Made by a program: the position numbers and the translations under genes
Origin: Paenibacillus sp. sptzw28
GTDB lineage: Bacteria; Bacillota; Bacilli; Paenibacillales; Paenibacillaceae
Reading direction: 5' to 3'
DNA: 64,000 nt
Assembly (NCBI RefSeq): GCF_019550795.1
Contig: NZ_CP080545.1
Location: forward strand, 2,065,501 to 2,129,500
The notes under the pieces: generated by a model
Told to the model about the DNA's origin: nothing
The model's database searches: none
Seen by the model: the letters and a program-made list of their open reading frames with translations, nothing else
Shown here: in pieces, positions 1 through 64,000 of the stretch
Position numbering within the stretch: the stretch's first letter is position 1
How the letters are laid out: each line of letters begins with the position of its first letter

Positions 1-1
1 C

Positions 2-3000
2 TTGCGGGCACCTCAGATCGACTGGGATTATCATTCCGGATCGGCGCAAAATTTGAATTGGACCGGTGCGCCGCCGGTGCTGGTAGGCGAAGCTGTGCCA
101 GCTTCTTATCAGCCGGGCGTAGGAACGATTAACCGCGACAACTTTGAATTTGACAATCCTTACAACAATTATCCGGAATTGTCAACGTCAAGGTACGGCA
201 AGTATTTCATGATTTTCAACACGACCCGTGACGTATACGGCAACGAGACGACATCCGAGGTAGAGCTGCCGGCCGACTTCTCGGGCAGCGAGGTGCTCGA
301 TCTTGTCTCGGGGACGAACATTGCGGTCGTTGGCGGCAAAGTGAGCGTTGCTCCAAAAACGGCAATGGTGTTAAAATTGACGTCGGATTTCGAACTCGCT
401 CCGAAGCCGTTCCATGTTGACTTTGTCCATGCGCTTGCAGGGAACGGTTATGTCGGCATCTCCTGGAAAACGACTTCAGGCGGGCAATCCTACACGATTA
501 AACGTTCGGAAGCGGAAGACGGACCCTATGAGATTATCGCTGAAGGGGTAACCGGCAATTTCTACAAAGACACAACGGTTCAAAACGGTAATGTGTACTA
601 CTATAAAGTTGCGGCCGTCAACAAGAACGGAGCGGGCTGGGATTCCTGGCGCGCGAAAACGGATGTGTCGGTGCCGATATCCGGTAATACCGATGAGGCG
701 TGGCGCGACGACCGGATCGGGACCACGGCAGGCAACGCAGTAATCGACGGATCTTCCGTAGCGATCGATGCTGTCAACGGGACAGGCTTCGGTCAAGGAG
801 ACGACTCCCATATTTACAAGCGGGATATTAACGATTCGCTGCATTTTGTAAGCCGGGTCGCTGCCGGCAGCAGCTCCGTCAGTGCGAAGATCGACAGCGC
901 TTCGGGAGAAGCGAGCGGCATTATGATGCGCGACCGGCTCACGAAGGACAAAGCCCGCTACATCTATTTCGGTGCGAACGAGAACGGCGACCTTGTGCTG
1001 CAAAACCGCACGAGGGTCTCGCTCGCTCAATTTTCGATTCCGGTCGCAAGTCCGCTAAATGCGAATATTAAAGGCTACACCGCAGCAGAGTATCCGTACG
1101 TCAAACTGATGCGCGATCATGATTCGCAGACCGTTTATGCGTTCGTATCCAAGGATGGGACGAATTGGACGTATGTGACGAAGATGTCTACCTTGCTGCC
1201 TTATGCGTACTATACGGGAGTCGCCGCAAGCGATCAGGCGCAATTCAGCGAAGTCACGGTGACGGAAACGCCGCAAGGCATCGTTACTCCTTTCACCTCC
1301 AGAGTGAAGGATCAGGTAACGCTGCACTGGAACAAACCGAAGCAAGCCTCCTGGTTCAACGTATATCGCACCTATGATGAAGAGGCGAGCTTGACCGATC
1401 CGGTATTCAAGGCAGGCACGACCGAGCTGGAAGACGGCTCCCCATGGGAGAAGGTTCTCACGGGTACCAGAACGACGTCATTCCAGGACGTCTTACGGTT
1501 TGGCAGTGCACATTATAAGGTGATGGCTGTTCACGGCGACGGTTCTCCGCAACCGTTCTCGGCCACTGCAAGCGCTTTTGCGGATTCGATTGACATCGTG
1601 CTGGAGGATGCGGAGAGCTTGCCGGCTTCCGACTATACGAAGGCGAGCTATTATCTGTTTCACAAAGAATTGGACCGTATCAAAGCTGAAATGGCGCGCC
1701 CTGAAGCAGACGAGAAAGCGCTGATTGACGCCATCCATGATGCCCGGAGCTTGCTCGTTTCGGTCAGAACGCTGCTGGAGAAAGTGAAGATGGACCCTTC
1801 AATGGTCAGAGCCTCGGAGAAAGGCTGGAATAACGACAATATCTCCGAGGAGCAAAACGGGTGGTATATGTTTGACGGTAATCCCGATACGATTACTCAC
1901 ACCAGGTCGGCTGTAAGCTGGGTGGACGTCGACTTCGGCGCAGGTAATGAAAAGGTGATCGACACCCTCCGCTATCTACCAAGGAGAACGCATGTCAGCC
2001 GTGTCAACGGCACCGTATTTAAAGGCTCTAACGATGGCGCAACTTGGGTTGATCTGTATAAGATTCCGACGACGACGGAATACAAGTGGTACTCCGCCCT
2101 CAATTCGGACACGACGCCATATCGATATATCCGCATTTATGACGATCATAACGGCTTCGTAAACTTTGAAGAAATCGAGTTCCTTGAAATCGGCATTGAC
2201 AAGACGCTGCTCGCGCACTTGCTGGATGAAGCGGCGGCAGCGCAAGAAGCCGGCATCTATACGGAAGAAAGTTTGCAGTCGGTCGTGCAGCACGCTGCTG
2301 CGGCAGCTGCGGTACACGATAACCCGGATGCGACTCAGGAAGAGATTGATATCGCGGATAGCAATCTGCTGGCTGCATTCAAAGGACTGAAATATATTCC
2401 GGGCATGCCGGTTCTTCAATCCCTTGCAGACAAGACTGTCATTGCAGAAAACACGCTAACATTCAAGGTTCAAGCAGTCAATGCGGTTACGGATGTCGTA
2501 TATGGGGTGAACGGTCTGCCCGAAGGAGCATCCTTTGATGCGGCCGCTCAAACGTTCGTCTGGACGCCGGGCAAAGAACAGAGCGGCGTGCATACCGTAA
2601 CCTTTACTGCGACGGCCGGTGAAATGTCTTCTTCGAAAACAATCAAAATCACAGTCAAAGGACAGCCGGTTATTGGTCCCGATACTACGGTGGAGCTGAC
2701 GGCAAAGAATGACTTCAGCTATCAGGTTCCGGCATCCGATCCGACTGGCGAGCAGCTGGTTTACAGCGCCGCGAATTTGCCCGCAGGGGCAGCGTTCAAC
2801 GCGGCGACCGGCGTATTCAGCTGGAAGCCGGGCCAGGCCGATTACGGCAGCCATTCGGTAACCTTCACCGTGAGCAACGCCAATTATTCGGTCAGCCAGA
2901 CGGTGGCGTTCAAGGTGAAGCTGGGTATCCTTTCGGCTGAAGGCTATACGAAGGGCAGCTACTACCTTTATCTGAAGGAAGTTGCACGTATCGAAGCGGA

Positions 3001-4600
3001 GATGGCGAAACCGGGTGCCGACAAGGCGCAGCTTGCCGCTCAGCTTGACCAAGCGGAAAAGTCGCTTGTTCCCGTTCCTCTCTCGCTCTATGCGTTTGAA
3101 GGAAATGCGAATAATTCGTTCGGGTCGTCCGCATCCGTATTCGGAGCCCCGGTCTACACGGAAGGAAAGATCGGACAAGCGATCAATCTGAACGGCACCG
3201 ACAACTACGTCAAACTGCCTTCGACGCATGCTCTGGCCGGTTACAATGAGATCACGCTGGCAACCTGGGTGCATTGGAAAGGCGGCAATCAGTGGCAGCG
3301 TATCTTCGACTTCGGAAACAATACGAATCAGTTTATGTTCCTTACGCCGAGATCGGGCAATAATACGCTCCGTTTCGCGGTCAAGAACGGCGGCGGCGAG
3401 CAGATCACACAAACCGCGCAGCTTCCGGCGAATCAATGGGTACATGTGGCGGTGACGCTCGGCGCGAATACGGCGAAGCTGTATGTGAACGGCGAGCTGA
3501 AGGCGACGAATACCAATACGACCATCAAGCCGAGCGATTTTAAGCCGGGCGTCAATTACATTGGCAAAAGCCAGTTTAACGATCCGTTGTTCAATGGGAT
3601 GATCGACGAATTCCGCGTCTACAACTACGTCCTGAACGCGGACGAGATTAAGGCCACCATGAATAACACGGCGAACTGGATTGACAAAACGTTAATTCCG
3701 ATCCTGCTGGAAGAAGCAGCGAAGGTCAATGCCGAGCTCTACACAGAGGAGAGCGTACAAGCGCTTCAAGCGGAAGTATCGAATGCACAATCGGTCTACA
3801 ATAATGCAGCTGCAAACCAGGCCGAGATCGATGCCGCATCCGCAGGGCTGCTTGCCGCACTTAAAGGACTGCAGTGGAAGGATGTAACGGCGTCCGCAGA
3901 TCCTGCAGCTCCAAACGGCAAGAACGGCTGGTATACGTCACCGGTCACGGTGACACTGTCTCCGGCGGCAATTGCGGAATACAGCCTGGACAAGGGCGTC
4001 ACCTGGGCTGTCTATAGTGCGAATGTAACCCTGGATCAAGAGGGAACGCATCCGTTTATGTACCGCCGTTCCGTCGAATCGGGAGAAGCTCAAACGCTGG
4101 AGATCAAGATCGACCGCAGCGCACCCGTAGTTCAGATAACGGGCGAGGCGTCGTATACGATCGACCAAATGGTGACCATTACATGCAGCGCAACCGATGT
4201 TGTCTCGAGCGTATACGGTTCGCCGTGTGCGGCACCGCTGGTGCAAGCGAAGGCGTATACGCTGCCGGCCGGTGAGAATACGGCAGCGGTCACGGCGGAG
4301 GACATGGCGGGCAATCAGACGACGGCAACCCATACCTTTACGGTGACGGTCACATTTGACAGCTTGAAGACCGTGACGAACACCTTTATGCAAACGACCG
4401 GCTATAAGGGTTGGGAAACTGTTGCTAAGTCGTACCATCAAAAACTCGATCAGGCCAAAGCTGCAGCCTCCAGAGGTAAAATAGACGCGGCCAGGAGCAT
4501 GATGGCCGACTATATCAAACAGGTAACGGACCAAACCGGGAAATATTTCACGCAAGAGCAAGCGGATATTCTGATCCGCTGGGCACAGATCGTAATCTAG
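2..4600 (+). CDS. Giant modular secreted protein, 5'-truncated (C-terminal 1532 residues)
   Basis: The frame is open from the window edge, so signal peptide and N-terminal catalytic region lie outside. Visible modules in order (residues of this fragment): end of a beta domain (1-130), Fn3 (about 137-225), a DUF1349/LamG-like beta-sandwich (235-425), Fn3-like (430-530), a short helical segment (540-595), F5/8-type-C discoidin domain (600-730), FIVAR-like helices (735-800), two putative-Ig (He_PIG) domains (805-975), LamG (1035-1215), FIVAR-like (1225-1290), an OmpL47-like domain (1295-1370), an Ig-like domain (1370-1450) and a C-terminal FIMAH-like domain (1450-1532). These modules bind sugars or act as spacers, so the protein is an extracellular polysaccharide enzyme or binder. 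It aligns over its whole length with the C-terminal two thirds of the protein at 22518-29504, including near-identical DNA stretches. No catalytic residues can be named from this part. A terminator follows directly. Confidence 0.85.
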   Translation: MRAPQIDWDYHSGSAQNLNWTGAPPVLVGEAVPASYQPGVGTINRDNFEFDNPYNNYPELSTSRYGKYFMIFNTTRDVYGNETTSEVELPADFSGSEVLDLVSGTNIAVVGGKVSVAPKTAMVLKLTSDFELAPKPFHVDFVHALAGNGYVGISWKTTSGGQSYTIKRSEAEDGPYEIIAEGVTGNFYKDTTVQNGNVYYYKVAAVNKNGAGWDSWRAKTDVSVPISGNTDEAWRDDRIGTTAGNAVIDGSSVAIDAVNGTGFGQGDDSHIYKRDINDSLHFVSRVAAGSSSVSAKIDSASGEASGIMMRDRLTKDKARYIYFGANENGDLVLQNRTRVSLAQFSIPVASPLNANIKGYTAAEYPYVKLMRDHDSQTVYAFVSKDGTNWTYVTKMSTLLPYAYYTGVAASDQAQFSEVTVTETPQGIVTPFTSRVKDQVTLHWNKPKQASWFNVYRTYDEEASLTDPVFKAGTTELEDGSPWEKVLTGTRTTSFQDVLRFGSAHYKVMAVHGDGSPQPFSATASAFADSIDIVLEDAESLPASDYTKASYYLFHKELDRIKAEMARPEADEKALIDAIHDARSLLVSVRTLLEKVKMDPSMVRASEKGWNNDNISEEQNGWYMFDGNPDTITHTRSAVSWVDVDFGAGNEKVIDTLRYLPRRTHVSRVNGTVFKGSNDGATWVDLYKIPTTTEYKWYSALNSDTTPYRYIRIYDDHNGFVNFEEIEFLEIGIDKTLLAHLLDEAAAAQEAGIYTEESLQSVVQHAAAAAAVHDNPDATQEEIDIADSNLLAAFKGLKYIPGMPVLQSLADKTVIAENTLTFKVQAVNAVTDVVYGVNGLPEGASFDAAAQTFVWTPGKEQSGVHTVTFTATAGEMSSSKTIKITVKGQPVIGPDTTVELTAKNDFSYQVPASDPTGEQLVYSAANLPAGAAFNAATGVFSWKPGQADYGSHSVTFTVSNANYSVSQTVAFKVKLGILSAEGYTKGSYYLYLKEVARIEAEMAKPGADKAQLAAQLDQAEKSLVPVPLSLYAFEGNANNSFGSSASVFGAPVYTEGKIGQAINLNGTDNYVKLPSTHALAGYNEITLATWVHWKGGNQWQRIFDFGNNTNQFMFLTPRSGNNTLRFAVKNGGGEQITQTAQLPANQWVHVAVTLGANTAKLYVNGELKATNTNTTIKPSDFKPGVNYIGKSQFNDPLFNGMIDEFRVYNYVLNADEIKATMNNTANWIDKTLIPILLEEAAKVNAELYTEESVQALQAEVSNAQSVYNNAAANQAEIDAASAGLLAALKGLQWKDVTASADPAAPNGKNGWYTSPVTVTLSPAAIAEYSLDKGVTWAVYSANVTLDQEGTHPFMYRRSVESGEAQTLEIKIDRSAPVVQITGEASYTIDQMVTITCSATDVVSSVYGSPCAAPLVQAKAYTLPAGENTAAVTAEDMAGNQTTATHTFTVTVTFDSLKTVTNTFMQTTGYKGWETVAKSYHQKLDQAKAAASRGKIDAARSMMADYIKQVTDQTGKYFTQEQADILIRWAQIVI

Positions 4601-4800
4601 CTCAAACGGAATTTCTCGGGTGTCATCTGGCGAAAGCATGACCAGAGGCCCCAATCTCGATTTTGAGGTGAGGGGCCTCTCTTCATTAAGCTTTAAGAGC
4701 TATGTGGGAGGTTATCAGAAACACAGGCTATGAATGTTCAAAAAAAAAGGAGGCAAATGATATGGAATTATCACAAATCAGGGCGCTTACCAAGAAGGTT
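1333..4800 (+). repeat. Copy A of a mosaic long direct repeat
   Basis: This stretch matches 26228-29760 at a constant offset of 24,895 bases up to about 3130, then 24,904 after a 9-base (three-codon) indel in the LamG region. Similarity is patchy. Positions 2161-3080, about 3480-4080 and 4340-4790 are almost identical, while 1800-2160, 3080-3440 and 4140-4330 are visibly diverged. The repeat covers the 3' half of the giant gene, its stop codon, the terminator and the start of the downstream PL38-like gene. The patchiness fits an old segmental duplication later homogenised by gene conversion. Confidence 0.9.
4644..4682 (+). terminator. Rho-independent terminator
   Basis: The perfect stem AGAGGCCCC / GGGGCCTCT has a 19-base loop and lies 44 bases after the stop codon of the giant gene. 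It is followed by a short T-containing tail (CTTCATTA). The same structure recurs at 29548-29584 after the paralogous gene. Confidence 0.75.
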
Positions 4801-7800
4801 ATTTCCAGTATTCTTTGTTTTACGTTAGCCATGACTTTTACAGGTTTTGGAGGCATCGAAACAGCAAATGCGGCTGTTTCGCCGCTGATTACTTCTTATA
4901 AACCGCAGGCAGTAAGTGCCGATGTAAATGCTTCTTACACGGACGCTAACGGAAACACGGTATCGGCGACGATCCATCATCCGGGCATTGCTATGTCGCT
5001 GGCCGATCTGGACAATATGCGCGATCATGTAAGAGCAGGAGACGAGCCGTGGAATACGGCGTTCGGGGCGTTTGCAGGCGATCGCAGATCCAGCAAAACG
5101 CCGCGTATATTCTATGAAGAAGGAAGAGACGTATTTGTAAATATCCGCGGACCCTGGGCTGCAACCATCGATGGGATCTATTACTCCAATCCCAGCGATT
5201 ATGTAGGAACCCGTGCGAATACGGACTCCGAAACTGCTTTTTATCAAGCCATTATGTGGTACATTACCGGTGATGAAACGTATCGTTCGAATGCGATGTA
5301 TATTATCAGAGCTTATGCCGGCATCCAGTCTGTCGTTACGCATACGAGCTTCCGTTTCGCGACGATGACTTATTTGCTCGCAGCAGCAGCAGAAATTTTG
5401 CGTTATTCCGATACACCGACGGGGAGTCTGAAATGGAATGAAACCGATACTCAGAATTTTATCAATATGATGGAACTTTGCTCGGTCACTTATAACGCGC
5501 ATTATTTTTTCATGAATCAGCACCAATTCACGGTTATGGGAACCATGGCGCGAGCGATCTTTACGAATGACCTGGAGCTTTATGCGGAAGCCGTAGAAGC
5601 AACAACAGTGAATGCATTAGGCGATGATGGGGGAAGAAACGGTTCGATCAAGCAGCAAATGCGATGGATGACGAAAAATGAAATGACAGGAGAACCGCTC
5701 GACCCGTCGGATTATCATGTGCAGTTAATGGAAATGGGCCGCGATGTGGGACATTCTTACGCCAATATCGCCGGACTGTCTGCATTGGCACAGACCATCT
5801 ACGCCCAGGGTACGAAGGTTGACCCGGTAGACGGAACAATGTCTACGGCAGCTAATGCGGTGAATCCATTCAATTTCCTCGATGACCGCCTGCTCAAAGG
5901 GACAACATATGCTCTGAGGTATCATTTGGGTTATGATGTGCTATGGACACCTGCAGTGGCAAACCAAAGCTATTCCGGTCAAATTTTTGACAAGATCCAA
6001 ACATGGGGGGACAGAGGCAGAATCGATGCGTTCTACAGTGTTTTATATAACTATTATAAATATATTGAAGGGCAGGATATGACCCAGGAAAAATTCAAAT
6101 ACCTGGCCTATGCCTATGAAACGAGAATGCCGGAAGTTGCAGGAAAGGATTATCCGCTTGCGACTTTGTTGTACACGCCTGATGCGGCTTTAGCGGATGG
6201 CTTAAGCAAGAAGATCACCTTAGGCGGCATAACAGGACTGACGGCAACGATGGCCGGCTCGGATGCGATCAACTTAAATTGGACGGCTGTTTCCGGAGCG
6301 CTCGGTTACAACATTTACAGATCAACAAAAGAGAATGGAACGTATACACAGATTACCAGCGCACCAATTACAACAACGTCTTATAGCGATACAGGCTTAA
6401 CACCGAATACCATCTACTATTACAAGGTAGGAGTGTCCGGCGGACCGACATCGGGCGTTGTATCGGCAACAACAGGAGGAACCGGTGTTCCGGCTTTCGA
6501 TGTAAGCAGTTATGTTCTTAATGTTAATCATACGCATCAATCCGTACTAAGGGTCATTCATCCGGACCGAAGCAGCCAGGTTCTTACAAGTCAAGCAAGC
6601 TTTACTTCATCCAACCCGGCTGTGGCAACCGTCGATTCTGCAGGCTTGGTGACCGGGATAAGTCTGGGTGCGGCTACGATTACTGCGACATACAACGGGC
6701 AAGCTTATCATGCAACCGTAAAAGTCATCGTCGACACCAATTTAAAAGCCCGGTATAAATTTGATGAATCCGGCGGAGCTTCAGCCGCAGACGCATCTGG
6801 AGATGGCAATACCGGGACAGTATATGGCGGCGCAGCTTGGACAACCGGACAAACAGGCAACGCAGCAGCTCTTGACGGGACAAACGACTATATTGCGCTT
6901 CCTGAAGGTATTGTCTCCGGCGCCGACACGATCACGGTTGCGGCGTGGGTTAATCTGGATACCGTGAGCAACTGGACGCGTATTTTTGATTTCGGTTCGG
7001 GAACTTCGACCTATATGTACCTTTCGCCGAAAAACGGAGCAAATGGAAAAATCCGCTTTGCGATCAAAAACAATAATTCGAGTGAGCAAATCATTGAAGG
7101 CCAATCGGCGCTGCCATCGGGAGGCTGGCATCATGTGGCCGTCACATTAAATGGCGGCACCGGAACTCTATATGTTGACGGCGCCCAAGCGGGAATCAAT
7201 ACCACGATGACCATTAAACCGTCCGATCTGGGAGCAACGACACAGAATTGGATCGGACGCTCCCAATTCCCCGACCCGTATCTCGACGGACGGGTGGACG
7301 ATTTCAGAATCTATACCCGTGCGATAAGTTCATCAGAAGTTGTCAGTGTGATGAACGGACAAACATTAGAAACTGTAACGGCAGCGCCAACGGGGGTAAT
7401 GGCAGCAACTGCAGGCCAGAGTTCGATTAACTTAAGCTGGTCGGCTGTACCGGGAGCAACGGGTTATCATGTATACGTCGCCGATTCTTTGGCGGAGAAT
7501 GCCGTCTATACCAAGGCAAATAGCGATTTGATCACAGGAACATCGTATGCCAGCCTGGGACTGAAGGCGAACACAACTTACTATTACAAGGTAACGGCAG
7601 TAAATGCAGCAGGAGAATCAACCGTGTCAGCTATTGCTTCGGCAACAACGGGCAGTATGCCGGACGCCAGCCTTAAATCCTGGTATAAATTCGACGAAAC
7701 AATCGGAACTAAAGCCGCAGACGCATCGGGATACGGCAATAACGCGACGATCAATGGCGGTGCTTCCTGGACGGCAGGTCAATTCGGAGGCGCAGCGGAG

Positions 7801-8292
7801 CTTGCCGGAACGAACGGCTATATTGCGCTTCCTGCAGGTAGTGTCTCCGGGGCCGACACGATCACAATCTCGGCTTGGGTGAATCTGGATAGCGTTAACA
7901 ACTGGACACGTATTTTTGATTTCGGTTCCGGGACTTCGACCAATATGTTCCTCACGCCGAAAAACGGAGCGAATGGAAAGATCCGCTTTGCGATCAAAAA
8001 GAACGGTTCGAGCGAACAAATCATCGACGGGCAGTCGGCGCTGCCTACGGGAGGCTGGCATCATGTGGCCGTCACGTTAAACGGTTCAACCGGCACCCTC
8101 TATGTCGACGGTCTTCAAGTGGGGAGTAATACGTCGATGACCATTAAACCGTCGGATCTGGGAGCTACGACTCAAAATAGGATCGGCCGTTCCCAATATA
8201 CCTCCGATCCGTATCTCGACGGGCGAGTGGATGACTTCCGGATCTATAACCAAGCTCTCTCTGCCGGCGAGATCGCTGCCCTTGCAGGATAG
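4762..8292 (+). CDS. Secreted PL38/alginate-lyase-like enzyme with two LamG modules
   Basis: The chosen ATG has AAGGAGG eight bases upstream, and the signal peptide (residues 1-37, cleavage near ANA/AVS) begins there; an upstream in-frame ATG at 4702 lacks these. Residues about 70-465 form an alginate-lyase-superfamily alpha/alpha toroid. Diagnostic are the start HPGI...LDNMRDHV...EPWNTAF and the motif EMGRDVGHS (E324-H331), also present in the paralogue at 16684. Enzymes of this type (PL38) cleave uronic-acid polymers such as glucuronan or alginate by beta-elimination; the exact substrate is inference. Then follow Fn3 (490-575), Big_2 Ig (580-660), LamG (665-870), Fn3 (870-965) and LamG (970-1176). 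The two LamG modules are recent tandem duplicates, with closely matching DNA. The mature 1139-residue protein should be extracellular. It lies just downstream of the giant gene behind a terminator, so it is probably transcribed separately. Confidence 0.82.
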   Translation: MELSQIRALTKKVISSILCFTLAMTFTGFGGIETANAAVSPLITSYKPQAVSADVNASYTDANGNTVSATIHHPGIAMSLADLDNMRDHVRAGDEPWNTAFGAFAGDRRSSKTPRIFYEEGRDVFVNIRGPWAATIDGIYYSNPSDYVGTRANTDSETAFYQAIMWYITGDETYRSNAMYIIRAYAGIQSVVTHTSFRFATMTYLLAAAAEILRYSDTPTGSLKWNETDTQNFINMMELCSVTYNAHYFFMNQHQFTVMGTMARAIFTNDLELYAEAVEATTVNALGDDGGRNGSIKQQMRWMTKNEMTGEPLDPSDYHVQLMEMGRDVGHSYANIAGLSALAQTIYAQGTKVDPVDGTMSTAANAVNPFNFLDDRLLKGTTYALRYHLGYDVLWTPAVANQSYSGQIFDKIQTWGDRGRIDAFYSVLYNYYKYIEGQDMTQEKFKYLAYAYETRMPEVAGKDYPLATLLYTPDAALADGLSKKITLGGITGLTATMAGSDAINLNWTAVSGALGYNIYRSTKENGTYTQITSAPITTTSYSDTGLTPNTIYYYKVGVSGGPTSGVVSATTGGTGVPAFDVSSYVLNVNHTHQSVLRVIHPDRSSQVLTSQASFTSSNPAVATVDSAGLVTGISLGAATITATYNGQAYHATVKVIVDTNLKARYKFDESGGASAADASGDGNTGTVYGGAAWTTGQTGNAAALDGTNDYIALPEGIVSGADTITVAAWVNLDTVSNWTRIFDFGSGTSTYMYLSPKNGANGKIRFAIKNNNSSEQIIEGQSALPSGGWHHVAVTLNGGTGTLYVDGAQAGINTTMTIKPSDLGATTQNWIGRSQFPDPYLDGRVDDFRIYTRAISSSEVVSVMNGQTLETVTAAPTGVMAATAGQSSINLSWSAVPGATGYHVYVADSLAENAVYTKANSDLITGTSYASLGLKANTTYYYKVTAVNAAGESTVSAIASATTGSMPDASLKSWYKFDETIGTKAADASGYGNNATINGGASWTAGQFGGAAELAGTNGYIALPAGSVSGADTITISAWVNLDSVNNWTRIFDFGSGTSTNMFLTPKNGANGKIRFAIKKNGSSEQIIDGQSALPTGGWHHVAVTLNGSTGTLYVDGLQVGSNTSMTIKPSDLGATTQNRIGRSQYTSDPYLDGRVDDFRIYNQALSAGEIAALAG

Positions 8293-8518
8293 TAACAGGC
8301 GGGATAGTAAGACGAATGGGGTTTCCGAAGTGGTATTGAAGATATACAACGATAAGTTAAATCAATAGCAGTATAGGGACCGAAGTATCACAACGCTTGG
8401 AGAGATAAGTTTCAATGACGGCAGTTACATGATGATGTATTTTATCTGCAAGCGCTATTCTATGCATACTGAAAAGCATGGAGAAGAGAGTATCTTGTTA
8501 AAGTGAGGAGAAAAATTA

Positions 8519-9955
8519 ATGAGCTTTTTTAAGATTTGGGGGGCGCCCGAAGGGGCGATAGGCCGGGATGATTTTGAGGTTAGCGTCCGCATTCCGGGGG
8601 AGAGCTGGGAGCCGCTCTTCGTGTATGAAGCGAAGGTGGACATGCACAACGTCAGACGGGCCTCCATGGCCTATTTTGACATGGATGGAACCGTGGAGGT
8701 AAGGGTCGAGAGCCGGAAGGAAACCGTACAGCAAGTCGTCATCCGGCCTCTTTCGAAGCAAATTCCGTTCAAGGTAGAAGGAGCGGCGATTACATTCAGT
8801 TTGAATGAACCGTGTAAGCTGTCCATTGAAGTGAATGGTGACCGGTTTAGCAATTTGCATCTTTTCGCAAATGCCCCGGAGGAGAATCCACCGAAACCGG
8901 ATGAACCGAATGTGCTGTTCTTGAAGCCTGCCATCCACAGAATGGAGGATATTCAACGTTTGGCGAATAGTCCGCTGCCTGGTGGAGCGGTGCCGGAAGT
9001 AATCTATTTCGGGCCAGGGATGCATTATCTGGAGGAAACGATTTTCCGCATTCCGTCCGGAAAAACCGTCTATATCGCCGGAGGCGCCATTGTTGTCGGG
9101 TCCCTCGTTTGCGATCATGTGCAGGATGTCACTATCCGCGGCAGAGGGGTACTGTATCTAGGTGACTTTCACCGGTTTTCTGCGTTCCGGGGTGTCCGAA
9201 TCCTCTTCTCGCACCATATTACCGTGGAAGGGATCGTGCTGCTGGACCCGCCGCACTACAGCATTTACATCGGCAAGTCCGAGCATATCCGGATTCGTAA
9301 CTTCAAATCCTTCAGCACGCGGGGGTGGTCCGACGGCATCGACATGATGTCTAGTTCGCATATTGAGATCGAAGATGTGTTCCTGCGGACGTCCGACGAT
9401 TGTATTGCCGTCTATGGAAGCCGTTGGGATTATAAAGGGGATTCACGCTGCGTAAGTGTCAAAGACTCCGTCCTTTGGGCTGACGTAGCTCATGCGATGA
9501 ATATCGGCGGACATGGGGACTACCGTCGGGGAGGCGATTTGATCGAGGATATCCAGTTTAGCAATATCGATATTCTGGAGCATCATGAGCCCCAGCCCGG
9601 TTATTGGGGGGCCATGAATATTAATGTCGGCGACAATAACACGGTGCGGAACGTCACCTATGACAACATTCGTGTGGAGGATTTTGAACTCGGCCAGCTG
9701 GTGGACATCCGTGTGGTGTGGAACGAGAAATATAACCCTGTAGCCGGTAAACGTATTGAGAACATTCATTTCCGGAATGTAACCTATAATGGCAAAAATG
9801 AAAACAAAAACCGAATATACGGCTTTGACAGTGAACGGAGTGTGGAAGGCGTCACCTTTACCAATTTGCGGATCAATGGCGAGTTGATTTTGAGTGCGGA
9901 GCAGGGGTATTTCGACATCAACGAGCACGCCCATGGTATTCAGTTTCGTAAATGA
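8519..9955 (+). CDS. Cytosolic GH28-like right-handed beta-helix glycosidase
   Basis: The 478-residue protein has no signal peptide. Its ATG is preceded by GTGAGGAG at eight bases. Residues 1-115 form an N-terminal beta-sandwich. From about 115 on, the repetitive pattern of short beta-strands with stacked Asn/Ile positions is typical of a pectin-lyase-fold beta-helix. Motifs match the GH28 (polygalacturonase) layout: WSDGID (D272, D275), TSDDC (D293, D294), GGHGD (H332) and a later DIRVVW. The 21-residue spacing from the first Asp to the Asp pair fits the family. Family knowledge suggests hydrolysis of galacturonosyl or similar linkages. The cytosolic location suggests trimming of oligosaccharides imported by the nearby ABC system. 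A weak catabolite-repression-like site overlaps 8447-8460 upstream. Alternatives are an inactive or new-specificity member of the clan. Confidence 0.75.
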   Translation: MSFFKIWGAPEGAIGRDDFEVSVRIPGESWEPLFVYEAKVDMHNVRRASMAYFDMDGTVEVRVESRKETVQQVVIRPLSKQIPFKVEGAAITFSLNEPCKLSIEVNGDRFSNLHLFANAPEENPPKPDEPNVLFLKPAIHRMEDIQRLANSPLPGGAVPEVIYFGPGMHYLEETIFRIPSGKTVYIAGGAIVVGSLVCDHVQDVTIRGRGVLYLGDFHRFSAFRGVRILFSHHITVEGIVLLDPPHYSIYIGKSEHIRIRNFKSFSTRGWSDGIDMMSSSHIEIEDVFLRTSDDCIAVYGSRWDYKGDSRCVSVKDSVLWADVAHAMNIGGHGDYRRGGDLIEDIQFSNIDILEHHEPQPGYWGAMNINVGDNNTVRNVTYDNIRVEDFELGQLVDIRVVWNEKYNPVAGKRIENIHFRNVTYNGKNENKNRIYGFDSERSVEGVTFTNLRINGELILSAEQGYFDINEHAHGIQFRK

Positions 9956-10174
9956 TTATCAAAGTTGAGGCGCGTTTTCTACCTGGTTATCAAGGACGGG
10001 CCTTAGGCGAACTGGGGGACTGCATACAAGAGCGGTTTCCCCGGGGCGTTCTCCCAATACATCGACGAGACGAAGAGAAGATTCGGAAAAGGGCCGCGTT
10101 CAGCCTCACTCCCAACTGGCCGCCTAGCATTGAAACGCTGCGAAAGCCCAAGATATTTCGAGGGGGACTGCAAA

Positions 10175-12568
10175 ATGAGAGTAGAGCGTGTAGGGGTCAG
10201 GCTAAATTCCCTTTATAGAAGAAATTCTTTATTAATAAAAATCCTATCATCCTATTTAGTTATTGTTATCGTTCTATTATCCGTTTTTTCCTTTGTTTTA
10301 TTTCGTACTTACAGCAAAAAAAGTATAGAACAAGTAAGTCAAACCTCTGTAAATTTTATATCTCAATCATATTATATTGCAGATGTAATGCTCATCAATG
10401 TTTATTACTATTTTTATCATTTATTTGTCAATAGTGTGGATCGCGATCTTAATTATGGTTTATATGATAATAAATCGGATATATTCGCCGATCAGGACGT
10501 ATTGAAGAAACTAAAGCAATATGTGATGTCAAATCCGCTTATTCGCTCCATTTATATCTATAATTCAAAAGCTGACAGGGTAATATTCAGTATATCTGAG
10601 GTAGGAGAAGGGATTCAGCCTACAACTGATTTTTTTGATCAAGATATAATCAATAGACTGAGAAACACGGAAAATAACATTTCCGATGAATATTTCACAA
10701 GAAAAGTGGATTATGTAATAGATAATAAAAATATAAGCGAGAACTTCTTGACCTTGGTTTTTGCAAGCGCTTCAAATGGCGGTGAACTTGAATCGTCATT
10801 GGTCATTAATCTAAATCAAAGAATACTGCAGCAGATGGTTACCAGTGGAAGAACCGGAGATCTTAATCAGGTTTTGATCATGTATAAAGACGGTAATGTG
10901 TTATCTCATGATGACACTTCTATGATCAATAAAAATCTAGCCAATGAAAGCTTTACGAAACAAATACTGCAGTCTAACAATGAAAAAGGCAGTTTTATAA
11001 CGAAGATTAATGATAAGGAATCGCTTGTCAGTTATGTGAAAGCAAGGCATCTGGGCTTGATATTTATAGGCATTGGCGAACATAGCAAGCTATTATCGTC
11101 AGCATTTTCAATGCAAAAAACATTATTGATTTTAACCATTATTTTCATACTTGTGGGGATCATAATAGCTGCTTTTTTTACATCAAGTATATATAATCCC
11201 TTTAGAAAATTGCTTCATGATATACAACTAAGAGTTAGAAACCAGAAAAAAAAATCATCTCTTGATGTATACGATTATTTGAACCATATTTTCAATGAAC
11301 TGGCTGACGATGTTGATAAATACAGACTGGATTCAAGCATAATATTGAATAATAAGAAGAATTCATTTTTGGAGAAATTAGTGGATGGGGATATTGACGA
11401 GAAAATCTGCGACAAGGATTATATGATGGCATGCGGGGTAAGTTTTGACGAACCATTCTTTTTGACCATTGTACTTAAAATGGACTCTTTTGAAAATGTT
11501 CGATCAGGTATATGGTCGAAAGACGTGAGATTAGTTAGATTTGCTATTCTTAACATTGCAAGTGAACTCTTTAGTGAAAACCGGTTTAAGGTGGAGGGCA
11601 TTGATAACGGACAGGATTATGTAAGTATTATTTTAAATGTAAGTAATAGAAATGACGAGATTTTGAGTGAAATAATCGATAACACAAAGGAAATACAAGA
11701 TAAAGTAGACAAATATCTGAAGATTTCTGTTACTGCGGGAATAGGTGATATTGCAGAAAGAGTTGAAGCTATATGTACATCCTTCCAAAATGCACTGGCA
11801 GCTTCGAATTATCGAATTATATTCGGTAGAAAAGCAGTAATAAAATATTCTGATATAGCTGAACGAAATAATAATAATGATCTTCACGACTATCCTTATG
11901 ATATTGAGAAGAGAATTATTGAAGCTATAAAGGAACTCCATTTGAGAAAAATAGACGCAAGCCTTAATGGGTTTTTTGAAATGCTTGATTTATACAGTGC
12001 TGATAAAATTCAAATAACAGTGCTGCAGCTAGCCGTGTTACTTACAAGGACACTAAGCAATATAGCCAAGACTAGTGTTGAGAATGAAGAGTACAGCATA
12101 AAGGTGCTGGTTTCCGAGATACAAACTTGCGAAACCTTGGAGGAAATAAAAAAGTACCTCTTCTCACTGTGTTCCGAAGTCGTAGAGGCAAAAGGCAATG
12201 ATTCTAAAGAAAATGTCAAAACAATGATTGTCAATAAAATTAAAGATTATGTTGGAAAGCATTATGATGATATAAACTTATCAACGGATACAGTGGCAGA
12301 GCATGTAAGGCTGTCCCGTAATTATGTCAGGTCTATTTTTAAAGAGATGACTGGAATATCATTATCAGATTATATTACACATTGCAGGATGTCAGAAGCT
12401 CAGAGACTTCTAATTGAAACGGATTATCCTGTCAGAAGGATTGCTGAATTGGTTGGGTATCCGGAGAATAGTAAACACTTCTTTACCATATTTAAAAAAC
12501 ACTACAGCAGAACTCCGGAGAATTACAGAATGAGTATCCAAAATAATGTGAGTTCAGAAAGCGAGTGA
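10175..12568 (+). CDS. Membrane-bound Cache-AraC transcriptional regulator
   Basis: The 797-residue product starts at the ATG preceded by AGGGGGAC; an upstream in-frame ATG at 10130 has no such site. A transmembrane helix (about residues 15-38) is followed by an extracytoplasmic sensor region of Cache type (40-310) and a second helix (about 315-340). A cytoplasmic linker leads to a C-terminal AraC-type double helix-turn-helix (about 690-790; motifs LSRNYVRSIFKEMTG and IAELVGYPENSKHFF). Such one-component regulators sense an extracellular or binding-protein-presented sugar and activate an adjacent importer. That matches its place directly upstream of the permease-permease-lipoprotein genes 12916-16492. 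The gene is clearly A+T-richer than the flanking lyase genes, which may indicate separate ancestry. It ends in a terminator at 12641. Confidence 0.88.
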   Translation: MRVERVGVRLNSLYRRNSLLIKILSSYLVIVIVLLSVFSFVLFRTYSKKSIEQVSQTSVNFISQSYYIADVMLINVYYYFYHLFVNSVDRDLNYGLYDNKSDIFADQDVLKKLKQYVMSNPLIRSIYIYNSKADRVIFSISEVGEGIQPTTDFFDQDIINRLRNTENNISDEYFTRKVDYVIDNKNISENFLTLVFASASNGGELESSLVINLNQRILQQMVTSGRTGDLNQVLIMYKDGNVLSHDDTSMINKNLANESFTKQILQSNNEKGSFITKINDKESLVSYVKARHLGLIFIGIGEHSKLLSSAFSMQKTLLILTIIFILVGIIIAAFFTSSIYNPFRKLLHDIQLRVRNQKKKSSLDVYDYLNHIFNELADDVDKYRLDSSIILNNKKNSFLEKLVDGDIDEKICDKDYMMACGVSFDEPFFLTIVLKMDSFENVRSGIWSKDVRLVRFAILNIASELFSENRFKVEGIDNGQDYVSIILNVSNRNDEILSEIIDNTKEIQDKVDKYLKISVTAGIGDIAERVEAICTSFQNALAASNYRIIFGRKAVIKYSDIAERNNNNDLHDYPYDIEKRIIEAIKELHLRKIDASLNGFFEMLDLYSADKIQITVLQLAVLLTRTLSNIAKTSVENEEYSIKVLVSEIQTCETLEEIKKYLFSLCSEVVEAKGNDSKENVKTMIVNKIKDYVGKHYDDINLSTDTVAEHVRLSRNYVRSIFKEMTGISLSDYITHCRMSEAQRLLIETDYPVRRIAELVGYPENSKHFFTIFKKHYSRTPENYRMSIQNNVSSESE

Positions 12569-12640
12569 CGGACACGGGCCGACGGCTCCAATAAGGCGAA
12601 AAAACCAAAAAAGCGATCTCGACGGAAACCGTTGAGAGCT

Positions 12641-12678
12641 GCCGCTCAGTTACCCTGTCGGGAAACGGGCGGCTTTTT
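12641..12678 (+). terminator. Rho-independent terminator
   Basis: GCCGCTC pairs with GGGCGGC around an inner GTT/AAC and CCC/GGG stem, then TTTTT. A second hairpin (CTCGACGG / CCGTTGAG) sits just upstream at about 12618-12636. The terminator separates the regulator gene from the importer operon. Confidence 0.75.
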
Positions 12679-12713
12679 CTTGCCAAGATTGGCGGTGATA
12701 AGCAACATGTTGA

Positions 12714-12772
12714 GTTCAAAAAACATCAGGAGCCTTTGCAGTGATATTTTGAACCTGTTCAAAAACCATCAG
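12714..12772 (+). promoter_or_regulatory. Candidate operator for the importer operon
   Basis: Two 16-base direct repeats, GTTCAAAAAACATCAG (12714-12729) and GTTCAAAAACCATCAG (12757-12772), differ at one base and start 43 bases apart, about four helical turns. The second overlaps a perfect inverted repeat TTTTGAAC-CT-GTTCAAAA (12747-12764). The site lies about 150 bases before the first permease gene, where an AraC-type activator would bind. Binding by the regulator encoded upstream is inference. Confidence 0.5.
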
Positions 12773-12915
12773 ATCGGCAATTTGGCAAAACGAGAACTTG
12801 AACACTCATAAACTTGGTATTAATGTCAAAAGGGGAAAGCCTTTAATCGTTTTCCGGGGGATTCAAAACCAATTTGGGAAGAGAGGCTATCTAACTATAA
12901 AGGAGCATGATAAAT

Positions 12916-13896
12916 GTGAATGTAGCTTTGAGCAATAATAAGGCAGACAGCGTAGTCATTAAAAAGAATAAAAAGACCTTCCTATCAGATGTGAAGCAAA
13001 ATTTCTATTTGTACTTATTGGTTTTACCGGGTATTTTATATTTTGTGATTTTCAAGTACCTGCCGATGGTGGGAATAATCGTAGCTTTTCAAGACTTTAA
13101 TACGAGCAAAGGACTTTTTGGAAGTGAATTTGTCGGTCTGAAAAATTTTGAGTATTTCTTCACTTCAAAGGATTGGCTGATTGTAACCTGGAACACGCTG
13201 TATTTAAATATATTGTTTCTTTTTACCGGATTGTTTTTTTCGATCCTGATTGCCATTGTTCTATCGGAAATCAGCTCCAAGTATTTCAAGAAAGTGACAC
13301 AATCGGTTGCCATTCTGCCGAATTTTATTTCCTGGACATTAGTTTCGATGTTTGTTTTTGCATTACTGTCGACGGATGTCGGATTTATTAATTCCGTTTT
13401 AAAAACGCTTGGTTTTATTCAAGAAGGACAGGAAATCAATTTCTATTCCAATCCGAATTTATGGGTCGGAATACTGGTTGTTTTAAAAATATGGAAAACC
13501 GCAGGTTTCGGTTCCGTTATCTATCTGGCTGCTATAGCAGGCATTGACCAGGAAATCTATGAAGCTGCCAAAATCGACGGAGCCAGCCGTATGCAGTGTA
13601 TTACAAAGATTACCTTGCCGCAGCTTAGAACAACAGCAGTGCTGTTGACTTTATTTGGCATCGGAGGCATCTTCCACGGGGATCTGGGAATGATTTATGC
13701 GATTGTAGGCGACAACCCTTATTTGTATGACACGACCGATGTCATTGATACTTATGTATTCAGAATGCTTAGACAAATGAATGACATCAGCATGTCTACT
13801 GCGATCGGACTTTATCAATCGGTTGTAGGCTTTGTCATCGTATACATTACGAATTATTTTGCCAAGAAATATGATTCGGATTCAGCCATTTTTTAA
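12916..13896 (+). CDS. Sugar ABC transporter permease, LplB/UgpA type
   Basis: The product (about 326 residues) is an inner-membrane permease with six predicted hydrophobic segments. The cytoplasmic EAA loop reads EAAKIDGASRMQCITKITLP, where the shared ATPase docks. Start choice: AAAGGAG at 12899-12905 is ten bases from GTG 12916 but only one base from the in-frame ATG 12907, so GTG is preferred. It is the first gene of a three-gene operon with a second permease 16 bases downstream and a lipoprotein. No ATP-binding protein is encoded nearby. In this importer type a common MsmX/UgpC-like ATPase encoded elsewhere usually serves. The likely cargo is oligosaccharides made by the lyases. Confidence 0.88.
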   Translation: MNVALSNNKADSVVIKKNKKTFLSDVKQNFYLYLLVLPGILYFVIFKYLPMVGIIVAFQDFNTSKGLFGSEFVGLKNFEYFFTSKDWLIVTWNTLYLNILFLFTGLFFSILIAIVLSEISSKYFKKVTQSVAILPNFISWTLVSMFVFALLSTDVGFINSVLKTLGFIQEGQEINFYSNPNLWVGILVVLKIWKTAGFGSVIYLAAIAGIDQEIYEAAKIDGASRMQCITKITLPQLRTTAVLLTLFGIGGIFHGDLGMIYAIVGDNPYLYDTTDVIDTYVFRMLRQMNDISMSTAIGLYQSVVGFVIVYITNYFAKKYDSDSAIF

Positions 13897-13912
13897 AGGA
13901 AGGAGATAAAAA

Positions 13913-14794
13913 ATGAAAAGCAGCTTGGAGAATAAGGTATTAGATCTATTTTCTTATCTTTTCATGGCCATATTTTCAATATTTTGCATTGTGCCTTTTA
14001 TCCTTATTATATCAAGCTCCCTATCGGATGAAAAAGCTGTACAAGAGACCGGCTTTGTTCTTTTTCCAAAAGAATTCTCGCTGTTTGCTTACAAGGTCAT
14101 ATTTCAGGATAACGCAATATTCAGCGCTTACAAGACAACGATCATTTTCACGGTTTTAGGTACGATTCTTTGTCTTATCATTACCAGTGCTATGGCTTAT
14201 GCCATTTCCGTGAAGACGTTTACTCACAGAAACAAGATTGCTTTTTTCGTCTATTTTACGATGCTGTTTAACGGAGGGCTGATACCTTCCTATCTTCTCA
14301 TCGCTAAATATTTAGGTTTAAGAGACAATATTCTGGTTTATATCCTGCCGGTGTTGATTAATCCGTTTAATATGTTTCTGTTAAGAAACTTCTTCAAGCA
14401 AATACCGGATTCGCTGGCCGAGTCTGCCAAAATAGATGGAGCTAATGACATCTATATTTTATTTAAAATCATCCTTCCGTTGGCAAAGCCTGCAATGGCA
14501 ACGATCGGATTGTTTTATGGACTCGGTTTCTGGAACGAATGGTTTACAACCATCCTTTTTATTAGCGATAAAGACCTGTATTCTTTGCAATATTTGATCA
14601 TGAAGGTATTGAGAGAAGTGGATTTTGCAAATCAAATGAATCAAATGCAAGAAGTTGCAGTTCAATATGTCGTTCCAACCAATACGGCGAAAATGGCTAC
14701 TGCCGTAGTCACTGTAGGTCCCATTATTTTTGTTTATCCGTTTCTGCAAAAGTACTTTGTTAAGGGATTGGTTGTTGGAGCTGTTAAGGGCTGA
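13913..14794 (+). CDS. Sugar ABC transporter permease, LplC/YtcP type
   Basis: This 293-residue membrane protein is the second permease of the importer. It has six hydrophobic segments, the EAA loop ESAKIDGANDIYILFKIILP around residues 170-190, and the C-terminal ending KYFVKGLVVGAVKG typical of this subfamily. The start ATG follows AAGGAAGGAG. It is co-transcribed with the preceding permease (16-base gap) and followed after 54 bases by the lipoprotein gene. Confidence 0.9.
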   Translation: MKSSLENKVLDLFSYLFMAIFSIFCIVPFILIISSSLSDEKAVQETGFVLFPKEFSLFAYKVIFQDNAIFSAYKTTIIFTVLGTILCLIITSAMAYAISVKTFTHRNKIAFFVYFTMLFNGGLIPSYLLIAKYLGLRDNILVYILPVLINPFNMFLLRNFFKQIPDSLAESAKIDGANDIYILFKIILPLAKPAMATIGLFYGLGFWNEWFTTILFISDKDLYSLQYLIMKVLREVDFANQMNQMQEVAVQYVVPTNTAKMATAVVTVGPIIFVYPFLQKYFVKGLVVGAVKG

Positions 14795-14810
14795 ACCCGC
14801 AAAAGCGGTT
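14794..14810 (+). other. Small hairpin between permease and lipoprotein genes
   Basis: AACCCGC and GCGGTTT can pair around AAAA with one bulged base, directly after the permease stop codon. No T-tract follows. Such intercistronic hairpins often raise expression of the binding protein relative to the permeases; here that is inference from position. A comparable hairpin occupies the same slot in the third importer (63894-63923). Confidence 0.3.
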
Positions 14811-14848
14811 TAGTACATATTATTAAATAATAAAAGGGAGGAAGAAGC

Positions 14849-16492
14849 ATGAACAAAAAGTTTTTTGTAATGCTGCTTGCTGTAATGATGCTTGCTACTT
14901 TATTCGTTGGATGCAGCAGCAAGGAACCAAACAAGCCGGATGAAAGCACTGCGCCTAACAGCAATGCACCTGCCAGCAATGCGACAGAAGGTACCGAATC
15001 CTCAAAAAAGAAGGATCCGGTTACGCTCAATATTCGTTTCTTCGGGTCTGAAAACGCGCATTATCGCGCTGTCGATCCCGCCATTAAGGAGTTTGAGAAA
15101 CGGACGAAGGATACGCTTAATACGACCTTGAATGTGCAATGGACACCGCCTGCCGACTATGGAACCATGCATCAATTATGGATGACATCGGGAGAAGACA
15201 TCGACCTCTTTATCCCGTGGGAAAAGGATAAATTCGCTAGAGAAGGCGTGTTGGCGGATTTAAGCGAATATTTTAACAACCCTAAATATCCCGGACTTCA
15301 GAAGGCCTTCGCAGAAGAGTATATCAATGATAATAAGCTCTATGGCAAAACTTATGTCATTCCGATTACAAACGCTTTCATGGATATGGAAGGTGTATGG
15401 TACAGAAAAGATTTGTTAAAGAAGTATGGAATGAAGGATATCAGCAGTTATGATGATTTGTATAACTTCCTTGAAAAAGTAAAAGAAAACGAAAAAGACA
15501 TGATCCCGTTTGGAAACTATGGAAATACTGCTTTCTTCAAACTATTTACCGATATCAATGCACAACAGCTGGAGGGTAAAGTATTTCCATTTACCGGCGC
15601 CGGAAATCCGAAGAGAAATTTCGTTTACGCTCAAATAGCCGAGGATGGGAAATCCGTTGCGGGTGTGGCGGCTTATGGCGATCCGGCATCCGAATGGGCT
15701 AACTTTAATCCCAAATACGGTCTGGATTATCTTATGAACCAGTTTAATCAAGCGAAGCGGTTTAACAAATTTATCCCGGCAGATACCCTGACGAATACGA
15801 CTGGGACAGGAAAGCCTGCCGCTGCCGGATACGCAACATTAAATGGTTTCAAGGGAGCTGAAGCTGGTGCAAAGGCACAAGATCCGAATGCGGAGATCGG
15901 TTTCTGGCCTATTTTCAAGAACAATCAGGAAATGGCGCCTGGAACGCAATCTACAGATGGAAAGGCGTGGAATTTCATTGCTATACCTGCTTCTTCTAAG
16001 AAAATTGACAGAACAATGGAGTTCCTGGATTGGGTTTTCTCCAGTCAGGAGAACAATGACTTATTCACTTACGGTATCGAAGGTACAAACTGGGAGGCTG
16101 TAGGAAGTAATCAGTGGAAGATTCCGGATGGAGTCGATCCGGTTAAAAATTACGTTTTTCCCGGTTACCAGTTGACTTGGAATCCGACAATGTATCGAAT
16201 TCCTGCCGAGTTACCGGAGCAGGTTCAACAATATTACGAATATCAATTTAAGCCGGAAACATATAAGAAACATGTATTGGCAGGATTTACATTTGATCAA
16301 GAGCCTGTAAAAAATGAAATTGCCAAATGCAACACTGTTATGGATAAGTATCTTCCATTATTGCTGTCCGGTTTCGGCGATGTTAATGATAATTTGTCGA
16401 AGATGAATGTGGATTTGAAGGCTTCAGGTGTAGAAAAAATTAAAGTGGAATTGAAGAATCAAATAAACGCCTTCCTCGCTCAGAAGAAGTAA
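14849..16492 (+). CDS. Sugar-binding lipoprotein of the first importer (LipO-like)
   Basis: This 547-residue family-1-type extracellular solute-binding protein begins with a lipoprotein signal ending in the lipobox LFVG/C (Cys 25), then a Ser/Asn/Pro-rich linker to about residue 60. The length and the motif MDMEGVWYRKDLLKKYG fit the large LipO-like binding proteins found with LplB/LplC permeases. It would capture an oligosaccharide at the membrane surface and hand it to the permeases at 12916 and 13913. The start follows GGGAGG. A terminator at 16541 ends the operon. Confidence 0.9.
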   Translation: MNKKFFVMLLAVMMLATLFVGCSSKEPNKPDESTAPNSNAPASNATEGTESSKKKDPVTLNIRFFGSENAHYRAVDPAIKEFEKRTKDTLNTTLNVQWTPPADYGTMHQLWMTSGEDIDLFIPWEKDKFAREGVLADLSEYFNNPKYPGLQKAFAEEYINDNKLYGKTYVIPITNAFMDMEGVWYRKDLLKKYGMKDISSYDDLYNFLEKVKENEKDMIPFGNYGNTAFFKLFTDINAQQLEGKVFPFTGAGNPKRNFVYAQIAEDGKSVAGVAAYGDPASEWANFNPKYGLDYLMNQFNQAKRFNKFIPADTLTNTTGTGKPAAAGYATLNGFKGAEAGAKAQDPNAEIGFWPIFKNNQEMAPGTQSTDGKAWNFIAIPASSKKIDRTMEFLDWVFSSQENNDLFTYGIEGTNWEAVGSNQWKIPDGVDPVKNYVFPGYQLTWNPTMYRIPAELPEQVQQYYEYQFKPETYKKHVLAGFTFDQEPVKNEIAKCNTVMDKYLPLLLSGFGDVNDNLSKMNVDLKASGVEKIKVELKNQINAFLAQKK

Positions 16493-16540
16493 AGTTATCT
16501 GAATATACATCGCAGTGAAGAATGTATTTGTAAGTAAAAT

Positions 16541-16586
16541 AGGGACATCTATAGATTTAGTTAACTCAAATCTTTGGTGTTCCTAT
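16541..16586 (+). terminator. Terminator of the first importer operon
   Basis: A long stem pairs AGGGACATC with GGTGTTCCT (two G-U pairs). It contains the perfect inner stem AGATTT / AAATCT around AGTTAACTC. It is followed by ATTTATAAATT and lies 49 bases after the lipoprotein stop codon. Confidence 0.65.
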
Positions 16587-16612
16587 TTATAAATTAGGGA
16601 AGAGGGAAAGTA

Positions 16613-16687
16613 ATGAAAACGAAATTCAAACAGGTCGATCGTTTTGCCCGCAAGGGGCTCAATCTTGAAAGGAGGTCTTTGAAATGA
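16613..16687 (+). CDS. 24-codon leader ORF overlapping the PL38-like gene start
   Basis: The ATG is preceded by AGAGGGAAAG. The frame encodes 24 residues (MKTKFKQVDRF...LERRSLK), rich in Lys and Arg, and ends with a TGA that overlaps the ATG of the next gene as ATGA (16684-16687). The ribosome site of the downstream enzyme (GGAGGT) lies inside this small frame. The arrangement suits translational coupling or a leader peptide that controls expression of the secreted enzyme. It could also be a chance frame; no homologue was recognised. Confidence 0.4.
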   Translation: MKTKFKQVDRFARKGLNLERRSLK

Positions 16688-19600
16688 AAGGGCTTCTGCC
16701 AAAATGCAAACGCTCTCTTTCTATCTTATTATCTCTGCTATTTTTAGGCGGCGCCATACCGGTTAGCAATATAACCGTAAAGGCTGCCGAAGCTCCAAAC
16801 ATTGCACCCTATGCTCCTTATGTTTCCACTGTGCCGACGCCGCAAAATAGCGCAGTCATCAATCCGAACTATGACCGAAGCTATGACAACTATGAGGTCA
16901 AAGGTCCGACAGGACTCGTCCATCCGGGTGTTCTGCAATCGAGGGCGGATCTGAACACCATGAGGGACATGGTTTGGCAGGGAAAAGAGCCTTGGGCATC
17001 TGCATTCGATTTATTCAGAAGGTCTCCCGAATCTTCGAAAAATGTAGCGATCTACGGGAACGGAGGAACGCAAAAGGAATTCACCTATTCCCAAATCTCC
17101 GACAGCAACGGGGACAAGCAATTGCGCCAGGATGCCACGACAGCCTATCAACAAGCGCTCATGTGGTACATCACGGGGGATGAGGATTATCTGAACAATG
17201 CCAAAAAGGTATTGGACGCGTGGGGCAATGGTCTCAAGCAATTTTTCGATACGACGGAGCCGGCCAATTGGGATACGGTTGCACAGGTGTGGGGGGCATC
17301 CAGCGTTCTCAGCTCCGGTGTTGCAGGACAGAAGATGGCTGCCGCGGCAGAAATTCTTCTTTATACGCCAAGCTCCGGGTGGTGCCGGGACGCCCAAGGC
17401 ACTATCGATTATGAAAAAAAGAAGGTCTTCGATCATTTCTTAAGACTCATCTGGCAGGAATCGAACAAGTGGTACGGATTTTTTAATCAAGCGGCCGTAG
17501 GGAACATGGGGTATATGTCCATTTCCATCTTCCTGGACGATATTAACGGTTATAACGAAGCGGTGGAGCGGTTTGCCTACAATAAAAAAGCGGTAGACGA
17601 GGCAAATAAAACCGGAGCAAACAGCATCAATTTTTCGGTTGCCGCGATGGTATTGGATAATGGACAGATCGTCGAGATGGGACGCGACCAGCCTCATTCG
17701 GGCGGTGACGTGGCGGCGCTCGGCGCAGCGGCCCGAACCATCAATGTCCAGGGGACGAAGCTTGATCCTGCAACCGGGGTGCCGGTTGCCGAGGGCGGGG
17801 TAGACCCCTATGAGTTCCAGAATCAAAAGCTGCTAAAGGCCTTATCTTATTATACGAAATACAATGCTGGCTACGATGTGGATTATATTCCCAATGTCAA
17901 CGGCTTGGGGCAAAAGACCGAATGGTCCGCCGTCAGTTCGGGGGGACGGGGAAGCGGAACGGATATCGCTTCCATCTACAATCATTATAAATATGAGAAA
18001 GGATATTCCGGCGGTATTTACGACGAATTGTACAAATATCCCGAGCTCATGATGGACAATCCTGAAGGCCAGTCCATCGATATGCCGGGTTTTGGCCAGC
18101 TGCTCTTTACCCCTGCGAACGGCGCCATGGATACGGAGCCGAAGGGCCCGCCGCAGCCTTTGCAGGAAACGGGAAATTTATATGGTCTGTATAACCGGTA
18201 CCCGGCTGTACCTTTTTCGTTCAACAACGCCATTTGGTTTAAGAACGGCTTTGTAAAACCTGGGATCGCCAGTTATCTGGACGAAAACGGTTTTGTCCAA
18301 TACAAAGCCGAAGGGACGATGAACGGCAACTGGTTCGGCTACGAAAACTTCGATTTCGGCTTGGTTCCCGCAGATACGCTCGCGTTCACCTATGGCTTGA
18401 ACTCGACGGCCGGGTCGACCATCACCATGTACGTTACCGAGCCTGACGTGAAGCTGACCGACGAGACCATGGCCCAAACAACGCCGACAGCCATCTTTCA
18501 GGTCCCCCATACAGGCTGGTGGTCCGTACCGTACACCTATGTTCAGAAATTCGATAACATCGGCGATACACTGAAAGGCAAGAAAAATCTATATTTCAAA
18601 ACCACGGGTTCCAACAACGTTTATAATTTCGCCGCCGAAACGCGCTGGTTTCAATTTTCGGGCGGTTTTGCCAAAACCGATAACAAGGCGATTGAAGCCC
18701 CTTATACGAGCAGTACAGGTTATATGAAAAACGAGGCGGCGAAAAACGTTACCTTGACAGACGGCGGTTATATCGGATATCGCAATATGAATTTTGACAG
18801 CGGAACCATGCAGATGCAGTTGAATCACATAGCCGCAGGAAGCGGCATGCTTGAAATGAGGCTTGGAGGCCCGCAGGGCCAGCTCGTCAAGACGTATCCG
18901 ATTGAGGATACGACAGGCAGCACGGTGACCGCCGCGTTCGACCATCAGAATGATGAGATTATTTACGGCAATAACGGAGGCAATAACGATTTTTATTTGG
19001 TCTACAGAGGGACCGGCTCTCTGACCTTTAACAGCTTTAAATACGTAACGCCATCCTCTTCCGGATCGGTTCAGTCGACAAAGAGGCAGGGTGGAAGCTA
19101 TCTGTCCGATCTGTACGGCAATGCCGAGAAGGTCGGGGATAATGTCGTATTACAAGGAGACAGCTCCGCAGTCACCTATCGTAATGTCGATATGGGGTCC
19201 AAAGGTGATGACCGGCGCTTTATGGTTGTGCGGGTGAAGAGCAACGAGCCTGTTGTCATGAAAGCCATCGATCTTGGCAATGGAAATGCGGCCGCCAATA
19301 CCGTAGCTGAATTTGCTGTTCCGAATACGAACGGCGAGTTCGTAACAATCGCATACGATTTGGCGAAATCGGGTTATGCTGCGCGAGAAGGCGCGATTTT
19401 TATCAGGCTGCAAGCAACCGGCGGAACTGCCGATGGTAACGTGGAAATCGATTACTTCAGTTTTGACAATGCCGATATCCCGTTTGTCGAACTGCTGCAA
19501 GCTGTATCCATCGTGTCCGATCATCCGGGAAATCCCTCCATCGCAACGCTGGGAGATACCGTGACCTTATCGTTTACGGCCAGCGAACCGATCGATAATG

Positions 19601-22242
19601 TTGCCGTTTATTTCGGCAGTACGAAGATGAATACCGTTTCCACAGATGCCCGTCATTTTACCGTGACGCAAAAGCTTGGAGAAATCTATAAGCTCGGCAA
19701 AGTCCAGTTCCGCATCGACTACGATCAAGGTGCGAATTTCGGGAAATCGGTCAGAAGTACGATGGACGGCACCTCGGTGACTATCGTTAATGAAGATGGG
19801 CTCATCAACGATGTATTCAAGAATCTTTCTTTGATTGATTCAACACCGGGTCGAAGCATGGATACGACAATTCAGCAAGTGGCCAATCTGTTTGATTGGA
19901 ATGCAGCCACCGTTTCCGATTTTCGCTCCACTAGCGGAGGCTGGGGCTCTTGGGTTGCATTTGACCTCGGCGACCAGGATAAAGTGCAATTAACTCAAGT
20001 AAAATTGCTTGCAAGTCAGGGCGCTCCCGCCCGGGCGGCAGGTATTGTCATCCAGGGAACCAACCACATTGATTATGAGCCGTGGGTGACGTTGACTGCC
20101 CCGGCTGTAAATACGGTGAATTGGCAAACGTTAACGGTCCAGAATCCGAAAGCCTACCGTTATATCCGGATTTTCAACGGGAACCAATGGTTCGGCAATC
20201 TTGCCGAAGTCAAGTTCTATGGTACCGTCATCCATACGGGAAGCCCGGCCATATTGGATACGGTAACGCTGAAGTCGGATAATCCGGAGGATTCTTCCTT
20301 AGCTGTGACGGGGAATACGGTCACCTTGGATTTTGCTGCCGGTAAAGCTCTTGAGAATGTCAGGGTTTATTTCGGCGATAAATTGATGGAGACGGCTTCG
20401 AGCGACAAGCTTCATTGGCAAGCCCGTTATAAGGTTGGAACGACTTATCAAACGGGCAGCATTCCATTTGTGATCCTGTACGATAATGGTCCTGTCGTGA
20501 CCGGTACCACGGACGGTACGTCAGTAACGGTCATTGACCCGCTTCAGATTGCACTCGATAATGCGGCAAAGCTTCCGGCGGGAGATTATTCAAGACTGAG
20601 CTATTATCTGTTCAACCAAGAAGTTGAACGCATCAAAGCGGAAATGACTCCGGGTTATTCTGAGATGAAACTCGCCAAGGAGCTTTACGATGCGAAGAGC
20701 TTGCTTGCCCGGAGCCCGTTCTCCCTCTATTCGTTTGAAGGAAACGCGGGTAATGCATTCGGGTCTTTCAACGGGACGGTTTCCGGCACGCCTGCGTACA
20801 AAGACGGGAAAGTCGGGAAAGCGATCGAATTGAACGGCACCAATAGCTATGTCACGCTGCCCGCTGCGCATCCTCTGTCCAGCTACAATCAGATCACTGT
20901 GTCAACCTGGGTGTACTGGAAGGGCGGAAACCAATGGCAGCGAATCTTTGACTTCGGCAACGGCACTACCCAGTACATGTTCCTGACGCCGAGATCGGGC
21001 AGCAACACGCTGCGTTTCGCGATCAAGAACGGCGGCGGCGAGCAAATCGTGCAAACCTCGCAGCTTGAAGCGAATACGTGGGTTCATGTGGCGGTGACAC
21101 TAGGGAACGGTAAGGAGAAGCTGTATGTGAACGGCGTGGAAAAGGCATCCGCTAACGTCACGATCAATCCGAGCGACTTGAAAGCGACACTAAATTATCT
21201 CGGGAAAAGCCAGTTCTCTTCAGATCCGCTGCTCAGCGGCATGCTGGACGAATTCCGTATTTATGATCATGTATTAAGCGCTGATGAGATCCTTCAGCTA
21301 GCAAACAATACGGCGCCGCAGGGGGACAATTCCTTACTGGTATACTTGTTGGATAAAGCTGCAAAGGTTAATACCGAGCTTTACAAAGAGGAGAGCGTAC
21401 AAGCGCTTCAAGCGGAAGTATCGAATGCACAATCGGTCTATAATAATGCAGCTGCAACACAGGCCGCGATCGATGCGGCATCCGCGAGTCTGCTTGCGGC
21501 TCTCGAAGGGCTGCAGTGGAAGGATGTAACGGCATCCGTAGATCCAGCAGCTCCAAACGGTAAGAACGGCTGGTATACGGCGCCCGTTACTGTGACGCTG
21601 TCTCCCGCGGAAATCGCGGAATACAGCCTGGACGGCGGAGTCACCTGGGCAGTATACGGCGCGCCTGTCACTCTGGACACAGACGGAACGCATCAGGTTC
21701 AGTACCGCCGTTCCGTCGATTCGGGAGAAGTTAAAAATCTGGAGATCAAGATCGACCGTACCGCACCGGTCGTTCAGATAACAGGTGTGGCATCGTACAC
21801 GATTGAACAGGATGTCACCATTACGTGCAGCGCGACCGAAGTTATTTCGAGCGTATATGGTGCGCCGTGCGCGGCGCCGCTGGTACAAGTCAAGGCATAT
21901 ACGCTGCCTGCGGGCCAGAATACGGTATCGGTTACGGCAGAGGATATGGCGGGCAATCAAACGACGGTTACCCATACGTTTACGGTAACGGTTACGTTTG
22001 ACAGCTTGAAGTCAGTAACAACATCATTCCTGCAGGCAACAAATGCCAAAGGATGGGATAACGTCGCCAGTTCCTTGAATAAACTGCTGGATCAGGCGAA
22101 AGCGAAGGCTGCTGCCGGCCAGACCGCTGCGGCGAAGGATATCATGGCCGACTATATTGGCAAAGTAACGGATCAGACCGGCAAATCGTTCACCAAAGAA
22201 CAATCGGAAATTCTGATCCGGTGGGCTGGTATCGTGATCTAG
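16684..22242 (+). CDS. Secreted PL38/alginate-lyase-like enzyme, 1852-residue modular form
   Basis: A signal peptide (1-34, cleavage near VKA/AEA) precedes an alginate-lyase-superfamily toroid at about 79-475. Family signatures are LVHPGVL...LNTMRDMVWQGKEPWASAF, the helix ATTAYQQALMWYITGDEDYL, and VEMGRDQPHS (E331-H338). Then come two carbohydrate-binding-like beta domains (about 500-930), an Ig-like domain (935-1040), F5/8-type-C discoidin (1045-1185), a second Ig-like domain (1190-1290), LamG (1345-1525), FIVAR-like (1540-1605), OmpL47-like (1610-1685), Ig-like (1690-1765) and FIMAH-like (1770-1852). It should cleave a uronic-acid polymer outside the cell; the precise polymer is inference. 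The last about 500 residues closely resemble those of the giant proteins at 2-4600 and 22518-29504. The start has GGAGGT seven bases upstream and overlaps a 24-codon leader frame. Confidence 0.85.
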   Translation: MKGLLPKCKRSLSILLSLLFLGGAIPVSNITVKAAEAPNIAPYAPYVSTVPTPQNSAVINPNYDRSYDNYEVKGPTGLVHPGVLQSRADLNTMRDMVWQGKEPWASAFDLFRRSPESSKNVAIYGNGGTQKEFTYSQISDSNGDKQLRQDATTAYQQALMWYITGDEDYLNNAKKVLDAWGNGLKQFFDTTEPANWDTVAQVWGASSVLSSGVAGQKMAAAAEILLYTPSSGWCRDAQGTIDYEKKKVFDHFLRLIWQESNKWYGFFNQAAVGNMGYMSISIFLDDINGYNEAVERFAYNKKAVDEANKTGANSINFSVAAMVLDNGQIVEMGRDQPHSGGDVAALGAAARTINVQGTKLDPATGVPVAEGGVDPYEFQNQKLLKALSYYTKYNAGYDVDYIPNVNGLGQKTEWSAVSSGGRGSGTDIASIYNHYKYEKGYSGGIYDELYKYPELMMDNPEGQSIDMPGFGQLLFTPANGAMDTEPKGPPQPLQETGNLYGLYNRYPAVPFSFNNAIWFKNGFVKPGIASYLDENGFVQYKAEGTMNGNWFGYENFDFGLVPADTLAFTYGLNSTAGSTITMYVTEPDVKLTDETMAQTTPTAIFQVPHTGWWSVPYTYVQKFDNIGDTLKGKKNLYFKTTGSNNVYNFAAETRWFQFSGGFAKTDNKAIEAPYTSSTGYMKNEAAKNVTLTDGGYIGYRNMNFDSGTMQMQLNHIAAGSGMLEMRLGGPQGQLVKTYPIEDTTGSTVTAAFDHQNDEIIYGNNGGNNDFYLVYRGTGSLTFNSFKYVTPSSSGSVQSTKRQGGSYLSDLYGNAEKVGDNVVLQGDSSAVTYRNVDMGSKGDDRRFMVVRVKSNEPVVMKAIDLGNGNAAANTVAEFAVPNTNGEFVTIAYDLAKSGYAAREGAIFIRLQATGGTADGNVEIDYFSFDNADIPFVELLQAVSIVSDHPGNPSIATLGDTVTLSFTASEPIDNVAVYFGSTKMNTVSTDARHFTVTQKLGEIYKLGKVQFRIDYDQGANFGKSVRSTMDGTSVTIVNEDGLINDVFKNLSLIDSTPGRSMDTTIQQVANLFDWNAATVSDFRSTSGGWGSWVAFDLGDQDKVQLTQVKLLASQGAPARAAGIVIQGTNHIDYEPWVTLTAPAVNTVNWQTLTVQNPKAYRYIRIFNGNQWFGNLAEVKFYGTVIHTGSPAILDTVTLKSDNPEDSSLAVTGNTVTLDFAAGKALENVRVYFGDKLMETASSDKLHWQARYKVGTTYQTGSIPFVILYDNGPVVTGTTDGTSVTVIDPLQIALDNAAKLPAGDYSRLSYYLFNQEVERIKAEMTPGYSEMKLAKELYDAKSLLARSPFSLYSFEGNAGNAFGSFNGTVSGTPAYKDGKVGKAIELNGTNSYVTLPAAHPLSSYNQITVSTWVYWKGGNQWQRIFDFGNGTTQYMFLTPRSGSNTLRFAIKNGGGEQIVQTSQLEANTWVHVAVTLGNGKEKLYVNGVEKASANVTINPSDLKATLNYLGKSQFSSDPLLSGMLDEFRIYDHVLSADEILQLANNTAPQGDNSLLVYLLDKAAKVNTELYKEESVQALQAEVSNAQSVYNNAAATQAAIDAASASLLAALEGLQWKDVTASVDPAAPNGKNGWYTAPVTVTLSPAEIAEYSLDGGVTWAVYGAPVTLDTDGTHQVQYRRSVDSGEVKNLEIKIDRTAPVVQITGVASYTIEQDVTITCSATEVISSVYGAPCAAPLVQVKAYTLPAGQNTVSVTAEDMAGNQTTVTHTFTVTVTFDSLKSVTTSFLQATNAKGWDNVASSLNKLLDQAKAKAAAGQTAAAKDIMADYIGKVTDQTGKSFTKEQSEILIRWAGIVI

Positions 22243-22320
22243 CTCAAACGAAAATATCTCGGGCGTCATCTGTAAGGCGAATAAGGAGCAGTAAATTGCC
22301 GCGGCAGTGAATGAACTAGC

Positions 22321-22358
22321 GGAAGTCCGGAACATGAACGCGATGTTCCGGACCTTCC
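22321..22358 (+). other. Long hairpin of a recurring family, after the PL38-like gene
   Basis: GGAAGTCCGGAACAT pairs with ATGTTCCGGACCTTCC with a single bulged base. No T-tract follows, so it may terminate weakly or protect the 3' end. Closely related hairpins lie at 35818-35854 and 59081-59111. About 70 bases around this one, including TGAATGAAC and AGCGGAAGTCCGGAACATGA, align with the copy at 35818. Confidence 0.6.
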
Positions 22359-22517
22359 GACATGATTCCGATATTTCTGCTTCCTTATCGAACATGTTCC
22401 GGTATTCGGCTGAAAGTGGCGATTTCGCGGGAGGTGATGCATGGAAAAAAGGAGAGTAAAGGGATACAGACCATAAAGAATGCTTGAACAGCACAATAAT
22501 CAAGGAGGATCGCCATT

Positions 22518-25500
22518 ATGTATTTAGGTAACAAGAAAGCAGCCTGGACCATGCGCACCTTGGCCGTCTGTCTGGCGGCAGCCATGCTGTTGCAATTGCT
22601 CGTCCCCGCGGTGAATAATCGTGTATTCGCGGCTAATGAAGATCCGCAGCTTGAATCTGCACAGTCTGAACCTGCTTACGGTATTTTGGATAAGATCGAT
22701 TTCGGCAATGCCGATTCCGAAAGCGCTCACAATTTCAGGGGTGAATTTACAAGCGTGATCACCGGTTTTATGGGGGAGAATGCCAGAGTATCTGAGCCGC
22801 GTATTCCTGCTTCAGATACAGGAGGTTTTTTAACCTTTTCCATGAAAGTGGATCCGTATCTGCAAAATTACTTTACGGTGAAGTTTTCAGGAAATGAGAC
22901 GATGCCTCCGGGAGCTCGAGCGCAAATTGTGATCAATGGCGAACAGATCGGATATTTCAGAGGGGGGGATTATGGTGCTCTGTTTGGTGGCGAACGAGCA
23001 CCGAATCAATTTATATACAGCACCATTGTGCTTCCTCTGGAGTCAACGAGAGGGAAAGAAATAGTAGAAATTACAATTAATACAACGAATCCCCCGGGTA
23101 AGGTAGAACAACCATCAAGGGGGTACTATACCGGTTATTCCCATACCCAGGCTTATATTGATGTGGATGACGAAGTGCAGGGGTATAAGTTTAAAGAAAA
23201 TCAGGGACCGGAGACCGTACTGCAATCTGGTGATACCTATGAGGAAATTGAAGCAAGAATTGAACAGTTAAGACAAGAACCAATTAACACCTTTAATAAT
23301 CTGTATAACCATCTCGGCAATAATCCGAATAACACGTTAAATATCGCGAAATACACAAATCAACTTCGGTATTATGCCATGGTCTTGAAACAGGACATAT
23401 CTCCAATGAAAACCCCGGAAGCGAAACGTGAAGCGTTAATGCGTATGTTTCAGGCCATTGATGTTCATACGAAAAACTATTATGGAAATACAAGACTGGT
23501 GCTTCGCGGAGGACACCAGGGGGATTGGGGCGGCTTTCACGGCGAATTAGGTGAGGCGTTGTATCTTGCGGAAACCCTGATCTTTGATGAAGATGTGTTA
23601 GGAGAAGAAGCCTATAATGACTTTCTGGATCAACCCTTTGATACAGGAACGGTTGAAGGAGAATTTTCCCTCGCCAGCGCAGGGTGGAATGGTGAATCAT
23701 TAACCCGTCGAATGGCATGGGAACGGGTACTGAAAGCGAATTTTGATTTTGCCCGTTCCAGACAATCTTATATTACGAATCAGGTGTTCTATACGTACGA
23801 AGGCGCATGGAAAGCTCATGAAGGGCTCAGGATGGTAGGGTCCAAATTTTATGAAGGGAAAGCGCGCAGTCATCAAATTGTATTAGAAATGTTTGGAGTA
23901 AGACCATGGTTAGGAGAAGAAGTATTGGTTGGTCCTAACGGGGAAGAATTAGATCTCTATCATTCTTTGTTTGCGCATGATAATTCAGCTGTCTTTACAG
24001 ATGACTATGTACACATTGTCGGAAAAGGGCTTGCAAAAAGCAAATTGGATGAAGAGGGTCATGTTGTACGGCGTAATCCTTATGGAGAACATTATACAAA
24101 TCTAACCAAAGCCGGGTTGACAAGAGAAAATCACTATGTGGGAATTTATGGGGAAGTAGCCAATTATATTTTGGATTACTTCTATAAAACCTTGGATCAG
24201 CCTGGGGATGAACAACTCAATGATGAACTTCTGAAACAAGCTCTTCACAACTTTTATGCTCGTGTGTGGACTCGAATCCAAGACCTGGATGATGAGGGCA
24301 AACGACTCATAGCGATGAATGCCACTGTAGATGCACGAAATGGGGGTATGCCTTCCAGAACTCCTGCTTATGGCGCCAGAATGCTCGGATATGGCACGTC
24401 CTATGCTTATTTGGAAAAACATATGGCGGATCATGAAGAACGATATAGCGGTCCGGAATGGGAGCGGTATTGGGACTATGCCAAATATACCGTAGGGGCC
24501 GTACAGCAGATGAAGATGGATAATCGCTTAATGGGTGATTTGTCTTCGAGGGATTTCCATCTGCCTGAGACCTATGAGTATATATTCAAAACCCGGAAGG
24601 ACTATGCAAGATTTAATGATGTAAAGGCCGGGGTTGTCATTCCTCAGACCGATTTTGATTATTATACAGAAGAAGAGATTGCTGCATTAGGTGTGAATCC
24701 GGAGGATTATGAACAGTTTGCATGGATCGATGTAGATAATGCATTCATCTCCATGCGAGATGGGAACTTTAGAATGTTCGGGGCTTTAGCATGGCTGAAT
24801 TTGGGAGTTTCGGCCACTGGCAGGCTTCATATTGTTACCCCTAAGTATGTGGGAACGGTACAAGTTGCTCACAATAATCAATTTCAATATACAGATTACT
24901 ACATCAGACCTCATGATGTGGATCTATTTTACCAGCGATCAGATCCGGCAACCAAAGGGTTTGCGCCTCAGTCCCTGGCTGGTGAAATATTACCCACTGC
25001 TTATCAGCCGGGGGTTGGTACAGTGGTGCGAGACAATCTTGAAGTCGATCACCCCTATTCATCTTTGTCGGATTTAAGGGTTGCAAGATATGGGGAGTAT
25101 TTCATCCTCATGAATACCACTCGTGCTGAATACGAGAATGAAAGATCCTTTGAGGTGGAGCTGCCTTCCGATTATACAGGAAATGAGATCTTCGATCTTG
25201 TTTCAAAAGCCAATATTCCGGTAATCAATGGAAAAGTAACCATTGGACCTGAAAAAGGAATGGTTCTTAAATTATCGTCCAAATTTGATCCAACGCCAAA
25301 GCCAAGTCATGTGGATTTTGCCAAAGCGGTTGAAGGCAATGGATTTGTAGATGTGATTTGGAAAACCACTGCCGGAGGAAAGACGTACACCATCAAACGT
25401 TCGGAAGTAGAACATGGTCCGTATGCCGTGATTGCAGAAGGGTTAACGGGCAGTCACTATAAAGATACCGATGTAGTCAATGGGAAAGTTTACTACTATA

Positions 25501-28500
25501 AAGTGGCAGCCGTTAATGAACACGGATCAGGCTGGGAGTCATGGCGCGCAAAAGCAGATCTGAGCGATGCCGGATCCAAAAATCTGGCTTCCCCATGGCA
25601 GCAGGATCTCATAGGTACCACCAAAGGCAGCGCAACGATTAACGGTGATGTGATTACAATTCAGAATGTAGATGGAAAAGGCCTGGGTGAAGGGGATGAT
25701 TTTAATATCTATAAAAGAGATATTAATGACTCCTTCCACTTTGTCCATCAGACAGCCGTTGGAAATAGCTCTATCAGTGCCAGAATTGATCAGAATAGCG
25801 GCGCTCTCAGCGGTATTATGTTAAGGGAAAAGCTTTCTGAAAATTCCCGTTATCTTTATTTCGGCGCGGATGACCAAGGGAACCTGGTATTGCAAGATCG
25901 TAATCGAGTATCCTTTGTGGTATGGAATGGCGGTAAAGCTGTAAGTCCGTTAAATCATGGAATTAAAGGGTATCATATCAATGACTATCCTTATATCAAG
26001 CTATTGTGGCATCATAATTCACAGATCGCCTACGCATTTGTATCGAAAGATGGAGTCGATTGGGAATACGTCGCCAAGACAGAAAGTTTATTCCCATATG
26101 CATATTATACAGGACTCATATCGACTCAAGAGGCAGCATTCAGTGAAGTAACCGTATCGGAAATGCCGAGAGAGAGTCTGATTCCGTTTGTTGAAAAAGA
26201 AAAAGATCAAATCACTTTGCATTGGACTAAACCGAAGCAAGCCTCCTGGTTCAACGTATACCGCACCTATGATGAAGAGGCGAGCTTGATCGATCCGGTA
26301 TTCAAGGCAGGCACGACTGAACTGGAAGACGGCTCCCCCTGGGAGGAGGTTCTCACAGGTACAAGAGCGAAGCCATTCCAGGACGTCTTACGGTATGGCA
26401 GTGTGTATTATAAGGTGCTGGCCGTTCATGACGACGGTTCCCCGCAACCGTTCTCGGCCACTGTTTCCGCTGATGCGGATCCGATTTCGGTGGTGCTGGA
26501 GGATGCGAAGAGCTTGCCGGCCTACGACTATACGAAGGCGAGCTTCTATCTGTACCATAAGGAATTGGATCGTATTAAAGCGGAGATGATGAGGCCTGAA
26601 TTTGAAGAGGCGCAGCTGATTGACGAAATCTACGATGCGAAGAAGCTGCTCGTTTCGGTTCGGACGCTGCTGACGAAAATTCAGATGGATCCATCGATGG
26701 CCAGGGCCTCTGAGAAGTTTTGGCAGAATGATAACATCTCCGAGGAACAGAACGCATGGTATTTATTTGATGAAAATCCCGACACGATTGCCCACACCAG
26801 GTCTAAAGAGAGCTGGGTTGACGTGGACTTTGGCGCAGGAAACGAAAAAGTGGTGGATACGTTCCGCTACCTGCCGAGGAGGAATGCTACCCACCGAGTC
26901 AACGACACCGTCTTCAAGGGTTCGAAAGACGGCGTGAACTGGACTGATCTGCATCGCATTAAAGGGGTAGGCGTATATGAATGGTATTCCGTCATCAATC
27001 CAGACAGGACGCCATACCGTTATATTCGCATTTACGACGACCATTTCGGCTTCGTAAACTTTGAAGAAATCGAGTTCCTTAAAATCGGCATTGACAAGAC
27101 GCTGCTCGCGCACTTGCTGGATGAAGCGGCGGCAGCGCAAGAAGCCGGCATCTATACGGAAGAAAGTTTGCAGTCGGTCGTGCAGCACGCTGCTGCGGCA
27201 GCTGCGGTACACGATAACCCGGATGCGACTCAGGAAGAGATTGATATCGCGGATAGCAATCTGCTGGCTGCATTCAAAGGACTGAAATATATTCCGGGCA
27301 TGCCGGTTCTTCAATCCCTTGCAGACAAGACTGTCATTGCAGAAAACACGCTAACATTCAAGGTTCAAGCAGTCAATGCGGTTACGGATGTCGTATATGG
27401 GGTGAACGGTCTGCCCGAAGGAGCATCCTTTGATGCGGCCGCTCAAACGTTCGTCTGGACGCCGGGCAAAGAACAGAGCGGCGTGCATACCGTAACCTTT
27501 ACTGCGACGGCCGGTGAAATGTCTTCTTCCAAAACGATTAAAATCACAGTCAAAGGACAGCCGGTTATTGGTCCCGATACTACGGTGGAGCTGACGGCAA
27601 AGAAGGACTTCAGCTATCAGGTTCCGGCATCCGATCCGACTGGCGAGCAGCTGGTTTACAGCGCCGCGAATTTGCCCGCAGGGGCAGCGTTCAACGCGGC
27701 GACCGGCGTATTCAGCTGGAAGCCGGGCCAGGCCGATTACGGCAGCCATTCAGTAACCTTCACCGTGAGCAACGCCAATTATTCGGTCAGCCAGACGGTG
27801 GCGTTCAAGGTGAAGCTGGGTATCCTCTCGGCTGAAGGCTATACGAAGGGCAGCTACTACCTTTATCTGAAGGAAGTTGCACGTATCGAAGCGGAGATGG
27901 CGAAACCGGGTGCCGACAAGGCGCAGCTTGCCGCTCAGCTTGACCAAGCGGGGAAGTCGCTTGTTCCCGTCCCTCTTTCGCTCTACGCGTTTGAAGGAAA
28001 TGCGAACAATTCGTACGGCTCGTCCGCATCCGGCGGGGCCGTATTCGGACCTCCGGTTTACACGGAAGGAAAGGTCGGCCAGGCCATCAATCTGAACGGC
28101 ACGGATAACTACGTCAAACTGCCTTCGACGCATGCTCTAGCCGGGTACAATGAGATCACCCTGGCAACCTGGGTCTACTGGAAGGGCGGCAACCAGTGGC
28201 AGCGAATCTTCGACTTCGGCAACAATACGAATCAGTTTATGTTCCTTACGCCGAGATCGGGCAACAATACGCTGCGTTTCGCGATCAAGAACGGCGGCGG
28301 CGAACAAATCGTACAAACGTCGCAGCTTGCCGTTAATCAATGGGTTCACGTCGCGGTGACGCTAGGAAGTGGTTCGGCGAAGCTGTATGTGAACGGCGAG
28401 CTGAAGGCGACGAATACCAATACGACCATCAAGCCGAGCGATTTTAAGCCGGGCGTCAATTACATTGGCAAAAGCCAGTTTAACGATCCGTTGTTCAATG

Positions 28501-29504
28501 GGATGATCGACGAATTCCGCGTCTACAACTACGTCCTGAACGCGGACGAGATCAAGGCCACCATGAATAATACGGCGAACTGGATTGACAAAACGTTAAT
28601 TCCGATCCTGCTGGAAGAAGCAGCGAAGGTCAATGCCGAGCTCTACACAGAGGAGAGCGTACAAGCGCTTCAAGCGGAAGTATCGAATGCACAATCGGTC
28701 TACAATAATGCAGCTGCAAACCAGGCCGAGATCGATGCCGCATCCGCAGGGCTGCTTGCCGCACTTAAAGGACTGCAGTGGAAGGATGTAACGGCGTCCG
28801 CAGATCCTGCAGCTCCAAACGGCAAGAACGGCTGGTATACGTCATCGGTCACGGTGACACTGTCTCCGGCGGCAATCGCGGAATACAGCCTGGACAAGGG
28901 CGTCACCTGGGCTGTCTATAGTGCGAATGTAACCCTGGATCAAGAGGGAACGCATCCGTTTATGTACCGCCGTTCCGTCGAACCGGGAGAAGCTCAAACG
29001 CTGGAGATCAAGATCGACCGCAGCGCACCCGTAGTTCAGATAACGGGCGAGTCATCGTACACGGTCGACCAGACGGTGATCATTACATGCAGCGCGACCG
29101 ATGTCGTCTCGAGTGTATACGGTACGCCATGTACCGCACCGCTGGTTCAAGCGAAGGCGTACACGCTGCCTGCGGGCCAGAACACGATATCGGTTACGGC
29201 AGAGGATATGGCAGGCCATCAAACAACGGTCACCCACACCTTTACGGTGACGGTCACGTTTGACAGCTTGAAGACCGTGACGAACACCTTTATGCAAACG
29301 ACCGGCTATAAGGGTTGGGAAACTGTTGCTAAGTCGTACCATCAAAAACTCGATCAGGCCAAAGCTGCAGCCTCCAGAGGTAAAATAGACGCGGCCAGGA
29401 GCATGATGGCCGACTATATCAAACAGGTAACGGACCAAACCGGGAAATATTTCACGCAAGAGCAAGCGGATATTCTGATCCGCTGGGCACAGATCGTGAT
29501 CTAG
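22518..29504 (+). CDS. Giant modular secreted protein with an unassigned alpha-helical catalytic-type region (2328 residues)
   Basis: The start ATG follows AAGGAGG at nine bases. A signal peptide spans 1-38 (VFA/AN). The N-terminus (45-235) is beta-rich, 245-640 is mostly helical with many Trp/Tyr/His and looks like an alpha/alpha toroid, and 690-945 is beta-rich. That catalytic-sized assembly resembles the architecture of toroid polysaccharide lyases, but I cannot assign a CAZy family. Then follow Fn3 (948-1035), DUF1349/LamG-like (1040-1235), Fn3-like (1236-1320), discoidin (1385-1520), FIVAR-like (1525-1590), two He_PIG Ig domains (1600-1770), LamG (1828-2014), FIVAR-like, OmpL47-like, Ig-like and FIMAH-like (2245-2328). 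DNA before about 26228 is A+T-richer with different codon use; after that it is near-identical in patches to 1333-4600. The role, extracellular polymer degradation, is inferred from modules and neighbours. Confidence 0.85.
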   Translation: MYLGNKKAAWTMRTLAVCLAAAMLLQLLVPAVNNRVFAANEDPQLESAQSEPAYGILDKIDFGNADSESAHNFRGEFTSVITGFMGENARVSEPRIPASDTGGFLTFSMKVDPYLQNYFTVKFSGNETMPPGARAQIVINGEQIGYFRGGDYGALFGGERAPNQFIYSTIVLPLESTRGKEIVEITINTTNPPGKVEQPSRGYYTGYSHTQAYIDVDDEVQGYKFKENQGPETVLQSGDTYEEIEARIEQLRQEPINTFNNLYNHLGNNPNNTLNIAKYTNQLRYYAMVLKQDISPMKTPEAKREALMRMFQAIDVHTKNYYGNTRLVLRGGHQGDWGGFHGELGEALYLAETLIFDEDVLGEEAYNDFLDQPFDTGTVEGEFSLASAGWNGESLTRRMAWERVLKANFDFARSRQSYITNQVFYTYEGAWKAHEGLRMVGSKFYEGKARSHQIVLEMFGVRPWLGEEVLVGPNGEELDLYHSLFAHDNSAVFTDDYVHIVGKGLAKSKLDEEGHVVRRNPYGEHYTNLTKAGLTRENHYVGIYGEVANYILDYFYKTLDQPGDEQLNDELLKQALHNFYARVWTRIQDLDDEGKRLIAMNATVDARNGGMPSRTPAYGARMLGYGTSYAYLEKHMADHEERYSGPEWERYWDYAKYTVGAVQQMKMDNRLMGDLSSRDFHLPETYEYIFKTRKDYARFNDVKAGVVIPQTDFDYYTEEEIAALGVNPEDYEQFAWIDVDNAFISMRDGNFRMFGALAWLNLGVSATGRLHIVTPKYVGTVQVAHNNQFQYTDYYIRPHDVDLFYQRSDPATKGFAPQSLAGEILPTAYQPGVGTVVRDNLEVDHPYSSLSDLRVARYGEYFILMNTTRAEYENERSFEVELPSDYTGNEIFDLVSKANIPVINGKVTIGPEKGMVLKLSSKFDPTPKPSHVDFAKAVEGNGFVDVIWKTTAGGKTYTIKRSEVEHGPYAVIAEGLTGSHYKDTDVVNGKVYYYKVAAVNEHGSGWESWRAKADLSDAGSKNLASPWQQDLIGTTKGSATINGDVITIQNVDGKGLGEGDDFNIYKRDINDSFHFVHQTAVGNSSISARIDQNSGALSGIMLREKLSENSRYLYFGADDQGNLVLQDRNRVSFVVWNGGKAVSPLNHGIKGYHINDYPYIKLLWHHNSQIAYAFVSKDGVDWEYVAKTESLFPYAYYTGLISTQEAAFSEVTVSEMPRESLIPFVEKEKDQITLHWTKPKQASWFNVYRTYDEEASLIDPVFKAGTTELEDGSPWEEVLTGTRAKPFQDVLRYGSVYYKVLAVHDDGSPQPFSATVSADADPISVVLEDAKSLPAYDYTKASFYLYHKELDRIKAEMMRPEFEEAQLIDEIYDAKKLLVSVRTLLTKIQMDPSMARASEKFWQNDNISEEQNAWYLFDENPDTIAHTRSKESWVDVDFGAGNEKVVDTFRYLPRRNATHRVNDTVFKGSKDGVNWTDLHRIKGVGVYEWYSVINPDRTPYRYIRIYDDHFGFVNFEEIEFLKIGIDKTLLAHLLDEAAAAQEAGIYTEESLQSVVQHAAAAAAVHDNPDATQEEIDIADSNLLAAFKGLKYIPGMPVLQSLADKTVIAENTLTFKVQAVNAVTDVVYGVNGLPEGASFDAAAQTFVWTPGKEQSGVHTVTFTATAGEMSSSKTIKITVKGQPVIGPDTTVELTAKKDFSYQVPASDPTGEQLVYSAANLPAGAAFNAATGVFSWKPGQADYGSHSVTFTVSNANYSVSQTVAFKVKLGILSAEGYTKGSYYLYLKEVARIEAEMAKPGADKAQLAAQLDQAGKSLVPVPLSLYAFEGNANNSYGSSASGGAVFGPPVYTEGKVGQAINLNGTDNYVKLPSTHALAGYNEITLATWVYWKGGNQWQRIFDFGNNTNQFMFLTPRSGNNTLRFAIKNGGGEQIVQTSQLAVNQWVHVAVTLGSGSAKLYVNGELKATNTNTTIKPSDFKPGVNYIGKSQFNDPLFNGMIDEFRVYNYVLNADEIKATMNNTANWIDKTLIPILLEEAAKVNAELYTEESVQALQAEVSNAQSVYNNAAANQAEIDAASAGLLAALKGLQWKDVTASADPAAPNGKNGWYTSSVTVTLSPAAIAEYSLDKGVTWAVYSANVTLDQEGTHPFMYRRSVEPGEAQTLEIKIDRSAPVVQITGESSYTVDQTVIITCSATDVVSSVYGTPCTAPLVQAKAYTLPAGQNTISVTAEDMAGHQTTVTHTFTVTVTFDSLKTVTNTFMQTTGYKGWETVAKSYHQKLDQAKAAASRGKIDAARSMMADYIKQVTDQTGKYFTQEQADILIRWAQIVI

Positions 29505-29760
29505 CTCAAACGGAATTTCTCGGGTGTCATCTGTCGAAAGCATGACCAGAGGCCCCAATCTCGATTTTGAGGTTAGGGGCCTCTCATCATTAAGCTTTAA
29601 GAGCTATGTGGGAGGTTATCAGAAACACAGGTTATGAATGTTCAAAAAAGGAGGAAAATGAAATGGGTTTATCGCAAGTGAGATCGCTTACAAGAAGGTT
29701 GTTTCCAGTATCCTTTGTATTACGACAGCCGTTACCTTTACAGGTTTTGGAGGCATTGAA
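26228..29760 (+). repeat. Copy B of the mosaic long direct repeat
   Basis: This is the partner of 1333-4800. It begins inside the second Fn3-like domain and continues through stop codon, terminator, promoter/leader region and the first codons of a PL38-like gene that is here a pseudogene. The three extra codons (around 28030) in the LamG domain are the main indel within the coding part. Confidence 0.9.
29548..29586 (+). terminator. Rho-independent terminator (paralogue of 4644-4682)
   Basis: AGAGGCCCC (29548-29556) pairs with GGGGCCTCT (29576-29584), 43 bases after the stop codon of the giant gene. Sequence and position match the first copy, showing that the duplication extends past the coding region. 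Confidence 0.75.
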
Positions 29761-30045
29761 TCGGCGAATGCGGCTGTTTCGCCGCTGATTACTTCTTACA
29801 AACATTGCCATAACGCTGGCCGATCTGGACAATATGCGCGACCATGTGAGAGCAGGAGACGAGCCGTGGAATACGGCGTTTCTTACGTTTGCCGCCGACC
29901 CGCAATCCAGACCGAATCCACGTAAGCAGTTATGTTCTTTATATCAATCATACGCACCAATCCGTACTAAGGGTCATTCATCCGGACCGAAGCAGCCAGG
30001 TTCTTACAAGTCAAGCAAGCTTTAATTCATCCGACCCGGCTGTGT
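29666..30045 (+). pseudogene. Decayed third copy of the PL38-like gene
   Basis: The segment starts with AAAGGAGG and an ATG that correspond to the start of the gene at 4762. The signal-peptide region carries a one-base deletion (ACCAAG became ACAAG), which shifts the frame after about ten codons. A further deletion of roughly 90 bases precedes CGCTGGCCGATCTGGACAAT, matching the toroid start. Around 29920 the sequence jumps directly to the Big_2 domain (equivalent to about 6508 in the intact gene), so about 1.4 kb encoding the catalytic toroid is missing. Homology stops at about 30045, some 50 bases before the 3' end of the convergent AraC gene. No functional product is possible. Confidence 0.88.
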
Positions 30046-30097
30046 GGGCGCTACCGCGACTTCGTACTTCTTGCCTTTAAAGCTGCTTGCATCGCAG

Positions 30098-30964
30098 CTA
30101 TATCCGATGCAGCGTTTTGTAAGCCTTCGGTGTCATGCCTGTAATAAGCTTGAATTTATGATAAAAGTACGACTCGCTCTCCATCCCGCATTTTTCACAT
30201 ATGGTTTTGATGCTGTCATCCGTACGTACCAGCAGTTCTTTCGCCAGCATGACTCGCTTGACCACGACATATTCCGTAACGTTCATACCGGTCAGTTGTT
30301 TGAACACCCTGGAGAAGTGTGACGGTGTGATCGCAGCCCTTTTGGACAGTGCGGAAAGTGTCATGTTAGGATCGCCGATATTGGTATCCATGTATGATAA
30401 GGTTTCCCGCATCCATAAAGGCTCAAGCATTGAATCCCCCTTGGCTGAGGTGCCTGGCAAAGAAATACGGTTTAACGTCAGCAGCAGGTCGCAGACCCGG
30501 ATTTGAACAGCGGTTTGATAATATGCCATCATTTTACCGAGCTCTTCATGGATGGAAGCAACGAAGGATGTAATAGAAGCACGTTCCGATTGCGGTGTTT
30601 CTAATTTGTACTGCTTGTTTCGCCTTGCATTCTCGAGACAGCGGAGAATGGAGCCCTGTTCCCCCAACTCCAGCGGCTGGATCAAGGCTGGGCTGAAGAA
30701 GAGGGCGCTCGATGTTACAGGGTTGTATTCGTCGGGAAAAGCGCGGTGTACGGTATTGCCGGGAATGAGAAACAGGTCGCCTTCGTTCATCTCGTAAAAA
30801 GTGTGGTTGACCAGCAGAGTACCTTTTCCGGAATATACATAGATGATTTCATGCCAGTCGTGCAGATGGTGGGGAAGTTCCATCTGGGGAGTCTTGGTAT
30901 CCTTGTAAACAAGGACCACAGGGATTTTATTTCCCTCGCTTAATCTTTTGTGAATTGCTTTCAT
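30098..30964 (-). CDS. AraC-family regulator of the sugar-oxidation operon
   Basis: The 288-residue cytosolic protein has an N-terminal cupin-type AraC ligand-binding domain (about 20-150; LPHHLHDWHEIIYVYSGKG) and a C-terminal double helix-turn-helix (about 185-285; LSALSKRAAITPSHFSRVFK and IKTICEKCGMESESYFYHKF). The start ATG has GAGGAGGGG upstream; a longer in-frame start lacks it. It diverges from the aldo/keto reductase-Zn dehydrogenase-GH95 operon across a 144-base intergenic region with palindromic AT-rich sequence that is duplicated at 37046. It is therefore the likely activator of both. The ligand is unknown, plausibly an L-sugar released by GH95. Confidence 0.88.
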   Translation of the reverse strand: MKAIHKRLSEGNKIPVVLVYKDTKTPQMELPHHLHDWHEIIYVYSGKGTLLVNHTFYEMNEGDLFLIPGNTVHRAFPDEYNPVTSSALFFSPALIQPLELGEQGSILRCLENARRNKQYKLETPQSERASITSFVASIHEELGKMMAYYQTAVQIRVCDLLLTLNRISLPGTSAKGDSMLEPLWMRETLSYMDTNIGDPNMTLSALSKRAAITPSHFSRVFKQLTGMNVTEYVVVKRVMLAKELLVRTDDSIKTICEKCGMESESYFYHKFKLITGMTPKAYKTLHRI

Positions 30965-30990
30965 TTCGAATCCCCTCCTCGACACTATAA

Positions 30991-31077
30991 TTGATGATAG
31001 CAAATAAGAGCATAAATACACAATAATCTTATATTTTATTGTTTTATTATGCTGTTATTATTGGGGTAAAGAACGAT
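30991..31077. promoter_or_regulatory. Divergent control region, duplicated at 37046-37122
   Basis: The conserved core runs from AAATACACAATAATC (31014) to ATTATTGGGGTAAAGA (about 31073). The imperfect inverted repeat ATAATCTTA / TTTTATTAT (31023-31050) matches a perfect version at 37071-37098. On the minus strand TTGTGT (31018-31023) and TATCAT (30994-30999), 18 bases apart, form a plausible promoter for the AraC gene. Operator function is inference. Confidence 0.55.
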
Positions 31078-31108
31078 CACATTTTAATCGTTGAGAGGGA
31101 AGGTATAT

Positions 31109-32053
31109 ATGAAATACAGGAAGCTCGGGAATACCGGAATGGACGTTTCCATCCTAAGCTTTGGCGCATCGTCGCTTGGATCCGTGTTTCGCGACATTGA
31201 TGATGCAGAAGGCATCCGCACGGTTCATGAGGCGCTTGACGCCGGGATCAATTATATCGACGTAGCTCCTTACTACGGGTTAACGAAAGCGGAGTCCGTG
31301 CTTGGGAAGGCAATCCGGGAAGTTCCGCGCAGCCGCTATTATCTGTCTTCCAAAGCAGGCAGGTATGGACCTGATACCTTCGATTTTTCCGGTCGGCGGA
31401 TCGTCGCAAGTGTGGAAGAAAGCCTTGCAAGACTTCATACCGATTATCTCGATATTCTATTTCTCCACGATATCGAGTTTGTTGAGCCTGGAATCTTGTA
31501 TGAGGAGGCTTTCCCCGCACTTGATAGGCTTAAGCGGGAAGGCAAAATCCGCAATACGGGAATCTGCGGCCTGCCGATCCGTCTCTTCGAGACATTCCTC
31601 CCTCATGTTCAGGCGGATGCGATAATCTCCTATTGTCACTACTCCCTGAGCGACACAACGCTGCTGAGGCTTCTGCCGCTCATCGAGGAGAAAGGGGTCG
31701 GTCTTGTGAATGCATCCCCGCTCTCGATGGGACTGCTAGGCACGCGCGGTACACCGGACTGGCATCCGGCAGGCGATGAAATCAAGCGGATTTGCCGACA
31801 GGCTGCGGAGTATTGCGCGGAGCAAGGCGAAGATATTTCCAGACTCGCTATACAATTCTCAACCATGAACGAACGAATTCCAACTACGCTCGTCAGCACG
31901 GCCAATCCGGCCAATATTCGCAAGAATGCGGCATGGGTCACGGAGCCGATTGACCATGAATTGCTCCACGAAGTGCTGGGGATATTGGAGCCTATCAAAG
32001 ATAAAACCTGGTCCAGCGGTATCCAGGCATACAATACTGATATTAATCTTTAG
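31109..32053 (+). CDS. Aldo/keto reductase, L-galactose-dehydrogenase-like
   Basis: This 314-residue cytosolic NAD(P)-dependent oxidoreductase carries the aldo/keto reductase tetrad D51, Y55 or Y56, K82 and H120 (YIDVAPYYG, SSKAG, FLHDIEF). Sequence motifs agree closely with plant and bacterial L-galactose dehydrogenases: YRKLGNTGMDVS at the start, ISYCHYSLSDTTLL, NASPLSMGLLG and DWHPAGDEIK. Such enzymes oxidise L-galactose at C1 to the 1,4-lactone. L-fucose is a related possible substrate. ATG 31109 follows AGAGGGAAGG; the TTG at 31091 is part of the spacer. The next gene is 24 bases downstream in the same operon. The second enzyme's identity supports an L-galactose route. Confidence 0.85.
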   Translation: MKYRKLGNTGMDVSILSFGASSLGSVFRDIDDAEGIRTVHEALDAGINYIDVAPYYGLTKAESVLGKAIREVPRSRYYLSSKAGRYGPDTFDFSGRRIVASVEESLARLHTDYLDILFLHDIEFVEPGILYEEAFPALDRLKREGKIRNTGICGLPIRLFETFLPHVQADAIISYCHYSLSDTTLLRLLPLIEEKGVGLVNASPLSMGLLGTRGTPDWHPAGDEIKRICRQAAEYCAEQGEDISRLAIQFSTMNERIPTTLVSTANPANIRKNAAWVTEPIDHELLHEVLGILEPIKDKTWSSGIQAYNTDINL

Positions 32054-32077
32054 TACCAAAAGGAGAGAATAAAAACT

Positions 32078-33091
32078 GTGAAAGCTATCGTCTGCGAACA
32101 AGTCGGGCAGTTTAAACGGATCGAACTTCCAGAACCGTCCCCCGTTACCGGGGAAGGGATCGTGCGGATCAAACGTATCGGCATTTGTGGAACCGACATT
32201 CATGCTTTTAAAGGGAATCAACCCTTCTTCACGTATCCGCGAATTCTTGGACATGAGCTGTCCGGCATCATCGAGTGGATCGGGGACAATGATGCGGGTT
32301 TGCATGCCGGTGATCAAGTCAGTATTATTCCTTATCTGCATTGTGGGATCTGCATCGCTTGCAGGAACGGAAAGACGAACTGCTGCACATCCATGCGGGT
32401 ACTTGGTGTCCATACCGACGGCGGTATGAAGGAGCTGCTCTCCGTGCCGGTTACACATCTGCTGAAGGCCAATTCGCTAACGCTCGATCAGGCTGCAATC
32501 GTCGAACCGCTGAGTATCGGGGCCCATGCCGTGCGCAGGTCGGCATTGCAGTCAGGAGAGACTGCATTAGTCATTGGCGGAGGTCCGATCGGTCTTGGCG
32601 TCATGGCGATCGCAAAACTTCAAGGCGCCAAGGTAATCGCAATGGATATCGACAAGGAGAGGCTTTCTTTCTGCAAAGCTTGGGCACATGTTGACGGAAC
32701 GGTACATGCGACGGAAAACCCTGCCTCAACAATCGAAGAACTGACAAACGGGGAATATCCGACCGTTGTGTTCGATGCGACCGGCAATGCCCGCTCCATG
32801 TCGGAAGCCGTTCGTTACATGGCACACGGCGGCCGATTGGTTTATGTCGGCCTTGTTAAAGGGGAAATTCCCCTGGACGATCCGGAGTTCCACAAACGGG
32901 AGGCCACGCTGCTCGGCAGCAGAAATGCAACACGTGAGGACTTCCTGTACGTGATCGATCTGATCCAGGAAGGCCGACTTCAGACAGATGCTTATATGAC
33001 GCATAACGCGCCATTCGAACAGATGATGGACAGGTTTCAAGATTGGCTGAATCCGGCATCCAAGGTTATCAAAGCGATCGTTACACTGTAA
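32078..33091 (+). CDS. lgoD: Zn-dependent dehydrogenase, L-galactonate-5-dehydrogenase (LgoD)-like
   Basis: This 337-residue medium-chain dehydrogenase has a GroES-like half with catalytic Zn ligands (C37 in ICGTDIHAF, H59-E60 in LGHE) and structural-zinc cysteines (CGICIACRNGKTNCC). A Rossmann half carries GGGPIGLG. Resemblance to E. coli LgoD (YjjN) is specific: KGNQPFF.YPR.LGHE, RVLGVHTDGG, VEPLSIGAHAVRR, DPEFHKREATLLGSRNAT. LgoD oxidises L-galactonate to D-tagaturonate, which enters hexuronate catabolism. GTG start with AAAGGAG upstream. It lies between an L-galactose-dehydrogenase-like gene and a GH95 gene, forming a logical release-oxidise-oxidise series. The symbol is by resemblance; biochemical specificity is inferred. 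Confidence 0.8.
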   Translation: MKAIVCEQVGQFKRIELPEPSPVTGEGIVRIKRIGICGTDIHAFKGNQPFFTYPRILGHELSGIIEWIGDNDAGLHAGDQVSIIPYLHCGICIACRNGKTNCCTSMRVLGVHTDGGMKELLSVPVTHLLKANSLTLDQAAIVEPLSIGAHAVRRSALQSGETALVIGGGPIGLGVMAIAKLQGAKVIAMDIDKERLSFCKAWAHVDGTVHATENPASTIEELTNGEYPTVVFDATGNARSMSEAVRYMAHGGRLVYVGLVKGEIPLDDPEFHKREATLLGSRNATREDFLYVIDLIQEGRLQTDAYMTHNAPFEQMMDRFQDWLNPASKVIKAIVTL

Positions 33092-33110
33092 ATGAATCAG
33101 GGGGATTTCC

Positions 33111-35483
33111 ATGAAGCTGCAATACAGTTTGCCCGCCGTATACTGGACGGAAGCGCTGCCGGTAGGTAACGGCAGATTGGGAGCGATGGTCTTCGGGGGC
33201 GTGGAATGCGAACGCATTCAACTGAATGAAGATACGCTGTGGTCCGGTTATCCGAAAGACGGTACGAATCCGCGGGCTATTCAGGTTTTGCCTGAAGTGC
33301 GAAAACAAATTGAGGAAGGCAACTATGCAGAGGCTGACCGGCTCTGCAAAGAAATGATGGGGCCGTATACGCAGTCCTACCTGCCGTTTGGAGATCTGAG
33401 GCTCGTGATGGAGCACGGCGACGTGTACAGGGACTATAGAAGGCAGCTGGATTTGGAACGGGGGCTGTCGCTGGTTGAATACTCCATCGGCGATGTTCGT
33501 TATTCGCGCGAGGTGTTTGCTTCATTTCCCGATCAAGTCATTGCGATACGTCTTCGGTCCAGCAAACAGGGAAGTCTCAGTTTTCACGCCCGGCTGGACA
33601 GCCCGCTGCGCTTTCGGTCTGAGGTTTCCGAGGGGGATTTTGTCATCGAAGGAATCGCTCCGGAGCATGTATGGCCCAATTATTACCCAAGCGACAATCC
33701 GATACAATACGGAGATGCCGAGGAACAGAAGTCGCTTAAGTTTCATGGCCGGCTGTATGTTGCGTGTGAAGGTGGCAAGCTGAGCGTCGACCATGACGGG
33801 TATCACGTTACCGGGGCCACGAACGCAACCTTGCTTTTCAGCGCTGCCACCAATTACGACGGGAAAAGCGGCGCGCCGGACAAGGAGCGGAATCCTGGGG
33901 CCTTCGCCAAATCCGTCCTCGATAAAGTCAAAGACGGAGACTACGGGCGGCTTCGGGACAAGCATGCTGCCGACCATGGACTGCTTTTCAATCGGGTCAC
34001 CTTGAAACTGGGGGAAAGTATCGCACCGCCGGACATGCCGACGGATAAGCGGATTGCGCAGTTTGGCGCGAGCGATCCCGGACTTGTGGAGCTGCTGTTT
34101 CATTACGGGCGCTATCTGATGATCGCCAGTTCCCGGCCGGGGACGCAGCCTGCGAACCTGCAGGGAATCTGGAATGACCAGACGCGCGCACCGTGGAGCA
34201 GCAATTACACGCTGAACATCAATGCGGAAATGAACTACTGGCCTGCCGAGACGTGCAATTTGGCAGAGTGTCACGGGCCGTTGTTTGATTATATCGAACG
34301 GCTCGCATTAAGTGGCAGCCAAACCGCGGCGGTCAATTATGGGGCCGAGGGATGGGTGGCGCACCATAATTCGGACATATGGGCCCATTCTGCTCCGGTA
34401 GGCGATTACGGCGACGGTGATCCGGTGTGGGCGTACTGGCCGATGGGGGGCGTATGGCTGGCACAGCATTTGTGGGAGCACTTCGCGTTCGCTCAGAACC
34501 GTGTATTCCTTCGAGATAAGGCCTACCCTTTAATGAAGGGAGCCGCCATGTTCTGTCTCGATTGGCTGTACGAAGACGATCAGGGTTATTTGCAAACCGC
34601 GCCTTCGACCTCGCCCGAACATAAATTCGTCATAGACGGCAAGCATTATGCGGTAAGCCGTTCGGCAACGATGGACATTTCGCTCATCTGGGATTTATTT
34701 ACGAATTGCATCGAAGCGTCTGAAATTCTCGGTACGGATGAAGCTTTCCGGTCGAAATTAGCCGATGCGCGCGCGAAGCTTCAGCCGCTCCAAATCGGCA
34801 AACACGGACAGCTGCAGGAATGGTATAAGGACTTTGAGGATGAAGACGTTCATCATCGGCATGTGTCCCATCTGTTTGGCGTTTACCCCGGCAGACAGCT
34901 AACGGAAACAGAGACGCCTCGTCTGTTCGTTGCCGCAAGAAAGTCGCTTGAAATAAGAGGAGATGGCGGCACAGGCTGGAGCCTCGGATGGAAAGTAGGA
35001 CTGTGGGCTAGATTCAAGGATGGCAACCGTGCGCACCGTCTGTTATCCAACCTGCTGACGCTCGTGAAGGAAGACGAGCCGGGCAATCATGCTGGCGGAG
35101 GAGTTTACGCCAATCTCTTCGATGCGCATCCACCGTTCCAGATTGACGGCAATTTCGCGGCGACTGCCGGGATCGCAGAGCTGCTGGTGCAATCGCACCA
35201 GGGAGAAATCCAGCTGCTGCCGGCATTGCCGGATGCCTGGAACAGCGGCTATATCAAGGGACTGAGAGGGCGAGGAGGATTCGGGATCGACCTGGCCTGG
35301 GAGAACGGGGAACTCACCCATGCCGAGATCCGCTCTTCCATAACCCGGACATGCAGAATTCAGGTTGGGCGACCGGTCCGCATCCTGGAGAACAATCAGC
35401 CTGTTCTGACGAATCTGACTGCAAGCGGACGATATGAGTTCGAGGCAGTCGAAGGAAAAAGTTACACCATCATACCGGAGTAA
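33111..35483 (+). CDS. GH95 glycosidase (alpha-L-fucosidase or alpha-L-galactosidase)
   Basis: The 790-residue protein has the GH95 layout: N-terminal beta domain (WTEALPVGNGRLGAMVFG), linker, (alpha/alpha)6 toroid and C-terminal beta domain. Residues matching the family's catalytic set are present: N369 and N371 in NINAEMNYW, E503 in STSPEH, and D679 in QIDGNFAAT. There is no signal peptide, so it acts in the cytosol on imported oligosaccharides. GH95 inverting enzymes release L-fucose or, in some members, L-galactose. The two upstream dehydrogenases favour L-galactose. ATG follows AGGGGGATT; the gap to the Zn dehydrogenase is 19 bases. Specificity is not readable from the sequence. Confidence 0.88.
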   Translation: MKLQYSLPAVYWTEALPVGNGRLGAMVFGGVECERIQLNEDTLWSGYPKDGTNPRAIQVLPEVRKQIEEGNYAEADRLCKEMMGPYTQSYLPFGDLRLVMEHGDVYRDYRRQLDLERGLSLVEYSIGDVRYSREVFASFPDQVIAIRLRSSKQGSLSFHARLDSPLRFRSEVSEGDFVIEGIAPEHVWPNYYPSDNPIQYGDAEEQKSLKFHGRLYVACEGGKLSVDHDGYHVTGATNATLLFSAATNYDGKSGAPDKERNPGAFAKSVLDKVKDGDYGRLRDKHAADHGLLFNRVTLKLGESIAPPDMPTDKRIAQFGASDPGLVELLFHYGRYLMIASSRPGTQPANLQGIWNDQTRAPWSSNYTLNINAEMNYWPAETCNLAECHGPLFDYIERLALSGSQTAAVNYGAEGWVAHHNSDIWAHSAPVGDYGDGDPVWAYWPMGGVWLAQHLWEHFAFAQNRVFLRDKAYPLMKGAAMFCLDWLYEDDQGYLQTAPSTSPEHKFVIDGKHYAVSRSATMDISLIWDLFTNCIEASEILGTDEAFRSKLADARAKLQPLQIGKHGQLQEWYKDFEDEDVHHRHVSHLFGVYPGRQLTETETPRLFVAARKSLEIRGDGGTGWSLGWKVGLWARFKDGNRAHRLLSNLLTLVKEDEPGNHAGGGVYANLFDAHPPFQIDGNFAATAGIAELLVQSHQGEIQLLPALPDAWNSGYIKGLRGRGGFGIDLAWENGELTHAEIRSSITRTCRIQVGRPVRILENNQPVLTNLTASGRYEFEAVEGKSYTIIPE

Positions 35484-35546
35484 CCGGGTAAGAGCCCCAA
35501 TCGTACGGATTCCGATGTCCGAAATTGTTCATCCTGTTCATTAATG

Positions 35547-35560
35547 TGAAAGCGTTTATA
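35547..35560 (+). promoter_or_regulatory. Candidate CcpA (cre) site
   Basis: TGAAAGCGTTTATA matches the Firmicute cre consensus TGWAANCGNTNNCA except for the penultimate base. It lies in the 611-base gap between GH95 and the GH43-like gene, which also holds a LamG remnant and a hairpin. Function as a repression site for 36095 is inference. Confidence 0.35.
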
Positions 35561-35607
35561 GTCGGGTGGGGAACAGGTTGTGTTGAAAGCGGTAATATTT
35601 TAACAAC

Positions 35608-35766
35608 CCTAAACGCGGAGCGACAGGCGATACCGTGACCATGGCGCAGCTGCCGTTTGACGAGACAAGCAGTACGACGAGGGCAATTGATGCAACTGGA
35701 AATGGTTGGAATTGAATATTGGTTGGCGGCGCGAGTCGGGTTGCCGGCAAAAGCGCAATGCCGTAG
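35608..35766 (+). pseudogene. LamG-domain remnant
   Basis: In the frame of ATG 35641 the translation reads LPFDETSSTTRAIDATGNGWN, a stop, then ILVGGASRVAGKSAMP and another stop. This matches the beginning of the LamG modules in the 4762 gene (KFDESGGASAADASGDGN...VYGGAAW). Only the first third of a LamG module survives, with an internal stop. It is followed by a hairpin related to the one after the intact gene ending at 22242. Confidence 0.6.
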
Positions 35767-35817
35767 AAATAGCGGCTGTAATGAACGAATAGTTTGCAGC
35801 GTCACTGAATGACCAGC

Positions 35818-35854
35818 GGATGTCCGGAACATGATGGCTTGTTCCGGATTTTCC
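35818..35854 (+). other. Hairpin of the TCCGGAACATGA family
   Basis: TCCGGAACA (35823-35831) pairs with TGTTCCGGA (35840-35848), flanked by GGA and TTTTCC. The surrounding about 70 bases align with those at 22290-22360. No clear T-tract. It follows the LamG remnant, as the other two family members follow LamG-bearing sequence. Confidence 0.5.
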
Positions 35855-36094
35855 GAATTTAAAAACCCAAATTTTAGAATGGAATGGATGACTCGGTTCT
35901 GGAGGATTAGAACCGTTCACAATGCGGCAACCGTAAAAATAGAGATCGGCGGCATGGCAGACGGGCAGGAAGCGGGGCTTTGCCATTTTGCGCAAACCTA
36001 TTGCACAATTGGTTTACAACAACTGAATGGGAGAAGGGTTCTAAAGTTCAACAGCTCAAGACGCGCTAAGAGCTAAAAGAGGAGTGGAAAATGA

Positions 36095-37009
36095 ATGAAA
36101 TCGCCATTGTTTAGGGATCCCATCTATGACGGTGCGGCAGATCCTGTAGTAATTTGGAATCGGCAGGCCAAGGAATGGTGGATGATCTATACGAACCGCC
36201 GCGCAACGCAGGAAGGTCCGAAATTCGGATGGGTGCATGGCACCGATCTCGGTGTTGCTTCTTCATCGGATGGCGGATCAACCTGGTTATACCGGGGAAC
36301 CCTGGAAGGTCTCCAAACAGGCTGGGGCAGAAATACGTTCTGGGCGCCTGAAATCATTTGGCATGATGGGCTATACCATATGTATGTCACTTACGTCCAC
36401 GGCGTACCGGAAGATTGGACGGGCAAGGCTAGTATCAGGCATTATACAAGCCCCGACCTTATTCGTTGGGAGTTCCAGTCCACACTTGGAATTAGTGAGG
36501 AGAACGTGATTGATGCCTGTGTGTACCGGCTGCCGAACGGCACGTTTCGAATGTGGTTTAAACAGTGGAATCATACCTACGCTGCCGAGAGCAAGGATCT
36601 GTATGATTGGCAGCCGATTGGTCCGGTGATAACCGAAAGAAACCACGAAGGACCGAATGTGTTTCACTTAAAAGGATATTATTGGCTTATCATAGATGAA
36701 TGGAGAGGACAGGGTGTTTTCCGTTCCGATGACCTTCAGACATGGGAACGAAACGGAATCATTCTCGACCAACCTGGCATGCGTAAGGATGACGGGACGA
36801 TCGGCCTTCACGCAGATGTGGTCGTACAAGGAGAAGAGGGGTATATTTTCTATTTCACTCATCCTGGCCGTGTTAATGGGCATAATGAAGATTTGAACTA
36901 TGAAACACGTCGCTCGTCCATTCAGGTGGCCAAGCTGGAAGTTGTGGACGGTGTGCTGATCTGTGATCGCAACAAGGAGTTTGAGTTAAATCTTAGAGCT
37001 GAAGATTGA
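36095..37009 (+). CDS. GH43-like five-bladed beta-propeller glycosidase
   Basis: The 304-residue cytosolic protein has the short repeated blades of the GH32/43/68/117-type propeller fold (DPVVIWNRQAKEWWMIYT, FWAPEIIWHDGLYHMYVTYV). The acidic residues lie where the GH43 triad is expected: D16 (GAADPVV), D140 (NVIDACVY) and E185 (NHEGPNVFHLKGYYWL). GH43-type enzymes remove arabinose, xylose or galactose units with inversion; GH117 acts on anhydro-L-galactose. This sequence is not close enough to a family I know to choose. ATG 36095 has AGAGGAG upstream; an overlapping out-of-frame ATG is at 36091. It follows GH95 after 611 bases and probably has its own promoter. Confidence 0.75.
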   Translation: MKSPLFRDPIYDGAADPVVIWNRQAKEWWMIYTNRRATQEGPKFGWVHGTDLGVASSSDGGSTWLYRGTLEGLQTGWGRNTFWAPEIIWHDGLYHMYVTYVHGVPEDWTGKASIRHYTSPDLIRWEFQSTLGISEENVIDACVYRLPNGTFRMWFKQWNHTYAAESKDLYDWQPIGPVITERNHEGPNVFHLKGYYWLIIDEWRGQGVFRSDDLQTWERNGIILDQPGMRKDDGTIGLHADVVVQGEEGYIFYFTHPGRVNGHNEDLNYETRRSSIQVAKLEVVDGVLICDRNKEFELNLRAED

Positions 37010-37045
37010 TAGGGATGCTTGTTTTCAGGTGCGGCGCAGTATAAG

Positions 37046-37122
37046 TTGATGACAGCAAATTAAATACACAATAATCTAATATTTTATTGTTAGATTATGC
37101 TGTTATTATTGGGTTAAAGACC
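37046..37122 (+). promoter_or_regulatory. Duplicated operator/promoter segment before the GH43 gene
   Basis: The segment repeats the control region of the AraC gene at 30991-31077, including TTGATGACAGCAAAT, AAATACACAATAATC and ATTATTGGGTTAAAGA. It holds the perfect inverted repeat ATAATCTAA / TTAGATTAT (37071-37079 and 37090-37098, 10-base spacer). The remaining 270 bases before the GH43 start contain no gene that I can see. Confidence 0.6.
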
Positions 37123-37392
37123 GACTAGTTTTGGACAAGGGCTAAAAACTTGAGATAAGACAAAAATGGTTTAACAGCTGATGCCGAATAGGTAAATTGC
37201 GAATAAAGTACTCATTTTGACGAAAATAGAAAAAACCGCATTCAATTTAAGTATAGCCGCTTTGAAGGCGAGCTTACCCTGTCCGTTATTTTCAGCATCA
37301 GACTCAAAAATCACTTCAAGGGTGATTGCAAATGAGTCAAAATTGGAGTCACCAAAACAGCTTTGCAGTACACTGAGGGGATTTGATTAATT

Positions 37393-39075
37393 ATGATTAA
37401 ACTGGAAAGTTCTACAACGGAATTATTCGATAAAGGCTCGTATCAAGGCAATTGGGGAGATCAAGGCGATGGAACTTACAATAATCCTGTGCTTGCTGGA
37501 GATTATTCTGATCCTGATATCATTAGGGTCGGACAAGATTACTTTTTAATCAGCTCGACGTTTCAACTATCTCCGGGACTTGTGGTCCTGCATTCGAGCG
37601 ATCTGATAAATTGGACAATAATAAATCATGCAGTAAGGGATCTAACACAAATCAATCCACGGTTTAATTGGGATAAAATGGATGGGTATTCCAGAGGCAT
37701 ATGGGCTCCTTGCATAACCTACAATAAAATTAACAGTACATTTTTCATACATTTCGGAACTCCTGATGAAGGATTCTTCATGGTAAAGACAAAGAATCCT
37801 TTTGGACAATGGAGTGATGTGTATGAAGTGAAGAAACAGGATGGAAGCAGCTTTAAATTTGGCTGGGATGATTGCACAGTGCTATGGGATGATGATGGAC
37901 AAGGGTATTTTATAGGCACAAATTTTGCTAATAATTATAAGTCGTGGCTATTCAAACTTTCTGAGGATGGCATCATGCTGCAGGATGATGGGGTACTTGT
38001 ACATTGTTCTAATGATGAATATAATCCTTTGGAATGCGTACCGGAGGCAAATAAGATTTTCAAAAAGAACGGTAAATATTATTTTTTGCATAACGGCTGT
38101 TATATTATTGACGGCAGACATGTGAGAATGGCTTGGATTATGAAATCAAGCTGTATTTATGGAACACACAATGATGGTAGCGCAGGAAGTTTTGAAAATC
38201 CCGGCAAATATGAGCATATACCTTTTCCGATTGTTGAAGGCTATCGGGAACCTTGCCAGGGAAATTTAATAGATGCAATCACACCGGAGGGGCATAAGTG
38301 GTATTTCTTCACGCACCATGGCCAGAATGATGTTGATGGACGCCCATGCAGCCTGTTGCCCATTGTATGGGAGGACGAATGGCCTTTAGTCAAGAGCGAA
38401 CAAAGTGAGGGAAGGATGATATGGCAGGACTTAAAAAAACCATTCCCTGAAACAGCAAGGGTAGTTCCCGAAACAAGTGATGATTTTAACAAAAACGAGC
38501 TGGGGCTTCAATGGATGTGGAATTTCCAACCGAGAAGTGATATGTGGTCCTTACAGGAGCGTCCGGGTTACCTGCGACTCTATGCTTTCAAACCTCTAGT
38601 AGTGGACAAGATAGAGACGGCTGGAAATACTCTCTTGCAAAGGAACTATAGGTATGAAAAAAATACTGCAATAACAAAGTTTGATTTATCAGGTATGGAA
38701 GAGGGCCAAAACTCAGGAATGCTTCATGCTGCCGGGGGATCTTTTGCCTCGGTTGGAGTTTCTATAGAAGACGGGAAACGAACGATTAGGTTTATGACAA
38801 ATGAAATAGCAGAGGTTATTTGCGTAATGCAGCCAGGATGTAACCATATATGGTTTAAATCGGAGTGGGATTTTGACTATATCAATATTTTTTCATATAG
38901 CTTTGATGGAGTAAACTTTGCCGCTGCAGGGGATAAAATCAGGCTTAAAGGCAAGGATTACAGGGGCGATTATATTGGTTTTTTCAACTATAACAACAAA
39001 TCTGACAATGGATATGTAGATATTGACTACATTCACATAGAGGGTATATGTCGGAAATGGGAAACTGATTTTTGA
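37393..39075 (+). CDS. GH43 beta-xylosidase/alpha-L-arabinofuranosidase with C-terminal beta-sandwich
   Basis: The 560-residue cytosolic protein has an N-terminal five-bladed propeller (about 28-340) with the GH43 triad D40 (SDPD), D159 or D160 (FGWDDCTVLW) and E218 (CVPEANKIFKKNGKYYF). A concanavalin-like GH43_C2 domain follows (about 355-555; LGLQWMWNFQPRSDMWSL). Such enzymes remove xylose or arabinose from xylo- or arabino-oligosaccharides. The last residues run into the remains of a GH31 gene, so the native C-terminus may have been altered. ATG lies about 270 bases after a control region shared with the AraC/L-sugar operon, suggesting co-regulation. No strong ribosome site beyond GAGGGG is seen. 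Confidence 0.88.
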   Translation: MIKLESSTTELFDKGSYQGNWGDQGDGTYNNPVLAGDYSDPDIIRVGQDYFLISSTFQLSPGLVVLHSSDLINWTIINHAVRDLTQINPRFNWDKMDGYSRGIWAPCITYNKINSTFFIHFGTPDEGFFMVKTKNPFGQWSDVYEVKKQDGSSFKFGWDDCTVLWDDDGQGYFIGTNFANNYKSWLFKLSEDGIMLQDDGVLVHCSNDEYNPLECVPEANKIFKKNGKYYFLHNGCYIIDGRHVRMAWIMKSSCIYGTHNDGSAGSFENPGKYEHIPFPIVEGYREPCQGNLIDAITPEGHKWYFFTHHGQNDVDGRPCSLLPIVWEDEWPLVKSEQSEGRMIWQDLKKPFPETARVVPETSDDFNKNELGLQWMWNFQPRSDMWSLQERPGYLRLYAFKPLVVDKIETAGNTLLQRNYRYEKNTAITKFDLSGMEEGQNSGMLHAAGGSFASVGVSIEDGKRTIRFMTNEIAEVICVMQPGCNHIWFKSEWDFDYINIFSYSFDGVNFAAAGDKIRLKGKDYRGDYIGFFNYNNKSDNGYVDIDYIHIEGICRKWETDF

Positions 39076-40029
39076 GTTTAACGGAGAAACGTTGCAAATT
39101 GAAGCCTGGGGGGATAACAGTTTACGTATCCGCTCCCGAATGATGGGTGAAATAATGGATACGGACTTTGCCTTGCTGCCTGTGAACGGCGGTGCGGAGG
39201 CTGTCATTGAGATCGATCGCGATACTCAAACGGCTTCCATTCAGAACGGCAAGATAACGGCAGTGGTCAGACAATCATGGTGGGATACGCCGGGACGCAT
39301 TCTTTTTACAATGATAAAGGTGAATTATTGCTTCAGGAAATAGGCGGCGGCGGTGCTTTGAAGCTTCGGTCAAGAGCATTCAAGCCGATTATCGGAGGGG
39401 ATCATCAATTAACGGTTTCCTTCGCCGGGAATGACGGTGAGAGAATCTACGGAATGGGTCAATACCAACAGGAAACCTTTGATTTGAAAGGCTCCACGCT
39501 TGAATTGGCCCATCGTAATTCCCAAGCCAGCGTTCCGTTCTTTATTCCAGTAAAGGGTACGGCTTCTTATGGCATAATCCGGCGATCGGAAAAGTGAACT
39601 TCGCGAATAATCGGACGGAATGGGTTGCGGAAAGCACCTGAAGCAGAACCGGAATACGATGTGTATGACTTTGATAATTACCGCTACGTATGGGACCGAA
39701 TGTTCAAATCGGAAATATATATCCGCAGCACTACTCCAGAACCTTTTATGACGGCATGCAGGCGGAGGGACAGGATAATATCGTAAACCTGGTCCGATGC
39801 GCTTGGGCAGGCAGCCAACGCTATGGCGCATTAGTATGGTCGGGAGATATTCATTCTTCCTATGAAGATTTCAGAAAACAAATCGTGGCAGGACTTCATA
39901 TGGGAATGGCGGGGACGACGGATATCGGAGGTTTCGCAGGAGGCAACCCGGAATGTTGAAGCTCCTCTAAGCACGATTCCGGTATTTTTGCGGGACGGAA
40001 AACAAGAGTATCTTATCGGCAAAATATAA
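39056..40029 (+). pseudogene. Broken GH31 alpha-glycosidase (alpha-xylosidase-like) gene
   Basis: Pieces of a GH31 protein occur in order but in different frames: LIFEFNGETLQIEAWGDNSL (from about 39062), a shift near 39290, YNDKGELLLQEIGGGGALKL and NDGERIYGMGQYQQETFDL, a stop at 39597, then MQAEGQDNIVNLVRCAWAGS and HMGMAGTTDIGGFAGG (stop 39959). The tail TIPVFLRDGKQEYLIG comes last in another frame. The central catalytic region, including the nucleophile Asp motif, is deleted, as is the IPWW stretch before TTDIGG. Intact relatives are about 700 residues or more; under 330 codons remain. GH31 members of this type remove alpha-xylose (xyloglucan) or alpha-glucose. It overlaps the 3' end of the GH43 gene. 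Confidence 0.85.
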
Positions 40030-40048
40030 TATTCTATCGGGTTTCATG

Positions 40049-40078
40049 GAGAAGCAGGATGAATGCCTGCTTCTCTTT
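40049..40078 (+). terminator. Rho-independent terminator after the GH31 remnant
   Basis: GAGAAGCAGG (40049-40058) pairs perfectly with CCTGCTTCTC (40066-40075), followed by TTTC. It likely once terminated the GH43-GH31 operon. Confidence 0.65.
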
Positions 40079-40143
40079 CGAGCAAGGCGTATCTCTGGTT
40101 ACGTGAGGAGTTCCAGCACATGCAAAAGTGAGGGAGCTAAGAT

Positions 40144-40437
40144 ATGAGATTCTGTTTGTACAATGAACAAAAGGCATCTGTTCTTTCCGTCATGGACGAA
40201 TTTAAGGATGCAATCAAGAAAATGGCACAAGAACGCGCGAATAAGAGCGCGAGAATTTATCCCCTGCTTACTCGTGAGGAGTATGAAGCTTACCCACAAT
40301 CATTTCGCGGGGTTGTGAATGGACCTTATTATCTGCTGTACTCTTTAAACGAAGACATGGAGAGCAAGCTAGAATTGTTTGAGAGGAATGGGAGGCGAAG
40401 GAAACATTGGCTTCCCGTTCCAAGGCAAGTAACCTAG
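40144..40437 (+). CDS. Hypothetical 97-residue protein, possibly a fragment
   Basis: An ATG preceded by GAGGGAGCT opens a 97-codon frame with balanced composition (FKDAIKKMAQERANKSARIY, YEAYPQSFRGVVNGPYYLLY). I do not recognise a family. There is no signal peptide or membrane segment. It sits between the GH31 remnant and the convergent AraC gene, in a region of gene decay, so it may be the surviving piece of a larger gene. Coding status is moderate at best. Confidence 0.4.
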   Translation: MRFCLYNEQKASVLSVMDEFKDAIKKMAQERANKSARIYPLLTREEYEAYPQSFRGVVNGPYYLLYSLNEDMESKLELFERNGRRRKHWLPVPRQVT

Positions 40438-40507
40438 GTAAGCAGCAGCAGCCAAATTCCCGCGTCTCGACCTGAATCTTATACCGAAACCGGCTACTCT
40501 GTAGTTA

Positions 40508-41359
40508 TTATTTTTGAATGGTATATTCATCTCTCCCCAACTTCCGGAATTGATCCGGTGTGATCCCTTGAGACTCTCGAAATTTGCGGATAAAGTATGA
40601 GCTCTGTGAAAAACCGAGCCATTCCGAGATACGCTTCATGGTCCAATCTGTGGAAGCCAACAGATGTTTCGCTTGAACGATTCGGCATTCCAATAAATAC
40701 TCTACGGGACTTACCCCCATTACCCGATGAAATTCCCTGCTTACATAATATTCGCTGTAACCGGATATTTCCGCCATGTCTTTCAAGGTTATGGTTCCGC
40801 GGCAATTCGCATGTATCCAGTCGGCCGTCTGCAGCATCTTCTGCCGAAGCAGCGATGTCCTGCCTGCATGCAAACTTTCACTTTCGTGTATCAGCTCTAC
40901 AATGATTTCATAAAGCAAAACGGAAATACGTCTCTCATACTCGTGTACAAAATCGTTGCCGTAAGCCAGCAGTTCGTCCAGCAGCTCAGGCAAGCGTTTT
41001 GTCCCTTTCCACGAAAACAACCAAACCTCATCTCTATCCGCGTTGTTAAACAGGGAACTAATGCCCGCTCCTTCAAAGTGTACCCACCGAAATTCCCATG
41101 GGTCTTCCGGATCTGCTTCGTAGCGCTGGGGCATATGAGGGTAATAAAGGAAGCCCGTACCCGCCCCCAAAGCCGTCTTCCGATCCCCTTGAATCACATA
41201 CCCCTTGCCTTTTGTTATTAAATGCAGATTCCAGACAGGGCATTGATCGGCCGAACGATTCTCCCTATGATTCGGCTCGTCATAGTAATGCCCGAAGGAA
41301 TCCGGGTAACATGCGTAGCCGTTAACGCGAGGCCTAGGCAAATAATGGTAAACCCTCAT
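40508..41359 (-). CDS. AraC-family regulator divergent from the second importer
   Basis: The 283-residue protein has an N-terminal cupin-like sugar-sensing domain (about 10-150; WNLHLITKGKGYVIQ) and a C-terminal AraC DNA-binding domain (about 180-280; ITLKDMAEISGYSEYYVSRE and ISEWLGFSQSSYFIRKFRES). The ATG follows GGGAGGTAAG. It is transcribed away from the importer/GH43 operon 41602-46763. Two direct repeats in the 242-base divergent region are candidate binding sites. The probable role is activation of that operon by an imported pentose oligosaccharide; the ligand is inference. Confidence 0.88.
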   Translation of the reverse strand: MRVYHYLPRPRVNGYACYPDSFGHYYDEPNHRENRSADQCPVWNLHLITKGKGYVIQGDRKTALGAGTGFLYYPHMPQRYEADPEDPWEFRWVHFEGAGISSLFNNADRDEVWLFSWKGTKRLPELLDELLAYGNDFVHEYERRISVLLYEIIVELIHESESLHAGRTSLLRQKMLQTADWIHANCRGTITLKDMAEISGYSEYYVSREFHRVMGVSPVEYLLECRIVQAKHLLASTDWTMKRISEWLGFSQSSYFIRKFRESQGITPDQFRKLGRDEYTIQK

Positions 41360-41448
41360 TCTTACCTCCCTGCAATCACAAATTATTCATATTCATATTG
41401 CAAAATCTTGTGATTTACATCGTATTTTCTAGAGAATATAATTGGCTC

Positions 41449-41488
41449 TATCGAATGCTTTACACAAAATAATAGCATATATCGAATG
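41449..41488 (+). promoter_or_regulatory. Direct-repeat candidate AraC operator
   Basis: TATCGAATG occurs at 41449-41457 and 41480-41488, 31 bases apart (three helical turns). They lie in the region between the divergent AraC gene and the importer operon. AraC-type activators commonly bind tandem half-sites on one DNA face. A seven-codon frame (ATG 41504) after AAAGGAGAT lies between these repeats and the first permease; I see no reason to call it a gene. Confidence 0.45.
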
Positions 41489-41601
41489 GAAAAAGGAGAT
41501 GAGATGACCGACGACCAAAAAAATTAAGATTCAATGCTATATAGCACTACCTATTCCGAAATGAAAATATAACATTATGAAATTGGGGGAGTGATGCAGG
41601 T

Positions 41602-42555
41602 TTGTCTTCGACTTCGATACCAGTGCAACACGACAGATCTGTAAAGAAGAGAGGATTTTGGCATGTCCTGCTTCGGCAGAAATATCTCTATTTCTTGTCC
41701 GTACCGTTTGTCATTTGGGCATTTATATTCAGTTATTTGCCGATTTGGGGATGGACGATGGCGTTCCAGAAGTTTAGGGTAGGACGTTCCTTCTTTGAAC
41801 AGCAATGGGTCGGTCTTGATAACTTTCGTCTTTTGTTTCAGGACGATCAGTTCTATAACGCACTCAAGAATACGATGGCCATGAGTGTGATGGGGCTAAT
41901 TGCGGGGTTCGTGTTCCCGATCTTCTTTGCCATTATCTTGAATGAAGTACGCGTTTCTGTCTTTAAGCGTTTTGTGCAAACGGTTTCTTATTTGCCTCAC
42001 TTTGTTTCCTGGGTAGTCGTTGCGGGAATTGTAACCAAGATGCTCGCTACGGACGGCGTTGTCAACGATCTTCTGGTCGGTTGGCACATTATCGATGAAC
42101 GCATACAGTTCATGGCCAACGAGAATCTGTTCTGGTACGTCGTCACCAGCTCGGATGTCTGGAAAGAGACGGGCTGGAACGCGATCATTTATCTCGCTGC
42201 CATAACAGGCGTCGGCGCCGATTTATACGAAGCGGCTCGTGTAGACGGGGCCAGCCGGATTCGGCAAATCTGGCACATTACGCTGCCGGGGATTCGTTCG
42301 ACCATCATTATATTGCTGATCATGTCGATTGGTAACTTACTTAGCATCGGCTTCGAGAAACAGTTTCTCCTCGGAAACAGCCTGGTCAGGGAAAAATCCG
42401 AGGTGCTCGATCTGTACGCATTAAATTACGGTCTCGGTATGGGACGCTACTCGTTCGGCACCGCGATCAATATTTTCAACTCCGTTATCAGTTTAATCTT
42501 GCTCTTTGTATCAAACGGCATTTTTAAGAAATTGACGAAAGAAAGCATCATGTAA
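41602..42555 (+). CDS. Sugar ABC transporter permease, LplB type (second importer)
   Basis: This 317-residue inner-membrane permease has six hydrophobic segments and the EAA loop EAARVDGASRIRQIWHITLP. The only suitable in-frame start is TTG 41602, with GGGGGA 11 bases upstream; ATG 41594 is out of frame. It begins the operon permease-permease-lipoprotein-GH43 xylosidase. The importer most likely takes up xylo- or arabinoxylo-oligosaccharides, given the GH43 gene at its end. No ATPase gene is present. Confidence 0.87.
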   Translation: MSSTSIPVQHDRSVKKRGFWHVLLRQKYLYFLSVPFVIWAFIFSYLPIWGWTMAFQKFRVGRSFFEQQWVGLDNFRLLFQDDQFYNALKNTMAMSVMGLIAGFVFPIFFAIILNEVRVSVFKRFVQTVSYLPHFVSWVVVAGIVTKMLATDGVVNDLLVGWHIIDERIQFMANENLFWYVVTSSDVWKETGWNAIIYLAAITGVGADLYEAARVDGASRIRQIWHITLPGIRSTIIILLIMSIGNLLSIGFEKQFLLGNSLVREKSEVLDLYALNYGLGMGRYSFGTAINIFNSVISLILLFVSNGIFKKLTKESIM

Positions 42556-42566
42556 GGAGAATATAG

Positions 42567-43472
42567 ATGGACAAACAGACCCGCTTGAGAGCGAACTTGC
42601 CGGACCGATTTTTCGATATTTTTGTCTATACGGTCATCCTCCTGGCGACAATTTGCACGCTCTATCCGTTTCTGAACGTGCTGGCCATTTCATTGAACGA
42701 TTCGACGGACACGGTGAAGGGAGGCATCACGATATTTCCCCGCCACCTGACGTTTGAGAATTACTCGCTGATCTTTTCGTTCCCGGGGCTCCTAACCGGT
42801 CTGAAAATCTCGATTCTGCGAACCTTGGTCGGAACGCTTCTGGGACTGATCAGCGCATCCATGCTGGCATACGCGCTGAGCCGGAGGGACTTTCAAGGAC
42901 GCAAATTCATCTCGACCTACCTGGCGCTTACGATGTATATCTCCGGAGGGTTGATTCCATTCTACCTCCTGATGAGAGATCTTCATCTGCTCGGGACGTT
43001 TGCAGTGTACGTGCTTCCGGGCATAGTAAGCGCTTTCAATGTGTTCATCGTCCGATCCTTCATTGACGGGCTTCCATTCGAGATGCAAGAATCGGCCATG
43101 ATTGACGGAGCCAACGATTTCACGATATACTGGCGAATTATTCTGCCGCTTACGAAACCGGCGCTTGCAACGATCGCGCTGTTCCTCGCGGTCGGCCAAT
43201 GGAATTCATGGTTCGACACCTACCTGTATAACGGTTCTAGTGAACATTTGACTACGCTGCAATTCGAGCTAATGAAGGTTTTGCAGAGCACGCAGCTCGG
43301 CTCCGGCGGCGACCCTAACGCGCAGACGATGAGTCAAGTCATGAACCGGATATCGCCGGATTCCGTCAAAATGGCCATTACAATCGTTGTTACAGTTCCG
43401 ATTCTGCTCGTTTACCCGTTTGTGCAAAGATACTTCGTCAGGGGCATGACGCTCGGCGCTGTAAAGAGTTAG
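42567..43472 (+). CDS. Sugar ABC transporter permease, LplC type (second importer)
   Basis: This 301-residue six-helix membrane protein has the EAA loop ESAMIDGANDFTIYWRIILP and the subfamily C-terminus RYFVRGMTLGAVKS. The ATG has AAGGAG seven bases upstream and lies 11 bases after the previous stop codon, so the two permeases are translated from one message and would form a heterodimeric channel. Confidence 0.9.
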   Translation: MDKQTRLRANLPDRFFDIFVYTVILLATICTLYPFLNVLAISLNDSTDTVKGGITIFPRHLTFENYSLIFSFPGLLTGLKISILRTLVGTLLGLISASMLAYALSRRDFQGRKFISTYLALTMYISGGLIPFYLLMRDLHLLGTFAVYVLPGIVSAFNVFIVRSFIDGLPFEMQESAMIDGANDFTIYWRIILPLTKPALATIALFLAVGQWNSWFDTYLYNGSSEHLTTLQFELMKVLQSTQLGSGGDPNAQTMSQVMNRISPDSVKMAITIVVTVPILLVYPFVQRYFVRGMTLGAVKS

Positions 43473-43547
43473 ATGATCTCGTATCCGGTATCGACAGGGC
43501 TGCCTGTTTATACAATATCAAACGAAATTCAAAAGGGGAGAGTAAGA

Positions 43548-45251
43548 ATGACAACAAAGATTAGTAGAAGTGCGAAAGTGGTTACGGTGTTGGCTCTTAC
43601 GCTTGGCCTGCTGGCAGGCTGCGGTGGAAACACGACTAACAAGCCTGAGGATACTGGTCAGCCTGCAGCTTCGACGAACGATAACGATTTGAGCCCGGTC
43701 ACGTTCTCCTTCTTCGGTGCCGATCCTAATCCGAACTGGAACAAGATGCAGGACGATGTCGGCAAAGAAATCACAAAGCTCACGGGCGTTACGCTTGATG
43801 CCGAATTCCCGGTAGGAGATGCTTCGCAAAAGGTGGCTCTGATCGCAACGAGCGGCCAATACCCGGATCTGATCAGTCCCAAGGCGGAACTGAACAAGTT
43901 GGTAGACGCAGGGGCCATGCTTGATCTTACCGATCTCATCGACAAACACGCCCCCAACATCAAAAAGATGTTAGGCGATCAAATCAAGCGTCTGCGCTAC
44001 AGCAACGATGACAAATCGATCTATGTTATTCCGACTTACTCTGCCGTCGATCAAGTTAACTTCGTCGCAGCCGGCGGATTCAGTCTCCAGCACCGCGCGG
44101 TAAAGGAAGCCGGCTACCCGCCGATAAAGACGCTGCAAGATTACGAGAATGTCATCAAATCCTACCTGGATAAGCATCCCACAAATGAAAACGGGGACCC
44201 AAACATCGGTCTGACGCTCAATGCTGATGATTGGCATACGTACATCTCCGTTACGAACCCGGCTGCAGATTCGACGGGGAAGGCCGGCGACGGCGAATGG
44301 TATATCGATCCGAAAACCTATGAAGCAACCTATCACTACCGCACGGAAGGTGAAAAGGACTATTTCAAGTGGTTGAACCATATGTTTAACACCGGGCTGC
44401 TCGACAAGGATACTTTCGTTCAGAAGAGCGACCAATATAATGCAAAGATTGCTTCGGGACGGGTGATCGGGTTGATCGATGCCGACTGGAGTTTCGGAGA
44501 TGGTTTGAAGTCGCTTAAGAAAGACGGCAAATTCGATCAAACTTATGGGTATTTTCCCGTGATGCTGTCCGACAAATATAAGGACAACCGTCTACAGTCG
44601 ACAGGCTTTATGGCCGGCTGGGGGGTAGGCATTACGACGAGCTGCAAGGACCCGGTCCGCGCTATCAAGTTCCTGGATTTCCTTGCTTCCGAGAAGGGTC
44701 AAATCCTGAACAACTGGGGTGTTGAAGGAAAACAATACATCATGGAGAACGGCAAACGGGTGGTTCCGGCTGATGTGCAGAATCGCATCAACAACGACAA
44801 CACGGCGTTCAGCAAGGAATCCGGCATTGGTTTTTATGGATACAGCCTTAAATACGGCGACGGCGTCAAGGATTCTACCGGCAATTACTATACGAAGAAT
44901 TTCCCGGAACTAATCGTTCAAGGCTACTCCGATACCGATAAGCAAACCCTGCAGGCATACGGCGCCAAGACTTATGCGGATCTGTTTACACCTATGCAAG
45001 AATTGCCGGTGAAGCCTTGGGGCGCCGCTTGGAACTTGTCAGTACCGGCGGACGACGAGGTCTCAATCCTGCAAAACAAGATGAAGGACATTACCTGGAA
45101 GCGGATCCCTCAAGCCATTATGGCCAAACCGGATCAGTTCGATAAGATCTGGGACGATTACCAACAGGATTTGATCAAAGCCGGCGTGGAAAAAATGGAG
45201 AAAGGATTTACGAAATACGTTCAGGATCGCGTCAAGCTTTGGAACGAATAG
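43548..45251 (+). CDS. Sugar-binding lipoprotein of the second importer
   Basis: The 567-residue binding protein begins at ATG 43548 (GGGGAG upstream), which places the lipoprotein signal and lipobox LLAG/CGG (Cys 24) at the N-terminus; an upstream in-frame ATG at 43473 lacks a ribosome site. A Thr/Asn/Pro-rich linker follows. The long form with motifs such as KFLDFLASEKGQ, GWGVGITTSCKD and SLKYGDGVKDST fits LipO-like oligosaccharide receptors. It is the third gene of the operon, 12 bases before the GH43 gene. Confidence 0.9.
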   Translation: MTTKISRSAKVVTVLALTLGLLAGCGGNTTNKPEDTGQPAASTNDNDLSPVTFSFFGADPNPNWNKMQDDVGKEITKLTGVTLDAEFPVGDASQKVALIATSGQYPDLISPKAELNKLVDAGAMLDLTDLIDKHAPNIKKMLGDQIKRLRYSNDDKSIYVIPTYSAVDQVNFVAAGGFSLQHRAVKEAGYPPIKTLQDYENVIKSYLDKHPTNENGDPNIGLTLNADDWHTYISVTNPAADSTGKAGDGEWYIDPKTYEATYHYRTEGEKDYFKWLNHMFNTGLLDKDTFVQKSDQYNAKIASGRVIGLIDADWSFGDGLKSLKKDGKFDQTYGYFPVMLSDKYKDNRLQSTGFMAGWGVGITTSCKDPVRAIKFLDFLASEKGQILNNWGVEGKQYIMENGKRVVPADVQNRINNDNTAFSKESGIGFYGYSLKYGDGVKDSTGNYYTKNFPELIVQGYSDTDKQTLQAYGAKTYADLFTPMQELPVKPWGAAWNLSVPADDEVSILQNKMKDITWKRIPQAIMAKPDQFDKIWDDYQQDLIKAGVEKMEKGFTKYVQDRVKLWNE

Positions 45252-45263
45252 GAGTGTACCTTT

Positions 45264-46763
45264 GTGCAGTATAGCAATCCGGTTATTCCCGGTTTTTATC
45301 CCGACCCGAGCATCTGCCGGGTCGGGGATGATTATTATCTGGTGACAAGCTCTTTCGAATATTTTCCCGGTGTCCCCCTATTTCACAGCAAGGATCTTGT
45401 CAATTGGCGCCAAATCGGACATTGTCTTATGACCGAGCGGCAGCTGCCGCTGGCAAACGCGGGGAGCTCGGGAGGGATCTATGCCCCGACAATCCGTCAT
45501 CACGACGGCTGGTTCTATGTGGTGACGACGAATGTGAGCGGGATCGGCAACTTCTATGTCCGCAGCGAGCAGCCCGAGGGTCCCTGGTCCGATCCGGTAC
45601 CTGTCATGCAGGAAGGCATCGATCCTTCTCTGTTCTTCGATGAGGACGGCCGCGTATACTTTCAATACGCTTGTTACGGCAGTATCTACCAATGCGAGAT
45701 CGATATTTCAACCGGAAGCATGCTGACGGAGAGCACTCTGATCTGGGAGGGTACCGGCGGGGCTTATCCGGAAGCCCCTCATCTTTACAAGGTTAACGGT
45801 CTTTATTACTTGATGATATCCGAGGGCGGGACGGAGTACGGCCATATGGCGACAATAGCGAGAAGCGATTCTCCCTATGGTCCTTATTCACCGTGTCCCC
45901 ATAATCCGATCTTGTCTCACAGAAGCTTGAACAGCAGCATACACGCCACCGGGCATGCGGATCTGGTACAGGCACATGACGGAAGCTGGTGGGCGGTATT
46001 CCTGGGCATCAGACCTGTTTCCTATCCCTTCCGGCATCATCTGGGCAGAGAGACTTTCCTGGCACCCGTGTCGTGGACAGCCGACGGGTGGCCGATCATC
46101 GGTGAAGGCGGGCGCATCGAGCCCCTTATGGAGGCTCCGAAGCTGCCGGAAGTCCGTTGGCCGCTGAAGGCAACCAGGGATGATTTCGACGAACCAACGA
46201 TGGGTTTCGACTGGATCTTCATGCGAAATCCGGCGCCGGAAAGCTGGTCGCTTCACGAAAGTCCGGGGAATCTTGTGCTGCGCGGGAATAAGACGTCGCT
46301 TGACGACGCCGGCGCTCCCGCTTTTGTGGGCCGCAGGCTGTGCCACCTGTCATGCAGCATAGCTGCCTTGCTGAATTACGAGCCGGAAAGAGACGGTGAA
46401 GAAGCCGGACTTACCGTATATATGAACGCAAGGTATCACTACGACCTGGCCGTCAAGCTCAAGGAAGGCCGCAAGGTGATCGTATTCAGGCGAACCGTAG
46501 GATCACTGAGAACGGAAAGTGTGTTAGATTGCCCGGCGGGCTCTGTCATACTGAAGTTAGAGGCTCGGCCGGAATGGTTCGCCTTCTCCGTCCAGCCGGA
46601 TCAATCCGATGAACTTGAATTAGGCTCGGGAGAATCGCATTTGCTCTCAACGGAGGTAGCAGGCGGCTTTACGGGCGTAATCGTTGCGATGTATGCGTTG
46701 TGCGAAACGGGACATGGCTCGCCGGCACGCTTTGATTGGTTCGATTATAATCCAGTGTTTTAG
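45264..46763 (+). CDS. GH43 subfamily-11-like beta-xylosidase
   Basis: The 499-residue cytosolic enzyme has an N-terminal GH43 propeller (about 1-300) with D14 (YPDPSICRVGDDYYLVTSSF), D120 (GIDPSLFF) and E170 (YPEAPHLYK) at the catalytic base, pKa-modulator and acid positions. A C-terminal GH43_C2 beta-sandwich follows (about 310-495). The pattern IPGFYPDPS...SFEYFPGVPLFHSKDLVNW...TERQLPL is characteristic of XynB-type xylosidases that cut beta-1,4-xylo-oligosaccharides. Its family-typical length is about 500-540. GTG start with AGGAG upstream. It is the last gene of the importer operon, so import and hydrolysis are coupled. Confidence 0.9.
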   Translation: MQYSNPVIPGFYPDPSICRVGDDYYLVTSSFEYFPGVPLFHSKDLVNWRQIGHCLMTERQLPLANAGSSGGIYAPTIRHHDGWFYVVTTNVSGIGNFYVRSEQPEGPWSDPVPVMQEGIDPSLFFDEDGRVYFQYACYGSIYQCEIDISTGSMLTESTLIWEGTGGAYPEAPHLYKVNGLYYLMISEGGTEYGHMATIARSDSPYGPYSPCPHNPILSHRSLNSSIHATGHADLVQAHDGSWWAVFLGIRPVSYPFRHHLGRETFLAPVSWTADGWPIIGEGGRIEPLMEAPKLPEVRWPLKATRDDFDEPTMGFDWIFMRNPAPESWSLHESPGNLVLRGNKTSLDDAGAPAFVGRRLCHLSCSIAALLNYEPERDGEEAGLTVYMNARYHYDLAVKLKEGRKVIVFRRTVGSLRTESVLDCPAGSVILKLEARPEWFAFSVQPDQSDELELGSGESHLLSTEVAGGFTGVIVAMYALCETGHGSPARFDWFDYNPVF

Positions 46764-46789
46764 GATATACGGCGATCCTAACAAGTTGG

Positions 46790-47667
46790 CTAGCCGTGGG
46801 ACTCACCGCCGACATTGTCATTCTATCGAGCGGATATACTCGAGGAGAACGGCTTCCCGAGCGATCCGAAGGAGCTTGCTTTCTATATGTCCAAGCCGGA
46901 ACAATTCCTGGACATGGCGCAAGCGCTCAAGGCGAAGGGCATCTATCTGCTCGAATTCAACAGGACGTGGATATCTCTACTCTCGGCGAAGGCTTCTTTG
47001 ATTGAAACCTGAACTTTATCCGAAATACAGACAAATATGTGGAAGGTCTGAAGCTTGCCGAGCGGGTGAAGCAATTGGGGCTTGCGCTTAATAACAGCGC
47101 GTTCTGGAGCGATCCGGGTAAACAAGCGGTAGCATCCGGTAAATTGGCGATGGTTTATTACGGCTAGTGGATCGCGGGCAAACATTCAGGAGGCGGCTCC
47201 GGATTCGGTCGGCAAATGGAGAGTGACTCACCTGCCGCTCGGGCAGGCGGTTGCGGCAGCGGATCGACGTTAGCTATCCTGTCGCAAAGCAAGAACAAGG
47301 AGCTTGCCTGGGAATTCATCAAGTTCCTGCTCGCATCGGACGAAGGCCAGAAGGCTTGGGTAGAAGGCGGCGGAGCTCCGGGCTACAAGCCGGCATGGTC
47401 GTTCCCTAAATTCAAGGACTTCACGACTCCGCTGACAGGCGAACAGAAATAAATGAAATCGGCGCGGAAGCTATGGAGAATTCAACAGATACGTCTATCG
47501 CAACCCCGCTGGACGCCAAAGCGTCGGAAATCTGGAATAAAGGCATCGACGAAGCGATTGAGAAGAACAAGGACCCGAAAGCGGCGATTCAACAAATCGC
47601 CGATGACATCGAAAAGGCCGTAAAGGCTGACAAGGACAAGCTGAAAGCGGACTTGGGCATCCAGTAA
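46790..47667 (+). pseudogene. Broken sugar ABC substrate-binding protein gene
   Basis: Consecutive pieces of a family-1 solute-binding protein lie in shifting frames: SFYRADILEENGFPSDPKEL and MAQALKAKGIYLLEFNRT (to about 46970), FIRNTDKYVEGLKLAERVKQ and NNSAFWSDPGKQAVASGKLA, a stop at 47165-47167, GSTLAILSQSKNKELAWEFI (stop at about 47452), then MENSTDTSIATPLDAKASEI to the natural stop 47667. The signal peptide and about the first 150 residues are missing. At least four frame disruptions are visible. It follows the GH43 operon and precedes an AraC-type response regulator, so a further importer probably once stood here. Confidence 0.85.
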
Positions 47668-47690
47668 TTTAGATTGTCGTACCGGGTCCG

Positions 47691-47728
47691 TTTCGAAGGA
47701 GCCGTCGCGCTTGGCGGCTCCTTCGAAA
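47691..47728 (+). other. Perfect 14-base inverted repeat
   Basis: TTTCGAAGGAGCCG and CGGCTCCTTCGAAA flank a ten-base loop, 23 bases after the pseudogene's natural stop codon. There is no T-tract downstream. It most likely is the old terminator of the binding-protein operon, able to act in both directions. Confidence 0.55.
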
Positions 47729-47834
47729 CGCACCGCTTCCAGGTTCTGTGTGTGAAATATGGAGGACGCAGCCCAATCGATGGCGTGGGAGCGCCCTTTA
47801 CTTTTCTTCGGTCTGAAGGAGAGGGGGATTCTCA

Positions 47835-48980
47835 TTGCATAAGGTCATTCTCGTTGATCATGAAGAGGGAATACGCCATCAATTGCAAGAGACGGTTGAT
47901 TGGGAACGTCACGGTTTCGAAGTCATCGGTGAAGCAGGTAATGGCAGGGAGGCGTTGCTCTTGCATGATGAATTACGGCCTGATCTGATCGTCGTCGAAA
48001 TTAGCATCCCTGTGATGGATGGCTTGCAAGTGATGGAAGAAATTCGAAAGACAGATTCGGATTGCCATATAGTCATCTTAAGTCGTCTTTCAGACTTCTA
48101 CTATGCCAAGACTGCGATTTCACTAGGGGTAACCTCTTATTTGTTGAAACCGGCAGAAGGAATTGAAATCGAGAAGGAATTGATGCGAATCGGAAAACGG
48201 ATGCAAAAGAAGTCTGATTTCGAAGTCGCAGTGCTGCAAAAGAAAGAGCTTTTGTACTGGGGGGGGAGGGGAAATAACGACAACAGAGCGAATATGATGC
48301 GGCAGGAGGCGCCTGATATCGGTACATTATCGGACAAACTGTGCTACGCCATCGATATAGGGAATCGATCCTTGCTCTGTCGCGTGCTTGAGGAAGGACT
48401 GAATTCAATCGCGCAATACGACGGAGCCGAGCAGGCTGTCAAAACGGCGACCTCACAGTGGATCTCGCTCACGCTCACCAAGCTGTCGAAAACCAATGAA
48501 ATTGCATACGTCGTTGTACAAGACGCTTTATCTGTGATTTCTCATATTTATGAGCAGCCCGATTACAAGACACTACAGCGGATGCTCGAAGACAGGCTGA
48601 TGCTTCTTCTCGATCGGATAGGATCGGACTGCAGGGAATCGGTTATCAAGCAAGTATTGGACTTTGTAGAACGTCATTACGACGAGAATTTGAAGTTGGA
48701 AACGCTTGGAGAGCTGTTTCATTATAATAGCGGATACTTGGGCAGATTATTTAGAAATGCCACAGGCGACGCTTTCCGCACTTATCTAGATAAGGTGCGA
48801 ATACGAAATGCCAAAATTTTTCTTGAGAGCGGTCTCAAGGTTCACCAGGTTGCTTCCCGGGTAGGAATCTCCAACGTCGACTATTTCAATAGGAAATTCA
48901 AAAAATATATAGGGGAAAAACCGTCCCTATACAAAAGAAAAACCGTCTCGTTTCAAGGCGAAATCGCTCAAAATGAATGA
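47835..48980 (+). CDS. YesN-like response regulator with altered receiver and AraC DNA-binding domain
   Basis: The 381-residue protein starts at TTG (AGGAGAGGGGG upstream). Residues 1-120 are a CheY-like receiver with conserved S83 and K105. However, the second acidic-pocket residue is H9 (LVDHEEG) and the phospho-acceptor position holds Glu (E55 in VVEISIPVMDG, normally Asp). The middle (about 125-270) is the variable region common in YesN proteins, and 280-375 is an AraC double helix-turn-helix (LGELFHYNSGYLGRLFRNAT, VASRVGISNVDYFNRKFKKY). No histidine kinase gene is adjacent. A Glu at this position often mimics phosphorylation, so it may act constitutively or via another signal. It precedes the GH42 gene by 30 bases, presumably in one unit. 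Confidence 0.85.
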   Translation: MHKVILVDHEEGIRHQLQETVDWERHGFEVIGEAGNGREALLLHDELRPDLIVVEISIPVMDGLQVMEEIRKTDSDCHIVILSRLSDFYYAKTAISLGVTSYLLKPAEGIEIEKELMRIGKRMQKKSDFEVAVLQKKELLYWGGRGNNDNRANMMRQEAPDIGTLSDKLCYAIDIGNRSLLCRVLEEGLNSIAQYDGAEQAVKTATSQWISLTLTKLSKTNEIAYVVVQDALSVISHIYEQPDYKTLQRMLEDRLMLLLDRIGSDCRESVIKQVLDFVERHYDENLKLETLGELFHYNSGYLGRLFRNATGDAFRTYLDKVRIRNAKIFLESGLKVHQVASRVGISNVDYFNRKFKKYIGEKPSLYKRKTVSFQGEIAQNE

Positions 48981-49010
48981 CAGTTCGCTAACCATCAGGA
49001 GGTTGTTTTC

Positions 49011-50990
49011 GTGAAAATGGGAGTCGATTACTATCCCGAGCATTGGGAGCGCACCATGTGGGAGCAGGACGCGAATTTGATGCGCGAGACAGGCGTAAGC
49101 CTTGTTCGGGTAGCCGAGTTTGCTTGGTCACGCCTGGAGCCGGAAGAAGGAGGCTATGATTTCTCGTGGCTAGATGATGCGATAGACGTCTTTGATCGCC
49201 AGGGGATCAAGGTCGTCATCGGCACGCCGACTTGTACGCCGCCGAATTGGCTCGTGAACCGGTTTCCCGATGTGCTGCCTGTAGATGCCGTGCTTCATCC
49301 GCGCTATCCCGGGATACGCGGACACCGCTGCTATAATAGTCCGTCCATGCGATTATATGCAGAGCGAATTGTAGAGAAGCTTGCCAGGCACTATTCCAAT
49401 CATCCGGCCGTTATCGGCTGGCAGGTTGACAACGAGTTCAGCCTGAACGAATGCCATTGCGAGAGCTGCAATAAGCAATTCCGTCGATGGCTTTCGAACA
49501 AATATGGTTCGCTTGATGCCATCAACGAGGCCTGGGGGACGGTCGTGTGGAGCGGCGAATACAGCAGCTGGGACCAGATTACGACCCCGCTTGGCGGTAC
49601 GGCATACAAGAATCCATCGTATCTGCTCGACTATAAACGGTTCGAAACCGACTCCGTCGTCGAATTCCAACAGCTGCAGGTAAATATATTGCGGCGTTAT
49701 TGTCCGGAACATTTTGTTACCCATAATATATGGAGCTATCCGATGTCGCTGGATTATTACAAGCTTTGTGAGACGCTGGATTTCGCCTCTCTCGATTATT
49801 ACCCGAACACGAGTCCGGAGAAAGCAGTTTCGAGCGGTTACAGCGGCGCGTTGACACTTGATTTGACACGGGGTATCAAGAGAAGCCCTTTCTGGATCAT
49901 GGAGACGATCAGCGGCCCGCCCGGCTGCTGGTTTCCGATGTGGCGGACGCCTCATCCGGGGCTCATTCGCGCGTATGCATGGCAGTGCATTTCCCGCGGA
50001 GCGGACGCACTCGTGCATTTCAGATGGAGAAGCGCTCCGATTGGCGCCGAGCAATTCTGGCACGGGTTAATCGACCATAGCAATGTGCCCGGCCGGCGCT
50101 TCGAGGAATATCGTGTGTTGTGCGAAGAAGTCAACCGGCTTTCTGAGGTGCTGGGCGGGTCTGTGGTGCTGAGCGAAGCAGCCGTGCTGCATTCGCACGA
50201 CCTCTACAATGCGTTTGGAATACAGCCCCAAGTGGAAGGAATGCATTATTTCGATCATTTGAAGCTGTATCACCGGGCTCTGACCAAGCTGGGCATTGTG
50301 GCCGATGTGGTCAATATGACCGAGGATTTGGGCGGCTATCGGATGATTATAGCCCCATCCCTCTTTCTAACGGACCAGAGTCTTGCCGACCATCTGGAAA
50401 CCTGCGTTAAGAACGGGGCTACTCTTATTTTGACGGCACGTTCCGGAGTCAAAAACATGAACAACGTATGCTGGATGAGTCCGCTGCCCGGTCCTTTGGC
50501 CGATGTTGCGGGAACGACCGTCGCGGAATACGATCCGGTCGGGAACGATATTCACGCGATCAGGACGAAAAGCGGTAAAACATATTCGTGCAGTCAGTGG
50601 TGCGATATTCTTGAGCCTGCGGGCGCGGAGACGATCGCCTGGTACGAAGACGACTTCTTTGCCGGTAAAGCGGCAGCTACGGTACGCGAACTAGGGAAAG
50701 GCAAAGTTTATTATTTGGGCACGATTGCCGAGGAGAGCTTCTATCTGGATCTTTTCCGAGAGGTGGTTCGCGAGGCCGGGGTAAACCGTCTCCCCGGACT
50801 GCCGGAAGGCGTGCAAATTTCTGTGCGGAGTAAAGGTACCACACTTTACATGTTTATTATGAATCTTACGCGGAAACGGCAGATCGTTTCTATTGGCGGC
50901 GAATTTTCGAGTCTCCTTCTTCGCAAGACGGTCGGGCCGGAGCTGGATTTGGACCCGTACGGAGTAGAAATCGTGAAGATGGAACAATAA
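49011..50990 (+). CDS. GH42 beta-galactosidase
   Basis: The 659-residue cytosolic enzyme has a TIM-barrel domain with acid/base E142 (QVDNEF) and nucleophile E298 (WIMETISG). A four-cysteine zinc site (C107, C148, C150, C153 in CHCESC) is typical of the Zn-containing GH42 branch. A trimerisation-type middle domain and a small C-terminal beta domain follow. The length fits the family (650-690). GTG start with AGGAGG eight bases upstream; next gene 55 bases downstream. GH42 enzymes cleave terminal beta-galactose; some also accept alpha-L-arabinopyranose. It follows the YesN-like regulator and precedes an SGNH esterase, suggesting processing of galactosylated, acetylated side chains. Confidence 0.92.
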   Translation: MKMGVDYYPEHWERTMWEQDANLMRETGVSLVRVAEFAWSRLEPEEGGYDFSWLDDAIDVFDRQGIKVVIGTPTCTPPNWLVNRFPDVLPVDAVLHPRYPGIRGHRCYNSPSMRLYAERIVEKLARHYSNHPAVIGWQVDNEFSLNECHCESCNKQFRRWLSNKYGSLDAINEAWGTVVWSGEYSSWDQITTPLGGTAYKNPSYLLDYKRFETDSVVEFQQLQVNILRRYCPEHFVTHNIWSYPMSLDYYKLCETLDFASLDYYPNTSPEKAVSSGYSGALTLDLTRGIKRSPFWIMETISGPPGCWFPMWRTPHPGLIRAYAWQCISRGADALVHFRWRSAPIGAEQFWHGLIDHSNVPGRRFEEYRVLCEEVNRLSEVLGGSVVLSEAAVLHSHDLYNAFGIQPQVEGMHYFDHLKLYHRALTKLGIVADVVNMTEDLGGYRMIIAPSLFLTDQSLADHLETCVKNGATLILTARSGVKNMNNVCWMSPLPGPLADVAGTTVAEYDPVGNDIHAIRTKSGKTYSCSQWCDILEPAGAETIAWYEDDFFAGKAAATVRELGKGKVYYLGTIAEESFYLDLFREVVREAGVNRLPGLPEGVQISVRSKGTTLYMFIMNLTRKRQIVSIGGEFSSLLLRKTVGPELDLDPYGVEIVKMEQ

Positions 50991-51045
50991 GTGTCTCAAT
51001 CCAAGACAAATCAATAACTTATTCAACAACGAAAGGAAATCGAAC

Positions 51046-51693
51046 ATGAATCAAGGACGGCAAACCATTCTGTTTCAGGGAGATTCCATAACCGATGGCA
51101 ACCGGTGCCGCAATGAGGATCCTAATCACATTTTGGGACACGGCTACGCTTTTATCATTGCCAGCAAGCTCGGCTTCGAGTTGGCGCGCAGCCAGCCGCA
51201 TTTCATCAACCGGGGCGTCAGCGGTAACCGGGTTTCGGATTTATACGCCCGCTGGGACGAAGACGCGATCAGATTAAAACCGGGCTTGATCAGTATCCTG
51301 ATCGGCGTCAACGACGTTTGGCGGATTATGTCAGGTTGTTCGGGCGACCGTTTCGAAAGAGCGTACCGGCATTTGCTGGCGGAAACGAAGGAGACGCTGC
51401 CTTCCGCTGGAATTGTGCTCTGCGAGCCGTTTATATTGAAAGTCGGGGTGACTGAGGAGAAATGGGACGAGTGGCGAATACGGATCGATGACTACAGTCG
51501 TATCGTTCGCCAGTTGGCCGAGGAATACGATGCGGTATTCGTTCCCTTACAGGCGGCGTTCGACAAGGCCTCGTCCGGCATGGATCCCGCCTATTGGATA
51601 TGGGACGGCGTTCACCCGACGGCTGCCGGCCATGAGCTCATTGCCCGAGAATGGCTGTCCGTCGTTCAGAACAGCCCGTTAGTCATTCGCTGA
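51046..51693 (+). CDS. SGNH/GDSL carbohydrate esterase
   Basis: This 215-residue protein lacks a signal peptide. It shows all four SGNH blocks: S14 in FQGDSITDGN, the block-II glycine region GVSGNR (N61), N89 in GVND, and D187/H190 in DGVHPTAAGH. Related small intracellular esterases deacetylate xylo-oligosaccharides, rhamnogalacturonan fragments or similar sugars. Here the neighbours (GH42 just upstream, GH43 genes nearby) point to acetylated hemicellulose fragments. ATG follows GAAAGGAA. It is likely co-transcribed with GH42. Confidence 0.88.
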   Translation: MNQGRQTILFQGDSITDGNRCRNEDPNHILGHGYAFIIASKLGFELARSQPHFINRGVSGNRVSDLYARWDEDAIRLKPGLISILIGVNDVWRIMSGCSGDRFERAYRHLLAETKETLPSAGIVLCEPFILKVGVTEEKWDEWRIRIDDYSRIVRQLAEEYDAVFVPLQAAFDKASSGMDPAYWIWDGVHPTAAGHELIAREWLSVVQNSPLVIR

Positions 51694-51951
51694 AACGAAG
51701 CCGAACTAAGAGCTCTGTGCCTGTTGTCTTCCAAATCGAGATGGAATAGGAAAAGGATTGTGGTTACTTGAACCTGAAGGTTATCGAGATATAACCGGAT
51801 CAATTGCTGCCCGGTATTGTCCATGGATAATCACCGAATAAGTAAATGTAGATAATTTTATACAAAAGGTAGTTAGGATTCTATATTCATGTGTCTACAA
51901 TAATACTGCTAGCTGTTAAACTGCAGCAATAAAACAGGAAGCTTTGCTGGC

Positions 51952-52350
51952 ATGGTTAAGGCGCAAATCGCCAAGGGTCCTTTCGAACCCGCATTTGAAT
52001 CGCTCAGGAACTTCAAGTGTCCGGATTGGTTCCGGGATGCCAAGCTCGGTATCTGGTCGCACTGGGGCGCACAATCGGTTCCCATGTACGGGGACTGGTA
52101 TGCCCGAAATATGTATTACGAAGGTTCCGAACAGTATCGGTACCATATTCGCCATTACGGACATCCGTCTACATTCGGCTACAAAGATATCGTACAGCTG
52201 TGGAAAGCGGAAAAATTCGATCCTGAATCGCTGATGGACTTGTACGTGGCCGCTGCGCCAAGTATTTCGTTGCGCAAGCTATGCACCACGACAACTTCTT
52301 CAACTATGATTCGAAAATCCACTGCTATGAAAATCGAATTTTTAGTGATT
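51952..52350 (+). pseudogene. Truncated GH29 alpha-L-fucosidase gene
   Basis: The frame from 51952 reads ...CPDWFRDAKLGIWSHWGAQS and DWYARNMYYEGSEQYRYHIR, then HYGHPSTFGYKDIVQLWKAE, the N-terminal signature of GH29 fucosidases. After LYVAA the frame shifts, and the expected AKYFVAQAMHHDNFFNYDSK continues in the other frame for about 20 codons before homology ends near 52330. The remaining roughly 350 residues of the enzyme are gone. The 258 bases before it hold nothing recognisable. Its presence suggests past use of fucosylated (or L-galactosylated) glycans. Confidence 0.85.
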
Positions 52351-52403
52351 TTTTAGATGGTTTTTTTATGTATTATTAGGAATGTCTTGCAGTTACAATA
52401 AAA

Positions 52404-52417
52404 TAGAACCGCTTACA
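52404..52417 (+). promoter_or_regulatory. Weak candidate cre site before the GH5 gene
   Basis: TAGAACCGCTTACA matches the cre consensus TGWAANCGNTNNCA with two mismatches at the start. It lies about 190 bases upstream of the endoglucanase start, in the region that must hold its promoter. No confident -35/-10 pair was identified. Confidence 0.22.
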
Positions 52418-52602
52418 TTCCACTAAGTGGGTGCATGATAACCACATCGAACCGCAGTCGCAAGTGCGCTGTAGGCTGGTTCGTTTCGTGACACTGCTGT
52501 GCCGCATTTATGGAAAGGATATTCATCCAAATTTTTTACTGTCAATTATGATGCTGCTCATATGCAGGGTCAGTAAATCTATGAAACCAAAGGAGAATTT
52601 CA

Positions 52603-54309
52603 GTGAACACAAAGAGATCGTATTTATCCGTAGTCATGGCCGTTTCCTTGCTGCTTTCGCTTTTCTCGCCCCTCAGTCCGGCCGCAGCTTCCGAGAAAGA
52701 AACCCCGATGCAGTCCTATGTCAGCGCGATGCAGCCGGGATGGAACCTGGGCAATACATTGGATGCATTTAACCCGAATGATCCGGAGACAGAAGGTGAC
52801 GAGACGGCTTGGGGCAACCCGCGCGTCACCAAAGAATTTATTAAGGAAATTAAGAAGCAGGGGTTCAAAAGCATTCGTATTCCGATTACATGGGATAAAC
52901 GGATGGGCGGCGCACCGGACTATACAATTAATCCGGATTGGATGAACCGGGTTCAGCAAGTTGTCGATTGGTCGCTCCAAGAGGGTCTGTATGTCATGAT
53001 CAACGTTCACCACGACGCTTGGAAGTGGCTCAGAACGATGCCGGCGAATCATGATGAAGTAATGGCTCGGTATACCGCCATTTGGACGCAAATTGCCGAC
53101 CGCTTCAAGAATCATTCCAACAAACTGATGTTCGAAAGCATCAACGAACCGGAATTTTTAAACGTCGATACAACGACGCAGCTCGCACTTATTGATGAGA
53201 TCAACACAACCTTCGTCCATCTTGTAAGACAGACGGGTGGCAACAATGACGTTCGTCCGCTTGTGCTGCCGACATTATATTGCAATGCCGAGAAATTGCG
53301 TGTGGATTCTCTTGCAAATACGATTGCCAAGCTGAACGATCCGAATTTGATCGCTACAGTACACTACTACGGCTTATGGCATTTCGGTGTGAACATTGCG
53401 AACTACACGAAGTTTGAAGGCGACGCGATTAAGGATGTCGATACAACGATTAGCAATGTATACGATGCGTTCGTATCGAAAGGAATTCCCGTTATTGTAG
53501 GCGAATACGGACTGCTCGGCTGGGATGCAGCTGACGGTGTGCCCCAGCATGGCGAGATGTTGAAGTTTATCGAGTATTTCACCTCTAAATCCGTAGAGAA
53601 CAAAATTACCCTTATGCTGTGGGACAACGGCGGGCGTTTTGACCGCAGAGCGCTTCAGTGGAGAGATCAGGAGCTTTACAATTTGATCATGGCCAGCTTG
53701 AAGGGCCGCTCTTCCACCGGCGAATCCGATTTGATCTTTGTCAGGAAAGACGCGCCGGCTCAGGACACTGTAATGCCCTTGAACTTGAACGGCAATGTGC
53801 TGACCAGCATCAAAAACGGAGACTACGAATTGATTAAAGGCACTGATTATGTGTTGAACGGCGAAGACCTGATCTTCAAAGCTAGTTTTCTTGCCAAGCT
53901 GACCGAATCGGCCGAACTCGGTGAGGTTGCCTTATTGACGACCCGATTCAACAATGGTGCCGATTGGACCTTCCATGTACAATACAATGACACGCCGGTC
54001 CTGCAAAACGCGGAAGGTACAACCGGAAGCTTTGCGATTCCAACAGCCTTCAACGGTGACCGTCTTGCCACGATGGAGGCCATGTACGCTGCGGGGGGCA
54101 ACGCCGGTCCGCATAACTGGACTTCGTTCAAGGAGTACGGCCGGAATTACTTACCTTCTTATGCAACGAATGAAATCAAACTTACAAGCGGTTTCTTCAA
54201 AGAAGTAAGCGATGGTGAGGTCATTCTGAAGTTCCACTTCTGGAGCGGCGCAATTATCGAGTATAAGATTACGAAGAACGGCACGAGCATCACAGGCACA
54301 GCTTTGTAA
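52603..54309 (+). CDS. Secreted GH5 (subfamily-4-like) endoglucanase/xyloglucanase with CBM_X2- and CBM46-like modules
   Basis: The 568-residue protein has a signal peptide (1-28, ...SPAAAS) and a GH5 barrel (about 33-370) opening with MQPGWNLGNTLDAF. It has acid/base E182 (FESINEPEF) and nucleophile E301 (VGEYGLLG). Next come an Ig-like CBM_X2 domain (about 375-460) and a C-terminal CBM46-like beta-sandwich (about 465-568; GDRLATMEAMYAAGG, NWTSFKEYGRNYLPSYA). This three-part architecture is known from Bacillus GH5_4 enzymes acting on xyloglucan and beta-glucans. GTG start with AAAGGAG. It is the only secreted enzyme in the right half of the window and stands alone, with a terminator at 54484. 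Confidence 0.9.
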   Translation: MNTKRSYLSVVMAVSLLLSLFSPLSPAAASEKETPMQSYVSAMQPGWNLGNTLDAFNPNDPETEGDETAWGNPRVTKEFIKEIKKQGFKSIRIPITWDKRMGGAPDYTINPDWMNRVQQVVDWSLQEGLYVMINVHHDAWKWLRTMPANHDEVMARYTAIWTQIADRFKNHSNKLMFESINEPEFLNVDTTTQLALIDEINTTFVHLVRQTGGNNDVRPLVLPTLYCNAEKLRVDSLANTIAKLNDPNLIATVHYYGLWHFGVNIANYTKFEGDAIKDVDTTISNVYDAFVSKGIPVIVGEYGLLGWDAADGVPQHGEMLKFIEYFTSKSVENKITLMLWDNGGRFDRRALQWRDQELYNLIMASLKGRSSTGESDLIFVRKDAPAQDTVMPLNLNGNVLTSIKNGDYELIKGTDYVLNGEDLIFKASFLAKLTESAELGEVALLTTRFNNGADWTFHVQYNDTPVLQNAEGTTGSFAIPTAFNGDRLATMEAMYAAGGNAGPHNWTSFKEYGRNYLPSYATNEIKLTSGFFKEVSDGEVILKFHFWSGAIIEYKITKNGTSITGTAL

Positions 54310-54483
54310 TAGCCGGAATTGGATGAATGGAGCGGGAGGCGAAAGGACGATTTCGCTTTTCGCTCCAAATGGGTAACAGCGCGATAGTTCAAGCTCCAAT
54401 GGTTATTTTAGAAACCATGCTTTAATCAGATTTTTTTTCAGTGTGGAAGTTTGCGCAAATGTTGATGCATTGCCGGTTTTGTT

Positions 54484-54535
54484 AAAAAAGTGCTTGCTAT
54501 TGGCTTTCCGATAAGTCAATGGCAAGCACTTTTTT
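54484..54535 (+). terminator. Strong Rho-independent terminator after GH5
   Basis: AAAAAAGTGCTTGC pairs with GCAAGCACTTTTTT, with an additional ATTG/CAAT stem and a loop of about 13 bases. It stands 175 bases after the GH5 stop codon. The symmetrical A- and T-runs allow bidirectional action. Confidence 0.75.
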
Positions 54536-54940
54536 GTGCTTCCGGCTCTTGTTTGGATCATCATACAAAGATGCATAAATATACATCATTGCTCTTGGCG
54601 GATATTCTTATCAATGACGAAAACCAGCCTGTCACATCGCTTTTTAGGCAAGTGTCTTTCTCGGGCGAACGCTATGATCTTTTTTGCCTATGAGCGGCGT
54701 AAGATTTTTGTTGAGTCAAGTCAGAGGAGTCTTTGAAGTTTGGAAGGCTCCAATATAGGGAAACTAAGCGGGCCTTCCTTGGACCAAAGCAAGGGCGGAA
54801 GGCCTGGGAGCAAAAGCACTTGACGATGGATTCGGTAAATATATTGCGGCGAAACATTCAATTTTGCAGTGAATTTATGATTAATTAGTATGGTTGTTCA
54901 GAGGGCGCAGAACAGGTAATATAGGTTAACAATCGCTTTG
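54536..54940. other. Gene-poor interval with a repeated element
   Basis: No supported gene in about 400 bases. Positions 54569-54622 (ATGCATAAATATACAT... CGGATATTCTTATCAATGA) resemble 61648-61700 (ATGCATAAATATGCAT... CGGATAATCTCATCAACCA). Both lie 35-50 bases after a strong terminator whose stem contains CAATG/CATTG. The translations on both strands are short, so this may be two remnants of one small mobile or regulatory element. Confidence 0.35.
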
Positions 54941-54956
54941 TGAAAGGATGACTATC

Positions 54957-56393
54957 TTGATTCGACAAAAAGGGGATTTAAAAGACGGCACTTTTCTGAA
55001 CCCGATACTATCCGGCGATTATGCGGATCCTTCAGTCCTGCGCAGTGGTGATAATTATTATATGACGCATTCGAGTTTCACGTTTGCTCCCGGTTTATTG
55101 ATATGGCATTCCAAAGATCTTGTTAACTGGAGACCGGTCACAAGAGTGCTGAAGCAATACCTGGGCGACGTATGGGCCCCGGAATTTATAGAGCATGAAG
55201 GAACATTCTATATTTATGCCCCAATCAATGGAAGAATCATCGCTTTTACCGCACCATCTCCTGAAGGACCTTGGAGCGAGCCTGTCGATATCGGATTACA
55301 AGCAATTGACCCTGGTCATGTTGTGGATAATGAGGGAAACCGTTATCTGCATACGGGTGGGGGCTTCATGACCCCATTAACGCCTGACGGGTTATCTATC
55401 CAGGGAGAAACGACTAAAGTATATAGCGGATGGACTTTTCCGGAAGAATGGATTGTGGAAGGCAACTTCCTGGAATCACCGAAGATCACCTATCATAATG
55501 GATATTACTACTTAACGTCTGCACAAGGCGGGTCTTCAGGTCCCGCTACCAGTCATATGGTAGTCTCTGCAAGATCCAGAACGCCTTGGGGGCCATTTGA
55601 AAACTCCCCCTATAATCCAATTGTTCGCACCCAAAGCAGAAATGAACGCTGGAGTTCAAAAGGTCACGGAACTCTTGTTGATACGCCTGAAGGAAATTGG
55701 TGGATTATTTACCACGCCTATGAGAAAGAATATTACACATTAGGGAGACAAACCTTGCTTGAACCCGTTGTTTGGACGGAGGATGGGTGGTTCCGCATCC
55801 CTGAGCAGGTCGCAGCGGACAAACCGATAAACAAGCCGCCGGGTTCTGAAGTTCCTCATGGTTTTAATCTCAGTGATGATTTTTCCGGTCCTGACCTTGG
55901 TTTACAGTGGAGTTTTTATAAAAAGGCTGAACATCGGAATTTCCAGCTTGAGAACAATAAGCTCGTACTTGACGCGGCTGCACACACCTCACCGCTTGTA
56001 TGTATGCCTGAACATCATGCTTATGAGGCTTCAGTGAAGATCACGGTCGAACCCGGGAGTCAGGGCAGGCTGCTGCTTTTTTACAATGATTCCGTCTACA
56101 GCGGGATGGGTATATCAGACGAAGGAGTCTATGGGATTATCAGAGGATGGCAGACTCCTGCTGTTCCCAGTGCGGGAAGCACAATGTTCATGCGGATGCG
56201 AAATGAGCATCACGAAGTCGTCTTCTACTATAGCCATGACCGGCAAACCTGGACGAAACTGCAGCATTCATTTGAGACATCAGGTTTACATCACAATGCT
56301 TTAGGCGGGTTTCTCGCTTTACGAATTGGTCTTGATGCGATTGGACAAGGATCTGTTTTATTTGAAAACTTTGAATACAAAATAATCGAATAG
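54957..56393 (+). CDS. GH43 glycosidase with C-terminal beta-sandwich (arabinofuranosidase/xylosidase type)
   Basis: The product is a cytosolic protein of about 478 residues. The propeller (about 10-290) carries the GH43 triad D24 (YADPS), D118 (AIDPGHVVDNEGNRYL) and E173 (FLESPKITYHNGYYYL), with WAPEFIEHEGTFYIY between them. The C-terminal 300-478 is a GH43_C2-like sandwich. Start: TTG 54957 has AAAGGA eight bases upstream, whereas the in-frame ATG 54948 abuts that site; three residues are at stake. It is flanked by non-coding sequence on both sides and followed by a terminator at 56430, so it forms a single-gene unit. Substrate is inferred from the family only. Confidence 0.88.
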   Translation: MIRQKGDLKDGTFLNPILSGDYADPSVLRSGDNYYMTHSSFTFAPGLLIWHSKDLVNWRPVTRVLKQYLGDVWAPEFIEHEGTFYIYAPINGRIIAFTAPSPEGPWSEPVDIGLQAIDPGHVVDNEGNRYLHTGGGFMTPLTPDGLSIQGETTKVYSGWTFPEEWIVEGNFLESPKITYHNGYYYLTSAQGGSSGPATSHMVVSARSRTPWGPFENSPYNPIVRTQSRNERWSSKGHGTLVDTPEGNWWIIYHAYEKEYYTLGRQTLLEPVVWTEDGWFRIPEQVAADKPINKPPGSEVPHGFNLSDDFSGPDLGLQWSFYKKAEHRNFQLENNKLVLDAAAHTSPLVCMPEHHAYEASVKITVEPGSQGRLLLFYNDSVYSGMGISDEGVYGIIRGWQTPAVPSAGSTMFMRMRNEHHEVVFYYSHDRQTWTKLQHSFETSGLHHNALGGFLALRIGLDAIGQGSVLFENFEYKIIE

Positions 56394-56429
56394 TGGCATC
56401 AAGCATCAACCGGTCCTCACCTTGTTATT

Positions 56430-56460
56430 AAGGGAGCTGCATTCTTGCAGCCCCTTTTTT
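56430..56460 (+). terminator. Rho-independent terminator after GH43
   Basis: AGGGAGCTGCA pairs with TGCAGCCCCT (one bulged A) around TTCT, followed by TTTTTT. It lies 37 bases after the stop codon. Confidence 0.8.
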
Positions 56461-56707
56461 CCGCTTTCTAGGCCGCTTAAGGCCTTCTTATATTGACAGC
56501 AACGTCCAGTTTTGCGGGAAAGGTTCTCCAAGTACCCAATAGGATCGTAGGAGCTCCATTATAATTTTATTACGCGGGATGACCGATGCAGCGTAATCCA
56601 GCACCTGACGGACATGCGGAATAGGCGACACCTAGCGTTTTCAAGGGTACTGTCGCATAATATCCGATGTAATTATGACTTGACGAAAAAACCCGATCAT
56701 TACTACA

Positions 56708-56727
56708 ATTCAATTAATTAATTGAAT
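56708..56727 (+). promoter_or_regulatory. Palindromic operator before the ArsR-rhodanese gene
   Basis: ATTCAATTAATTAATTGAAT is a perfect 20-base palindrome ending 20 bases before the start codon, where an ArsR-type repressor would block transcription. A related sequence precedes the downstream MFS gene, suggesting one regulator for both. The interval 56461-56707 holds no visible gene. Confidence 0.6.
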
Positions 56728-56747
56728 AATCAAAGGGGAATGGGAAT

Positions 56748-57419
56748 ATGAATAACGAGCAACCTGATCGTGGTTTCAAAGAGGACTTGTTCCGACAATT
56801 CGCTCGAATTGGGAAATGCTTGTCCAGCGATAAACGGCTGGAACTCTTGCATCTATTATCCCAAGGGCCCAAGCCTGTGGAAAAATTGGCACAGGTAACG
56901 GATATGAGCGTGGCAAACGTTTCACGTCATCTCCAGATATTGCTTGACTCCAACTTGGTGAAGTTTAGCAAGAAGGGGACTTATGTCATTTATACGTTGG
57001 CTAGCCCTGAAATTGCGGAATTCTTAACCTCTCTATGGCGAATATGTGAGAAGCAGCTGGCAGACATTGCACGTCTAAAAACGGACTTTATGAGTCAGTA
57101 TGAGGATTACCATACCCTCTCGCTGGAGGAAGTGCTAAGCAAAATGGAGGAAGGAAGTATTATCTTGCTAGATGTGCGACCTGCTGATGAATTTGAGGCC
57201 GACCACATTTCGGGTGCCATTTCCGTCCCGATGGAGGAACTGCATCACTACCTGCAAAGTCTTCCAAAAGATATTCAGATCGCCGCTTATTGCCGCGGGC
57301 CTTATTGTGTATATGCAACCAGAGCGGTGGAGAATATGCGTCGGGAAGGATTTTCAGCATACCGTTTGGAAGAAGGTGTTTATGAGTGGCGCGAGTACTT
57401 AGTACAGAGGAAACATTAA
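56748..57419 (+). CDS. ArsR-family repressor fused to a rhodanese domain
   Basis: This 223-residue cytosolic fusion has a winged-helix ArsR domain at 10-95 (VEKLAQVTDMSVANVSRHLQ) and a rhodanese domain at 122-220 (LLDVRPADEFEADHISGAIS) with the catalytic loop YCRGPYC (C182, C187). Proteins of this layout usually repress their own operon and sense sulfur species, metals or oxidants through the rhodanese cysteine. The ATG follows AAAGGGGAATGGG and is preceded by a perfect palindrome. An MFS exporter gene follows 138 bases downstream behind a terminator, with a similar palindrome, so it is the probable target. The inducer is not evident. Confidence 0.9.
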   Translation: MNNEQPDRGFKEDLFRQFARIGKCLSSDKRLELLHLLSQGPKPVEKLAQVTDMSVANVSRHLQILLDSNLVKFSKKGTYVIYTLASPEIAEFLTSLWRICEKQLADIARLKTDFMSQYEDYHTLSLEEVLSKMEEGSIILLDVRPADEFEADHISGAISVPMEELHHYLQSLPKDIQIAAYCRGPYCVYATRAVENMRREGFSAYRLEEGVYEWREYLVQRKH

Positions 57420-57477
57420 GCCAGGCAGTATCCAAACTCGTTTCATCAAACGAAATAGAAAAGAACCCTACGGTTTG

Positions 57478-57503
57478 AGCTATACCGATGCGTATGGCTT
57501 TTT
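57478..57503 (+). terminator. Terminator between the ArsR-rhodanese and MFS genes
   Basis: AGCTATAC pairs with GTATGGCT (one G-U pair) around CGATGC, followed by TTTTT. Confidence 0.65.
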
Positions 57504-57511
57504 AAATGCCC

Positions 57512-57533
57512 AATAATTAATTATTCAATTGAT
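57512..57533 (+). promoter_or_regulatory. AT-rich palindrome before the MFS gene
   Basis: AATAATTAATTATT (57512-57525) is a perfect palindrome joined to ATTCAATTGATT (57522-57533). The latter shares the ATTCAATT half-site with the palindrome before the ArsR-rhodanese gene. It ends 24 bases before the MFS start codon. Confidence 0.5.
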
Positions 57534-57557
57534 TCGTTAAATAGAAGGAGAATAAAT

Positions 57558-58871
57558 ATGTCAGAGTATCCCTTGCAGGTTGGAGATAAAATAAAAAGCC
57601 TCCCGAGTCAACTGAATGACTACGTAGAATCACCTGAGAAGCAGCGTCATTTGTATAAAAGGACTATGATAATCGTAATCGCTTCTCAAATTTTTGGCGG
57701 GGCCGGATTGGCTGCAGGCATTACGGTGGGGGCGCTGCTTGCACAAGACATGCTTGGAACAGACAGCTATGCTGGAGTTCCCGCTGCATTAACTACGTTA
57801 GGTTCCGCTGCTGCGGCGCTTTTAGTCGGTCGCCTTTCCCAGCGTTTGGGCCGCCGAACCGGGTTAGCGACGGGCTTCTTAGCGGGCGGGCTAGGAGCTG
57901 TAGGCGTCGTCCTCGCTGCCCTCTTCAATAACTTACCGATGCTCTTTCTTTCATTGTTGATTTATGGGGCTGGTTCGGCCACAAATTTGCAGGCGCGATA
58001 TGCCGGCACAGATTTGGCGCAGCCAACACAGCGGGCAAAAGCGATTAGTACTGCCCTTGTCTTCACGACATTTGGCGCGGTCGCCGGTCCGAATCTCGTA
58101 AACATCACAGGTCGAGCGGCCGCTTCGATAGGTGCTCCTGCATTATCTGGGCCCTTTATGCTGGCAGCCTCGGCGTATATTTTAGCCGGTTTGGTGCTCC
58201 TCATTTTCCTTCGACCTGATCCTTTCATCGTTGCCAAAATCATAGCGGAAGCGAAGCATGCCAAAGAAAGCCATAACGGTACGGAGATAACCAGTGCTTC
58301 TAAAGTGAGTGTTCATAAACCGGGCCTCATCGTCGGCGCAACGGTGATGGTACTAACCCAAATTGTAATGGTCGCCATTATGACCATGACTCCCGTTCAC
58401 ATGATGCATCACGGACACGGGCTGGGGGAGGTTGGTGTTGTCATCGGCATCCATGTTGCTGCGATGTATCTTCCATCTTTGATTACCGGTGTACTCGTTG
58501 ATAAGTATGGGCGAAGAATGATGTCCTATGCCTCCGGTGTTACTTTGCTCCTGGCAGGCCTGCTGGCTGCATTTGCGCCCGGTGATTCAACGTTACTTCT
58601 CGTTCTTGCGCTTGCGCTGCTTGGGTTGGGCTGGAATTTTGGCTTAATAAGCGGGACTGCAGCCATTGTCGATGCGACACCGCCGCAGGTTCGGGCAAAG
58701 ACGCAAGGCACGGTGGATGTTCTAATCGCTTTGGCCGGGGCCTCCGGAGGTGCCCTATCTGGAGTGGTTGTGGCCCAGTCCAGCTATTCCACGCTTTCCT
58801 TGGCAGGAGGATTCCTATCCTTGGTTCTTATTCCGGTTATCGTTTGGGCGCAGAAGAAGCGGAAGGCATGA
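57558..58871 (+). CDS. MFS transporter (drug or metabolite efflux type)
   Basis: The 437-residue polytopic membrane protein has about 12 hydrophobic segments. The family loop LSQRLGRRTGLATGF lies between segments 2 and 3, and the equivalent LVDKYGRRMMSYASG in the second half. A cytosolic loop rich in Lys and His around residues 228-255 divides the halves. ATG follows AGAAGGAG. Upstream AT-rich palindromes resembling those of the ArsR-rhodanese gene point to control by that repressor. The substrate cannot be read from the sequence; export of a toxic compound is the usual role for such pairs. Confidence 0.88.
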   Translation: MSEYPLQVGDKIKSLPSQLNDYVESPEKQRHLYKRTMIIVIASQIFGGAGLAAGITVGALLAQDMLGTDSYAGVPAALTTLGSAAAALLVGRLSQRLGRRTGLATGFLAGGLGAVGVVLAALFNNLPMLFLSLLIYGAGSATNLQARYAGTDLAQPTQRAKAISTALVFTTFGAVAGPNLVNITGRAAASIGAPALSGPFMLAASAYILAGLVLLIFLRPDPFIVAKIIAEAKHAKESHNGTEITSASKVSVHKPGLIVGATVMVLTQIVMVAIMTMTPVHMMHHGHGLGEVGVVIGIHVAAMYLPSLITGVLVDKYGRRMMSYASGVTLLLAGLLAAFAPGDSTLLLVLALALLGLGWNFGLISGTAAIVDATPPQVRAKTQGTVDVLIALAGASGGALSGVVVAQSSYSTLSLAGGFLSLVLIPVIVWAQKKRKA

Positions 58872-58932
58872 TGCGTTATTCTTTAGTTTATGTGTATACA
58901 GCGGTTTATGGAAGACAGAAGAAAAGTAAGGT

Positions 58933-59049
58933 TGGATCGGCCGCTCCCAATTCTCCAACAACCCTTATCTGAACGTATTGGTGGAAGACTTCCGCATCTA
59001 TAACAATCCATTAACCGCTGCGCAAATTACTCAGGTTATGAATCAGTAA
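58933..59049 (+). pseudogene. C-terminal LamG fragment
   Basis: Thirty-eight codons in frame with TAA 59047 read WIGRSQFSNNPYLN...EDFRIYNNPLTAAQITQVMN. They match the last strands of the LamG modules in the lyase at 4762 (IGRSQYTSDPYLD...DDFRIYNQALSAGEIAAL). The upstream part is absent and the MFS gene ends only 61 bases before. A hairpin of the same family as those at 22321 and 35818 follows at 59081. This is a displaced 3' end of a modular secreted enzyme gene. Confidence 0.8.
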
Positions 59050-59080
59050 TCTGTGTTTAGGATATGAATGAAACAGAAAA

Positions 59081-59111
59081 AGTCCGGGACATGAACGTCA
59101 TGTCCCGGACT
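59081..59111 (+). other. Perfect 14-base hairpin of the TCCGGRACATGA family
   Basis: AGTCCGGGACATGA and TCATGTCCCGGACT pair perfectly around ACG. It is followed by GTTGCTTTGG, without a clear T-tract. It stands 31 bases after the LamG fragment and about 50 bases from the end of the convergent MBL-fold gene, so it may terminate in both directions. Confidence 0.6.
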
Positions 59112-59164
59112 GTTGCTTTGGCCGGTTTACCCGAAAATTGGATTCGACTATTGGGATATCCTAA

Positions 59165-59923
59165 CTAAAATGTGTATGTTTCACCGTCATCCGGAACCAA
59201 AATGGTGGAGGAAATTCCCTTTTCATCAATAAAGCTTTTTAATTCTTCCCTTGATAATGTCCAGTGATTTACAGCCTCCATATGACTGGAAATTATTATC
59301 GCGTCAGGGGCAGTCTTATATACTTCATAGATATCATCTTTCCCCATGATTAAAGAACCGCTTCCAAAAAATTGATTATCGCCGCCATTAACAATGATGA
59401 CCTCAGGCTTATGAGTATCGAGCGTTTCTTGAACAGCTTCATACCAAACCGTATCACCGGCTACATATAACGTTTTTTCGTTGGGGTGGTTGAAGACAAC
59501 GCCGCACACGTTTCCGGCCAGTTTTAATATTTCGCCTCTTCCGTGCTGGCCTTTCGTTTTCCTTAACCGGATCCCCTCGAAGACTGTATCTTCTTGCAAA
59601 ACCTCAACATTTTGGAACCCGGCATTTCGAACTTCCTTTGCATCCTCTTCATTTTGTACAAATATCTTGATCTCTTTCGGCAACACTTCTTTTGCTGCAT
59701 CATCAAAGTGGTCCGGATGCAGATGAGTGATGATTACAGCATCTGCATAAATAAGATCTTCAATGGATAAGGGCAAGCTGACTAAAGGATTAAACTGATC
59801 TTGTCTTAAAGAATTGGGGAAAGGCGGGTAAGTACCCTTCTCCGCCAGAATCGGGTCAATTAAAAATTTTTTACCTGCATAATCAACGACTAAAGTTGCG
59901 TTTCTGATTTGTTGAATTTTCAT
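59165..59923 (-). CDS. MBL-fold metallohydrolase (UlaG-like)
   Basis: This 252-residue cytosolic protein has the metallo-beta-lactamase signature HLHPDHFD (H67, H69, D71, H72), the third-ligand region KGQHGRGE, AGDTVWYE and the late SSHMEAVNHW. The short N-terminus beginning directly with MKIQQIRNATLVVDYAGKKF resembles UlaG-like lactonases and other L-ascorbate-6-phosphate-lactonase-type hydrolases. The substrate is unknown. ATG is preceded by GAGGGGATT. It is co-oriented with the NmrA-like gene 120 bases upstream. A link to sugar-lactone hydrolysis is possible but only speculative. Confidence 0.85.
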   Translation of the reverse strand: MKIQQIRNATLVVDYAGKKFLIDPILAEKGTYPPFPNSLRQDQFNPLVSLPLSIEDLIYADAVIITHLHPDHFDDAAKEVLPKEIKIFVQNEEDAKEVRNAGFQNVEVLQEDTVFEGIRLRKTKGQHGRGEILKLAGNVCGVVFNHPNEKTLYVAGDTVWYEAVQETLDTHKPEVIIVNGGDNQFFGSGSLIMGKDDIYEVYKTAPDAIIISSHMEAVNHWTLSREELKSFIDEKGISSTILVPDDGETYTF

Positions 59924-60043
59924 GATTGAATCCCCTCATATCATAAGGTTTGTATAGCTAGATAAAACAGTCATACATCTGTAACCGGAAAAATCGCCCC
60001 AGAGTGCGGCTATCGCGGAGTCTGCGGTGACTTTAGTAATGGG

Positions 60044-60961
60044 TCAGCTGTTTACGTTCTCCCCGGCGGCAGGTGCGAAAAATCCATGCTGTGCAGCTTG
60101 TTTGACCCACTCCACGAGCGGAGTGCCAGGTGCAGCAGTACGCAACTCGTCAATGACTTGGTCTGGCTTGGGCAGTAAGTTCGTATTTAATCCAATCCAT
60201 TTGTACGAATCGGCCAAGCCGGCTGCAGTTTCCTTGCCTAATACTGGAGCTAACGCTTCTTCGAACGCTTCCACAGGGAGAGAGAAAAACTGTATCTCAC
60301 GGTCCAATGCAGCACTGAATTTCTCAGCCAGTTGATTGCCGGTCAGCAACTCAGGCCCTACGATAGGCAATGCCTGCCCTGCCAGCTCTGGATGGTTAAG
60401 CGCATATACACCGTAAGCAGCCGCATCTTCCATGCTGATCCAGGTGATTGCAGAATCGGCTGGTATAGGATAAGCCAGTGTTTGGTTGCCTACAACTCCG
60501 GGGATTAGGAAGTTTTCCATATAAAATGTAGGTTGAAGGATGATAGATGGAATGCCGCTTTGCTTCACATAAGCAATCAATTCTCTCTTAATATCATAGG
60601 CAGTGACACCTGTAATATCATCCGGAACGAAACCGCTGGTATTAAAAACGAGAAGCTTAACATTGGCATGTTTGGCGGCATCTACGGTATTGTGGATGAA
60701 TTGGCGATTACGCTCCAGGTCATAGTCCACCGGTAACAGCAGGAACACTTTGCTGACGCCATCATGAGCTGAGGTGAGACTGTCTGCATCGGACAGATCG
60801 CCAACAAAGGCAGTAATGCCTCGCTTTCGAAGCTCGGCGGCCTTGTCCGAACTTCTTACGATCGTATGAACGGTGTCTCCTTCATTCAAAAGCTTACGAG
60901 CGACTGCACCTCCTTGTACGCCGCCAGCTCCATAAATCAATACTTTATCCTTAGTTGCCAT
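60044..60961 (-). CDS. NmrA-like NAD(P)-binding oxidoreductase or redox sensor
   Basis: This 305-residue atypical short-chain dehydrogenase starts with a Rossmann motif (LIYGAGGVQGGAVARKLLNE). It continues with the NmrA-type pattern GDLSDADSLTSAHDGVSKVF, VFNTSGFVP and LQPTFYMENFL. Members reduce quinones or act as NADP-sensing regulators. ATG follows GAAAGGATG. It diverges from an HxlR-type regulator across 138 bases with palindromic sites adjacent to its start, the classic arrangement for a quinone- or electrophile-induced oxidoreductase. Confidence 0.88.
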   Translation of the reverse strand: MATKDKVLIYGAGGVQGGAVARKLLNEGDTVHTIVRSSDKAAELRKRGITAFVGDLSDADSLTSAHDGVSKVFLLLPVDYDLERNRQFIHNTVDAAKHANVKLLVFNTSGFVPDDITGVTAYDIKRELIAYVKQSGIPSIILQPTFYMENFLIPGVVGNQTLAYPIPADSAITWISMEDAAAYGVYALNHPELAGQALPIVGPELLTGNQLAEKFSAALDREIQFFSLPVEAFEEALAPVLGKETAAGLADSYKWIGLNTNLLPKPDQVIDELRTAAPGTPLVEWVKQAAQHGFFAPAAGENVNS

Positions 60962-60979
60962 TGATCATCATCCTTTCGT

Positions 60980-60998
60980 TTACTAAAAGTAATTTACT
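60980..60998. promoter_or_regulatory. Candidate HxlR-family operator
   Basis: TTACT-AAA-AGTAA (60980-60992) overlaps AGTAA-T-TTACT (60988-60998), giving two nested palindromes about 20 bases from the NmrA-like start. The spacing and TTACT/AGTA halves resemble sites bound by YodB/HypR-type regulators. A further palindrome, GTATC/GATAC, lies at 61062-61077. Confidence 0.5.
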
Positions 60999-61099
60999 GA
61001 TTATAGTTAAATCATATAGGTTTAAATCTAAAGATATAAGTACGCACATTAAGGATATAGAGTATCTTTGAGGATACCTTAAATAAGGAGGGAAACAGA

Positions 61100-61447
61100 G
61101 TGGATGAACAATACTCACAGTGCTCACCATGTCCGGTTGAATTTACGGTCAATATGGTTGGAGGCAAGTATAAGCTTGTCATTTTGCACAAGCTTTCGAT
61201 TCATGGGGTGAGACGGTTCAATGAATTAAGAAAAGATTTTCCTAATATTACACACCGTACACTCACTCGCCAGCTGCGTGAGCTCGAAAGCGATAGGCTG
61301 ATTAACCGACGAGTGTATTCTGAAATTCCACCCAAGGTAGAGTATTCACTATCAGAGACTGGTAAGAGCCTTTATCCTATATTTCTCCAAATAGAGAAAT
61401 GGGGCCTGGACTATATGCAAAATATCCAAAATAGTGTCAGGCAGTAA
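61100..61447 (+). CDS. HxlR-family transcriptional regulator with N-terminal Cys pair
   Basis: This 115-residue winged-helix protein shows the HxlR pattern FTVNMVGGKYKLVILHKLSI, RRFNELRKDFPNITHRTLTR, QLRELESDRLINRRVY and PPKVEYSLSETG. Two cysteines near the N-terminus (C8 and C11, QCSPCPVEFT) match the redox-sensing cysteine of HypR/YodB-type members, so thiol modification by quinones or oxidants is the likely signal. GTG start with AAGGAGGG upstream. It diverges from the NmrA-like gene, its probable target. Confidence 0.9.
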   Translation: MDEQYSQCSPCPVEFTVNMVGGKYKLVILHKLSIHGVRRFNELRKDFPNITHRTLTRQLRELESDRLINRRVYSEIPPKVEYSLSETGKSLYPIFLQIEKWGLDYMQNIQNSVRQ

Positions 61448-61580
61448 CAAGTACGTACCGGTACGAGTGGCGGCAGGAGGTTCTCGAAGATCACCGCGGA
61501 TCGGCGGAGAAAGCAGTCAGTTTCATGCGATGGACCGCAGACGGGGTAAGATGGCCAGCCGATCATCTTGACGGATATAG

Positions 61581-61625
61581 AATGCTTAACATTGACTTTT
61601 GACATATCAATGTTAAGCATTTTTT
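61581..61625 (+). terminator. Strong Rho-independent terminator after the HxlR gene
   Basis: AATGCTTAACATTGA (61581-61595) pairs perfectly with TCAATGTTAAGCATT (61607-61621), followed by TTTT. It lies 134 bases after the stop codon. Confidence 0.8.
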
Positions 61626-62012
61626 GTACTGGATATTGAAGCAAATAGAGAATGCATAAATATGCATTTGCATTCCGCGGATAATCTCATCAACCATGAA
61701 AATCATTCCTTTTCGAGTATTTTAGCTAAAGCCTTTCTCACTAATAATGAAAACGCTCCCCGATTAATCACGTTTTTCAACGCCGCTTTTTCAATAATTC
61801 TGACGCCACTCAGTCAATGTGTATCCAGACTCTTTATTCGATTATCCTTTCTTCATGAGCCTCTTGGCGATCTGTGTGTCATTGGTCGCAACCCTCCACA
61901 ATCTCGGTAGAATGACCTTTAAAATGGACACAGGTTTATTGCAAATGAACCGTTTTCACGACTAATTTGGTAGTCCTATAATAGGAATCAAGAAAGAGAG
62001 AAAGCGCTTCCT
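61626..62012. other. Intergenic interval before the third importer
   Basis: No supported gene in about 390 bases. It contains the ATGCATAAATATGCAT palindrome (61648-61664) within the element shared with 54569-54622. An 82-codon frame from 61662 has no recognisable homologue or ribosome site. A weak cre-like sequence, AGAAAGCGCTTCCT (61999-62012), directly precedes the ribosome site of the permease gene and could mediate catabolite repression of the importer. Confidence 0.35.
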
Positions 62013-62028
62013 GAGGAGGGGGATTACC

Positions 62029-62973
62029 ATTCAAAAGCAGCAGCTATTGCTCAAGCAGCTTCACAAGCAATTCCCATTTCACGTATTTGTATGGCTTGGG
62101 ATATTGTTTCTACTTATTTTTAGCTACATTCCCATGTTCGGCATTATTATCGCATTTAAAAACTATAAAATTTCAACCGGTATTGAGGGAATATTCACAA
62201 GCTCATGGGCAGGTTTAACACATTTTAAGGCACTGATCGACGATTATAATTTCCCGAATCTGGTTAGGAATACACTCATTCTAAGCATTCTGAAGGTTGT
62301 TTTTTCTTACCCGGTCCCGATCCTGTTTGCCATAATACTCAGTGAGGTCAAGAATGTCGCATTCAAGAGGTTCGTACAAACCGTCAGTTATTTGCCGCAT
62401 TTTATATCATGGGTTGTTGTAACGGGGATTGCATACGCTTTCTTTTCCACCGGTTATGGGATCTTTAACGAGCTGCTGCTTTCGCTCGGCATATTGAAAG
62501 AGCCGGTCGATGTTCTGACGGATCCTGACTCGTTCTATGGCTTAGCCGTAGCCTCCGCGATCTGGAAAGAAGCGGGCTGGTGGACGATCATATTCCTTGC
62601 TGCTCTTGCCGGTATTGATCCTTCGCTATATGAAGCGGCCGAGATGGATGGCGCCGGCAGAATTAAACGCATCTTGTATATCACTCTGCCCGAATTAAAA
62701 AGCGCAAGCATCGTTGTCCTTATACTGTCCGTCGGCAGCATGCTTGGCGGGGGACTAGTCGGCTCGAACTTCGAGCAGTCGATGCTGCTTGGCAACTCGC
62801 TTAACAGCGAGAAGTCGCAAATTATTCAGACTTATGCATTTAACATCGGGCTGGCGCAGGGCAGATTCTCGTTCGCGGCGGCTATCGATCTCATGCAATC
62901 GGTCATTTCCCTGTTCCTGATCTATACGAGCAATGCGATTGCCAAGCGGGTATCGGGAACAGGTTTATTTTAA
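62029..62973 (+). CDS. Sugar ABC transporter permease, LplB type (third importer), probable ATT start
   Basis: This is a six-helix inner-membrane permease of about 314 residues with the EAA loop EAAEMDGAGRIKRILYITLP. The ribosome site AGGAGG (62014-62019) is nine bases from an in-frame ATT (62029) that opens with QKQQLLLKQLHKQFPFHVFVW. The first conventional start, TTG 62047, has no ribosome site and would remove six residues. I therefore place the start at ATT. It is the first gene of an operon with a second permease 24 bases downstream and a binding protein at the window edge. Confidence 0.85.
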   Translation: MQKQQLLLKQLHKQFPFHVFVWLGILFLLIFSYIPMFGIIIAFKNYKISTGIEGIFTSSWAGLTHFKALIDDYNFPNLVRNTLILSILKVVFSYPVPILFAIILSEVKNVAFKRFVQTVSYLPHFISWVVVTGIAYAFFSTGYGIFNELLLSLGILKEPVDVLTDPDSFYGLAVASAIWKEAGWWTIIFLAALAGIDPSLYEAAEMDGAGRIKRILYITLPELKSASIVVLILSVGSMLGGGLVGSNFEQSMLLGNSLNSEKSQIIQTYAFNIGLAQGRFSFAAAIDLMQSVISLFLIYTSNAIAKRVSGTGLF

Positions 62974-62997
62974 AAAAGAATAGGGGGTGGCATACTC

Positions 62998-63879
62998 GTG
63001 CAGCGAAGAAAGACGTTGGAAGACCGGTGCCTTGACTCGTTCATCATGGTCGTATTGGTGCTCATTGTTTTTATGACTTTATATCCCTTTTATTACATTC
63101 TGGTTATTACCTTCAATTCCGGTACGGATACCACACTCGGAGGGATGTACTTATGGCCCAGGGATTTTACATTCGGAAACTATATTTACTTTCTTAAAGA
63201 CCCGAAATGGCTCAGCGCGCTTGGGATGTCGCTGCTTCGAACCGTCGTTGGAACGTCGCTTGGGGTTTTGTTTACCGCGATGGTTGCTTACGGTCTTGCA
63301 AGACGTGACCTGCTCTTCCGGAAAAGCTATTTCTTTATCATCGTCTTTGCCATGAATTTCTCCGGCGGACTGATCGCCTACTATGTCGTGCTGAAAAGCT
63401 TGGGACTTATCAACACGTTCGGCGTGTACGTGATTCCTGGCATGCTCAATTTGTTTTTCCTGCTCATCGCCATCTCGTTCTTCAACGACATTCCTGAAGA
63501 GCTCGGTGAATCGGCACGAATGGACGGCGCGAGCGAGCTTCGCATTTTTGCGCGCATCATACTTCCGGTATCCATGCCACTTGTTGCGACAATGAGCCTG
63601 TTCATGGGTTCTGGCCATTGGAATGCATGGCTGGATTCCGCCTATTTCGTACAGAATGAGGGACTTCGGACGTTGACTTACCGCATGATGCAGGTGATCA
63701 ACCAGTCTATGATACCAACTGGAGACGCGGCATCTGCTGCAATGTCAAGATCGAAAGTGACTCCTTTCTCCATCCAGGCTACTGCAATGGTCGTATCGAT
63801 TGTCCCGATTCTCGGGGTGTACCCGTTTTTGCAAAAGCATTTCGTCTCCGGTATGATGCTCGGGTCTGTCAAGGGCTGA
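62998..63879 (+). CDS. Sugar ABC transporter permease, LplC type (third importer)
   Basis: This 293-residue membrane protein has six hydrophobic segments, the EAA loop ESARMDGASELRIFARIILP, and the C-terminus KHFVSGMMLGSVKG. GTG start with GGGGGTGG upstream. It forms the second half of the channel with the preceding permease. The cargo is unknown because the binding protein is cut off and no enzyme follows within the window. Confidence 0.9.
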   Translation: MQRRKTLEDRCLDSFIMVVLVLIVFMTLYPFYYILVITFNSGTDTTLGGMYLWPRDFTFGNYIYFLKDPKWLSALGMSLLRTVVGTSLGVLFTAMVAYGLARRDLLFRKSYFFIIVFAMNFSGGLIAYYVVLKSLGLINTFGVYVIPGMLNLFFLLIAISFFNDIPEELGESARMDGASELRIFARIILPVSMPLVATMSLFMGSGHWNAWLDSAYFVQNEGLRTLTYRMMQVINQSMIPTGDAASAAMSRSKVTPFSIQATAMVVSIVPILGVYPFLQKHFVSGMMLGSVKG

Positions 63880-63893
63880 CGTGTGGTTTTATA

Positions 63894-63923
63894 GCATCCC
63901 GGTATTAAGGGCACCGGGAATGC
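63894..63923 (+). other. Hairpin between permease and binding-protein genes
   Basis: GCATCCCGGT pairs with ACCGGGAATGC (one bulge) around ATTAAGGGC, 15 bases after the permease stop codon. No T-tract follows. The position parallels the hairpin at 14794 and would suit differential expression of the binding protein. Confidence 0.4.
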
Positions 63924-63956
63924 TTAAAATAAAAATGATTAATCGGGGGGATAAAA

Positions 63957-64000
63957 ATGGCTAAACGCTTCAATAGCATCACCATGCTCATGGCTCTTCT
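63957..64000 (+). CDS. Start of a probable sugar-binding lipoprotein, cut by the window end
   Basis: The ATG follows GGGGGG at six bases. Only 14 codons are visible (MAKRFNSITMLMAL), the positively charged and hydrophobic beginning expected of a signal peptide. Gene order permease-permease-binding protein in the two other importers supports the call; no lipobox is visible yet. Confidence 0.6.
   Translation, partial: MAKRFNSITMLMAL

Follow-up and report, generated by a model that had tools for sequence, protein, structure and literature searches.

A probable AraC-controlled module for L-galactose release and oxidation in Paenibacillaceae, split between two loci in Paenibacillus sp. sptzw28

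An AraC-controlled L-galactose module that joins release of the sugar to its oxidation is probably carried by Paenibacillaceae, and in the genome examined here it appears, from its sequence, to be split between two loci. One lies in the window (the whole 64 kb stretch of DNA that was analysed) and holds genes for an AraC-family regulator, an aldo/keto reductase (AKR), a zinc dehydrogenase of the MDR type and a GH95 glycosidase; the other lies elsewhere in the genome. The chemistry is known from Phocaeicola vulgatus, Luteolibacter and E. coli, and what seems to be new is the arrangement with GH95, together with a likely control site. L-fucose may be used beside L-galactose, as a dual or a minor substrate.

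The window operon and its enzymes

The earlier note described a divergent AraC gene and three tightly spaced genes, and all four are found in that layout (Table 1), with 24 bp between the AKR and MDR genes, 19 bp between those for MDR and GH95, and plausible ribosome sites, judged by eye, ahead of the latter two. The AKR gene starts with ATG and the MDR gene with GTG. As listed, the AraC frame runs from 31021 down to 30098; the alternative ATG at 30961 is the likelier start, since the operator-like site then falls in the intergenic gap. Pfam matches above cut-off are AraC_binding and HTH_18 for the regulator, Aldo_ket_red for the AKR, ADH_N and ADH_zinc_N for the MDR, and three GH95 domains for the glycosidase. 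A promoter and terminator scan was set aside, because counts in the real sequence did not exceed those in shuffles.

Table 1. Features of the operon, in window coordinates
Feature	Position	Strand	Basis
AraC-family regulator (AraC_binding/cupin + HTH_18), divergent	30098..30961	-	Pfam above cut-off
Operator-like site, window copy of the motif	30992..31027	+	Matrix score and pattern match
AKR, L-galactose dehydrogenase type	31109..32053	+	Pfam, PDB matches, tetrad
Zinc MDR dehydrogenase, LgoD-like (putative L-galactonate 5-dehydrogenase)	32078..33091	+	Pfam, NCBIfam, tree
GH95 glycosidase, catalytic residues intact	33111..35483	+	Pfam, PDB, residue alignment, tree

The AKR has the catalytic tetrad Asp51, Tyr56, Lys82 and His120 and aligns with solved L-galactose dehydrogenases, the spinach tetrad serving as reference (PMC10069634). 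Among the 72 PDB sequences it matched, solved structures only, the top five, at 285-339 bits, all carry the name L-galactose dehydrogenase, and the sixth drops to 116 bits. Tetrad and scores bear out the L-galactose-dehydrogenase character that had been claimed for it, and they support an enzyme of this type, predicted to convert L-galactose to L-galactonolactone. L-fucose, named earlier as an alternative substrate, is less well supported for the AKR: the plant enzyme has a Km of 56 mM for L-fucose versus 0.1-0.4 mM for L-galactose (PMC11066809), and LguA of Luteolibacter is inactive on L-fucose (PMC12632266). For GH95 and for the pathway as a whole L-fucose stays under consideration. A close AKR occurs in 11 of 22 genomes of the window's genus, and in a draw from the phylum, in which scoring was limited to five candidates per genome, one at E <= 1e-75 was found in 6 of 398 genomes including this one, all six in the same family.

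The MDR shares 44.2% identity with E. coli LgoD and 26.4-32.1% with each of seven further E. coli MDRs, and in a tree against those seven it joins LgoD at 98/91 support, with long branches flagged. The phylogeny thus agrees with the LgoD-like assignment made at the outset and supports predicted conversion of L-galactonate to D-tagaturonate. Its best NCBIfam model is PRK10083 (211 of 376, under the cut-off), on which LgoD itself scores 206; both proteins stay under every NCBIfam cut-off. RspB is its best PDB match. The link of this type of MDR to uxaB and uxaA runs through a paralogue at the second locus and through the related loci that hold all of these genes together; there is no such link within the window.

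The GH95 catalytic residues, Asn369, Asn371, Glu503 and Asp680, are all present, as had been expected, and by eye no signal peptide is visible; the protein is proposed to be an intracellular alpha-L-galactosidase. The position of Thr367 holds Thr in 25 of 25 GH95 rows. A Thr/His rule was dropped as a test of specificity, because Thr at the O6 position is common to the L-galactosidase and to fucosidases (PMC8245568). Bit scores against solved structures were likewise rejected as a guide, since they do not separate the two activities: the window enzyme scores 705 bits with the alpha-L-fucosidase 8zbv and 644 bits with the L-galactosidase 4ufc, and its nearest solved relative, BH0842, is listed with no specificity. 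The genome has four GH95 genes in 6.1 Mb, and in a tree built without the one at 2.135 Mb the window copy groups with GH95s of related loci, separate from two paralogues encoded in the same genome.

The second locus and the proposed route

A genome check found both uxaA and uxaB about 250 kb from the window, at a locus (G000:C1 about 2.346-2.351 Mb) that also holds an AraC gene and, in a single run with uxaA and uxaB, genes for a FucU-type mutarotase, a lactonase and a second LgoD-like MDR. UxaB exceeds the NCBIfam tagaturonate reductase model (595 bits, cut-off 359) and FucU the L-fucose mutarotase model (153, cut-off 141); the lactonase has L-fucono-1,5-lactonase as its best model (228 of 400, under the cut-off), and the UxaA-type enzyme matches only the galactarate dehydratase model (291 of 731, far under the cut-off). 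Adjoining SDR and FAH genes meet no specific NCBIfam model; these families also serve oxidative L-fucose breakdown. A genome search found no FucI and, with SDR and FAH genes beside the second locus, L-fucose could share the route. UxaC sits apart from this locus and UxaB is the only Mannitol_dh_C match in the genome, so that UxaB and UxaA are possibly shared between D-galacturonate and L-galactose routes. Two KDPG-aldolase-family genes lie outside both the window and the second locus. Another UxaA-type gene, at G000:C1:2403734, was left out of the L-galactose pathway.

The substrates, GH95 specificity, regulation and flux that we infer would be as follows. Cytoplasmic GH95 would remove a terminal alpha-L-galactosyl residue from imported oligosaccharides and, as GH95 is an inverting family, the released L-galactose would be the beta anomer. 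The AKR would oxidise it at C1 to the lactone, the lactonase would open this to L-galactonate, the LgoD-like MDR would oxidise C5 to give D-tagaturonate, UxaB would reduce that to D-altronate and UxaA would dehydrate the latter to 2-keto-3-deoxygluconate, to be phosphorylated and then cleaved by KDPG aldolase. The window would supply release and both oxidations, and the second locus the mutarotase, lactonase, UxaB, UxaA and second MDR, each locus under a separate AraC with a similar operator-like motif upstream. MDR and UxaB together would amount to a C5 epimerisation of L-galactonate, a step unneeded for L-fuconate. The original proposal that the three window genes lead from L-galactose to D-tagaturonate holds for the enzyme types. 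These genes do not cover the complete route, since the lactone must be opened by a lactonase, unless it opens spontaneously.

Synteny and a candidate operator

Related loci were the best 80 of 406, some of them from near-identical strains and some cut by contig ends. In 75 of these 80 the AKR and MDR genes are neighbours, and an orthologous AraC cluster (c2) is present in 48, lactonase in 49, UxaB in 19 and UxaA in 17. GH95 lies within 10 kb in 24 of the 80, versus about 1 in 80 expected by our own estimate from four genes per 6.1 Mb alone; in the other 56, some of them contig-cut, none was found. It follows the MDR immediately in 11 of the 80 and an MDR-lactonase pair in five more, and the AKR-MDR-GH95 order is far from chance. 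That GH95s of two subfamilies stand directly behind MDR or MDR-lactonase in these 16 suggests selection for the pairing. Lactonase, UxaB, UxaA, AKR and MDR occur together in 14 of the 80, and one locus (L073, from Paenibacillus sp. HW567) has the complete set including GH95, followed by an MFS transporter; in 21, AKR-MDR has housekeeping-like surroundings that lack AraC, lactonase and motif alike. With a threshold of 45% identity across 60-70% of the length, neither SDR nor FAH of the second locus was matched in any of the 80. On the flanks of the 24 GH95 loci, Pfam was run on 20 chosen ORFs among 188 of at least 280 aa.

A motif with the consensus of about ATATCAAAATnGRGTATAAAnnTGCAA lies upstream of related operons. 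Its matrix was learned from relatives, the window excluded, and rests on 41 intergenic regions out of 47. Of the six dropped, five had scores no higher than 8 and one fell short of the matrix length; several of them were lost through badly set gap limits. The AraC-AKR gap of the window scores 31.4 bits, and the second-best site in the 64 kb, both strands, 12.8. A pattern written to fit the site at 30992-31027 has no other match free of mismatches anywhere in the genome. At the second locus the motif reaches a weak 17 bits, runs into the 5' end of the AraC frame as listed, and is absent from the genome pattern-search matches. Nothing above 10.4 was found in 23 of the best 80 loci, those with only AKR or AKR-MDR. 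A second operator, at G000:C1:2048548, was left out of the regulon because it lies, by eye, within a decayed duplicate that has an AraC fragment and a fragment of a window-like giant protein. On balance we favour, for the family at large, an L-galactose regulon with a dedicated AraC and one conserved operator, in which GH95, AKR, lactonase, LgoD, UxaB and UxaA are distributed over varying operons and GH95 genes of different subfamilies were recruited on at least two occasions.

Alternative readings

It is unlikely, although worth weighing, that the pathway is dual or mainly one for L-fucose, with GH95 an alpha-1,2-L-fucosidase acting, for example, on xyloglucan fragments. The AKR would then oxidise both sugars, L-fucose and L-fuconolactone would be the substrates of FucU and the lactonase, L-fuconate that of the UxaA-type dehydratase, and SDR and FAH would finish the route. 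The L-fucose models that FucU and the lactonase match best, the adjoining SDR and FAH genes and the lack of FucI in the genome fit this scheme, as does the fact that most characterised GH95 enzymes are fucosidases, while two are named as having L-galactosidase activity, according to a review (PMC10154630); the C. jejuni fucose locus (PMC6946681) holds a dehydratase, a hydrolase and a mutarotase. Against it, the enzymes nearest the AKR disfavour L-fucose (PMC11066809, PMC12632266), L-fuconate would not need MDR and UxaB, and SDR and FAH are matched at the 45% identity threshold in none of the best 80 AKR loci. Rather doubtful is a pair of separate pathways, in which AKR and MDR act on L-galactose while GH95, as a fucosidase or an enzyme of broad specificity, joined the operon to serve another sugar. 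The shared Thr at the O6 position, the lack of a listed specificity for BH0842 and the 56 of 80 loci where GH95 was not found would allow this; the placement of GH95s of two subfamilies right behind MDR or MDR-lactonase in 16 of the 80 argues against it.

An L-glucose/L-galactose dual pathway in the style of Luteolibacter LG18 is very improbable. A xylose-isomerase-like TIM-barrel gene (Pfam AP_endonuc_2), of the superfamily to which we take Luteolibacter LguG to belong, lies upstream of the second locus (L103:202-1083); its neighbour is a Gfo/Idh gene, and the two are often paired in other pathways, which speaks against this role. LguG is annotated as a D-tagatose 3-epimerase, and LguA, of the same kind as the AKR, accepts L-glucose too; LguA favours L-galactose about 40-fold, however (PMC12632266), and a GH95 gene in the operon suggests that the sugar comes from a natural glycan.

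Relation to known systems and significance

The proposed L-galactose module is comparable with several known systems. The lguR/lguABCDEF cluster of Luteolibacter sp. LG18, from a different phylum, shares an AKR L-galactose/L-glucose dehydrogenase, L-galactonate dehydrogenase, tagaturonate reductase, altronate dehydratase, a divergent activator gene and the chemistry to KDG; it includes a KDPG aldolase, and no GH95 or lactonase is among the genes that its figure legend names (PMC12632266). The window is not of the lgu type, as it has only AKR and MDR, with UxaB/UxaA about 250 kb away and the aldolase genes elsewhere. P. vulgatus (Bacteroides; BVU_0219/0222), also of a different phylum, shares the L-galactose and L-galactonate dehydrogenases, and its L-galactose dehydrogenase falls in one cluster with LguA and the Arabidopsis enzyme, according to PMC12632266. 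In the E. coli lgoT-lgoR-lgoD locus, LgoD is the closest of eight E. coli MDRs to that of the window, with the same reaction proposed; no L-galactose dehydrogenase or glycosidase is among 12 annotated features in 14 kb. The P. vulgatus L-galactose pathway that Hobbs reportedly described in 2014 is said to use the lactonase Bvu0220. Halomonas loci for L-fucose, L-fuconate and L-galactonate have lgoD, uxaA, uxaB (or uxaF), COG1028 (SDR) and COG0179 (FAH), like the second locus, and GH95 is not mentioned in the section of the source consulted (PMC5507952). The B. ovatus GH95 alpha-L-galactosidase BACOVA_03438 shares the GH95 domains, Asn/Asn/Glu and the O6 Thr (PMC4491172); the window enzyme scores higher with BH0842 and 8zbv, is without a visible signal peptide and lies beside sugar-oxidation genes. 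The LL1355 enzymes (PMC7176698) are counted with BACOVA_03438 among the close known systems.

The earlier remark that no dedicated bacterial operon joining these three activities is commonly described needs qualifying: dedicated L-galactose catabolism is already described in P. vulgatus and Luteolibacter, and the part for which we found no published description is the link of GH95 to L-galactose oxidation genes. The authors of the Luteolibacter work did not find high-identity orthologues minus lguG, the L-galactose part alone, in any organism (PMC12632266); here 14 of the best 80 loci combine lactonase, UxaB, UxaA, AKR and MDR. On corn-fibre xylan L-galactose occurs as a rare sugar in terminal position (PMC7176698, PMC4491172), and few bacteria have been shown to use it. 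The findings offer a likely function for an AKR found widely across Paenibacillus and Cohnella and candidate alpha-L-galactosidases for corn-fibre work, and the release-oxidation gene set with its candidate operator would make an L-galactose regulon that can be tested in a family of culturable bacteria.

The operon and its surroundings

The window (G000:C1:2065501-2129500) and its operon lie in a host genome of a single 6.10-Mb contig. Its aldo/keto reductase (AKR), zinc dehydrogenase (MDR) and GH95 genes are tightly spaced, with gaps of 24 bp (AKR-MDR) and 19 bp (MDR-GH95), and the main domains of these proteins and of the divergent AraC regulator exceed their Pfam cut-offs. The window also encodes three giant multidomain LamG proteins, two of which carry Ig-like, F5/8, FIVAR and FIMAH-like pieces as well; their N-terminal halves have weak Pfam matches or none, one being a weak alginate-lyase-like match. 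A GH5 protein of the window has CBM_X2 and CBM46 domains, a composition known from xyloglucan-active enzymes.

Coordinates of the features discussed (G000:C1, contig of the host genome; L numbers, fetched loci)
Feature	Position	Arrangement	Basis or score
AraC regulator with AKR, MDR, GH95	window 30098-35483	AraC divergent; AKR, MDR, GH95 on +	ORFs, Pfam
GH43 gene	begins ~610 bp beyond GH95	next gene downstream	
Operator-like site	window 30992-31027	AraC-AKR gap	31.4 bits
Giant LamG proteins	window 2-4600, 16684-22242, 22518-29504		
GH5 protein	window 52603-54309		
Near-perfect second operator copy	G000:C1:2048548 (L136 near 1501; L153 near 8544)	~48 kb upstream of window operon	
Second locus (L103)	G000:C1 ~2.345-2.351 Mb	AraC divergent from FucU, lactonase, UxaB, UxaA-type, second MDR	
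Short UxaA-family gene, SDR, LacI regulator, GH36 melibiase	L104:4255-10174		

The operon enzymes

Among 72 solved sequences matched by the AKR, the top five are all named L-galactose dehydrogenase (285-339 bits) and the sixth scores 116 bits. Its tetrad Asp51/Tyr56/Lys82/His120 matches that of the spinach L-galactose dehydrogenase (PMC10069634). Plant L-galactose dehydrogenases have a Km of 0.1-0.4 mM for L-galactose as against 56 mM for L-fucose (PMC11066809), and Luteolibacter LguA lacks L-fucose activity (PMC12632266). Homologues of the AKR are abundant: of 8000 candidates scored, 7918 pass E 0.001, and half of the 22 genomes of the genus (11) hold one at E <= 1e-100. Paenibacillus and Cohnella are frequent among the 120 homologues listed, for which the source names include L-galactose dehydrogenase several times and L-fuco-beta-pyranose dehydrogenase once.

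The MDR had been read as LgoD-like, and it does cluster with LgoD in a 27-row tree to which long-branch warnings are attached. It is 44.2% identical to LgoD, against 26.4-32.1% for RspB, YdjJ, YdjL, GatD, Tdh, IdnD and Ahr. The top PDB match by phmmer is RspB (4ilk), and no chain named as an L-galactonate dehydrogenase occurs among the 60 of 202 PDB matches listed.

The GH95 catalytic residues, intact according to the earlier note, are indeed kept (Asn369, Asn371, Glu503, Asp680), as is Thr367; inspection by eye revealed no apparent signal peptide. Thr367 does not tell L-galactosidases from fucosidases, because Thr occupies the O6 position both in the L-galactosidase BACOVA_03438 (PMC4491172) and in fucosidases (PMC8245568). 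The protein matches BACOVA_03438 at 644 bits and the alpha-L-fucosidase 8zbv at 705. A 27-row tree places it among GH95s from AKR-relative loci and apart from two paralogues of the host genome, to which it is 45.5% and 48.8% identical; GH95s that follow an MDR form two well-separated groups.

The second locus and the remaining steps

The earlier note proposed a genome search for uxaA and uxaB homologues; UxaB and a UxaA-type enzyme are both encoded at L103, a second locus ~250 kb from the window operon. FucU (mutarotase type) and UxaB score above the cut-offs of their NCBIfam models. The Amidohydro_2-family lactonase stays below the cut-off for L-fucono-1,5-lactonase; the UxaA-type enzyme misses the one for galactarate dehydratase by a wide margin. 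The top PDB match of the lactonase is 4dlf, presumably an L-fucono-1,5-lactonase. The second MDR is 64% identical to that of the window, and the stretch upstream of the AraC gene holds TIM-barrel, Gfo/Idh, IclR, SDR and FAH genes. Elsewhere the genome encodes UxaC and two KDPG-aldolase-family genes; a search of it for FucI found none. The genes at L104 possibly represent a further sugar-acid route.

An operator-like motif

A 36-position matrix was built from 41 of 47 AraC/operon gaps of relatives, with the window left out. Across all positions and both strands of the 64-kb window, the runner-up to the site in the AraC-AKR gap scores 12.8 bits. The best two matches at L103 (17.1 and 16.9 bits, the third 2.2) overlap each other in the AraC-FucU gap and run into the AraC frame at its listed 5' end. 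In five more own-genome stretches nothing exceeds 11.5 except a decayed duplicate (24.2). A hand-written pattern, fitted to the window site, occurs at 18 places in the genome at <=3 mismatches, versus 8 for a reversed control; only the window site matches without mismatch, the next best place lies in the decayed duplicate, and the 18 do not include the L103 site. A possible shared regulon is thus suggested at the level of sequence.

Flanking the operator copy in this duplicate are a decayed C-terminal piece of an AraC and a fragment resembling window protein 22518-29504; judged by eye, the region looks like the remnant of a duplicated island edge.

Related loci

Gene presence was scored by tblastn with set thresholds at 80 loci, the best 80 of 406 AKR relatives, of which the named ones are Paenibacillus and Cohnella; because only the best were kept, the set favours close kin and includes near-identical strains. 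MDR was found at 75 loci, lactonase at 49, GH95 at 24, UxaB at 19, UxaA at 17, FucU at 2, and AraC at 49 or 48 (second-locus or window query); the SDR and FAH of the second locus were found at none of the 80 at these thresholds. AKR and MDR are neighbours at 75 loci. Of the other five, two run off the contig within 200 bp; at one the lactonase is the next gene; the last two gave no match, and one of these loci stops 1.1 kb past AKR. Lactonase, UxaB, UxaA, AKR and MDR occur jointly at 14 loci, and Paenibacillus sp. HW567 (L073) has the order AraC / lactonase-UxaB-UxaA-AKR-MDR-GH95-MFS transporter.

Counting against a simple story, AKR alone or AKR plus MDR is all that 23 of the 80 loci hold of the gene set, and operator scores there do not exceed 10.4. 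A common context unites 21 of them, with a YitT-family gene downstream (21/21) and a radical-SAM gene of CofH/MqnC type upstream (20/21), families called from one representative each; these 21 showed neither AraC, lactonase or GH95 nor a match to the operator. This housekeeping-like context (L048, L055, L059, L060, L062 and 16 more) comes in many cases from the P. amylolyticus/xylanexedens/pabuli kind.

The pathway chemistry and GH95 alpha-L-galactosidase activity as such are already known from other bacteria. The L-galactose route is described for Phocaeicola vulgatus (Hobbs 2014, as cited in PMC12632266) and Luteolibacter (PMC12632266), the steps from L-galactonate onward for E. coli and Halomonas (PMC5507952), and GH95 alpha-L-galactosidases through, for example, BACOVA_03438 (PMC4491172). 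At some of the related loci GH31 or GH43 lies near GH95 (20/188 flanking ORFs examined), a neighbourhood that would suit the L-galactose-xylose-arabinose side chain of corn xylan.
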